From an uncultured Spartobacteria bacterium (GTDB taxonomy: Bacteria; Verrucomicrobiota; Verrucomicrobiia; Chthoniobacterales; Chthoniobacteraceae): 37,372 nucleotides of DNA. The position numbers and the translations under genes were made by a program. Location: contig CAIXGS010000040.1 of assembly GCA_903919125.1 (NCBI GenBank), positions 1 through 37,372 on the forward strand, read 5' to 3'. Every line of letters begins with the position of its first letter. Within the stretch, counting starts at the first letter, position 1. Below, in pieces: positions 1 through 37,372 of this stretch. Below the pieces are notes generated by a model. The model had not been told where the DNA came from. It saw nothing but the letters and a program-made list of their open reading frames with translations, and did not search any database.

Positions 1-216
1 GGCGGAAGGGGTAATGCCGGGGGATCGGGCAGTCCGGGCGGAAGCGGCAATGCAGGCGGATCAGGCAGTCCGGGCGCAAGCGGCAATGCGGGTGGATCAG
101 GCAGTCCGGGCGGAAGGGGTAATGCCGGGGGATCGGGCAGCCCCGGCGGAAGCGGCAACGCAGGCGGATCAGGCAGTCCGGGCGGAAGCGGCAATGCGGG
201 TGGGTCAGGCAGTGCG
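1..216 (+). repeat. Tandem 36-bp repeat organised in 108-bp higher-order units
   Basis: A 36-bp unit (12 codons: GGS GSP GGS GNA) is repeated six times. Bases 1-108 and 109-216 are nearly identical to each other, with about six substitutions, including the shared GGA AGG codons that place Arg at the same spot. The array therefore grew by duplicating a three-unit block. It continues past the left edge. Confidence 0.8.
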
Positions 217-288
217 GGCGGAGGAGGTAGAGTAGCGAGAACGGTGCCGCTTGCTAGAAAGATCGAGCCAAGTACACTCCATAAGTAA
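1..288 (+). CDS. C-terminal fragment of a collagen-like Gly-X-Y repeat protein (5' end outside window)
   Basis: Frame 1 is open from the left edge to TAA at 286-288 and encodes 95 residues. The first 72 are 24 uninterrupted Gly-X-Y triplets built from GGS, GSP, GGS and GNA. A GGGG junction and a basic 19-residue tail (RVARTVPLARKIEPSTLHK) follow. Strict glycine every third residue is the signature of collagen-like proteins, which in bacteria are usually surface-exposed or exported filaments. With no prolines in X and few in Y, it is uncertain whether it forms a triple helix or only a flexible glycine-rich chain. No membrane anchor or sorting motif is visible at the C-terminus. The other frames are also open because of the repeat, but only this frame gives the triplet pattern and runs on into a non-repeat tail. 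The start codon and N-terminal domain are outside the window, so the function is not determinable here. Confidence 0.7.
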   Translation, partial: GGRGNAGGSGSPGGSGNAGGSGSPGASGNAGGSGSPGGRGNAGGSGSPGGSGNAGGSGSPGGSGNAGGSGSAGGGGRVARTVPLARKIEPSTLHK

Positions 289-645
289 GCGCTCACATGC
301 ACTTTGGAAACAACAGCGCACCCATCGTAAGTTTCGTGGACTTTCTTCGATAAACTCAGATTTCTCGGGGGCGACATGCCTCCATATGAGCCGAATGCAC
401 CGCGATAATAAAGAGAGAAAGACGCAATTTATAAAAATCGGAAGTCTGGGTTACCCATCGCCTTCCCTTTCAAAAAACACCAAGCCAAAAGACGGATCAC
501 CTTTCGACACAACAAACGACAAACCTGCCGTTTGTGCGCCCGCCGAAGCTGCCATGGATTCAATCAAGCCACGCCCTCCGTTTCGTTACTCCGCGAGTCC
601 AGTTCTTAATTGACGTCTTTAGGGCACAATGCGATTATCTATGTT
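289..645. other. Intergenic region, no gene recognised
   Basis: This stretch is richer in A and T than its surroundings. A 120-codon frame crosses it (251-613), but it overlaps the end of the collagen-like gene, has no recognisable motif and has unremarkable composition, so I do not call it. The only useful signal is a possible promoter just before 646. Confidence 0.5.
610..638 (+). promoter_or_regulatory. Possible sigma-70-type promoter for the Thr/Ser-rich gene
   Basis: TTGACG at 610-615 (5 of 6 to consensus) is separated by 17 bp from GATTAT at 633-638 (4 of 6). A start site about 7 bp further on would fall at or next to the ATG at 646, giving a leaderless or near-leaderless transcript. 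This fits the absence of a Shine-Dalgarno site in front of that ATG. Confidence 0.35.
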
Positions 646-1770
646 ATGAACCGAGTACTCTCCCTCCTGCTCCTCGTTCCTTTTCTAATCACACAGGTAC
701 TCACTGTGGCTCCGGCGTGGGCTCGAGGAGGGCCTTTCGATGATATGTTGAGCAGGAGCCTATCCGCACTTGCCGGCACTTACGGAGTGTCCTTAGCCGG
801 TACAGGTCCAAACGCGACTAGTGCCACAGGCGTGTTAGCACTAACACTCCCAGCGGTTGGAATCGCAACAGGGCGCGCACTGCTGTTCAATGAAGGAAGG
901 ATGTATATCGGAACCGCCCAAGGGTTGTTGGATCCCCGCACAGGAAAGTTGGGGCTTCTTTCCCAGCTATCGCATTACTTCGTGAGAACAGCAACCGATG
1001 TCACGACTCAAATTAGCTCGGTGATAGTGGACTCCATTTACAGTGGCCAAATTAATCTAGAGCTATCTGTAGATTACTTGACCGGACTCATTAAAGCAGA
1101 GGGGTCTGCCGTTTACCTCGAGTACAATCCTATGATTGGAACGACCACTCAGCAGACAGTGTCAACCACTCCAACAGCAACAAGCGCCACAAACGCTTCG
1201 AAAAATTCCACCCTGACAGATGCGACAACCGCTGCTTCCACTGGTTTGACAACCGCCACAACGATCGCTTCTTCCAACGGTTCAACGGCCGCTTCCTCCG
1301 ATGGCTCAACAACAGCAATAACGACCGCTTCCTCTGATGGTTTAACAACGGCTACTTCTACGGCAGCATCTCCATCAACAGCAACTAGCGCTACTAACAC
1401 AACAACTACAAGAGCCACTAACGGCACCACTGCAGGCACGACTACGAATTCTACTAACGGCACTACGACAGGCACAACTACAAACGCTACTAACGGGACC
1501 ACTACAGGCGCGACTACGGTAATAAATGGCGGGTCGGCGATCGCAGCTACCACTTCACAAACAAACACCGAAACAGGGTCAACGGTTAAAAATACTTATG
1601 ACACAAAGCGACAGATTGATACACCGGTTGATCATAAGCTGGATTTGGTAATGACCGCCAGCGGAGTCCGGCAAAGCGCGACGGTAACGACTATCGGCGC
1701 GTTTGTCGCTCCGACTGTGGCAACCTCCTTCCAAGTCGAAGGGCCCGCCGGAGCCGCCACCGGTCAGTAG
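646..1770 (+). CDS. Secreted Thr/Ser/Asn-rich repeat protein of unknown function
   Basis: This encodes 374 residues from the ATG at 646. The frame extends to a TTG at 610, but the ATG places a signal peptide exactly at the N-terminus: MNR, a Leu/Val-rich core to about residue 21, then APAWA with likely cleavage after Ala26. Residues 27-165 form a possibly globular domain rich in Gly, Leu and Ala that I do not recognise. Residues 166 to about 305 are low-complexity Thr, Ser, Ala and Asn, including ASSDG-type repeats and three 12-residue TNGTT-type repeats. A short non-repetitive C-terminal part of about 70 residues follows (KNTYDTKRQIDTPVDHKLDL and onward). No lipobox or C-terminal anchor is seen. 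A Thr/Ser-rich stalk between two less biased segments suggests an exported surface or extracellular protein, possibly O-glycosylated. The prepilin-like gene starts 27 bp downstream, so the two are probably co-transcribed. Confidence 0.75.
   Translation: MNRVLSLLLLVPFLITQVLTVAPAWARGGPFDDMLSRSLSALAGTYGVSLAGTGPNATSATGVLALTLPAVGIATGRALLFNEGRMYIGTAQGLLDPRTGKLGLLSQLSHYFVRTATDVTTQISSVIVDSIYSGQINLELSVDYLTGLIKAEGSAVYLEYNPMIGTTTQQTVSTTPTATSATNASKNSTLTDATTAASTGLTTATTIASSNGSTAASSDGSTTAITTASSDGLTTATSTAASPSTATSATNTTTTRATNGTTAGTTTNSTNGTTTGTTTNATNGTTTGATTVINGGSAIAATTSQTNTETGSTVKNTYDTKRQIDTPVDHKLDLVMTASGVRQSATVTTIGAFVAPTVATSFQVEGPAGAATGQ
1417..1524 (+). repeat. Three tandem 36-bp repeats inside the Thr/Ser-rich gene
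   Basis: Three 36-bp units (1417-1452, 1453-1488, 1489-1524) each begin ACTAACGG and encode TNGTT[A/T]G[T/A]TTxx. The codon register is kept. Looser ASS[D/N]G[S/L]TTA-type repeats precede them. Confidence 0.75.
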
Positions 1771-1797
1771 CACTCCCGTAGGCGGCAACGCTCAATC

Positions 1798-2358
1798 ATG
1801 CGACGCAATCACGGGCCGGAGGGGTTCACTTTGCTGGAAATCGCCACGGTCATGGTCGTGATCGGGATTCTGGCCACGCTCTCCGTCCCTATGTATTCGA
1901 GCATTCGAGGGATGGTGGAGAGCAAGCAGTGCGAGGCAAATCTCAAAGGCTTGGGCGCAGGCATGAATGCCTACCTCACCGACCACACCGCCTGGCCGCA
2001 GATTCCCCCTGACCAGCCAGGAGCGCACGGAGAGGCGGAGGGCACCACCAAACTAGCCCAAGAAAATTCTTCTGCAGGAAAATGGATCGCCGCCTTGAGT
2101 GGATACGGCGTCTCAGAAAAGAATTGGCAGTGCCCGAGTGTCACCCGCCAAATTGCGATGGGCAGCAATCCTGAGGCAAAAAAGTACAAGCGACTGGACT
2201 ACGTCCCGACGGCCTTCAGTGCGAAAGATAACCCTCGGCTATGGCCCGAACATCCCTGGTTTATTGAACGCGGCTCTTATCACGGTGGTGGCCCCAACTT
2301 AATTCTCGCAGAAGGAACCGTGACCAACGTCAACAAACTGTTCCAACGCGCACACTGA
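1798..2358 (+). CDS. Prepilin-like protein with H-X9-[D/E]G C-terminal motif
   Basis: This encodes 186 residues. A short basic leader (MRRNHGPEG) is followed by FTLLEIATVMVVIGILATL. That is a class III signal: a prepilin peptidase would cut after the Gly and methylate the Phe, and Glu at mature position 5 is present. The hydrophobic helix is followed by a soluble domain with two cysteines. Near the end, HGGGPNLILAEG fits the H-X9-DG motif (here EG) found on many small prepilin-like proteins of Verrucomicrobiota and Planctomycetota. The role is probably a minor pilin or pseudopilin of a type II secretion or type IV pilus-like machine, anchored in the inner membrane. It starts 27 bp after the Thr/Ser-rich secreted protein, so a shared transcript is likely. 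Which machine it serves cannot be told from this window, since no ATPase or secretin gene is present. Confidence 0.85.
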   Translation: MRRNHGPEGFTLLEIATVMVVIGILATLSVPMYSSIRGMVESKQCEANLKGLGAGMNAYLTDHTAWPQIPPDQPGAHGEAEGTTKLAQENSSAGKWIAALSGYGVSEKNWQCPSVTRQIAMGSNPEAKKYKRLDYVPTAFSAKDNPRLWPEHPWFIERGSYHGGGPNLILAEGTVTNVNKLFQRAH

Positions 2359-2388
2359 GTGCACTTGAACGCGGCAAAAGAGGCCTGC

Positions 2389-3546
2389 TCACCGGCGCGG
2401 GGACGCAAAATACTCGCCCACCGCAGTGACCCGCCCGTCGCGTAAACGGACTTCCGTGAGCGCAATGCCCAGTTCCTCCTGGTAACGGCGCACCAAGCGC
2501 GTTTCAGGCTCCGTGAAAAGCGACACCGCAATGCCGCTGGCTCCCGCCCGGGCCGTCCGGCCAACGCGATGGATGTACGCCTTGCTTTGTGAAGGCGCAT
2601 CCAAATTGAAAATATGCGTCACACTGGGAATGTCCAAGCCCCGGGCCGCGACGTCGGAGGCGATCATGACCTGAGCACGGCCGCTGCGAAAGTCGTCCAT
2701 CGCTTTTTTGCGGTCAGCTTTTTCAAAAGCCCCGTGAAGGTCCGTCGCAAGAATTTTGTGATGCGCAAGTTTCGACGCGACAGTCTCCGCCGTAACGTTG
2801 CGATGCACAAACACCAGCGCACGTTCCGGCCCCATCGCATGAAGCATCCGGCGCAGCACATCGGGTTTGTCGCGTTCTTCGCAAACGATGAAGAGATGCT
2901 CGATGTTGGGATTGAGCGGGGCGGGCTCAGTCTGGAGCACGACGTGGTTCGGAGCGAGCAGGCTGACTTCCTCAGAACTGAGTTGCCCTTCAGTGGCGGA
3001 GGCAAAGAGCAACTGCCTGTCCCGAGGCGCAGCCAGCACGATTTTGCGAGTTGCTTCCAGACTTTCCCGATCAAGAAGCACGTCGGCTTCATCCAGGACG
3101 ACGACTTTGAAGGTGTGCGCCTTGAGTTTGCCCATCTCGATGAGCTCGCGAATCCGGCCGGGTGAGCCGACGGCAACGTGCGGCTTTTTCTTGAGCTTTT
3201 CCACCTGCCGCTCCAGCGAAGTGCCGCCGATGAGCAGAAGGGTGCGCACGGGCATTCCCGAGTTTTGCGCGAGATCGCAAGCCTGCCGCTGAATCTGGAT
3301 GGCCAGTTCGTGGGTTGGGGCGACAATGACCACCTGCGTGATGTCCTGTTTGAGCTCCAATCGGGCGAAAAGCGGTAGCAGATAGGCAAGTGTTTTTCCC
3401 GAACCGGTTTCGGAATGAATATAAACGTCTTTACCCTCAGCGATCGCTGGGATTGCGAGACGCTGAATCGAGGTCGGCTCGCTGATGTTCTGCGTGGCGA
3501 GTGCCGCTACGAGCGGTTGGGTGATTCCGAGTTCGCTAAATGTCAT
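2389..3546 (-). CDS. DEAD-box ATP-dependent RNA helicase
   Basis: This encodes 385 residues with the full DEAD-box motif series in order: Q-motif (F4, PTSIQ at 24-28), Walker A SETGSGKT (45-52), PTHELA (77-82), GG (107-108), SPGR (128-131), DEAD (152-155), SAT (183-185), the ASDVAARGLDIP motif V region (296-307), and HRVGRTARAG (326-335). It has two RecA-like domains and only a short C-terminal tail, so it lacks the RNA-binding extensions of DbpA, CsdA or RhlE. It unwinds or remodels RNA duplexes in the cytoplasm using ATP, probably in ribosome assembly or mRNA turnover; the specific subfamily is not certain. The start is well supported by a Shine-Dalgarno site 4 bp upstream of the ATG. It is convergent with the prepilin gene and divergent from the GDP-fucose genes. 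Confidence 0.95.
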   Translation of the reverse strand: MTFSELGITQPLVAALATQNISEPTSIQRLAIPAIAEGKDVYIHSETGSGKTLAYLLPLFARLELKQDITQVVIVAPTHELAIQIQRQACDLAQNSGMPVRTLLLIGGTSLERQVEKLKKKPHVAVGSPGRIRELIEMGKLKAHTFKVVVLDEADVLLDRESLEATRKIVLAAPRDRQLLFASATEGQLSSEEVSLLAPNHVVLQTEPAPLNPNIEHLFIVCEERDKPDVLRRMLHAMGPERALVFVHRNVTAETVASKLAHHKILATDLHGAFEKADRKKAMDDFRSGRAQVMIASDVAARGLDIPSVTHIFNLDAPSQSKAYIHRVGRTARAGASGIAVSLFTEPETRLVRRYQEELGIALTEVRLRDGRVTAVGEYFASPRR

Positions 3547-3550
3547 GTTT

Positions 3551-3556
3551 TCTCCT
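3551..3556 (-). promoter_or_regulatory. Strong Shine-Dalgarno site of the helicase gene
   Basis: On the minus strand the sequence reads AGGAGA, then four bases, then ATG. It is one of the few textbook ribosome binding sites in this window and fixes the helicase start at 3546. Confidence 0.7.
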
Positions 3557-3727
3557 GAAGAGAGCTAGCCTAACAGATCCAACCACAAGATGGGGAAATG
3601 CTTTGCGTGTGAAACAAGGTTTGGTGCGACGGATGACATGCAAAGCGATAAAGCAAAGTCCTTTTTCAACGTGATAAAAAAGCCATGACTAGGAGCAAGA
3701 TATTCCTCTTAATGAACTTTCTTTTTA

Positions 3728-4675
3728 ATGAACAAACGCCGCCTTTATATCGCTGGGCACACGGGCATGGTGGGCAAAGCGCTTCTGCGCACCGCCCTCC
3801 AAAATCACGACTTCGAGGTCATCACAGCCACGCGCTCCCAGCTCGACCTTTGTGACGCAGCCGCCACGCTGCACTTTTTTAAGGAAAACCGTCCCGATTG
3901 CGTCCTCGTCGCGGCCGCGAAAGTCGGGGGCATCCTCTCCAACTCCACGTATCCCGCCGACTTTTTATACGACAACCTCGCCATGACCGCGAGCCTCGTC
4001 CATGGCAGCTTCCTAAGCGGCGTGAAGCGACTTCTTTACCTTGGCAGCTCCTGTATTTACCCCAAACACGCCCCGCAGCCCATCCCCGAAAGTGCGCTGC
4101 TCACCGGCCCACTCGAGCCCACCAACGAGGCCTACGCCATCGCCAAAATCGCCGGACTCAAGCTCTGCGCCGCCTACCGCAAACAACACGGCGTACTTTA
4201 CCATTCCGCAATGCCCACCAACTTGTACGGCAGCGGCGACAATTATCATCCGGAAAACTCCCACGTCATCCCGGGCTTGATCCACCGCTTCCACTGCGCA
4301 AAACAAGAGTCGCTGCCGGAAGTCGTCATCTGGGGCTCAGGCACTCCGATGCGTGAGTTTCTGTACGTCGACGACCTGGCTTCCGCCTGCTTCCACCTGT
4401 TGGGACTGGATAATCCGCCAGATTGGATTAACGTAGGTTTTGGCAGCGACGTCACCGTCCTAGAACTGGCGCAGGCCGTGGCACGCACCGTTGGTTACGC
4501 CGGCCGCATCGCGACGGATCCGAGCAAGCCCGACGGCACACCGCGCAAGTTAATGGACAGCGCAATGCTCCGTTCCACCGGTTGGGCCCCTACGATCGAC
4601 TTGGAACAAGGCCTGCATCTCGCGTACGCTGATTACTTGGAAGCCAACGCCTCGCACAATCTGCGCTCCGTTTAG
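3728..4675 (+). CDS. fcl: GDP-L-fucose synthase (GDP-4-keto-6-deoxymannose epimerase/reductase)
   Basis: This encodes 315 residues of the extended SDR fold. The NADPH-binding GHTGMVG is at 10-16, and the catalytic Ser/Tyr/Lys are GSS at 106-108 with YAIAK at 136-140. Family signatures include AAAKVGGI (62-69), SSCIYPK, PTNLYG and the [16 protein letters not shown] segment. It converts GDP-4-keto-6-deoxy-D-mannose to GDP-L-fucose in the cytosol, completing the pathway begun by the dehydratase encoded 74 bp downstream. The usual gene order is dehydratase first; here the synthase comes first. The ATG at 3728 lacks an adjacent Shine-Dalgarno sequence; an AGGAG lies about 30 bp upstream. An out-of-frame ATG at 3712 precedes it. 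The symbols fcl and wcaG are both used for this family. Confidence 0.93.
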
Positions 4676-4749
4676 CATCCCTTCCCTTTATTTTTCTCCC
4701 GAAGCCGCCCTTCTTTTTCAAAGGCTTAATTTCTCATCCTAAAATATTT

Positions 4750-5793
4750 ATGAAAGTAGCGCTTATCACTGGCATCACCGGGCAGGACGGCTCGTACCTT
4801 GCAGAACAACTCTTGGAAAAGGGTTACATCGTCCACGGAATGATTCGGCGCAGTTCCTCGTTCAACACCGGCCGCATTGATCATCTTTACAATGATCCGG
4901 CCATCCACGGGCAGCGCCTTTTCCTCCACTACGGCGACCTCACTGATTCCAGCAATCTCAACCGGATTCTGGAACGCACTGCGCCTCAAGAAATCTACAA
5001 TCTCGCCGCACAGAGCCACGTTAAAGTGTCCTTCGACGTGCCGGAATATACGTCGGAGGTCGACGCTCTAGGAACGCTGCGCTTTCTAGACGCGATCAAG
5101 GAGGTCGGGCTGCGGGATACGACGCGTTTTTACCAAGCGTCCACCAGTGAATTGTACGGCAAAGTACAGGCGATTCCGCAGGACGAAAACACCCCGTTTT
5201 ATCCGCGCTCGCCCTACGGCGTGGCAAAAATTTACGGCTACTGGATGGTCGTCAATTACCGGGAGGCCTACGGAATCCACGCTTCCAACGGGATTCTCTT
5301 CAACCACGAATCGCCACGGCGCGGGCCGACATTTGTGACACGCAAAATCACCATAGCGGCGGCGCGCATCAAGTTGGGCAAGCAGGATCGACTGCTCTTG
5401 GGCAACTTAAATGCGAAACGAGACTGGGGATTCGCTCCTGAATACACCGAGGGAATGTGGCGCATCCTCCAGCAGGATGTCCCCGAAGATTACGTACTGG
5501 CGACCGGCGAAACCCGTACGGTCCGAGAGTTTGTGCAGTACGCCTTCGAGCACATTGGAATGCCTTTACGCTTTGAGGGCGAGGGCGAGAAGGAAGTGGG
5601 GATCGACTCTTCCGGACGCGTGGTTGTTTCGGTGGATCCCAAGTACTATCGCCCCACAGAAGTGGAGTTGCTTGTGGGCAATCCTGCGAAGGCAGAGGCG
5701 AAATTGGGATGGAAGCCGAAGACGCTGTTTAGCGATTTGGTCAAAGTCATGGCGGAGGCGGATCTGGATCTGGCCACGCGCGATCTGGTGTAA
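4750..5793 (+). CDS. gmd: GDP-mannose 4,6-dehydratase
   Basis: This encodes 347 residues, the normal length for Gmd. The N-terminal [19 protein letters not shown] gives the NADP-binding GITGQDG at 8-14. [15 protein letters not shown] is a Gmd signature. The catalytic set is STSE at 131-134 plus Tyr156 and Lys160 in [13 protein letters not shown] (185-192) and [20 protein letters not shown] are also diagnostic. It converts GDP-D-mannose to GDP-4-keto-6-deoxy-D-mannose, the substrate of the synthase encoded immediately upstream. The pair supplies GDP-L-fucose, or possibly a related 6-deoxyhexose, for polysaccharide, LPS or protein glycosylation. No glycosyltransferase is encoded nearby, so the acceptor is unknown. 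Confidence 0.96.
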
Positions 5794-5872
5794 GCGGCCA
5801 AGCGAACGTTGAAATAGCCGGACACAGGCTCAGCCCTGTCTTTGCTCCTTAGCCTCCAAATTCCTTGCGCTT

Positions 5873-7000
5873 ATGAAAGTCCTTCTTGCCCCCGACAAGT
5901 TCAAGGGCTCGCTGGGGGCGACCGCTGTGGCGCAGGCATTATGTGAGGGCTGGCGGAGCGTGCTGCCTGAAACGCAGTTTACGTTTGCGCCGATCGCCGA
6001 CGGTGGCGAGGGGTTTTGTGCGGCACTGACACAGGCGTTGGGAGGAGACTGGATCGCGCTGCCCTCTGTCGACGCGCTCGGGCGCCCCATCGAAAGCCGC
6101 TACGTCTGGCTGGAGGCGACCGAAACGGCCGTCATCGAAATGAGCGAGGCGTCCGGCTTGTGGCGTTTGCAACCTCACGAACGCGATCCCAAACGCGCGA
6201 ACACGTTCGGCACCGGCTTGCTCATTCGGAACGCCGTCCAGCGTGGAGCGAAGCGCATTCTGCTCGGACTGGGCGGGAGCGCCACCACCGATGGAGGTAT
6301 CGGAATGGCGGCGGCCCTCGGCTACCGTTTTTTGAGCGACCGAACGAATCTGGAACTGGAGGCGCTCCCTTTGCATTTGGGCGAAATCGGTTGCATCGAC
6401 ACCTCCCAAGCGATGGGTCTGCCAAAAATAATTGCCGCCTGTGACGTACAAAATCCGTTACTCGGACCTCGCGGAACTGCGACGGTTTACGGACCGCAAA
6501 AGGGAGCCGATGACGCAACCATAGCATTCTTGGAAGCGGGCCTCGCGCACCTCGCCCAAGTGGTCCAACGCGAGTTGGGATGCGACTTTCGCGAGACGCC
6601 TGGAGCCGGTGCCGCAGGTGGGATTGGCTACGGGCTTTTGTCGTTTGCTAAGGCGACGATGGAGCCGGGTTTTGATTTGGTCGCGGAGGCCGTGGGACTG
6701 GAGCAACGCATTCACGCGGCGGACATTGTCATCACCGGAGAGGGGCGCCTCGACCGCCAGACCTTGGAAGGCAAAGGCCCCGCTGGCGTGGCCGCCATGG
6801 CGCGTGCCGCCGGAAAACCGGTGCTGGCTTTTGCCGGTTCCATCGACGAACATCCTGAAGTGCTGGCCCGTTTCGACGCCGCCGTGCCGATCATCGACCA
6901 CCCCGTTTCGCTGGAAGACGCAATGCGCGACGCAGCGCCTTTTTTACAGAGAGCGGCCGCCCGCACGGCCCGCCTTTTACGCTTTCCATTTCCTTTATGA
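5873..7000 (+). CDS. Glycerate kinase (GarK/GlxK family)
   Basis: This encodes 375 residues. The N-terminal LLAPDKFKGSLGA (4-16) and PIADGGEG (40-47) are hallmarks of the class II glycerate kinase family, as are GLGGSATTDGGIGMAAALG in the middle and VITGEGRLDRQTLEGKGPAGVA near the C-terminus. It phosphorylates D-glycerate with ATP in the cytosol; most characterised bacterial members make 2-phosphoglycerate, which enters lower glycolysis. It ends in ATGA overlapping the start of fabD by 4 bp, so the two are probably translationally coupled. The coupling with fatty acid synthesis has no obvious metabolic logic and may simply reflect operon packing. Confidence 0.95.
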   Translation: MKVLLAPDKFKGSLGATAVAQALCEGWRSVLPETQFTFAPIADGGEGFCAALTQALGGDWIALPSVDALGRPIESRYVWLEATETAVIEMSEASGLWRLQPHERDPKRANTFGTGLLIRNAVQRGAKRILLGLGGSATTDGGIGMAAALGYRFLSDRTNLELEALPLHLGEIGCIDTSQAMGLPKIIAACDVQNPLLGPRGTATVYGPQKGADDATIAFLEAGLAHLAQVVQRELGCDFRETPGAGAAGGIGYGLLSFAKATMEPGFDLVAEAVGLEQRIHAADIVITGEGRLDRQTLEGKGPAGVAAMARAAGKPVLAFAGSIDEHPEVLARFDAAVPIIDHPVSLEDAMRDAAPFLQRAAARTARLLRFPFPL

Positions 7001-7938
7001 GTCAAAAACGTATCGCACTATTGTTTTCCGGGCAGGGCGCCCAAAGCGTCGGCATGGGGAAAGAGCTTGCCGGACATTTCCCAGAAGTCGCAGAACTTTT
7101 CGCGCAAGCGGATTCCATTTTAGGCTACAAGTTGAGCCAGATCATGTGGGAGGGCCCTGACACGGAACTCACCCAGACGCGCCATTGTCAGCCCGCGCTG
7201 TTTGTCCACGGGATGGCATGTTTGAAGGCGCTCAAACTGGTGGCTGGAGAGTTTCCCGTGCACGCGGTTGCAGGGCTGTCTCTTGGTGAATTTACGGCGC
7301 ACACTGCGGCTGGCTCGATGGACTTTGAAACGGGTTTGCGGCTGGTGGCCCAACGCGGCGCGTTTATGCAGGAAGCCTGCGAGGATACGTTAGGTGGCAT
7401 GGCGGCCATGATCGGCGGCGAGGAGGCGTCGGTGATACAGCTCGCCCAAGAAACGCACGTGGATGTCGCCAACTTCAACTGCCCCGGTCAGTTGGTGCTC
7501 TCCGGCGAAATCAGCCGCATTAACGAAGCCGTCAGCCGCGCCAAAGAACACGGCATACGCGCCGCCAAGCCACTGAACGTCGCCGGCGCGTACCATTCAC
7601 GTCTCATGCGACCCGCCGCCGCGCGCCTTGGCTCGGTGCTAGCCGCCGCGCAATTCCAGAAGCCTCATTGCCTCGTGTTCGCCAACATCAACGCCGCTTC
7701 GGTTTCCGAACCCGCCGACATTCGCCGCACGCTCGAAGAACAAGTCACGGGCTCGGTCCGCTGGACCCAGACGCTCGAAACTTTGCTCGATCAGGAGCAT
7801 TGCGACCTCTTTTTGGAACTGGGCCCCGGCGGAATTCTTGCCGGCCTCCTCCAACGCACCCGCAAAGGCACCCCTTGCCTCTCGGTCACTGACATGGCGA
7901 GTGTGACAGCGGCCGCCGAAGCACTCCACGCGCCTTAA
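6997..7938 (+). CDS. fabD: Malonyl-CoA:ACP transacylase
   Basis: This encodes 313 residues. LLFSGQGAQSVGMG (8-21) is the family N-terminus. The active site is GLSLGEF with nucleophile Ser95, the malonate-binding Arg120 in QRGAFMQ, and His200 in GAYHS. The C-terminal ELGPGG is also typical. It transfers malonyl from CoA to acyl carrier protein, the first committed step feeding chain elongation in type II fatty acid synthesis in the cytosol. The start overlaps the glycerate kinase stop (ATGA). No other fab genes adjoin it, unlike the common fabH-fabD-fabG-acpP cluster; acpS, which activates ACP, lies about 18 kb away in this window. Confidence 0.96.
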   Translation: MSQKRIALLFSGQGAQSVGMGKELAGHFPEVAELFAQADSILGYKLSQIMWEGPDTELTQTRHCQPALFVHGMACLKALKLVAGEFPVHAVAGLSLGEFTAHTAAGSMDFETGLRLVAQRGAFMQEACEDTLGGMAAMIGGEEASVIQLAQETHVDVANFNCPGQLVLSGEISRINEAVSRAKEHGIRAAKPLNVAGAYHSRLMRPAAARLGSVLAAAQFQKPHCLVFANINAASVSEPADIRRTLEEQVTGSVRWTQTLETLLDQEHCDLFLELGPGGILAGLLQRTRKGTPCLSVTDMASVTAAAEALHAP

Positions 7939-7983
7939 ACACCTCCCTTCCTCCGCCACGCCACCACTTCCCCCGCGCCCCCC

Positions 7984-9165
7984 ATGAACCTCCCCCGCAT
8001 TTGTCTAATCCTATCCTTCGCAGCGCTTTCAACCTACCCCGCTCCAGCGTGGGCGGATGCTGTTTCGCGACAGATGGAGCAGTTTGTCGAGAAGGGTGTG
8101 GTTTCCGGCGCCGTAACTCTTGTGGCTTCAAAATCGGGCATTGTCCATTGGGAGGCGGTGGGCAAAAGCGACCTCGCCTCGGGGCGCTCCATGAAAAAGG
8201 ACGATCTATTTTGGATCGCCTCCATGACCAAGCCCATGACGGCCATCTGCGTGCTCATGCTTCAAGAGGAAGGAAAACTCGCCATCGATGACCCCGTGGA
8301 GAAGCATTTACCAGAATTCAAAAACCAATGGATGATCGAGCAAAAGGAGGCCAATAAACTCACGCTTATCCGCCCCAAACGGCCTGTCACAGTGCGAGAT
8401 CTTCTGATGCACACCGGCGGGTTGGGCGATGTGAAATCCCCCAGGGTCACCTCCACGCTCGCAGAGCTCGCCATGGGCTACGCCAGAGAAGCGCTCCAGT
8501 TTGAGCCCGGCTCGCAGTGGCGCTATTCCAATGCCGGCATCAACACGCTGGGACGGATCGTTGAAGTAGTGAGCGGGAAGGACTTTGCGTCTTTCATTCA
8601 AGAGCGAATATTCGACCCATTGCAGATGCGGGACACGACGTTCTGGCCGACTGAGGAACAGAGCAAGCGGATCGCAAAAAGTTATAAGCTCAACAAAGAA
8701 AACGGCAAACTCGATGAAACTGTCGTGTACTTTACCGAGGGGCCGCTTACGGATCGCCGTAGAACTCCTTTCCCAGCTGGCGGCCTGTACTCTAGCGCGA
8801 AGGACGTTGCGCGTGTTTACCAGATGATGCTCAACGGCGGGGCGCTGGAGGGAAAACGCCTGCTCAAGCCCGAGACGGTCACCCTGATGACGACCACACA
8901 GAGCGGCGACATCAAGACGGGCTTCGTAGATGGGATGAGTTGGGGACTCGGCTTTCAGGTGGTTCGCGAGCCACAAGGCGTCACTGCGGCGCTGTCCAAG
9001 GGAACATTCGGCCACGGGGGTGCGTTTGCCACCCAGAGCTGGGGCGATCCGCAAAAAGGACTCGCCTACGTGCTGCTTATTCAGCGGGCAGGGTTGCCGA
9101 ATGGCGATGACTCGGAAATCCGTGGGGAGTTTCAGAAAGTGGCGGCGGAATTGGCTCCCAAATAA
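7984..9165 (+). CDS. Exported serine hydrolase of the beta-lactamase class C/esterase family
   Basis: This encodes 393 residues. The signal peptide is MNLPRICLILSFAALSTYPA with cleavage after PAWA (residue 24). The mature part has the three class C beta-lactamase/DD-peptidase motifs: SMTK at 80-83 (nucleophile Ser80, general base Lys83), YSN at 181-183, and HGG at 344-346 in the position of the KTG box. HGG rather than KTG is typical of the esterase/EstB-like and uncharacterised 'serine hydrolase' members rather than true AmpC. It probably acts in the periplasm on an ester or peptide substrate; actual beta-lactam resistance is not implied. It lies 45 bp after fabD and is convergent with radC. 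Confidence 0.9.
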   Translation: MNLPRICLILSFAALSTYPAPAWADAVSRQMEQFVEKGVVSGAVTLVASKSGIVHWEAVGKSDLASGRSMKKDDLFWIASMTKPMTAICVLMLQEEGKLAIDDPVEKHLPEFKNQWMIEQKEANKLTLIRPKRPVTVRDLLMHTGGLGDVKSPRVTSTLAELAMGYAREALQFEPGSQWRYSNAGINTLGRIVEVVSGKDFASFIQERIFDPLQMRDTTFWPTEEQSKRIAKSYKLNKENGKLDETVVYFTEGPLTDRRRTPFPAGGLYSSAKDVARVYQMMLNGGALEGKRLLKPETVTLMTTTQSGDIKTGFVDGMSWGLGFQVVREPQGVTAALSKGTFGHGGAFATQSWGDPQKGLAYVLLIQRAGLPNGDDSEIRGEFQKVAAELAPK

Positions 9166-9256
9166 TCAGGGCGGAATCCATGGGCGCAATGTGGGCCCGC
9201 AGTTCAACCGTCTCGCTGAGCGCTGGGGCGTTCCAGTTTCGCCCACGCCGCAGAGC

Positions 9257-9283
9257 CTTCAAATCAAACCGGTTTGTTTGAAG
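9257..9283. repeat. Near-perfect 27-nt inverted repeat at the radC stop codon
   Basis: CTTCAAATCAAACC at 9257-9270 is followed directly by GGTTTGTTTGAAG at 9271-9283. The arms pair completely apart from one bulged base and there is no spacer. The radC stop lies inside the left arm (9259-9261). No T-run follows on either side, so it is not a standard intrinsic terminator, but it sits between two convergent genes. Confidence 0.6.
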
Positions 9284-9981
9284 GAGAACCAAGGAGCGCG
9301 CCCGTTGTCGGCGGTGCCTAGGATGACGTGATCAAGGAGTTGCACTTGTAGGAGGCGAGCAGCCTCCGAGAGGCGCGTGGTCAGGCGACGGTCCGCCTCG
9401 CTGGGAGCAGGATCGCCCGACGGATGGTTGTGCACCAAGATAAACGCGTAGGCGGCCGCAGTGAAGACGGGGGAAAAGATGTCGCGCGGATGAGCAATAC
9501 TTTCATTCACAGTTCCCTTGGAGATTTCCTCCACACGCATCAGTTGGTACCGCGTATCGAGAAGCACGACCCGTAGGGATTCCTTGGTAAGGGCGCGCAT
9601 TTCCAAGCCCAGAAGTTGAAAGACTCGCTCTGGGGAATCGATGCGTTCTCTGCGGACACTCTCCACACTCAAGCGGGCGGCGAGCCCGAAAGCAGCGATA
9701 AGTTGCAGGGCGCGAGTCTGGCCGACGCCCTTGATTTTAGAAAGCTCATCGGCAGAACAGCGACTCAAACCACCAAGCGAGCCGTAGCGTTTCAGCAATT
9801 GTTGACCCAGCTCCAACGCGTTGGCTCCCAGCACCCCCGAACGCAATAAAATGGAGAGCAATTCGCTATCGCTCAAAGCCCCGTGGCCGTTCGCGAACAG
9901 CTTTTCCCCTGGTTGCGCCTCCCCGCCCCCCGCCCCGTTGATTGTGCCAATCCCCACACTCTTAAAATCGGCCCCCACCAA
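9259..9981 (-). CDS. radC: RadC/JAB-domain DNA repair-type protein
   Basis: This encodes 240 residues. The N-terminal part has EKLFANGHGALSDSELLSIL, matching the conserved start of RadC proteins, then a helix-hairpin-helix (IKGVGQTRALQLIAAFG). The C-terminal JAB/MPN domain carries the metal-binding JAMM set: Glu within the VEEISKGTVNES region, then HPRDIF and HNHPSGDPAPSEAD. The family is widespread, but its role in DNA repair is not firmly established. The usual PRE[KR]L motif is PGEKL here. The start is a TTG at 9981; a GTG at 9978 or further inside is possible, as no ATG is available before the conserved core. It lies 108 bp downstream of the metallopeptidase gene on the same strand, separated from it by a hairpin. 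Confidence 0.92.
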   Translation of the reverse strand: MVGADFKSVGIGTINGAGGGEAQPGEKLFANGHGALSDSELLSILLRSGVLGANALELGQQLLKRYGSLGGLSRCSADELSKIKGVGQTRALQLIAAFGLAARLSVESVRRERIDSPERVFQLLGLEMRALTKESLRVVLLDTRYQLMRVEEISKGTVNESIAHPRDIFSPVFTAAAYAFILVHNHPSGDPAPSEADRRLTTRLSEAARLLQVQLLDHVILGTADNGRAPWFSFKQTGLI

Positions 9982-10029
9982 TTCTAAATGTTTGGGATAA
10001 TGAAAAATCGGCAGCCGTACACAGCAAAA

Positions 10030-10059
10030 CGCCCGGAAACGACGGAGCGTCCCCGGGCG
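10030..10059 (-). terminator. Probable intrinsic terminator of the metallopeptidase gene
   Basis: CGCCCGG (10030-10036) pairs with CCGGGCG (10053-10059). Inside, GACG (10041-10044) pairs with CGTC (10048-10051), making a long GC-rich hairpin. Read on the minus strand it lies 30 bp after the stop at 10090 and is followed by GTTTTGC, a short T-run. It separates this gene from radC. Confidence 0.55.
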
Positions 10060-10089
10060 ACTGCGAATATTCTGACTAAATCAGGATAT

Positions 10090-13000
10090 TTATTTAGTGG
10101 TCGTCGTCACCGTGCCTGTCTTCAACGTGCCGGTCGTCGTTAGCGTTCCGGTGTTGGTCAACGTCCCAGTCGTCGTCAACGTCCCTGTCTTCAACGTACC
10201 AGTCGTCGTTAACGTTCCAGTGTTCGTCAACGTCCCAGTCGTAATCACCGTCCCCGTCTTCAACGTACCGGTCGTCGTTAGCGTTCCGGTGTTGGTCAAC
10301 GTCCCAGTCGCAATCACCGTCCCCGTCTTCAACGTCCCAGTGGTCGTCAACGTCCCAGTCGTAATCACCGTCCCCGTCTTCACTACTGGCACAGTGATCA
10401 CCGGAGGGGCAGTGACATTCACTTTCACTGCATTGGATTTTTTCGATCCGAACCCGTTGTAGACGGTCACGGAATACGATCCTGCCGAAGTAGTTGTAAT
10501 CTTATCTTTCTGGAATGTAGGCGAGGAAGACGAGGATTGTACCACCCCATCCTTGGCCCATTGATACGTCAACGGATCAGTTCCCCCAGCGGCCACAGTG
10601 AGTACGAGCGTGTCGCCAACTTTCAAACCATCGGGTGCCACAGGTTGCTGGGTGATGACTGGAACCGAACCGATAATCACCTTTGAACGGCTACAGGAGA
10701 CTGTTCCGTAGCTGTTCGTGGCCTCCATCCAATAAGAACCCGTGTCAGCGCCGGACGCTCTCAACACCGTGAGAACGCCGGTGTTCGCTCCGGAAATCTG
10801 ACTCCCAGAGGACGATGTTCCATCTTTAAGGGTGACGCCGTCCTTGAACCAAGCCACAGAATCCGCACCATCCACCTTCGCTTGCAACACAAAGGCCGAC
10901 GCAGTCGTGGAATGTGTCAAGGTATTGCTCACCACCACTGCTGGAGGCTGGTTCACGATCACCGGTGGCAACCCAAAAGAGTCCACGTACATCCACACAC
11001 GATCGCGGCCGGCGCTCAGACTTCCATCTTTAGAATACGTGAATTCAAACGCAGGGAACGTCCCGGTTGCCACACGCACCGTCTGCTTCACCCAATCAGT
11101 CGCGCCACTCAGTTGCACGGGACGGCCCGTCACAAAATCGTTCACCAGAGCACCGCCTACTCGTAATTTCACGGTGTCTTGATCGGCCTCCGTGGACGCC
11201 TTCCACCAGAAGGAAAACAAGTAATACGCAGAGGCTCGCTTGGGATCGCCGTTATAGAACGAAGTGAACCGTAAGGCGGAGGAGCCCCCGTTCACAATAG
11301 CGCCGCTCTCGGCCACTGCGCGCACCACGCCGTCGGCTCCGATTCTCATCTCCCCAGTCCAAGGAGAGGTGGTGCTGTTGCTGACGTTATAAACCCGGCC
11401 GTTTCCTCCAAGCGCATTGACAACAGGTGCCGACACATCGGAAACCGTCACATTGAAGGTTGCATCGACGGAACCAAATTCATTGGCAGCATTAAGAACG
11501 AAACTGACGGGGCCGTCGGTATCGTCTGTAGGCGTGCCGGTGATCACCTTTTTGGCCAAGTCAAGCGTCAGCCCTTCTGGCAGGCTCCCATCCTTGAGAC
11601 TCAGAGTGCTTGAAGCCGTCACGCCGATTGGGAAATTTAACCTCTTGCCCATCACTCCCGCAAAATCGCGCGTTGAGCCAAACATGGGCTCATTAGTAAT
11701 GCCGCTCGCGCTCCCCGAAAGCACATAGCCACCCAGAGAACCGTATTCAGAGTAACCGGTGGAATATCCGGCTGCAGGTTTGGGCCCAGTTCCGGCCGAT
11801 CGTACCGCGAGCACATAGGTTCCTTCGGTCAGAGTCACATTCACCGCGGCACTCAAGGCATCGGGCAGACTGGAAGCGGCTACCGTCGCCCCGCTGCCGT
11901 CGGTCAAGGTGAGCTGAATATCCACATTCGAGCTCACATTAGCTGGGCGCGCGGATGCGGTGAATGTGCCGCCCTTCGTCTGAAAAGTGAACGTGTCAGG
12001 CACCGTTGCACGCTGCAACAGACCATTGACCATGAAACTCCCAGACGTAGTGGAGGCCGGCAAAATGGCGTTTGGTGAACCATTGCTAACGTAACCAAAT
12101 CCGTTTGTATCGGACGCAATAACTGCCACATCGTCCTGAGTGTTATTTGCCCTCGCGTACTCACCTTTGCTCCACTGCGAGACGCTGACGCTAAAAGGTG
12201 CGCCCATGATCGGCCCCCAACTCGTGGGGACATTCATCCCGCCGCCGTGACCATAAAAATACGTTTGCCCAGCCACAGTCGCTCCGGCCGCATCTTTTGT
12301 CGCGGCCAAACCGTCATGGCCCAGTCCTAAAGTATGACCTATTTCATGGGAGATCGTTTCCGCGCAAACTTTCGTCCCTCCATTAAACACCCAGCAAACA
12401 GTGTCCGACTTGTAACCTTTTCCAGCGGAAGCCCAAGCCCCGATGAAGGCCACCCCACCGCTCCCTGGCATAGCGGTGTTGGTCGGCGTCACCACCGCGC
12501 GCATGCGCAAACCGACAGGAGTGGCTGCGTACAAATCGCGATCCGTGGTGATGGTAATATCAAATGGGGCATAGTCTTCCGCAACGGCTTTCACAATGGA
12601 AGTGATGGAGGCCGCTGTTTCCTTGGAGGGTGCTGCCACAATCGTCTTACCCCCATTCCAGCTAGGATCCGTGATGCTTGCGCCCGCAAAATCCACAAAA
12701 ATGACCCCCTTGGATCCGGGCCGGGTATTGAGCAAAGGAACGTCCGTGCGCACCACTGGCGCGACTGTCGTGACAGTTCCAGTGGTCAAAGAGCCGGAAT
12801 CAATTGCAGCAATTCCAGACTCGGGAGCCGCCGCAAACTCTTTCCCCGAGCAGACCACTGAGTCTAAGCGTCGCTCCACCAGTAAGAGTTCGTCATGGTC
12901 CTGCACAATTCGATAAGCCACGCGCAAAGTTGGACGCAAAATCACTCCGGCAACTTCGTCTATGCTGGAGGCTAACTGGAAAGTTCCAGTCAGATCCGTG

Positions 13001-13494
13001 AGCTCACCCGCGATTCGCACCCAACCGTTATCTGGCATCACAAGGTTCACAAAGCCTTCCACCAAGTCTCCCGAAGCTGTGGGCAAAACAATCCTGTCCC
13101 CAGTCTTCACGGCGGACCATTGGCGGGCAGCAGCGGCCTCCAGTTTGACTATGCGACCCTTATCTGAGTCGGAATTCAATCCAGTCTTGGCTCGCAACGG
13201 CGCACCAATTGGCGCTGCCTGCACTGATAAAAGCCGAGGAAGTGAGTCCAGTGGGTCCACATTTGCAGGGCTACTCGCGGCCTGAGGCTTCCCAACGCCT
13301 CCTGACTGCGCGCCAAAATTACCTAAAGAAGGCGTCCCATCCAACGTTACCGCCGTTGACGCCTCGACTTTTGGCGCGGGCACACCCGCTCCTCCGCCCT
13401 GCAACGCGAGGTAACCCGCGCTGCCGACTAAAACAACGGTTGCACAAGCAACTGCCGTTATCTTCCAACTCACATGATGTTCGTGGTGTTTCAT
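10090..13494 (-). CDS. Exported multidomain zinc metallopeptidase with Ig-like domains and a Thr-Gly-Thr repeat tail
   Basis: This encodes 1134 residues. A basic, His-rich start and one hydrophobic segment (about 11-31) form a signal peptide or N-terminal anchor. The peptidase domain spans about 260-470. It has GVIFVDFAG (263-271), VAEDYAPFDITITTD (304-318) and the metzincin zinc motif HEIGHTLGLGHD (383-394: His383, Glu384, His387, His393), with a likely Met-turn IMG around Met430. Then follow a pre-peptidase-C-like beta domain (about 487-595), a putative-Ig (He_PIG-type) domain (about 605-684), a lectin/CBM-like beta region (690-845) and two Ig-like domains (849-940 and 944-1027, each with a central Trp and a D/SxGxY motif). 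Residues 1039-1134 are pure Thr-Gly-Thr repeats. It probably degrades protein outside the inner membrane; the substrate is unknown. No C-terminal sorting signal such as PEP-CTERM is seen. Confidence 0.88.
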   Translation of the reverse strand: MKHHEHHVSWKITAVACATVVLVGSAGYLALQGGGAGVPAPKVEASTAVTLDGTPSLGNFGAQSGGVGKPQAASSPANVDPLDSLPRLLSVQAAPIGAPLRAKTGLNSDSDKGRIVKLEAAAARQWSAVKTGDRIVLPTASGDLVEGFVNLVMPDNGWVRIAGELTDLTGTFQLASSIDEVAGVILRPTLRVAYRIVQDHDELLLVERRLDSVVCSGKEFAAAPESGIAAIDSGSLTTGTVTTVAPVVRTDVPLLNTRPGSKGVIFVDFAGASITDPSWNGGKTIVAAPSKETAASITSIVKAVAEDYAPFDITITTDRDLYAATPVGLRMRAVVTPTNTAMPGSGGVAFIGAWASAGKGYKSDTVCWVFNGGTKVCAETISHEIGHTLGLGHDGLAATKDAAGATVAGQTYFYGHGGGMNVPTSWGPIMGAPFSVSVSQWSKGEYARANNTQDDVAVIASDTNGFGYVSNGSPNAILPASTTSGSFMVNGLLQRATVPDTFTFQTKGGTFTASARPANVSSNVDIQLTLTDGSGATVAASSLPDALSAAVNVTLTEGTYVLAVRSAGTGPKPAAGYSTGYSEYGSLGGYVLSGSASGITNEPMFGSTRDFAGVMGKRLNFPIGVTASSTLSLKDGSLPEGLTLDLAKKVITGTPTDDTDGPVSFVLNAANEFGSVDATFNVTVSDVSAPVVNALGGNGRVYNVSNSTTSPWTGEMRIGADGVVRAVAESGAIVNGGSSALRFTSFYNGDPKRASAYYLFSFWWKASTEADQDTVKLRVGGALVNDFVTGRPVQLSGATDWVKQTVRVATGTFPAFEFTYSKDGSLSAGRDRVWMYVDSFGLPPVIVNQPPAVVVSNTLTHSTTASAFVLQAKVDGADSVAWFKDGVTLKDGTSSSGSQISGANTGVLTVLRASGADTGSYWMEATNSYGTVSCSRSKVIIGSVPVITQQPVAPDGLKVGDTLVLTVAAGGTDPLTYQWAKDGVVQSSSSSPTFQKDKITTTSAGSYSVTVYNGFGSKKSNAVKVNVTAPPVITVPVVKTGTVITTGTLTTTGTLKTGTVIATGTLTNTGTLTTTGTLKTGTVITTGTLTNTGTLTTTGTLKTGTLTTTGTLTNTGTLTTTGTLKTGTVTTTTK
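10093..10380 (-). repeat. Thr-Gly-Thr repeat array, 69-bp period
   Basis: The last 96 codons of the peptidase gene consist of TGTLTT, TGTLK, TGTVI[T/A] and TGTLTN hexa/pentapeptides. Four of these make a 23-residue (69-bp) block, repeated about four times, the third with TGTLTT in place of TGTVI[T/A]. The array ends in TGTVTTTTK. The copies are nearly identical at the DNA level, which suggests recent expansion or gene conversion. Confidence 0.85.
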
Positions 13495-13958
13495 TTTCTG
13501 GGGGTTCTGATGAGATATAACGCAATCAGCAAGTCACTCATCTAGCATCAGCCAAGCCAAGGTGAGTTATCCTCAAAAAAATTCTAATAAAAGATGAACT
13601 CACTGAGTAAACGTAAGTTTCGCCTTTGCCTATAGGCACAAAACCTCGCCCGCACCCTTGTCGAGATGCCTCAGAAATGCGAACCCCACCACGTACAACT
13701 ACTTCATTTATTAAAAAGCCGCTCAAAAGTGAGTCAACCAGACCCTGACACACATTCATCTACTGCTTCTGCGTCAAAAGACACGGTCCAACCCGCTGAG
13801 AGTTGGCATTTCCCAAGGAGTGTGAGACAAACATTTGTCGTGCTCACCGAACTCGTCGTTCGGGTCGAGGTAACCATGCGTCAGACTCCGCTTTACTTTT
13901 CCCTGATTTTCCCCTGCCGAGCCTGTATTTCAGGCTTCTTCCTCTCCCTCCCAAGCTT
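13495..13958. other. Divergent intergenic region between the metallopeptidase and the MFS transporter
   Basis: These 464 bp contain only short frames without recognisable content. It must hold the promoters of both divergent genes. Visible elements are a 12-bp perfect palindrome, TGCCTATAGGCA, at 13627-13638 and an inverted pair GTGAGTT (13562-13568) / AACTCAC (13598-13604). No confident -35/-10 pair could be picked out. A frame upstream of the MFS start continues to 13803, but it is compositionally unlike the protein and is not included. Confidence 0.5.
13627..13638. promoter_or_regulatory. Perfect 12-bp palindrome, possible operator
   Basis: TGCCTATAGGCA reads the same on both strands and lies in the divergent promoter region, about 130 bp from the peptidase start and 320 bp from the MFS start. 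It is a candidate dimeric regulator site; a single copy of this length could also be chance. Confidence 0.25.
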
Positions 13959-15239
13959 ATGTCCTCCCCAGAATCTGTAACCCAAACGCCCGCTCCTCCT
14001 CCCACGACCCAAACGACGCTTTCAAAGGCCGCGTGGCTGACCTTGATGGCCGCATTTCTTGGCTGGCTGCTGGATGGTTTCGAATTAGGCCTCTTCCCTG
14101 TAGTCGCGCGGCCCGCCCTGCAAAGCCTCTTGGGACCTGGACTGGAAGGCGGCGTTGGACTTTGGATGGGGCGCATCACAGCGGCCTTTCTACTGGGTGC
14201 CGCGCTGGGCGGCATCGTCTTTGGTTGGCTTGGCGACAAAATTGGGCGAGTTAAAGCAATGGCGTGGAGCATTCTATGCTACTCTATTTTCAGTGGCGCG
14301 GGCTATTTCGCAGAAGCGCCGTGGCACCTCGCTCTGTTCCGCTTCATCGCAGCGCTCGGCATGGGCGGAGAATGGGCGCTGGGCGTGGCGCTTGTCATGG
14401 AAACGTGGCCGGATAAACACCGCCCCTGGCTCGCAGCGGCAATCGGCGCAGCAGCCAACCTCGGCATGGCTCTTGTGGGCGTTGTGGCGCGCATCTTTGT
14501 CGTCACCTCGGATTCTTGGCGCTGGCTGTTTTTAGTCGGTGCCGCGCCGGCTGTTTTGACCCTGATCATTCGAATTTGGGTGCCTGAATCCGAAAAATGG
14601 AAAGCCTCGACGAAGGACGAATCGAGCGAATCAAAGGTCGCCACCGTGCTGCGCCCTCCTTTGCTAACAGTAACGCTGATAGGCATTTTCCTCTCCGCAG
14701 TCGCACTCATCGGGTCTTGGGGTAGCGTCCAATGGATCCCCGCGTGGGCCGATCAACTCACCGGTGGTACACGACCTGACGCCAAAGCCACGGTGCAAAT
14801 CGTCTCCTCTCTCGGAGCCGCTCTTGGCGCAATACTTGGCCCCGTGTTTCTCGCACGTCTTTCACGCCGACTCGCCTACGGAATTTTGAGCGCTCTGGCT
14901 CTCACTTTTAGCGTGTGGCTATTTCGGTTTCCAGCGGAATGGGGCACTCTGTTTTTGGTGAAAACCGGCCTCATCGCGGTCACGACGGCCTCGTTCTACG
15001 GTTTTTTCCCGCTCTATTTTCCAGAGCTTTTCCCCACAAGCGTCCGAGCGACGGGACAAGGTATCTGTTACAATTTCGGCCGCATTATCGCCGCGTTTGG
15101 GGCACTCGGTAGCGGGCAACTTGTCGCGCAACTAGGCGGTTACGCCCAGATGGGCGCCGTGGTCACTTTAGTTTACGTGCTGGGCATCGCACTGGCCTTC
15201 ATCGCCCCGGAAACCAAAGGCCGACCCCTTCCAGATTAG
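13959..15239 (+). CDS. MFS transporter, metabolite:proton symporter type
   Basis: This encodes 426 residues from the ATG at 13959; the frame is open further upstream, but the MSSPESV start precedes the first membrane helix by the usual distance. About 12 hydrophobic segments are visible. Family signatures are GWLLDGFELGLFP in helix 1 (acidic Asp39), GWLGDKIGRVKAM in the loop between helices 2 and 3 (89-101, MFS motif A), the GMGGEW segment (134-139) with VMETWPDKHRPW after it, and PELFPTSVRATGQGICYNFGR in the second half. These match the sugar/aromatic-acid/sialate symporter branch. It sits in the inner membrane and probably imports a small organic acid or sugar with protons; the substrate cannot be assigned. 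A hairpin terminator follows. Confidence 0.9.
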   Translation: MSSPESVTQTPAPPPTTQTTLSKAAWLTLMAAFLGWLLDGFELGLFPVVARPALQSLLGPGLEGGVGLWMGRITAAFLLGAALGGIVFGWLGDKIGRVKAMAWSILCYSIFSGAGYFAEAPWHLALFRFIAALGMGGEWALGVALVMETWPDKHRPWLAAAIGAAANLGMALVGVVARIFVVTSDSWRWLFLVGAAPAVLTLIIRIWVPESEKWKASTKDESSESKVATVLRPPLLTVTLIGIFLSAVALIGSWGSVQWIPAWADQLTGGTRPDAKATVQIVSSLGAALGAILGPVFLARLSRRLAYGILSALALTFSVWLFRFPAEWGTLFLVKTGLIAVTTASFYGFFPLYFPELFPTSVRATGQGICYNFGRIIAAFGALGSGQLVAQLGGYAQMGAVVTLVYVLGIALAFIAPETKGRPLPD

Positions 15240-15278
15240 AAGGTGTCCCAGCGCGACGGCTATCTCCGTTCAACCGGA

Positions 15279-15297
15279 GAAGACGTCTGCCGTCTTC
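15279..15297 (+). terminator. Probable intrinsic terminator after the MFS gene
   Basis: GAAGACG (15279-15285), loop TCTGC and CGTCTTC (15291-15297) form a 7-bp stem followed by the pyrimidine-rich CTCGTTCTACTCGTTTT. A second hairpin, TCTCCG/CGGAGA (15263-15280), lies directly before it. Confidence 0.5.
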
Positions 15298-15333
15298 CTC
15301 GTTCTACTCGTTTTCCAAAAAGAGCGACGACCG

Positions 15334-16173
15334 TTAACTTGCGGGACCATCGGCGGCAACGCTCGCGGCCTCCCACGTCTTAAGCTCTGCATCGCGCCCA
15401 GCGATTGTCCGGCGCGCTTTGTCGAGCGCGTACTTTCCAATCACCAGCAGTAGCGGTGGCCGTTCGGCATCCACCGCCTGCAAGATCACATGCGCCGCTA
15501 AATCAGGATCGCCTGGCTGTTTTCCATCAATGCCATCAATGAACTTCGCGAATTTTCCCACGCTCGCTTCATATTCAGGCAAAGCTACTTGTGCCCGATC
15601 TAAAGAACGAGAGATGAAGTCCGTGCGAAACGGTCCCGGCTGCACAATAGTTACCTTCAACCCGAAAGAACGCCCCTCTGCGGCTAACGATTCGCTCATT
15701 CCTTCCAGCGCACACTTCGCCGAGCCGTAAATTCCAAACCCCGCGTAATTCGCAATCGCTGCGGCTGCACTGATATTAAGCACATGCCCCGATCGTGCCG
15801 CTCGGAAATGAGGAAGAGCGCAGCGGATCAGTTCGAGAGGGCCAAAGAAATTGACCTCAAAATTGCGACGAATCTGAGCAGGCGAACATTCTTCAAGCGA
15901 ACCCAGAAGACCATAGCCCGCATTGTTGACTAGAATATCGATCCGCCCGAACACACGGACCGCTTCATCCACAACCTGTTGAATCTGTTTGAAATCAGTG
16001 ACATCTAAAGTTGCGAGATGCGAATTGGCGGGCCAGCGCGCCGCTAAATCCGCCAACGTCGCCACATTGCGAGCCGTCAACACGACGCTATCGCCGCGCC
16101 CAAGAGCAGCCTCGGCCAAAGCCCGACCAAAGCCACTGGAACAACCGGTAATGAGCCAAACCTTTTCTGACAT
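15334..16173 (-). CDS. Short-chain dehydrogenase/reductase
   Basis: This encodes 279 residues of the classical SDR fold. The cofactor motif TGCSSGFG is at 9-16, NNAG at 83-86, and the catalytic Ser135, Tyr149 and Lys153 lie in NISAAAAIANYAGFGIYGSAK. The PGPFRTDF segment follows. The length, about 30 residues beyond the minimal SDR, and the start WLITGCSSGFGRALAEAAL match the oxidoreductase group often annotated simply as SDR family. It is an NAD(P)-dependent dehydrogenase on an unknown alcohol or ketone, in the cytosol. It lies 68 bp downstream of the uncharacterised Pro/Glu-rich gene on the same strand and is convergent with the MFS gene. Confidence 0.93.
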   Translation of the reverse strand: MSEKVWLITGCSSGFGRALAEAALGRGDSVVLTARNVATLADLAARWPANSHLATLDVTDFKQIQQVVDEAVRVFGRIDILVNNAGYGLLGSLEECSPAQIRRNFEVNFFGPLELIRCALPHFRAARSGHVLNISAAAAIANYAGFGIYGSAKCALEGMSESLAAEGRSFGLKVTIVQPGPFRTDFISRSLDRAQVALPEYEASVGKFAKFIDGIDGKQPGDPDLAAHVILQAVDAERPPLLLVIGKYALDKARRTIAGRDAELKTWEAASVAADGPAS

Positions 16174-16241
16174 GCCTCAAATCATTTGGCAAAACCGCGC
16201 AAAACGCACGTTCGAAAATGTCCGCAGAAGCCCACTGCGCG

Positions 16242-17531
16242 CTAGCCCCGCAGTGGTTGAGAGACCCACCCACACAACCAGGCACGCAAGTGCGCCGGCA
16301 TTCCTTCAGTTTGATGCGCCACCGCCACAAGGCACGAACCACCGCCGAAGATTGAAATTCCCCCAGTCGCTTGGTGCACCGTCACGCTGAGAAAACCGTC
16401 CTGACCGCGCTGCCCCAAAAAGCCGTTTTCTAGCATCTTCTCTAACCGAGCCCGCATCAGACTGCCCCGCGCATCGAACCCTAGCTCTCCGGTCTGTAAA
16501 GCGTCCTGATCCAACCACAAAGCAAAACCGCGGACTTCTGGAAATCTAGAAAGTGACAGGCCAAGCTCCTCAAAGCGTGTCTGCGGCAACGCCACACGCG
16601 CCTCGCCCTGCGTCTGCGAAGCGAGCCCCATCTTCCCTCGAACGGACCGCGCCTCTACACTACTGCCTGGGTCCATCCGCGCCCAATCAGACGCCTTCTC
16701 AGTTCCAGAAACTAACGGACGAGCTGGCGTCTCCTCAAGCACCTGACGCTTTGCGGGAACCTCCACGGCGACACGCGCAGGCTCAGGCAATGCGACGCGC
16801 TCGGCTTCCGGAACGGACTCCGCATACGCCTCCAAAATCTTTCTTAATCTCGAGTTCGAACCCGTCGCAGGCGGTGCTGTTTTCGGAGCACCTCGAGAGG
16901 AAAGTGGCTGCGAGTCCGCTATATTTTTCTGCTCCAAAACAGCCTCAAATGCGGCTGGGGTTGGTCCCTCTGGGGGAGGCAGTCGGACGCCGCGTAGCGC
17001 CTTCATGGTTTCTCGCGCCTCGGCAGTCGTCAATTTCGAAGCGCGCAATTCCTCCTCCCAATCCGAAAAAGTGCCCCGTTCCTGTTCCGCTTCAGCGAAA
17101 GACTCCAGCGGTATATCAGTCTGCTGTGGAAGCGGTTCTCGAATAGGTTCAAGAGAAAGATCAAACCCTACATCTCGCTCGGCCGCACCAGGATCGCGGA
17201 AATGTTCCGGGTACTGGCGAACCAGATAACGCAACGAAAATGCGAGTGGTCGCTCGGCGCCTACGTCTAGCCGAGCCTCCACAGGCAATTCAACGAGACG
17301 TTCTGGCGTCCAATCCCCCGCACGTTTCCATTGAGAGGGAACCCGCGGCATAAGCTCCGCAAGCGCCACCCGCTGGAGAATCCCGCGCTTACTCAAAAAG
17401 GGATGCTGCGCTGAGGGCGGCAGCGTTGAGGGCACGTCGAGGGGGCCGTCTATCGGCTCGAACACTATTTCTTCTGGCTTCGAAGGCGGTCCATTGAAGT
17501 ACGCGCCCATGATTCGGCGAAACAAACCCAT
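16242..17531 (-). CDS. Uncharacterised Pro/Glu-rich protein with a compact C-terminal domain
   Basis: I do not recognise this protein. The frame begins at 17630, but the first 33 codons (rich in Trp, Cys and Phe) look unlike the rest. The ATG at 17531 (MGLFRRIMGAYFNGPP) is preferred; it follows a purine-rich AAAAGGGG stretch and leaves 150 bp to the divergent neighbour. That gives 429 residues. The first 320 are rich in Pro, Glu, Ala and Arg, with no signal peptide or membrane helix, and are probably largely disordered. The last 105 form a plausible alpha/beta domain: FPEVRGFALWLDQDALQTGE, a helix, then GFLSVTVHQATGGISIFGGG and CLVAVAHQ. This alternation weakly resembles Roadblock/LC7-type domains, but that is only an impression. 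Divergent from the yycJ-like gene and upstream of the SDR. Confidence 0.7.
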   Translation of the reverse strand: MGLFRRIMGAYFNGPPSKPEEIVFEPIDGPLDVPSTLPPSAQHPFLSKRGILQRVALAELMPRVPSQWKRAGDWTPERLVELPVEARLDVGAERPLAFSLRYLVRQYPEHFRDPGAAERDVGFDLSLEPIREPLPQQTDIPLESFAEAEQERGTFSDWEEELRASKLTTAEARETMKALRGVRLPPPEGPTPAAFEAVLEQKNIADSQPLSSRGAPKTAPPATGSNSRLRKILEAYAESVPEAERVALPEPARVAVEVPAKRQVLEETPARPLVSGTEKASDWARMDPGSSVEARSVRGKMGLASQTQGEARVALPQTRFEELGLSLSRFPEVRGFALWLDQDALQTGELGFDARGSLMRARLEKMLENGFLGQRGQDGFLSVTVHQATGGISIFGGGSCLVAVAHQTEGMPAHLRAWLCGWVSQPLRG

Positions 17532-17681
17532 TACCCCTTTTAAAAGCGTGAAACCCCACTGAGTGCAACTCTGCAAAACGTGGAGAACGCGGGTACCCTT
17601 CGTTGGGTTGAAAAATAAAACATTCCACACGCTTCCCGTTGCCCCGCGTCCACAGGCATTCCATACTCGCGGAAGTCAGTC

Positions 17682-18461
17682 ATGCTTCATCTCTCCGTTC
17701 TCGCCAGTGGTAGCTCAGGAAATTGTGCACTCGTGGAAACAGCCTCCACTCGGGTGCTGGTAGACGCCGGTCTCAGCGCGCGTAAAATTGCCCAGAAACT
17801 CGAAATCATCGGCGTCTCTCCGAATTCTCTACATGGCATTTTGCTCACCCACGAACATTCAGATCATGCTCAGGGCATCGGAGTTTGGGCCCGTCGCCAT
17901 GGCACTCCGATATTCGCAAATAGTCTTACTGCAGAAGCGCTTAAAGAGGAGAGCAAAGGCGTCCAATGGCGCATTTTCACCACGGGCTCTGATTTTGATC
18001 TGGGCGATTTGCGCATCCAGAGTTTCTCTGTACCACACGATGCCGCCGAGCCCGTTGGCTTTGTTTTACAACACAACGGCTCGGGTGTGGGCTTTCTTAC
18101 CGACTTGGGCTACGCCACACGCATGGCTCTCGAGCGCGTACGCACCGTCCATACATTGCTCATCGAAGCCAACCACGACGAGGCCATGCTTCACAACGAC
18201 ACCCGACGGCCTTGGGCAATTAAGCAGCGCATTCTGTCGCGGCACGGTCATCTTTCGAATAACGCAGCCGCACAACTTCTTGCGGAGATTCTTGGTGGGA
18301 GCCTGCGTCGGGTCCTGCTGGGGCATTTGAGCGAAGACTGCAACACCCCAGCGCTCGCCCTGCAAACGGTCCGCGAACGCCTAGCGCTTGGCGGTGGCGA
18401 AGCCGTTGAAGTCCTATGCGCCGCCCCGGGAGATGCTCCCAGCAGGCTTCTTGTGGGTTGA
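17682..18461 (+). CDS. MBL-fold metallohydrolase, YycJ/WalJ type
   Basis: This encodes 259 residues. Diagnostic segments are LASGSSGNC (7-15), the metal-binding THEHSDH (56-62), SVPHDAAEPVGF, TDLGYAT, LIEANHDEAML and GHLSNNAAAQLL. This set matches the YycJ/WalJ subgroup of the metallo-beta-lactamase fold, which includes small 5'-3' exonucleases with a proposed role in DNA metabolism. It is cytosolic, with two metal ions expected at the active site. Its last 48 bp overlap the 3' end of nth on the other strand. A MBL-type nuclease next to endonuclease III may point to DNA repair, but the overlap may be incidental. The start is ATG with a weak GGAAG upstream. Confidence 0.9.
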   Translation: MLHLSVLASGSSGNCALVETASTRVLVDAGLSARKIAQKLEIIGVSPNSLHGILLTHEHSDHAQGIGVWARRHGTPIFANSLTAEALKEESKGVQWRIFTTGSDFDLGDLRIQSFSVPHDAAEPVGFVLQHNGSGVGFLTDLGYATRMALERVRTVHTLLIEANHDEAMLHNDTRRPWAIKQRILSRHGHLSNNAAAQLLAEILGGSLRRVLLGHLSEDCNTPALALQTVRERLALGGGEAVEVLCAAPGDAPSRLLVG

Positions 18462-19169
18462 GGCAGTGCGCTTGCGTGCCGCCCCTGTGCGCTTGCGAGA
18501 ACCCTCTTTCCTCCCAATATTTACCGCCTTCTCACCCGCGCTGGGACAAAGCCCTTTTAGTTCGCAACTCGCGCAGTCCGGATTAACCGCCTTGCAACGC
18601 CGCCTGCCGTGCCAGATGAGCCAGTGGCTTAATACCGCCCACTGAGGCTTCGGCACGAAGCGCATGAGATCCAGTTCGATTTTTTCGGGGGCGCTGTGTC
18701 TGGAGAAGCCCAACCGCGCTGCAAGGCGCTGCACGTGAGTATCCACCACGACCCCCTCCGGCGTGCCAAACGCGTCTCCGAGCACCACATTCGCCGTCTT
18801 GCGTCCCACTCCAGGTAGGGCCGTAAGTGCTTCCATGGATTGAGGTACTTCCCCCTGATGCCGTTCCAAAAGCGCTTCCGCACAGCCCTTAAGATTTTTC
18901 GCCTTAGCCCTAAAAAATCCGGTGGATTGCACTATCGCCTCGAGTTCCGATAGTGGAATGGCTGCATAATCCTCAGCTCTCGTGCACCTAACAAACAACT
19001 TGCGCGTTACCTGATTCACACGGACGTCCGTGCATTGAGCCGATAGAATAGTCGCCATTAACAACTCCAACGGATTTGAAAAATTGAGTTCACAGTGCGC
19101 CTCAGGATATGTTTGGGCGAGAACACGAAGCACCTCAGGGATGCGTTGGGCTTTGAGTGGAACTGGCAC
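18414..19169 (-). CDS. nth: Endonuclease III (DNA glycosylase/AP lyase)
   Basis: This encodes 251 residues from a GTG start. It has LMATILSAQCTDVRVN, the helix-hairpin-helix LPGVGRKTA with catalytic Lys124, VDTHVQRLA with catalytic Asp143, and the iron-sulfur set C-X6-C-X2-C-X5-C at Cys192, 199, 202 and 208. It removes oxidised pyrimidines and nicks abasic sites in base excision repair. It is about 40 residues longer than E. coli Nth because of a basic C-terminal tail (KEGSRKRTGAARKRTASTHK) after the cluster. The last 15 residues of that tail are encoded opposite the end of the yycJ-like gene. The tail could help DNA binding or be a by-product of the 3' overlap. It is divergent from the AKR-like gene, with 83 bp between them. 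Confidence 0.95.
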   Translation of the reverse strand: MPVPLKAQRIPEVLRVLAQTYPEAHCELNFSNPLELLMATILSAQCTDVRVNQVTRKLFVRCTRAEDYAAIPLSELEAIVQSTGFFRAKAKNLKGCAEALLERHQGEVPQSMEALTALPGVGRKTANVVLGDAFGTPEGVVVDTHVQRLAARLGFSRHSAPEKIELDLMRFVPKPQWAVLSHWLIWHGRRRCKAVNPDCASCELKGLCPSAGEKAVNIGRKEGSRKRTGAARKRTASTHKKPAGSISRGGA

Positions 19170-19252
19170 GCCTCAGCATGCCCCGAATAAAAAAAGTGGC
19201 AACATTGCGGCTTAACCTCGCTGCAAAACGGGGTAATCTTCCCGCACACCCT

Positions 19253-20398
19253 ATGGATATCACCCGCACAGCTTACGGAACTTGGAACGGTGGCCGCTTT
19301 ATGCACTTCGGAGAACCACTTTCCGATGAACGCTTTATCAGCGTCCTCCAGCACGCTTATCAGTCCGGTATCCGTACCTTCATGACCTCCGATGTTTACG
19401 GCAACGGCGCCGCTGACGAAATGCTTGGCCGCGCACTGAGCGGATTACCACGAGATTCTTACTGCTTGGTGGGACTGATCGGCCACGACTTCTACAAGGG
19501 TGAACGTGTGGGCTCCAAGGGCTTCCCACGCTTCACAGACCCGTTACTGCGCCAGCCAAACGACTTCGCTGACTACATAGAAATGGCTACTGAACAGGAA
19601 CTTAAACGTTGCGGTGTCGACCACTTCGACTGCCTCATGCTCCATAACCCAGATTTTACTGGCTTCAGCAGCGACGCTGTTTGGAAGGGCATGGCTCGCG
19701 TGAAGGAGCAAAAGCTGACGCACAGACTTGGCGTTGCTCCCGGACCGGCGAACGGTTTCTCGCTCGACTTGTTACTTTGCTTCGAGCGTTTCGGTCCCCT
19801 CTTGGACTGGGCAATGGTCATTCTCAACCCGCTTGAACCCTGGCCCGGCACCCTGTGTCTGCAGGGGGCCATTCAACAGAACATCAAGCTGATCACGCGC
19901 GTCGTGGATCATGGCGGCCTGTTCCACGGGGACGTCAAACCGGGCCATGAGTTTGCCAAGTACGATCACCGCAGTTATCGAGCCCCCGGTTGGGTAGAGA
20001 GCGGCACCGCCAAGATTGAACACTTACTGCCAATCGCCAAACGCCACGGCTTGAGTCTTTTACAGCTTGCATGCGCTTGGAACCTTTCTCATGAGCCCGT
20101 CAAAAGCGTCATCCCCACTTTGATTCAAGAAATCGGAGAAGGCGCCCGCAGCATTGAATCCAAAGTGGACGATCTAGCGGCCCTACCGGATTTTCAGCTA
20201 AGCGCTGAGGAGGTCCAAGAGATTACCGCGCTGGGGAACAACAAAGGTTGTATGTCCCTCAAGGGAGGAAACCCGGAGCATCAGGGCGAGTCGCTCCCGG
20301 ACCGTTGGGAGCTGACGGCAGAATTAGAATCTGTGGCTGCGCGCTGGGGGATTGATCCGAGGACGGATCTACTTTGCACCCATGCAAAGCATTCTTAG
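19253..20398 (+). CDS. Aldo/keto reductase family protein lacking the catalytic Lys
   Basis: This encodes 381 residues from the ATG at 19253; the open frame reaches 19157, which would overlap the nth start, and the extra 32 residues look unlike the family. RTAYGTWNGGRFMHFG, then TSDVYGNGAADEMLGRAL with Asp47 and Tyr49, then DHFDCLMLHNPD with His131, follow AKR order. The C-terminal half has a family-like barrel end, including QLACAWNLSHEPVKSVIP. The strand that normally carries the catalytic Lys (TK[VL]G) reads LVGLIG here, so Leu75 stands where Lys is expected. Asp, Tyr and His are kept. It may therefore be a divergent or non-classical reductase, or use another residue. The substrate is unknown. 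It is about 40-60 residues longer than typical AKRs. Confidence 0.82.
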   Translation: MDITRTAYGTWNGGRFMHFGEPLSDERFISVLQHAYQSGIRTFMTSDVYGNGAADEMLGRALSGLPRDSYCLVGLIGHDFYKGERVGSKGFPRFTDPLLRQPNDFADYIEMATEQELKRCGVDHFDCLMLHNPDFTGFSSDAVWKGMARVKEQKLTHRLGVAPGPANGFSLDLLLCFERFGPLLDWAMVILNPLEPWPGTLCLQGAIQQNIKLITRVVDHGGLFHGDVKPGHEFAKYDHRSYRAPGWVESGTAKIEHLLPIAKRHGLSLLQLACAWNLSHEPVKSVIPTLIQEIGEGARSIESKVDDLAALPDFQLSAEEVQEITALGNNKGCMSLKGGNPEHQGESLPDRWELTAELESVAARWGIDPRTDLLCTHAKHS

Positions 20399-20526
20399 GG
20401 GCCTCGTGCACAGTAAGCGGCGAAGGTGCGTCGCCGCTGCGTGCACCCAAGCGCAAACGTCCTCTCCAAGCCTTTTGGAATAAATCTCGTTTTCTTTGGT
20501 TGATCCGTCATACATCTATTTCCCGT

Positions 20527-23283
20527 ATGAGTGCTGATGCGCCAGATTACGTGCAATTAGGTTTTTCGCGAATGGAGCGCGATCTCCATTATCTCGTGGA
20601 ATGCTTTGGGGAAGTCTTGGTGGAGATGGGTTTCGGAGAACTCGCCCAACATCTCCCTTGGAGAGCCGAGGCGCCCCTTGATTCGGAGGCGCCTCCGCGG
20701 CTTGGTCTCGCGCTCTCCGTCGCGTTTCAATTGCTGAACATGGTCGAGGAAAATGCGGCGGCTCAAACACGCGCATTGCGGGAACGCGTGGACGGATTTT
20801 CCGCTGAACCCGGCGCCTGGGGGGGACATTTGGCCCGACTACGCGAAGAGGGCGCGGACGGAGCAACGCTAGCCGCCACATTGCGTAAAGTCCGAGTGGA
20901 GCCTGTACTTACGGCACATCCAACTGAGGCAAAACGACTTTCCGTCTTAGATCAGCACCGGGTCTTGTTTGACTTACTAGAAAAAGTCTCCAGCGGCACC
21001 CTTCCCAAAGCGGAAGCCAGAACCATACGCGAAGCGGTAAAAGCGGCCCTCGAGAGACTCTGGCGTACTGGGGAAATCCTGCTCGAAAAACCCTCCCTCA
21101 CCGACGAGCGGCGAAATGTGCTGCACTACCTGCGCGACGTTTTCCCCGCCGTGCTACCGGCTCTGGATGAACGTCTGCGACAGGCTTGGATGGATGCCGG
21201 CTACGATGTCGCTCTCCTGAGCGAGCCCGGGACTTTGCCTCGTTTACGATTCGGCACTTGGGTCGGCGGCGACCGCGACGGCCATCCAGGCGTGACGGCA
21301 GAAGTCACTGGAGAGACCCTGGAGCGCCTCAGGGTAAACGCGCTTTTAGTGATTGCAGAACAGCTTACCTCTTTGTCGGAACGTCTTTCGCTCTCCGCCT
21401 GGATGCAGTCGCCGCCGACTCTTTTGAAAGAGGGAATTGCCCGCCTCGAAGCCGCGCTGGGCACCGCCCTCCCCGGTCTCTCCCGCAAGGACGAGCCTTG
21501 GCGTTGGTTTGTGGAACTCATGATCGCGCGGCTTCCTGTCACGCGGACCCATGGCCAGCTCGCGCAGCTGCGCCAAACCGACGGTGCCTACCGTCATGCC
21601 GAAGAGATTCTCGCCGACCTGGACCGCCTGCACGAATCGCTAGTTCAGGTGGGTGCACGGCGTCTGGCGGAATCCGACGTGCTGCCGGCTCGGCGCAGCG
21701 TGGAGGTATTCGGCCTCCACTTGGCGAAACTAGATATCCGGCAAAACTCGCTTTTCCACTCCAAAGCCCTTACCCAGCTTCTGGGTGCAACGCGTTTGTC
21801 TGCAGATGACTGGGAGGATTGGTCAGAGACTGAAAGATTACGCTTTCTAGAAAAAGAACTGCGTTCGCCGCGCCCCTTTTTACATCCCTCAGCCAGCGCT
21901 GGCCCCGAGGCAGACGCAGTGCTGGGTTGTTACCGAGTTCTTGCTGCGCACATCGATCAATTTGGAACCAGTGGTGTGGGAGCCCTCATTGTGAGCATGA
22001 CTCGCCGGCTCTCCGATCTTTTGGTGGTTTATCTTTTAGCACGCGAAGCCGGACTTTTACGTGCCTTTCCTGAGGGTATTGTCTGCTTGCTTCCGGTGGT
22101 TCCTCTTTTCGAAACCATCGAGGATCTGGAGGGTGCGCCTCAAATGTTGAAGGTGTTTTTAGAACAGCCAGTGACACACTTCAGCCTGAACCATCACGCC
22201 AAAGTGGCGGCCCGACCCGGCGAATTGATCCAGCAGGTCATGGTGGGCTACAGCGACAGCAACAAGGATGGGGGAATCATGGCGAGCCAGTGGGCTCTGC
22301 AATGCTCCCAACAACGTCTGGCACAGGTCGCAGCTGAGGCGGGCGTTGAACTTCGGTTTTTCCACGGCCGAGGTGGTACGGTAAGTCGTGGAGCCGGTCC
22401 GACCCACCGTTTTTTAGAGGCCCTCCCCCACGGCTCGCTCAGTGGTCAAATGCGCCTGACCGAGCAAGGCGAAACCATTGCACAAAAATACGCTAACCCC
22501 GCAACTGCCACGTACAATTTAGAAATGCTTCTCGCGGGAGTCGCCGCCACCACAGCCCGACACAGAGTGCCTGCCGAGGAAGCGCCGGAGTTCGCTGCTC
22601 TCATGCAAAAGCTTGCTACCACCAGCAGAGAGGCATACCGCCAACTCCTTGATGCTGATGGTTTTCTTGAGTTCTACCGACAGGCCACACCCATCGATGC
22701 TCTGGAGCACAGCCGGATCGGTTCCCGGCCCTCGCGCCGCTCTGGCAAACCGAGTCTTGCAGATCTGCGCGCAATCCCTTGGGTGTTCTCGTGGAGCCAA
22801 GCGCGGTATTACATCCCAGGTTGGTTTGGGATGGGAAGCGCCCTCGCCGCATTGTCGCCCGAGGAAGTCCAATCGCTCTCCGAGCATCTGCGCGTCTGGC
22901 CATTCTGGCGCTACGTTCTCACCAACGTTGAATCCTCATTGGCTAGCGCGGATCCGCTCTTCATGGAACTTTATGAGGGCTTGGTGGAGGACCGGGCGTT
23001 GCGTACGAAGTTCTCGAAAATTATCCGCGAAGAATGGAGCCGAACCCATGAAATGCTGAAGGTCATCCGAGGCAAATCATTGTCCGGCAGTCGTCCTCGC
23101 ATGCTTAAAACTCTGGAGCTTCGCAGCGAAGCCCTCGGAGTGCTACACCGCCAGCAAGTGGCGATGCTACGCGAATGGCGGGGGCGCATCCGGAAAGGAG
23201 ACACGCCCGGTGCCGACAAAATGTTGCCCGACTTATTACTCTCCATCAACGCGATAGCGAGCGGCCTTCGCACCACTGGATAG
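20527..23283 (+). CDS. ppc: Phosphoenolpyruvate carboxylase
   Basis: This encodes 918 residues from the ATG at 20527, the usual length; the open frame reaches back to 20374, but the added residues are low-quality and overlap the AKR end. Key motifs: VEPVLTAHPTEAKRLSV with catalytic His131, GTWVGGDRDGHPGV, QVMVGYSDSNKDGG, FHGRGGTVSRGAGPTHRFLE with His613 and the GRGG loop at 614-617, and IPWVFSWSQARYYIPGWFG. It carboxylates phosphoenolpyruvate with bicarbonate to oxaloacetate, refilling the TCA cycle, in the cytosol as a tetramer. The protein ends RTTG, whereas the family normally ends [QR]NTG; this C-terminus inserts at the active site in known structures. It is 128 bp after the AKR-like gene and 58 bp before purH. 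Confidence 0.97.
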   Translation: MSADAPDYVQLGFSRMERDLHYLVECFGEVLVEMGFGELAQHLPWRAEAPLDSEAPPRLGLALSVAFQLLNMVEENAAAQTRALRERVDGFSAEPGAWGGHLARLREEGADGATLAATLRKVRVEPVLTAHPTEAKRLSVLDQHRVLFDLLEKVSSGTLPKAEARTIREAVKAALERLWRTGEILLEKPSLTDERRNVLHYLRDVFPAVLPALDERLRQAWMDAGYDVALLSEPGTLPRLRFGTWVGGDRDGHPGVTAEVTGETLERLRVNALLVIAEQLTSLSERLSLSAWMQSPPTLLKEGIARLEAALGTALPGLSRKDEPWRWFVELMIARLPVTRTHGQLAQLRQTDGAYRHAEEILADLDRLHESLVQVGARRLAESDVLPARRSVEVFGLHLAKLDIRQNSLFHSKALTQLLGATRLSADDWEDWSETERLRFLEKELRSPRPFLHPSASAGPEADAVLGCYRVLAAHIDQFGTSGVGALIVSMTRRLSDLLVVYLLAREAGLLRAFPEGIVCLLPVVPLFETIEDLEGAPQMLKVFLEQPVTHFSLNHHAKVAARPGELIQQVMVGYSDSNKDGGIMASQWALQCSQQRLAQVAAEAGVELRFFHGRGGTVSRGAGPTHRFLEALPHGSLSGQMRLTEQGETIAQKYANPATATYNLEMLLAGVAATTARHRVPAEEAPEFAALMQKLATTSREAYRQLLDADGFLEFYRQATPIDALEHSRIGSRPSRRSGKPSLADLRAIPWVFSWSQARYYIPGWFGMGSALAALSPEEVQSLSEHLRVWPFWRYVLTNVESSLASADPLFMELYEGLVEDRALRTKFSKIIREEWSRTHEMLKVIRGKSLSGSRPRMLKTLELRSEALGVLHRQQVAMLREWRGRIRKGDTPGADKMLPDLLLSINAIASGLRTTG

Positions 23284-23341
23284 CGAGCCCCCATCGGCTC
23301 CCTTGACCAGCGAGCCACCGACTCCCTAATCTGAGGCACAA

Positions 23342-24883
23342 ATGAAAATTCAGAGGGCCTTGATTTCCGTTTCCGACAAAACCGGTTTAGTGGAGTTCGT
23401 GCGTGAACTGGAGGCGATGGGAGTAGAAATTATTTCCACGGGTGGTACCTCTGCGTTGCTTCGAAAAAGCGGAATAACCACAAAGGACATTTCCACATTC
23501 ACCGGCTCACCCGAGATCCTTGATGGACGGGTAAAGACGCTTCATCCCAAAGTCCACGGAGGTTTACTATATCTTCGTGAAGACCCCGAGCACTGCGCAG
23601 AGGCGGCTGCGAACGACATCCAGCCCATCGACTTGGTCGTCGTCAACCTCTATCCCTTTGAAGCAACCGTCGCAAAGCCCGGAGTCACCCTCGAAGAGGC
23701 CATCGAAAATATCGACATCGGCGGACCTTCCATGTTGCGCTCTGCCGCGAAAAATTACCGCGCAGTCACCGTCATCGTGGATCCCGCCGACTATCAGGAT
23801 GTCTTGGAAAGCATGCAGGCCAACGCCGGTTCAACCACGCTCAAGTTAAGAGAGCGTTTGGGTATCAAGGTCTTCGTCACCACGTCCCGTTACGATGGGG
23901 CGATTGCCAATTATCTTAACAACGCCCAAGAGGCCACGAGCTCCCTCTCCCTCTCCCTGCCCTGCACCGCTCGGTTGCGGTACGGCGAAAATCCACATCA
24001 GAAGGCGGCACTGTACGGTCACTTCGACGACTTCTTCCAAAAGCTCCACGGCAAGGATCTCTCCTACAACAACATCTTGGACATCTCGGCCGCCGCTGAG
24101 CTAATTGAAGAATTTGACGAGCCCACCGTAGCCATTCTTAAACACACCAACCCCTGTGGAGTCGGCTCAGATCCCGATCTGCGACTGGCTTGGGACAAGG
24201 CTTTTGCGACTGACAAACAAGCGCCTTTTGGAGGAATCATCATTACCAATCAAATACTCACCGAATCGCTCGCCCGCGCCATCAGTGAGATTTTTAGTGA
24301 AGTAATCATCGCCCCAGACTTTGACCCAGATGCCCGAGCGCTTCTCCAGAAAAAGAAGAACCTCCGACTGATGCGAAAAATGGGCTCCGTCTTCACGAAG
24401 GATTCCAGCGAGGAAATGGTGCTGCGTTCCGTTGTGGGCGGAGTGCTAGAACAGACCCGAGACAGGCCCTGTGCGGGCCTCGTAGACCTTGAGGGAAAAA
24501 CCGTTACCCAGCGCGAACCGACCGCGGCGGAACTCAAGGCACTGCTGTTCGCATGGCGCGTCGTTAAGCAGGTGAAGAGCAACGCCATTGTCTATGCGGC
24601 GGCAGACCGTACGCTCGGTATCGGAGCAGGCCAGATGTCGCGTATCGACGCCTCCCGCATCGCAATCTGGAAAGCGAAGGATGCGGGCCTATCTCTTAAA
24701 GGCTCCGCTGTTGGCAGCGACGCCTTCTTCCCCTTCGCAGACGGACTCATCGCAGCAGCAGACGCGGGAGCCACTTGCGCGATACAACCCGGAGGCTCTC
24801 TGCGCGACGCAGAAGTCATCGAAGCGGCCAATTCCCGAGGAATGGCTATGCTTTGCACCGGCACGCGGCACTTCAGACATTAA
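23342..24883 (+). CDS. purH: Bifunctional AICAR transformylase/IMP cyclohydrolase
   Basis: This encodes 513 residues, the standard length. The N-terminal MGS-like cyclohydrolase domain (about 1-145) has [42 protein letters not shown] and the [12 protein letters not shown] segment. The AICAR transformylase domain follows, with [22 protein letters not shown], the catalytic KHTNPCG (Lys267-His268) and the C-terminal [12 protein letters not shown]. It performs the last two steps of de novo IMP synthesis, formylating AICAR with 10-formyl-tetrahydrofolate and closing the ring. It is followed after 2 bp by pdxJ, so it probably leads a purH-pdxJ-acpS transcript. I see no purine riboswitch in the 58 bp upstream. 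Confidence 0.97.
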
Positions 24884-24885
24884 GC

Positions 24886-25659
24886 GTGAATGCATCCACT
24901 CATGGCGCGCTAAAACTCGGGGTCAACATCGACCATGTGGCAACGTTACGCCAGGCCCGTTACCCGAACCTCCTGGACACACACAACTGCGAGCCCGATG
25001 TGCTGACCGCGGCAATCGCCTGCCAAAATGGCGGGGCAGACAGCATTACCATTCATTTGCGCTCGGATCGCCGCCACATTCAGGATGCGGATGTGTTTCG
25101 TTTAAAGGAACATATCCACTTGCCCCTGAATTTTGAAATGGGCAACACCCCGGAGATTCTCGCCATCGCGCTGCGACTTCTCCCTCGCGAAGCCTGTTTG
25201 GTGCCGGAAAGTCGAAAGGAAATTACGACAGAAGGCGGATTGGATGTAGTGGGCCAAAGCTCGGAGCTTCGCGATACGGTGATGGCATTGCGCGGGGCGG
25301 GCATTCGGGTGAGCATGTTTATTGAACCTGAAATCAAACAGATAGAGGCCTCTGCAAAGTTGGGCGCTGAGATGATTGAACTTCACACTGGCGCCTTCGC
25401 CAATGCTATGGGAGCAAACCAAACGCAGGAGCTAGAGCGTCTTGAAAGCGCTGCGCGGGAGGCGCATGCATTTGGCTTACAGGTGAACGCCGGCCACGGA
25501 ATCAACTACTCAAATATCGCACTCATCCGGGATGTGAGACCCTTGTCAGACCTAAACATCGGACACTCCATTGTTTCGCGGGCACTCTTTATCGGGATGG
25601 AAGCTGCGGTGAGCGAGATGCTCGCACTCATGAATCCCTCACAGCCACCTCAGGAATGA
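24886..25659 (+). CDS. pdxJ: Pyridoxine 5'-phosphate synthase
   Basis: This encodes 257 residues from the GTG at 24886, directly after the purH stop; the frame is open upstream inside purH, but nothing there resembles PdxJ. LGVNIDHVATLRQAR (11-25), DSITIHLRSDRRHIQD with catalytic His57, LNFEMGNTPE with Glu84, LVPESRKEITTEGGLDV, IELHTGAFA, VNAGHGINYSN and LNIGHSIVSRA (second catalytic His) match the family throughout. It condenses deoxyxylulose 5-phosphate with 3-amino-2-oxopropyl phosphate to pyridoxine 5'-phosphate in the DXP-dependent vitamin B6 route. Its stop overlaps the acpS start by 4 bp; the pdxJ-acpS pairing is also found in E. coli. Confidence 0.96.
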   Translation: MNASTHGALKLGVNIDHVATLRQARYPNLLDTHNCEPDVLTAAIACQNGGADSITIHLRSDRRHIQDADVFRLKEHIHLPLNFEMGNTPEILAIALRLLPREACLVPESRKEITTEGGLDVVGQSSELRDTVMALRGAGIRVSMFIEPEIKQIEASAKLGAEMIELHTGAFANAMGANQTQELERLESAAREAHAFGLQVNAGHGINYSNIALIRDVRPLSDLNIGHSIVSRALFIGMEAAVSEMLALMNPSQPPQE

Positions 25660-26054
25660 ACTTGGCTTCACGCCCGCATATGCTGGGAGTCGGTCTTGAT
25701 CTAGTAGAAGTTCCTCGTTTTGCGAGTGTGATCGAGCGTCATGGCGAGCCCTTCATTCAGCGTATCTTCACCGAACACGAGCAGCTTTATTGCAAGTCCA
25801 AGCATTCTCCTGCACAGTTTTACGCCGCGAGGTTTGCAGCTAAAGAGGCTATTTCAAAGGCTTTCGCTACTGGGATCGGCGCACAACTTGGTTGGCTGGA
25901 TATCGAAGTGCGCCACACCGCATCGGGGGCTCCAGAAATACAACTCTCTGGCAAGGGTGCCGAACTCGCGGCGCAACGTGGCGTGTGCGAAATCTTGGTA
26001 AGTCTCACGCACACTGAATCGATGGCAGCCGCCCAAGTGTTTCTTCAAGGATAA
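25656..26054 (+). CDS. acpS: Holo-[acyl-carrier-protein] synthase
   Basis: This encodes 132 residues from the ATG that overlaps the pdxJ stop. GVGLDLVEVPRF (11-22) supplies Asp15, and FAAKEAISKAFATGIG (60-75) supplies Glu64; these are the Mg-binding residues of the AcpS family. It transfers 4'-phosphopantetheine from CoA to apo-ACP, making the ACP that FabD then loads with malonyl. An alternative start is the ATG at 25680 (MLGVGLDLV), which would be closer to most family N-termini. It is the last gene of the tight purH-pdxJ-acpS group. Confidence 0.95.
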   Translation: MNLASRPHMLGVGLDLVEVPRFASVIERHGEPFIQRIFTEHEQLYCKSKHSPAQFYAARFAAKEAISKAFATGIGAQLGWLDIEVRHTASGAPEIQLSGKGAELAAQRGVCEILVSLTHTESMAAAQVFLQG

Positions 26055-26137
26055 CGACTGACCTCGGGACACTCACTCCCTGATGAGACCCGACACCTTG
26101 AACTCGAATTCCTATGATGCACCGCCCTCGGGGTTGC

Positions 26138-26163
26138 GACATTCTCCCAATGGTGAGAATGTC
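26138..26163 (+). repeat. Perfect 9-bp hairpin near the esterase start
   Basis: GACATTCTC (26138-26146), loop CCAATGGT and GAGAATGTC (26155-26163) form a perfect stem. A run of six T (26172-26177) follows 8 bp later. It could be a weak intrinsic terminator for the acpS group, or a structure covering the candidate esterase start codons at 26150, 26159 and 26168. Confidence 0.5.
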
Positions 26164-26167
26164 AGGA

Positions 26168-27250
26168 ATGGGTTTTTTACGTATTCCCCACTCATTTCCT
26201 ATTTTTGTGGTGACGTGCCTCCTCAGCCTAGGCGACTTGGGTGGGCTACAGCCCGCAGCGGCATCTTCTCATTTTGAGGCAATCTCTATTCCCGGCAAGG
26301 CGTTAGATGGAAATCCCCAAGGCGATCCTGTGCAGAGGCGGGTGGCTGTTTTCACCCCGAAACTGCCGAGGTTCACCTCCAAGCTTCTCACAGTCTATTA
26401 CCTACCCGGATACTTTGGTTCTTCTGAGGACTTTCTTGGAGCCAATGGAGATCTTTTCGCTGCCGTTTTTCAACAACTTGCGGATCGCGGGATTCCCCTG
26501 CGCATGGTCGTCCCAGACTGCAAAACCCGCTGGGGTGGAAGCCAATATTTAAATTCCACGGCCCAAGGAAATTACGCAGACTATGTGCTGGAGGAAATTA
26601 TCCCCATTTTGGAGAAACGTTTTGGCACCCCCATAACCCCGCGCGATCGCATTATTGCGGGCCATTCTAGTGGAGGCTTCGGCGCGCTTCGCCTAGCGAT
26701 GATGGCTCCCGAACGCTTCGGAGCGATCATTGCACTTTCCCCAGACACCTATTTTGAGGTCACGCATCGTCCTCTAGCAGAAGCCCCTGAAGTGCGTTCC
26801 GTGACCGCAGAGGCATTCCGCAGATACACTACTTTCGGGAAGGATAAGGATTTACCGGGCCACAATCTGGTGCAGATCATGCTGGGACTGTCAGCTGCGT
26901 ACGCTCCCAAGGGTCCCAATGAGCCAGGGCATTTTCATTGGCTATACGATGAATATGGAAACTGGCAAGAGGAGGTCTGGCAAAACTGGCTGGAAGAGGA
27001 TCCGGTGTTCATTGCGCGGCGAAACCCTCACTTATTCATGCCGTTCCACAGAATTTATCTGGATGGGGCTGAGCATGATGAATTTGGAGCGCAAAAGGGC
27101 GCCAAGCTTCTTGGCGGTCTGATAAAGCCTTACTCACAGGTCGAGTTTTACGAGTCGCCTGATGGCCATGCGGATCACATCGAAGAGCGTCTCGCACGCG
27201 GGATCGAATGGGTTTTCGGTAAGACCATGAGAAACATCGAGGACCGTTGA
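26168..27250 (+). CDS. Exported alpha/beta-hydrolase esterase (esterase D/antigen 85-like fold)
   Basis: The frame runs from 26114. I prefer the ATG at 26168, because it gives a normal signal peptide (MGFLRIPHSFPIFVVTCLLS to QPAAA) and lies past a hairpin. ATGs at 26114, 26150 and 26159 are alternatives. The protein has 360 residues from this start. The nucleophile elbow is GHSSGGFGA, with Ser in GHSSG, preceded by DRIIAGHS as in the esterase D/PHB-depolymerase-like group. LYLPGYFGSS-like text (VYYLPGYFGSSEDF) gives the oxyanion region, an acid is likely in LDGAEHDEF, and the catalytic His is in SPDGHADHIE. It probably hydrolyses an ester in the periplasm or outside; the substrate is unknown. 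It is about 115 bp from acpS, and the thioredoxin-like gene follows closely. Confidence 0.87.
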   Translation: MGFLRIPHSFPIFVVTCLLSLGDLGGLQPAAASSHFEAISIPGKALDGNPQGDPVQRRVAVFTPKLPRFTSKLLTVYYLPGYFGSSEDFLGANGDLFAAVFQQLADRGIPLRMVVPDCKTRWGGSQYLNSTAQGNYADYVLEEIIPILEKRFGTPITPRDRIIAGHSSGGFGALRLAMMAPERFGAIIALSPDTYFEVTHRPLAEAPEVRSVTAEAFRRYTTFGKDKDLPGHNLVQIMLGLSAAYAPKGPNEPGHFHWLYDEYGNWQEEVWQNWLEEDPVFIARRNPHLFMPFHRIYLDGAEHDEFGAQKGAKLLGGLIKPYSQVEFYESPDGHADHIEERLARGIEWVFGKTMRNIEDR

Positions 27251-27296
27251 TTCCTGCTGATTCGTGAAAGTTCCCACTAACTTTTTAAACAAAACC

Positions 27297-28367
27297 ATGC
27301 GCAATTCTGCCGCTAGGCTTGGCCTCCTCTGGTGCATCGCGCCTTTATGTGCCTCCGCTATTCCCGCTGCACCATCGACGCAATTAACTCCAGCGCAGGA
27401 AGCTGCATGGCGCGAAGTCCTTCGCCTAGATTCAGGGCCACAAGCAGGAACCGAGGCGCCCAACCGTTTCATGGAACGTTTCAGCGGCCATCTCAAGGCA
27501 CAAGAAACTGCCCTCAGACAATTTCTCGCACTGACACCCGCCGAACATACCTTCGAGGCAAAATTTCGATTGATCCGCGTTCTGGCATTACGGGCAGAAT
27601 TAGAGAGCGACCCGACACGGCAAGAGCAAGCCGACGCTCTGCTTGAAAGTCTCGAGCGAGAGGCGGGCCCACAGCAAATGGCACACATCGCCTTCGAGCG
27701 GATTTCTCAATGGATGCGTCGCAACAGACTCCCGTCCAAAGAACAGAGAACCGAACTTCTGGCAGCGGCCCGCGAGTTTCGTGACCGGTTTCCCTCGGAT
27801 CCCAGAGTGCCTAGACTCTTGGTGGAAGTGGCGACCCAGTTCGACCGGGATCCTGAACTCAAACGTGTTCTTTTGGAAGACGCCAAAAAACATACCCGTG
27901 ATGCAGCGCTGCGTCGCCGAATCGAAGACGACTTTCGGAAGCTCGGTCTTTTGGGCAAGCCCTTGCAGTTAAAGTTTTCGGATGTGAATGGACGTTCCGT
28001 GAGTTTGGAGCAAATGCGGGGCAAACCGGTGATCCTGCTTTATGCGAGTGGAGGGGCACAGAGCTCACTTCTAGGGTGGAAAGCGACCAACGAAGTGCTG
28101 CGGTCCTGGCCGGATGTCCAACGTGTGTGTGTGTGCGTGGACGATAACCGCTCAGCCATGGAGCGCGCACGCCAGGAACACGGCGAGGGTTGGATTATCG
28201 GATGGGATGGGATGGGATGGAACAGTCCTCTCGCGAGGCGCTGGGGAATTAACGCAGTGCCTACATGCTGGCTGCTAGACTCCTCTGGTCGTTTGGTTTC
28301 CTTGAACGCAGCAGACGATTTGGCGGGACAGCTCAAAGCGCTCAAAGAAGCACGCCAGTCCCCATAG
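27297..28367 (+). CDS. Exported protein with a TlpA/thioredoxin-like domain lacking CxxC
   Basis: This encodes 356 residues from the ATG at 27297, which gives a signal peptide (MRNSAARLGLLWCIAPLCAS, cleavage near ASA/IPA); a GTG at 27264 is the other option. Residues about 25-215 are mostly helical and charged, with possible tetratricopeptide-like helical pairs. The C-terminal domain, from about residue 222 (LGKPLQLKFSDVNGRSVSLE), has the TlpA/AhpC layout: GKPVILLYAS, a helix, then NAVPTCWLLDSSGRLV with the cis-Pro. The position of the WCxxC redox pair reads SGGAQSS, so thiol-disulfide exchange by the usual mechanism is not possible. It may bind a partner or act as a scaffold. It contains two simple repeats (28123-28135, 28201-28220). 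It lies 46 bp after the esterase and is probably co-transcribed. Confidence 0.8.
   Translation: MRNSAARLGLLWCIAPLCASAIPAAPSTQLTPAQEAAWREVLRLDSGPQAGTEAPNRFMERFSGHLKAQETALRQFLALTPAEHTFEAKFRLIRVLALRAELESDPTRQEQADALLESLEREAGPQQMAHIAFERISQWMRRNRLPSKEQRTELLAAAREFRDRFPSDPRVPRLLVEVATQFDRDPELKRVLLEDAKKHTRDAALRRRIEDDFRKLGLLGKPLQLKFSDVNGRSVSLEQMRGKPVILLYASGGAQSSLLGWKATNEVLRSWPDVQRVCVCVDDNRSAMERARQEHGEGWIIGWDGMGWNSPLARRWGINAVPTCWLLDSSGRLVSLNAADDLAGQLKALKEARQSP
28123..28135 (+). repeat. GT dinucleotide run inside the thioredoxin-like gene
   Basis: There are 13 bases of alternating G and T within the codons for QRVCVCVDD. It is a potential slippage site, about 65 bp before a second simple repeat. Confidence 0.7.
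28201..28220 (+). repeat. Pentanucleotide repeat (GATGG)4 inside a coding region
   Basis: Four exact GATGG copies encode part of GWDGMGWN near residue 305 of 356. Gain or loss of one copy would shift the frame and remove the last 50 or so residues, including the cis-Pro loop. Confidence 0.8.
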
Positions 28368-28394
28368 AAGCCGCCGCCGAGAGGTTTTTTGATT

Positions 28395-28411
28395 CAACCC
28401 TTTCAGGGTTG
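28395..28411 (+). terminator. Possible terminator between the convergent thioredoxin-like and autotransporter genes
   Basis: CAACCC, loop TTTCA and GGGTTG form a 6-bp stem followed by TTTACGTCTTG. It lies 28 bp after the thioredoxin-like stop; a T-run (28385-28390) precedes it. Confidence 0.4.
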
Positions 28412-28482
28412 TTTACGTCTTGTGGCGGCGTTGAGAATCCCGCTGGCGCTGCGGAAAAAGAACGCCGACAGTGCGGAGTTTT

Positions 28483-31400
28483 CTAGAACCCAATCGTAAA
28501 GGTGGCCCCGCCGCGAAGCACCCGGTTGCCTTCGGCAAAGTCCTGCTCCGCGTACAGGCGCAACGTACGGCGCTCGCCCAATGTGAATTCCACTGAGGAG
28601 CCAAAGCGCAAGGAATCGGCGCTACGGCGTTTGTTGCTGACTGTCCACGAAATGTCGGGAGCTCCCTGCCAACGCACTTCCTGACTACGTCCGGCGGCGG
28701 AGAAATCATGAACCCAGGCACCTAAAAGGCTCACTCGCACGGGTTGCTTCATAATCCGACCTTCCCTTGAAACTTCCACGCCCATCTTGGAAAGCATCGT
28801 AGTATCCCAGCGCGCACTCGTGTTGACTCCCAAAGCGCCGACATATTGTTCCGACATTCCAGCTTGATGCACTCCGACAAAGGCGAGCCGGGCAGTCGGA
28901 ACAATGCTCCAGCGACTTCCCGCTGCTGCGAGTTGAGCGCCCATCCCAACTTGGGTCAGCCACTCTTGGGTTTCGGTTTTCACACGACTTTCAGCGCCGG
29001 TGTCCAATTGGGTGCGCCGGATAACGTTATCAGAATTGCCGTAAAACGCGGTGAGATCCAAGAACAGGCGCCATGTCAGCGGCGTGCTCATGTACATCCC
29101 CAAGTGCCAGCTATCGGAGGAGATTCTTGAGGAGGGCAAATTCAACTGTGTGGAGGATGTTCCACAGGCACCGAAGAAGCCGAGTGTCAGACGACCAAAG
29201 CGGCGCTCTACGGATGTCACATCGCCGAAAGAATTGCGGGAGGAGCCGCCGTCACCATTTGCAAGGTCCTCTTTGTGATTACTAGAGCTACCGTAGACGC
29301 TAGTCCAAGCGTTCCATGAGTTGCCAAGGCCGGTAGATTGATCCAACACTTCAAGCTCACCCGGGGTCGTGAGCACGGTGCCGAGCGAATTTAAACGGTC
29401 GGAAAGTGATTTCTGAATGTCCTGCATCCGCCCGAGAGCCAAGGTGTAGTTTTCCGCATAGATCTGCGCATTGAGTCGGTCGTAGATGGAATAGATCGAA
29501 GCGGTAGTGGGGTCTAGCTCCAACTGCTTAAGTACGAAAGCCAGCACAGGATTCTCTTCGGTGTTGGGAGCAGCTGCAGCCGCACCCGCCCCAGTGGGAG
29601 CAGACGCCAACAACAACCGGTCCAAAGCACCGCCGATCTGCGCGCGGGAACCGGTGAGCGCTCCGCCGATTTGCGAGAACCGCACCCGTTGTAGGGTCAT
29701 TTGAAGGCCTCTGCGCGTGCCGGCAGCCGCAGCCGCACCCGTGGGCACGCTATCAATAGAACCGAGCGAAACGATCTGGAATGAAGCTTTAATCATTGGT
29801 GTTGATGCAACCGCAGCCATTTGATCGAGCTTCAACTGTTCATCACTCCCGACAGACAACTCATTTTCAGCTGAAACAATCACAGAGGAATGTGGGTTGA
29901 AATCGGTGAGGCGCATGGTTTTGGCCTTTGGATCCGTGTAAAGCTTTGGACGAACGGTGACGTCGGCTAACTTGGCCACACCTGAGGTGGCCTCGGCACC
30001 AGATCTAATAACCTGCATCAGATCTGAACCTAGTGTCCCGCCTGAGAGTTGGTACTCCACTTCGTAAATGCCTCCAGAGAAAGTGACACTGCCTTTAACC
30101 TCCTGTGTACCAATGGAATTGCCGGGGGCGAGAGTGGCGTTAGAGGAAAGTCGCAGCACTCCCACTATAGTACCCCTACCCTCTAATCTTTGGGCCTGAG
30201 TGCCACCACCAACCACCAACCCCGCTGTCCCAAGACTGGAGACGTCCAGTTTCACCCCTGAGGAACCACTACCACCGACGACAAGATTACTGAGCTGACT
30301 CAGCGTCTGACTGCCCTGTACAATTGTAGTGCCACCACTCCCGGTCAAAATAGCCGAGCCGGTAGCCTTCACCGAGCTAGCGAGCACTAAAGTTCCTCCA
30401 CCAGAAGTGGTCACGCTGTTAAGCACTTGATTCCCTTGTACGGAGAAGGAGCCTGCGTCTATTCCCATAGTGCCTTGCAGCGAGCCTGCACCCGTCCACA
30501 CCACGGTTCCGCTGCCTGACTTGGTCAGCCCATTCGCACCGCTCTGAGCGCCACTGACAGTCAGTGTCTGTCCCGTGAGGACGCTCATATTTCCCGACAC
30601 CGTCAACGCACCTGCGCCCTGTTTGGTGAGAGTACCGGAACCCGAAATCGTCCCACCAAATACACCGCCCCCATTGCCCACATTAACCGCGACATCTCCA
30701 CCCACAGTCACAGGAACAGGAACCACCACGACCGCTTCTACGGTCACGGAAATCGGCGCACCCGAAGACGAAGTACCAGTAGTGGTGGTGCTACCCGCCA
30801 AAGCCAACTGACCTCCGGCGAGGCTGAGTGAGGCGCCTATGTTCGCAGCACTTGAAACCTGCAATGTACCCGCCTTTAGCGCGGTGCCATTCGCAAGCGT
30901 GTTGGTCCCCGTCACAACGAGCGTTCCAGAGCCGGACTTCAACAATTCGCCACCACCTGCCAACGTATTACTGAGTGTGACTTGGCCAGACTCCTTGTTG
31001 ACGCTCAGAGAGGCCGCACTGCCGACATTCACAGCCCCGGTACCCAAAGCTCCGGTGGACTGGATTTCCAGTGTGCCGCCGCTGAGATCCGTGCCGCCAG
31101 TGTAAGCGTTGTTAGATCCAGTGAGCACCACCTTGCCGCTCCCGCCGACAAGAAGCTTGCCGCTCCCAGCTATGGAATTGCTCAACGTCATGACGGTTCC
31201 ACCGGAAACGGGATTCAGTACCAGTGCGCCGGAAGTCCCCAACTGTACTGAGCCTGAACCAAGTGCATTCCCATTTTTTGCAACCAGCAAACCACCATCA
31301 ACCTCGGTGCCGCCAGAATAGGTATTTGTACCGCTGAGAACAAGCGTGCCATCGCTCTCTTTCTTAACGGCACCAAAACCCGTGACCGCACCACTTAACT

Positions 31401-34400
31401 CCAAAGTACCTGACTTAATCTCCACCGAGGCCACCGACCCAATGCTCACTGGGTTATTCACCACCGTTGAGCCTGACGTTCCGCTCGTCGCCGTGAAGGA
31501 GATCGTGCCGGAGCTCAATTCTAAAGTTTCCCCCTTCCGCAAGGTCGTTGGATCACTAGTGCTACCCTTAGGCACTTCCACGATGGGTGGCACGGTGGTG
31601 CCGCCGTTCCATGTCACGGAGTATCCGCTGAGACTTAAGACGCTGCCAACCGTGCCTCCTTGAATAGTGACGTGGGGAATGTTCAAATCATAACTCAGAT
31701 TAAAGACGATCTGCGCGTCGTCAGCCAAGGAGATGACACCAGTAGAAGCGGAGGTACCAGCGGAGAGCGAGGAGCCGAAGAGCTTTACGCTATTGGCCTC
31801 AGCTATAGTGCCGATTTCAAGGCGGCCGGCCTTGATGAACGTATCCGATGTCATCGAGAAGCCTTGCGAGAGCAAGAGCGTCCCTGCACCCAACTTCACC
31901 AAACTACCCGGCCCAGACACCAAGTCGCTAATCGTGAGCTTAGCGCTGGTATCCACGGTGAAATTCGTCGTCCCCGCGATAATTACAGGGCCGGAGATCT
32001 CATGGGTTCCTCCGGAGGCTAAGATTGACGCCGTTCCCGATCCCAGACTGCTGAGCGAAACCGTCCCGTTGGACAATGTCACGCCCCCAGCCCCGCTGAG
32101 AGACAAGCTCACCAGTTCAACCGTTTTTCCATCGAGATCTACCTTCGTGGACTGCGCACCGGACGTGACAGATCCCGAATCCACACTGCGGCTTGCAGCG
32201 CCGTCCAACCCGGGACGCCCACCCAGCTGCGTCCAGTTATTCCAACCCGTCCACGAACCAGAAGCAGCACCTGCCCATACCCCTTGACCAGAATAAACAG
32301 TGCCAGTGACGGCTACAGAGCGAGAGCCTAAGGATAGATCGGCGAGCCCGGTGCCTGTCTGTCCTTTCGAAGTGAGGGAAAGGGTGAGCGCGCCCTGTTT
32401 CACTCCGGCCACAGAGGTGTCGCCCGAGTAGAGAACGGAAACGGCGGAACTGCCACCCGCGCTCAGCTTGACAGAACCGCCTGCCAGAGCGCCGCTAAGG
32501 CTTAACGAACCTGTGCTGGTCATCTGCGCGAGGAGATCGTCGGAGAAGCCATCGTTCAGCGCGCTATTCGCGAGCGTCAGCGTGGAAGCGGAGAGCGAAC
32601 CGCCTGCATGCACGCGGCCAAGGTTCAGCGTCAGGTCTGCGGTACCACCGTTGAGGCTCACTTCCGCCTGGCGGTAAACCGTCGCGTTGACTGCGATATA
32701 CTGACCCGCGAGGCCAACGGTCGCTAGGCCGGTTCCCGCTTGACCGAGTGAGTTCAACGTCAAGTTCAAGGAACCGCTCTTTAACCCAGCCGTCGTGGTC
32801 TCTCCCGTATACCCCACATTCATCGCCCTACCGCTGCCTGCGCTCAAGGTCGCACTCCCGCCAGTCAGCGAGAAGCCTGTCCCCGCTCCGGCGCTCACTC
32901 CGAGCAAGTCCGAGAAGCCGTCGTTTGCCGCGCTGTTGGTCACCGTTAAGGTGGTCCCACCCACGCTGCCACCCGCACGGATTGTTCCAAGATTGAGCGT
33001 TGTCGCGCTTAGGCTGCCAACCGCCAGACGGTACACGTTGCCGCTTAGCGTCAAGGTCTGGGAACCGGCGCTGATGGCCGAGTAGCCGCTCGTACCGGTC
33101 CCGTCCGAGGCATAGTTCACGGACACCGTTCCGGTCTTGAGTCCGGCGCTCGCAGAGTCAGACAAACTTACACGCAGCGTCGTCGCGTTATTCGTTCCAG
33201 CCGCTAGCTGGCTCAACGATCCGCTCGTAATTGAGGCTGCGCCTCGTGCCCCGCCCAGCGACACATTGAGGATCTCGCTGAACCCGTCCGTTGCTGCCGT
33301 GTTGTATACGTTCAGCGTTCCGGAAGCGAACGTGCCGCCCTCACGCACCGCAGCCAACGTGAGCGAGCCTGTCGCCAACGAACCCACACCCAAACGGTAC
33401 ACCGTCCCAGTCAAGTTCACCGTCTGCGTTCCCACCGCCAACGTCCCCAAACCGCTAGTCCCAGTGCCATCGGTGACGAACCCAACGGCGACTGATCCGC
33501 TCTGCACTCCCGTTGTGGCGAAGGTCCCAGCTCCAAGGCCCAACGTCAGCGAGCCAGTCGCAGTTCCTCCAGCAACCACCAAGTTCGCACTACCGCTGCC
33601 GCTGCCAAATCCGCCAGTCCCATTGATAGCTGCATTCAAGCTTTCCGAGTACGAGCCCGAGGCCACCACGTTACGCACATCCAAGAGCGTCGTTCCGAAA
33701 CTGCCGCCCTCGCGAATATTCCCGAGGTTCAACGTCCCACCGCTCGCAAAGATACTCCCACTGGATACCAGCGTCCCAACCGCCACACGGAAGACGGTGC
33801 CTGTGACCGCCACAGTCTGGGAAGCAATCACAGGAGTGGCGTTAGCGAGGCCCGTCCCCACCTGACCGAGAGAGGTGTAGCTGATCGTGGCCGTACCGGA
33901 GAGAAGTCCGGCAGATGCACTTGGTCCCGCAGCCGCGATGGTGAGACTCGAGGAAGCCGTTCCGCCCGCAGTCAAAGCGTTCACACTTCCAGATGCGATA
34001 AATCCACTACCAGTCACGGAGATAGCGGCGGAAAGGTCATCCGAGAAACCATCCGTAGCGACCTTGTTAGTAACACTGAGAGCCCTACTCGCGAATGTTT
34101 CACCAAGACGTACGGAGCCGAGATTTACGGTGCCTCCTGCCGTCAGCGACCCAACGGCAAGCCGATAAATGGAGCCGCTGACATTCACAATCTCAGTGCC
34201 AGCAGAAACATCCGCCAGACCAGTACCAAGCTGGCCCTTCGATGTGTAGGCCACCGTGGCAGTAGATGATACAGCCCCAGCGGCAGCCGTTGTGCCAGCG
34301 TAGACAAAACGCAAACTCGACGCTGCAGTAGAACCAGCAGCAAGCCTAGAAGTGCCTCCCGACACCTGCAGTCCGCCATCAGCCGTGCTCACTGCTACCG

Positions 34401-37372
34401 CGAGATCGTCGGAGAAGGTATCCGTACTCGCCGTATTTGACACACCAAGCGAACCGGAGTTGAACGTTTGGTTTTCACGAATCGCGCCCAGATTCACGCT
34501 GCCCGCAGCGAGAGTCCCAGTCGCCAGACGGTACACCGTTCCAGTCAAGTTCACCGTTTGCGAACCCGCAGAAATCGCACTCAAGCCGCTAGTGCCAGCG
34601 CCGTCCGTCTGGAAAGCAACCGCAACAGTTCCAGACTTCACGCCAACACTCGAGTAACTGCCTGAACCCAAGCCGAGCGTGAGTGCGTTGGTAGATGTCC
34701 CACCCGCGAGCACCAAACTCGCGCTACCAGTACCACTGCTGAGGCCAGCCGTGCCGCTAATCACCGCATTGAGGCTCTCAGAGTAGGAACCCGAAACAAC
34801 CACGTTACGCACATCCAAGCCTGAGGTTCCGAATGACTGACCCAGACGGATGTTCCCGAGATTGAGGGTTCCACCGTCAACCAGTGTTGTTCCGTTGCTG
34901 ACCAAAGCGCCAACAGCAGTGCGGAATACGGTGGCGTTGATGTTGACCGTTTGGCTACCAAGCGACACATCTGCCAAATCAGCGCTCTGTCCCACTGAGG
35001 TCAACGCCAGGGTCAATGTGCCGCTCTTGAACCCAGCCACCGAAGTGTCACCAGTGTAACCCAAATTCAGATTCGATCCCACTCCCGCAACCAAAGTGAC
35101 AGAGCCACCTGTCAGCGAGAAGCCGCTGGCAGACGATGCCTGAACACCCAGCAAGTCGGAGAAGCCGTCTGTCGCAGCAGTGTTCGTGATGACGACTGAT
35201 CCCGTGGAAAGCGTGTTAGCTCCAGCGCGAATCGTACCCAAGTTTAGCGTGGTTGGGTTGATACTGTAGCTCGCCAAACGGTACACAGTCCCGCTGACGG
35301 AAAGCGTCTGAGTGCCGGTGTCAAGGGCGCTGAAGCCGCTAGTGTCGCTGCCATCGGAAGCATACTGCACAGCAACGGTGCCCGTCTTAGTGCCCACAGC
35401 GGAGGTGTCGTTCAAAGTGACCTTCAAACTCGTTGCGTTAGATGACCCGGCTCCAAGCAAGGAAAGCGTGCCGCTCACAATGGAGGCGGAACCAGTACTG
35501 AGTCCGAGCAGGACGTTCAGTTTTTCACTAAACCCGTCGTTGGTGGTTAAGTTGCTCACCGAAACGCTGCCAGAGGCAAACGTGCCGCCGATGCGAACGG
35601 AGGGCAACGTCAGCGATGTGGCATTGAGCGAACCGGTCGCCAGACTGTAAACCGTGCCGGTTAGCAACACCGTTTGTGAGACCAACGAACCGGAAACAAT
35701 ACCACTGGTACCCGTACCGTCGGTTTCAAATCCAATCGAGACTGTTCCGGTTTTGATGCCCGAGGCGGCAAAAGTTCCTGAGCCAAGCCCAAGGGTCAAC
35801 GCGATTGGAGAGACACTGCCGGCACTCAAAGTACCCACGCTTCCGATGCCGGTCGCTAAACCATCTATACCACCCACGAATGCGTTGAGGCCTTCGGAAT
35901 AGCCATCTGAAACCGCCGTGTTTCTGACATCCAAAGTCGCCGTGCCAAAAGTACTCCCTGCGCGAATGTTTCCTAAATTCAAAGTGCCGCCACTGGCCAG
36001 AGTCGTCCCACTGTTGGCAAGTTGAGCAACTGCCGGACGGTACACGGTGGCATTGACGGCCACGCTCTGATCGGCAAGTGACACCGTTGCGAGGCCTGTT
36101 CCAAACTGGCCCACAGAATTCAAACCGAACGTGAGGGTGCCGCTCATCGTACCGACCGTATCCGTCTGACCGGAATACCCCACCGATAGGATCGCCGAGG
36201 TGCCGCCAGCCAAGGACAACGTGCCGACGCTCAATCCAAACCCGTTAGTGCCCACAACATTGACTCCCAGCAGGTCTGAATAACCATCATTGCTGCTGCT
36301 ATTGGTTACGCTAACAGTGCTTCCGCCCAGAGAATCGCCAGCTCGGATATTGCCAAGATTCAAAGACGAAGCGCTAAGCACCGCCGACGCCAGACGGTAC
36401 ACCGTACCGCTGAGAGTCACCACTTGAGAGCCAGCCGAAATCGCCGCCAACCCGCTAGTGCCCGCGCCATCCGAAATATACTGTGTGGAAACCGTGCCGC
36501 TCTTTGCCCCTGCGGTGGCCGTATTGCTCAACGAAATACGCAGTGTCGTGACGTCGCTGCTACCCGCCGCGAGAGCGCTGAGCGTGCCATTTGAGATGGA
36601 GGCGTCAGCCGTTGCACCTGCCAGAGAAACGTTCAGCCGTTCACTGTAGGAATCATTCGCGGCAATGTTTGTCACGGAAAGGGTTCCAACGCTGAAGGCA
36701 TCGCCCTCGCGGACCGCGCCTAGGTTAAACACGCCGGACGCCAGCGTCCCAACCGCCACGCGGAACACAGTCGCGTTGACTGCAACAGACTGATTGGCAA
36801 GGCCGACTGTCGAAAGACCCGTCCCAGCTTGGCCTATCGAGTTCAACGTCAACGTCAGCGAACCGCTCTTTAATCCAGCCGTCGTGGTGTCTCCTGTGTA
36901 ACCCACGCTCATCGCGCTAGCGCTGCCCGCATTCAAGGTCGCACTCCCGCCAGTTAGCGTCAGCCCAACACCCGCCGCGCCACTCATTCCCAAAAAGTCG
37001 GAGTACCCATCGGTGGACGCCGAATTGTTGATAGTAATCGAGCCGCTAGAGAAGGTGCCACCCGCGCGGATCGTTCCCAGATTCAGCGTCGTCGCGCTTA
37101 GGCTGCCAACCGCAAGACGGTATACGTTGCCGCTCAGCGTCAAGGTCTGTGAACCGGCGCTGATGGCGGAGTAACCGCTCGTCCCGGTTCCGTCTGAGGC
37201 ATAGTTCACGGACACCGTACCAGTCTTGAGCCCGGCACTCGCAGAGTCGGACAGGCTCACACGCAGCGTCGTCGCATTGTTCGTTCCAGCCGCTAGCAGA
37301 CTCAAAGTTCCGTTTGTGATTGAGGCTGCGCCTAGCGTTCCACCAAGCAACACATTGAGGCTTTCGCTCAAA
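28483..37372 (-). CDS. Giant autotransporter (type V secretion), 5' end outside window
   Basis: 2962 codons are visible; the first one is inside a repeat unit, so the true start is beyond the right edge. Three regions follow in order. First, about 14 copies (first one partial) of a 120-130-residue beta-rich unit (37372 to about 32280) with NLG.IRAG, VTN.A.DG[FY]S[DE].L, GSQ.V and GTVYR.A landmarks. Second, about 32280-30100: GVWAGAASGSWTGWNNW and about five autotransporter-associated beta-strand repeats such as GSGTLVVTGTNT, ending in the LAPGNSIGT motif. Third, a linker and a C-terminal outer-membrane beta-barrel of about 280 residues (about 29325-28486, from SWNAWTSVYG to a final Phe, TFTIGF). 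The passenger is probably a very long surface adhesin or shield. There is no catalytic domain and almost no cysteine in the visible part. Convergent with the thioredoxin-like gene. Confidence 0.93.
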   Translation of the reverse strand, partial: LSESLNVLLGGTLGAASITNGTLSLLAAGTNNATTLRVSLSDSASAGLKTGTVSVNYASDGTGTSGYSAISAGSQTLTLSGNVYRLAVGSLSATTLNLGTIRAGGTFSSGSITINNSASTDGYSDFLGMSGAAGVGLTLTGGSATLNAGSASAMSVGYTGDTTTAGLKSGSLTLTLNSIGQAGTGLSTVGLANQSVAVNATVFRVAVGTLASGVFNLGAVREGDAFSVGTLSVTNIAANDSYSERLNVSLAGATADASISNGTLSALAAGSSDVTTLRISLSNTATAGAKSGTVSTQYISDGAGTSGLAAISAGSQVVTLSGTVYRLASAVLSASSLNLGNIRAGDSLGGSTVSVTNSSSNDGYSDLLGVNVVGTNGFGLSVGTLSLAGGTSAILSVGYSGQTDTVGTMSGTLTFGLNSVGQFGTGLATVSLADQSVAVNATVYRPAVAQLANSGTTLASGGTLNLGNIRAGSTFGTATLDVRNTAVSDGYSEGLNAFVGGIDGLATGIGSVGTLSAGSVSPIALTLGLGSGTFAASGIKTGTVSIGFETDGTGTSGIVSGSLVSQTVLLTGTVYSLATGSLNATSLTLPSVRIGGTFASGSVSVSNLTTNDGFSEKLNVLLGLSTGSASIVSGTLSLLGAGSSNATSLKVTLNDTSAVGTKTGTVAVQYASDGSDTSGFSALDTGTQTLSVSGTVYRLASYSINPTTLNLGTIRAGANTLSTGSVVITNTAATDGFSDLLGVQASSASGFSLTGGSVTLVAGVGSNLNLGYTGDTSVAGFKSGTLTLALTSVGQSADLADVSLGSQTVNINATVFRTAVGALVSNGTTLVDGGTLNLGNIRLGQSFGTSGLDVRNVVVSGSYSESLNAVISGTAGLSSGTGSASLVLAGGTSTNALTLGLGSGSYSSVGVKSGTVAVAFQTDGAGTSGLSAISAGSQTVNLTGTVYRLATGTLAAGSVNLGAIRENQTFNSGSLGVSNTASTDTFSDDLAVAVSTADGGLQVSGGTSRLAAGSTAASSLRFVYAGTTAAAGAVSSTATVAYTSKGQLGTGLADVSAGTEIVNVSGSIYRLAVGSLTAGGTVNLGSVRLGETFASRALSVTNKVATDGFSDDLSAAISVTGSGFIASGSVNALTAGGTASSSLTIAAAGPSASAGLLSGTATISYTSLGQVGTGLANATPVIASQTVAVTGTVFRVAVGTLVSSGSIFASGGTLNLGNIREGGSFGTTLLDVRNVVASGSYSESLNAAINGTGGFGSGSGSANLVVAGGTATGSLTLGLGAGTFATTGVQSGSVAVGFVTDGTGTSGLGTLAVGTQTVNLTGTVYRLGVGSLATGSLTLAAVREGGTFASGTLNVYNTAATDGFSEILNVSLGGARGAASITSGSLSQLAAGTNNATTLRVSLSDSASAGLKTGTVSVNYASDGTGTSGYSAISAGSQTLTLSGNVYRLAVGSLSATTLNLGTIRAGGSVGGTTLTVTNSAANDGFSDLLGVSAGAGTGFSLTGGSATLSAGSGRAMNVGYTGETTTAGLKSGSLNLTLNSLGQAGTGLATVGLAGQYIAVNATVYRQAEVSLNGGTADLTLNLGRVHAGGSLSASTLTLANSALNDGFSDDLLAQMTSTGSLSLSGALAGGSVKLSAGGSSAVSVLYSGDTSVAGVKQGALTLSLTSKGQTGTGLADLSLGSRSVAVTGTVYSGQGVWAGAASGSWTGWNNWTQLGGRPGLDGAASRSVDSGSVTSGAQSTKVDLDGKTVELVSLSLSGAGGVTLSNGTVSLSSLGSGTASILASGGTHEISGPVIIAGTTNFTVDTSAKLTISDLVSGPGSLVKLGAGTLLLSQGFSMTSDTFIKAGRLEIGTIAEANSVKLFGSSLSAGTSASTGVISLADDAQIVFNLSYDLNIPHVTIQGGTVGSVLSLSGYSVTWNGGTTVPPIVEVPKGSTSDPTTLRKGETLELSSGTISFTATSGTSGSTVVNNPVSIGSVASVEIKSGTLELSGAVTGFGAVKKESDGTLVLSGTNTYSGGTEVDGGLLVAKNGNALGSGSVQLGTSGALVLNPVSGGTVMTLSNSIAGSGKLLVGGSGKVVLTGSNNAYTGGTDLSGGTLEIQSTGALGTGAVNVGSAASLSVNKESGQVTLSNTLAGGGELLKSGSGTLVVTGTNTLANGTALKAGTLQVSSAANIGASLSLAGGQLALAGSTTTTGTSSSGAPISVTVEAVVVVPVPVTVGGDVAVNVGNGGGVFGGTISGSGTLTKQGAGALTVSGNMSVLTGQTLTVSGAQSGANGLTKSGSGTVVWTGAGSLQGTMGIDAGSFSVQGNQVLNSVTTSGGGTLVLASSVKATGSAILTGSGGTTIVQGSQTLSQLSNLVVGGSGSSGVKLDVSSLGTAGLVVGGGTQAQRLEGRGTIVGVLRLSSNATLAPGNSIGTQEVKGSVTFSGGIYEVEYQLSGGTLGSDLMQVIRSGAEATSGVAKLADVTVRPKLYTDPKAKTMRLTDFNPHSSVIVSAENELSVGSDEQLKLDQMAAVASTPMIKASFQIVSLGSIDSVPTGAAAAAGTRRGLQMTLQRVRFSQIGGALTGSRAQIGGALDRLLLASAPTGAGAAAAAPNTEENPVLAFVLKQLELDPTTASIYSIYDRLNAQIYAENYTLALGRMQDIQKSLSDRLNSLGTVLTTPGELEVLDQSTGLGNSWNAWTSVYGSSSNHKEDLANGDGGSSRNSFGDVTSVERRFGRLTLGFFGACGTSSTQLNLPSSRISSDSWHLGMYMSTPLTWRLFLDLTAFYGNSDNVIRRTQLDTGAESRVKTETQEWLTQVGMGAQLAAAGSRWSIVPTARLAFVGVHQAGMSEQYVGALGVNTSARWDTTMLSKMGVEVSREGRIMKQPVRVSLLGAWVHDFSAAGRSQEVRWQGAPDISWTVSNKRRSADSLRFGSSVEFTLGERRTLRLYAEQDFAEGNRVLRGGATFTIGF
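28486..29335 (-). other. Autotransporter beta-barrel domain
   Basis: The last 280 or so residues have alternating amphipathic strands with aromatic girdles (WTSVYG, LGMYMSTPLTWRLFLDLTAFYG, RLAFVGVHQAG, LLGAWVHDF, FGSSVEFTLGERRTLRLYAE) and end in Phe after TFTIG. This is the pore-forming translocator that inserts into the outer membrane with BAM. A Phe at the end is the classic recognition signal. Confidence 0.88.
30100..32280 (-). other. Passenger region with autotransporter-associated beta-strand repeats
   Basis: It begins GVWAGAASGSWTGWNNW, a typical first strand of such passengers. About five copies follow the pattern G.G.L.K.G.GTL.L.G.NTY.GGT.V..GTL.V, for example GAVKKESDGTLVLSG with TNTYSGGTEVDGG. 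It ends in LAPGNSIGT near 30110-30135. It is expected to form a right-handed beta-helix. Confidence 0.85.
32280..37372 (-). repeat. Array of about 14 tandem 355-396-bp units in the autotransporter passenger
   Basis: Unit boundaries taken at the DG[FY]S[DE] motif fall near 37000, 36640, 36270, 35890, 35520, 35150, 34775, 34400, 34040, 33640, 33275, 32905 and 32540. Units are 120-130 residues. Every third unit (ending near 35890, 34775 and 33640) carries an extra 10-residue insert before NLGNIR and is followed by a [YF]SE.LNA-type unit. The pair at the right edge and the pair at about 33275-32905 are close to identical. Confidence 0.85.

Follow-up and report, generated by a model that had tools for sequence, protein, structure and literature searches.

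A candidate giant autotransporter of a Chthoniobacteraceae genus that joins a stack of choice-of-anchor D units to a beta-helix and a C-terminal barrel

What kind of protein is encoded at the right-hand end of this Chthoniobacteraceae (Verrucomicrobiota) contig, and how would it be held at the cell surface? The window, meaning the whole stretch of DNA analysed, is the entire contig G000:C40, which ends at position 37372; labels of this form give genome and contig, G000 is the host genome (87 contigs, 4.34 Mb) and the host genus is the Chthoniobacteraceae genus that contains it. An earlier note on this DNA, made from the letters alone, had read the last part of the window as encoding a giant, repeat-built autotransporter with a passenger of well over 2600 residues. 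The frame is not a chance one, since the remaining five frames have 60-163 stops each across 28483-37371 and the minus-strand frame has none. Third-position GC is also unlike that of positions one and two. With the contig ending at 37372, the 5´ side of the gene is missing, so that the listed TTG need not be the true start, and any signal peptide or outer helix of the gene would lie in the part not seen. The passenger comprises at least 2676 aa, and the 2962-codon frame, its units, its autotransporter repeats and its PF03797 barrel bear out the overall description (Table 1).

Table 1. Features of the frame at the contig end, in window positions
Feature	Position	Strand	Basis or remark
Giant autotransporter, C-terminal part, 2962-codon open frame	28483..37371	-	5´ end cut by contig end
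PF03797 autotransporter beta-barrel, chain end ..GGATFTIGF	28552..29310	-	E 4.8e-30; TIGR01414 E 8.3e-14
Predicted alpha-helical linker ahead of barrel	29374..29649	-	Model residues 1008-1099, moderate to low confidence
Predicted inner beta-helix with autotransporter repeats (PATR / TIGR02601)	29851..32178	-	Model residues 165-940; fold matches
Junction of stack and inner helix, GQGVWAG..SGSWTGWNNW..GGRPGLDG	32092..32289	-	Alignment; kept in genus mates
13 complete ASH/PapD-like choice-of-anchor D units	32290..37116	-	NF012200, parsing, AlphaFold2 model, fold matches
Recently duplicated A-B block, reference copy	32664..33266		Second copy 36753-37355
Partial type-A unit, residues 1-85	37117..37371	-	91% aa identity to unit 11

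Parsing by landmarks divided residues 1-1694 into 13 complete units of 119-131 aa and one partial unit, which agrees with the approximately 14 long beta-rich units, and the landmarks, named in the earlier note. Four types can be told apart, A (122 aa), B (119), C (131) and D (122-125), and along the chain they follow one another as A (partial) B A B C A B C D D C A B B'. The guess that they were of the choice-of-anchor D type, a family of surface proteins named for its varied C-terminal anchors, was a good one: the NCBIfam profile choice_anch_D (NF012200) matched 13 stretches of the window chain (E 2.6e-88; 291.7 bits against a cut-off of 45), and single units scored 40-56 bits, several of them exceeding the cut-off. 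A sequence search of the PDB gave no match, and TRF at its thresholds reported no tandem array. Units of the same type were mostly 47-66% identical between the window protein and the relatives on G015:C2 and C82, compared to mostly about 30-47% between types within the window protein. Because identity within a type across species is higher than identity between types inside one protein, the types and their C-A-B order probably date from before the species split. One A-B block arose by a more recent duplication, and its two copies have 76% and 87% DNA identity in the block's two parts.

The AlphaFold2 model of three adjacent units in the order C-A-B (pLDDT 93.9) consists of ASH/PapD-like sandwiches with the seven strands and Ig-like fold expected of this class, as the earlier note had suspected when it called the units Ig-like. 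The three-unit and single-unit models matched ciliary central-apparatus chains, the ASH domains of CEP192 and HYDIN, and PapD-like chaperones. Single-domain matches had Z of about 10-12 and rmsd of about 2-3 Å over about 100 residues, among them 6fvi (Z 11.7, rmsd 2.0 over 106) and 2ys4 (Z 10.8, rmsd 2.0 over 99). A relationship between ASH and PapD has been proposed (PMC4094338); the likeness of the modelled units to these domains is one of fold only, with no function implied. By profile and predicted fold, then, the units are members of the choice-of-anchor D (NF012200), ASH (ASPM/SPD-2/Hydin) and PapD-like group. What sets this protein apart is that its stack leads into a beta-helix and an autotransporter barrel, and that its units are of four types with a conserved C-A-B order.

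The C-terminal part of the protein has the features of a type Va autotransporter. Four PATR and five TIGR02601 stretches were found in profile scans and the chain ends in a barrel recognized by the PF03797 and TIGR01414 profiles, so the autotransporter repeats and type V barrel of the earlier note are both present. The beta-helical passenger adjoins an alpha-helical linker in the model, the linker with moderate to low confidence. Type Ve proteins, in contrast, have an N-terminal barrel and a C-terminal Ig-like passenger, whereas the barrel here is C-terminal and of the PF03797 type. The model of the C-terminal region had an overall pLDDT of 74, with the junction and helical end poorly modelled. 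In VIA-align, the inner helix superposed on the helices of VacA p55, EspP and Ag43 (Z about 11-18) and on a fragment of IcsA, and a Foldseek search with the helix model returned no match below E 0.001. These matches of a model indicate shared folds only and no toxin activity is implied. We also noted that the barrel came to light only in a separate scan of the C-terminal 406 aa; hmmscan with the whole 2962-aa chain overlooked this clear PF03797 match, and giant repetitive chains may thus be under-annotated.

Given that the gene is cut, we compared it with its relatives. Of 12 host-genus genomes 5 were positive with the unit profile, as were 10 of 213 from the order and 8 of a 387-genome draw from the phylum, each count including the host genome; a scan of a genome collection with the B-type unit found one locus, in the Chthoniobacteraceae MAG RH-26jul17-185, on the contig that is G015:C82. 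Eight of the ten host-genus unit proteins end in a barrel, those without one being on G015:C82 and G005:C9. The complete relative on G015:C2 is one unbroken 20,385-codon frame; judged by eye, its N-terminus, taken from a GTG at codon 98 (about 20,288 aa), is signal-like. A home-made repeat profile then has 82 hits across residues 294-17530; units continue to residue 19157, and five further hits precede the barrel. The window protein is 43% identical to the C-terminal 2,860 residues of this chain, colinear over its own whole length. The order on G013:C3 is the same, with helix repeats flanking the units on both sides, and repeat-like sequence lies upstream of the units on G012:C61 as well. The layout in genus mates is therefore outer helix, ASH stack, inner helix and barrel, and since their repeats extend outside the stack, the window gene probably also had a further helix there. 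No exact overlap was found between the end of the window contig and the ends of G000 contigs C10, C30, C13, C45, C48 and C54, and its final 573 bases occur once, apart from one 80% internal copy. The frame on G000:C10 (10,747 codons, open at its 3´ end) is a possible, though unproven, N-terminal part of the gene. The window gene and the relatives tested had no flanking genes in common.

The unit proteins found outside the host genus, within the phylum, are anchored differently. All 12 have PEP-CTERM-like tails by eye, and the ten tails scanned all matched PF07589, six above the cut-off of 20.7 bits, three just under it (18.5-20.5) and that of G203 weakly (13.9), in agreement with NCBIfam. Some of these proteins, for example in G053 and G203, also join the units to beta-helix/PATR repeats. 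The earlier view that units and a beta-helix in one chain are unusual was thus only partly right: other Verrucomicrobiota have the same join in proteins with PEP-CTERM tails, and it is the barrel anchor that is particular to the host genus among the 213 order and 387 phylum genomes. The window protein ends in its barrel and not in a tail of PEP motif, hydrophobic stretch and basic end, and PF07589 had no match across the host genome. The exosortase profile PF09721 was undetected in the host genome and its 11 genus mates, all drafts of 62-97% completeness, compared to 26 positive genomes among 28 others of the family (Fisher 1.6e-8); for PEP-CTERM tails the counts were 0/12 and 27/28 (Fisher 2.3e-9), though because the genomes share ancestry these p-values overstate the case, and the pattern is probably one event. 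A draft can miss an exosortase, as seen for G020 with 31 PEP-CTERM matches and exosortase undetected, and absence calls can therefore err, but 12 of 12 negative genomes together with the lack of any PEP-CTERM tail are harder to explain by draft gaps. Autotransporter barrels occur both in the host genus and in exosortase-positive genera; among the matches listed, barrel-bearing frames of >2500 codons made up 17/52 in the host genus versus 1/58 outside, lengths that contig breaks blur.

We consider it fairly likely that the window protein is a type Va autotransporter whose long, probably adhesive fibre is held by a barrel in place of an exosortase anchor. The type Va route of Sec export, Omp85 insertion, C-first passage and stepwise folding is well established. 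By this route, the giant chain would leave the cytoplasm through Sec, its barrel would be placed in the outer membrane by Omp85/BAM proteins, two Omp85 proteins being present in the host genome, and the passenger would cross the outer membrane C-terminus first. Once at the surface, the inner beta-helix and its cap would fold, and then the ASH/PapD-like units would do so successively, forming a bead stalk that carries the further, probably longer, beta-helix outward. In another member of the Verrucomicrobiota, Akkermansia, nine autotransporter-barrel proteins have been found in the outer membrane (PMC4960237). Attachment or surface structuring is the most likely role of the fibre; adhesion is a guess from architecture, as no binding domain was identified in the window protein. 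Two kinds of anchor would serve the unit family, a PEP-CTERM tail where there is an exosortase system and, in the host genus, mostly a PF03797 barrel, and the likely evolutionary step between them would be a change of anchor.

As to how this change might have come about, it is conceivable, and we suggest it tentatively, that exosortase was lost in the host genus, that ASH-unit proteins were kept through gain of a barrel and that passengers then grew to ~20,000 residues. The unit tree (122 columns, 114 rows) did not resolve the direction of the change and the host genus is one lineage, such that the association of anchor and exosortase may be a single event or a coincidence. The latter would be expected if promiscuous ASH units and PATR helices had been joined to barrels separately, with no swap. 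The host genome does have a barrel-end module without units, on C13 (about 41% identity to the module of a relative), and barrels are common in exosortase-positive genera, both consistent with independent assembly. However, G020, G026 and G038, from three other genera of the family, have units, PEP-CTERM tails and barrels together and yet place the units on the PEP-CTERM tails, as do all 12 unit proteins outside the host genus, and we think this account rather unlikely.

Two more radical alternatives concern the protein itself. The contig breaks off amid the repeats, and contig ends also cut several further giant genes of G000, raising the concern that the assembler misjoined repeats or that the gene is a decaying remnant. 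Such an origin is very improbable for 2962 codons without a stop, with the position-specific GC described above, colinear identity to G015:C2 over the whole length and a C-A-B order of unit types that recurs in other assemblies. Since the stack and the helix are alike in their Gly/Ser/Thr-rich composition, it could also be asked whether the 120-residue units are plain beta-helix coils and the whole passenger one continuous helix, the outcome of structure prediction that the earlier note had named as counting against its reading. The prediction for adjacent units was run and gave no such coils; the confident sandwich model and ASH/PapD-like matches tell against them, and, with the NF012200 membership, leave a continuous helix next to no probability.

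Compared to known systems, the modules are familiar and we found no description of the arrangement in the literature searched: no paper was found with both 'choice-of-anchor D' and 'autotransporter', nor one combining exosortase, loss, autotransporter and anchor. Type Va autotransporters whose passengers carry PATR (PF03797 with PF12951/TIGR02601) have the C-terminal barrel, alpha linker and repeat-bearing beta-helix in common with the window protein, which differs in the inserted ASH stack. PEP-CTERM/exosortase-sorted Verrucomicrobiota proteins have the units and, in several cases, PATR repeats, but are anchored by a tail, as opposed to the barrel of the window protein, in a genus where exosortase is undetected. 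Stacked Ig-like domains also form the surface stalk of intimin/invasin (type Ve) and of SiiE. The window protein belongs with neither, as the barrel of intimin/invasin is N-terminal to the stalk and SiiE is a type I substrate, described as a giant type I adhesin (PMC6272769).

Two points make the locus of interest: the pattern of anchors and how large the relatives are. In related genera, one set of surface modules seems to be held by two unrelated anchors, tracking exosortase presence, which offers a natural comparison for the role of PEP-CTERM/exosortase sorting in Gram-negative bacteria, a role largely inferred so far. As for size, none of the autotransporters surveyed in 2012 was larger than BigE at 10,429 aa, a length due to repetition of the protein's own passenger domain and to 69-residue repeats (PMC3419190). 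The G015:C2 frame is about twice as long, though larger autotransporters may have been reported since 2012, and bears on the length of passenger that can pass through one barrel.

Other giant frames were noted along the way. The G000:C10 frame (3-32243, minus strand, L120 and L121) has a signal-like N-terminus, autotransporter repeats and, by eye, NHL-like repeats. G000:C30:3-21578 (minus strand, L118; 7192 codons, 3´ open) and G000:C13:2-17287 (plus strand, L027; 5762 codons, 5´ open) have near-identical repeats of about 98 residues in common, and although the contig ends do not overlap, these repeats suggest that the two frames may belong, unproven, to a single autotransporter gene at least about 13,000 codons long. 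The end of G000:C48 (L122) and the start of G000:C45 (L124) have an identical 141 bases, lying in each case in the frame of a different giant protein; the assembly graph probably branches here at a repeat common to both. In the G015:C82 protein (1-16971, L067), units, the conserved junction and PATR are followed by many I-set/Ig_3 domains; this protein and that of G005:C9 (L072) both end in ..REMEEMLK(Q/E)SL(Q/S)RELA(T/A)IAGE. Finally, the window itself encodes, at 10090-13494 on the minus strand, a 1134-aa protein with reprolysin-like metallopeptidase, He_PIG and Ig_3/I-set domains.
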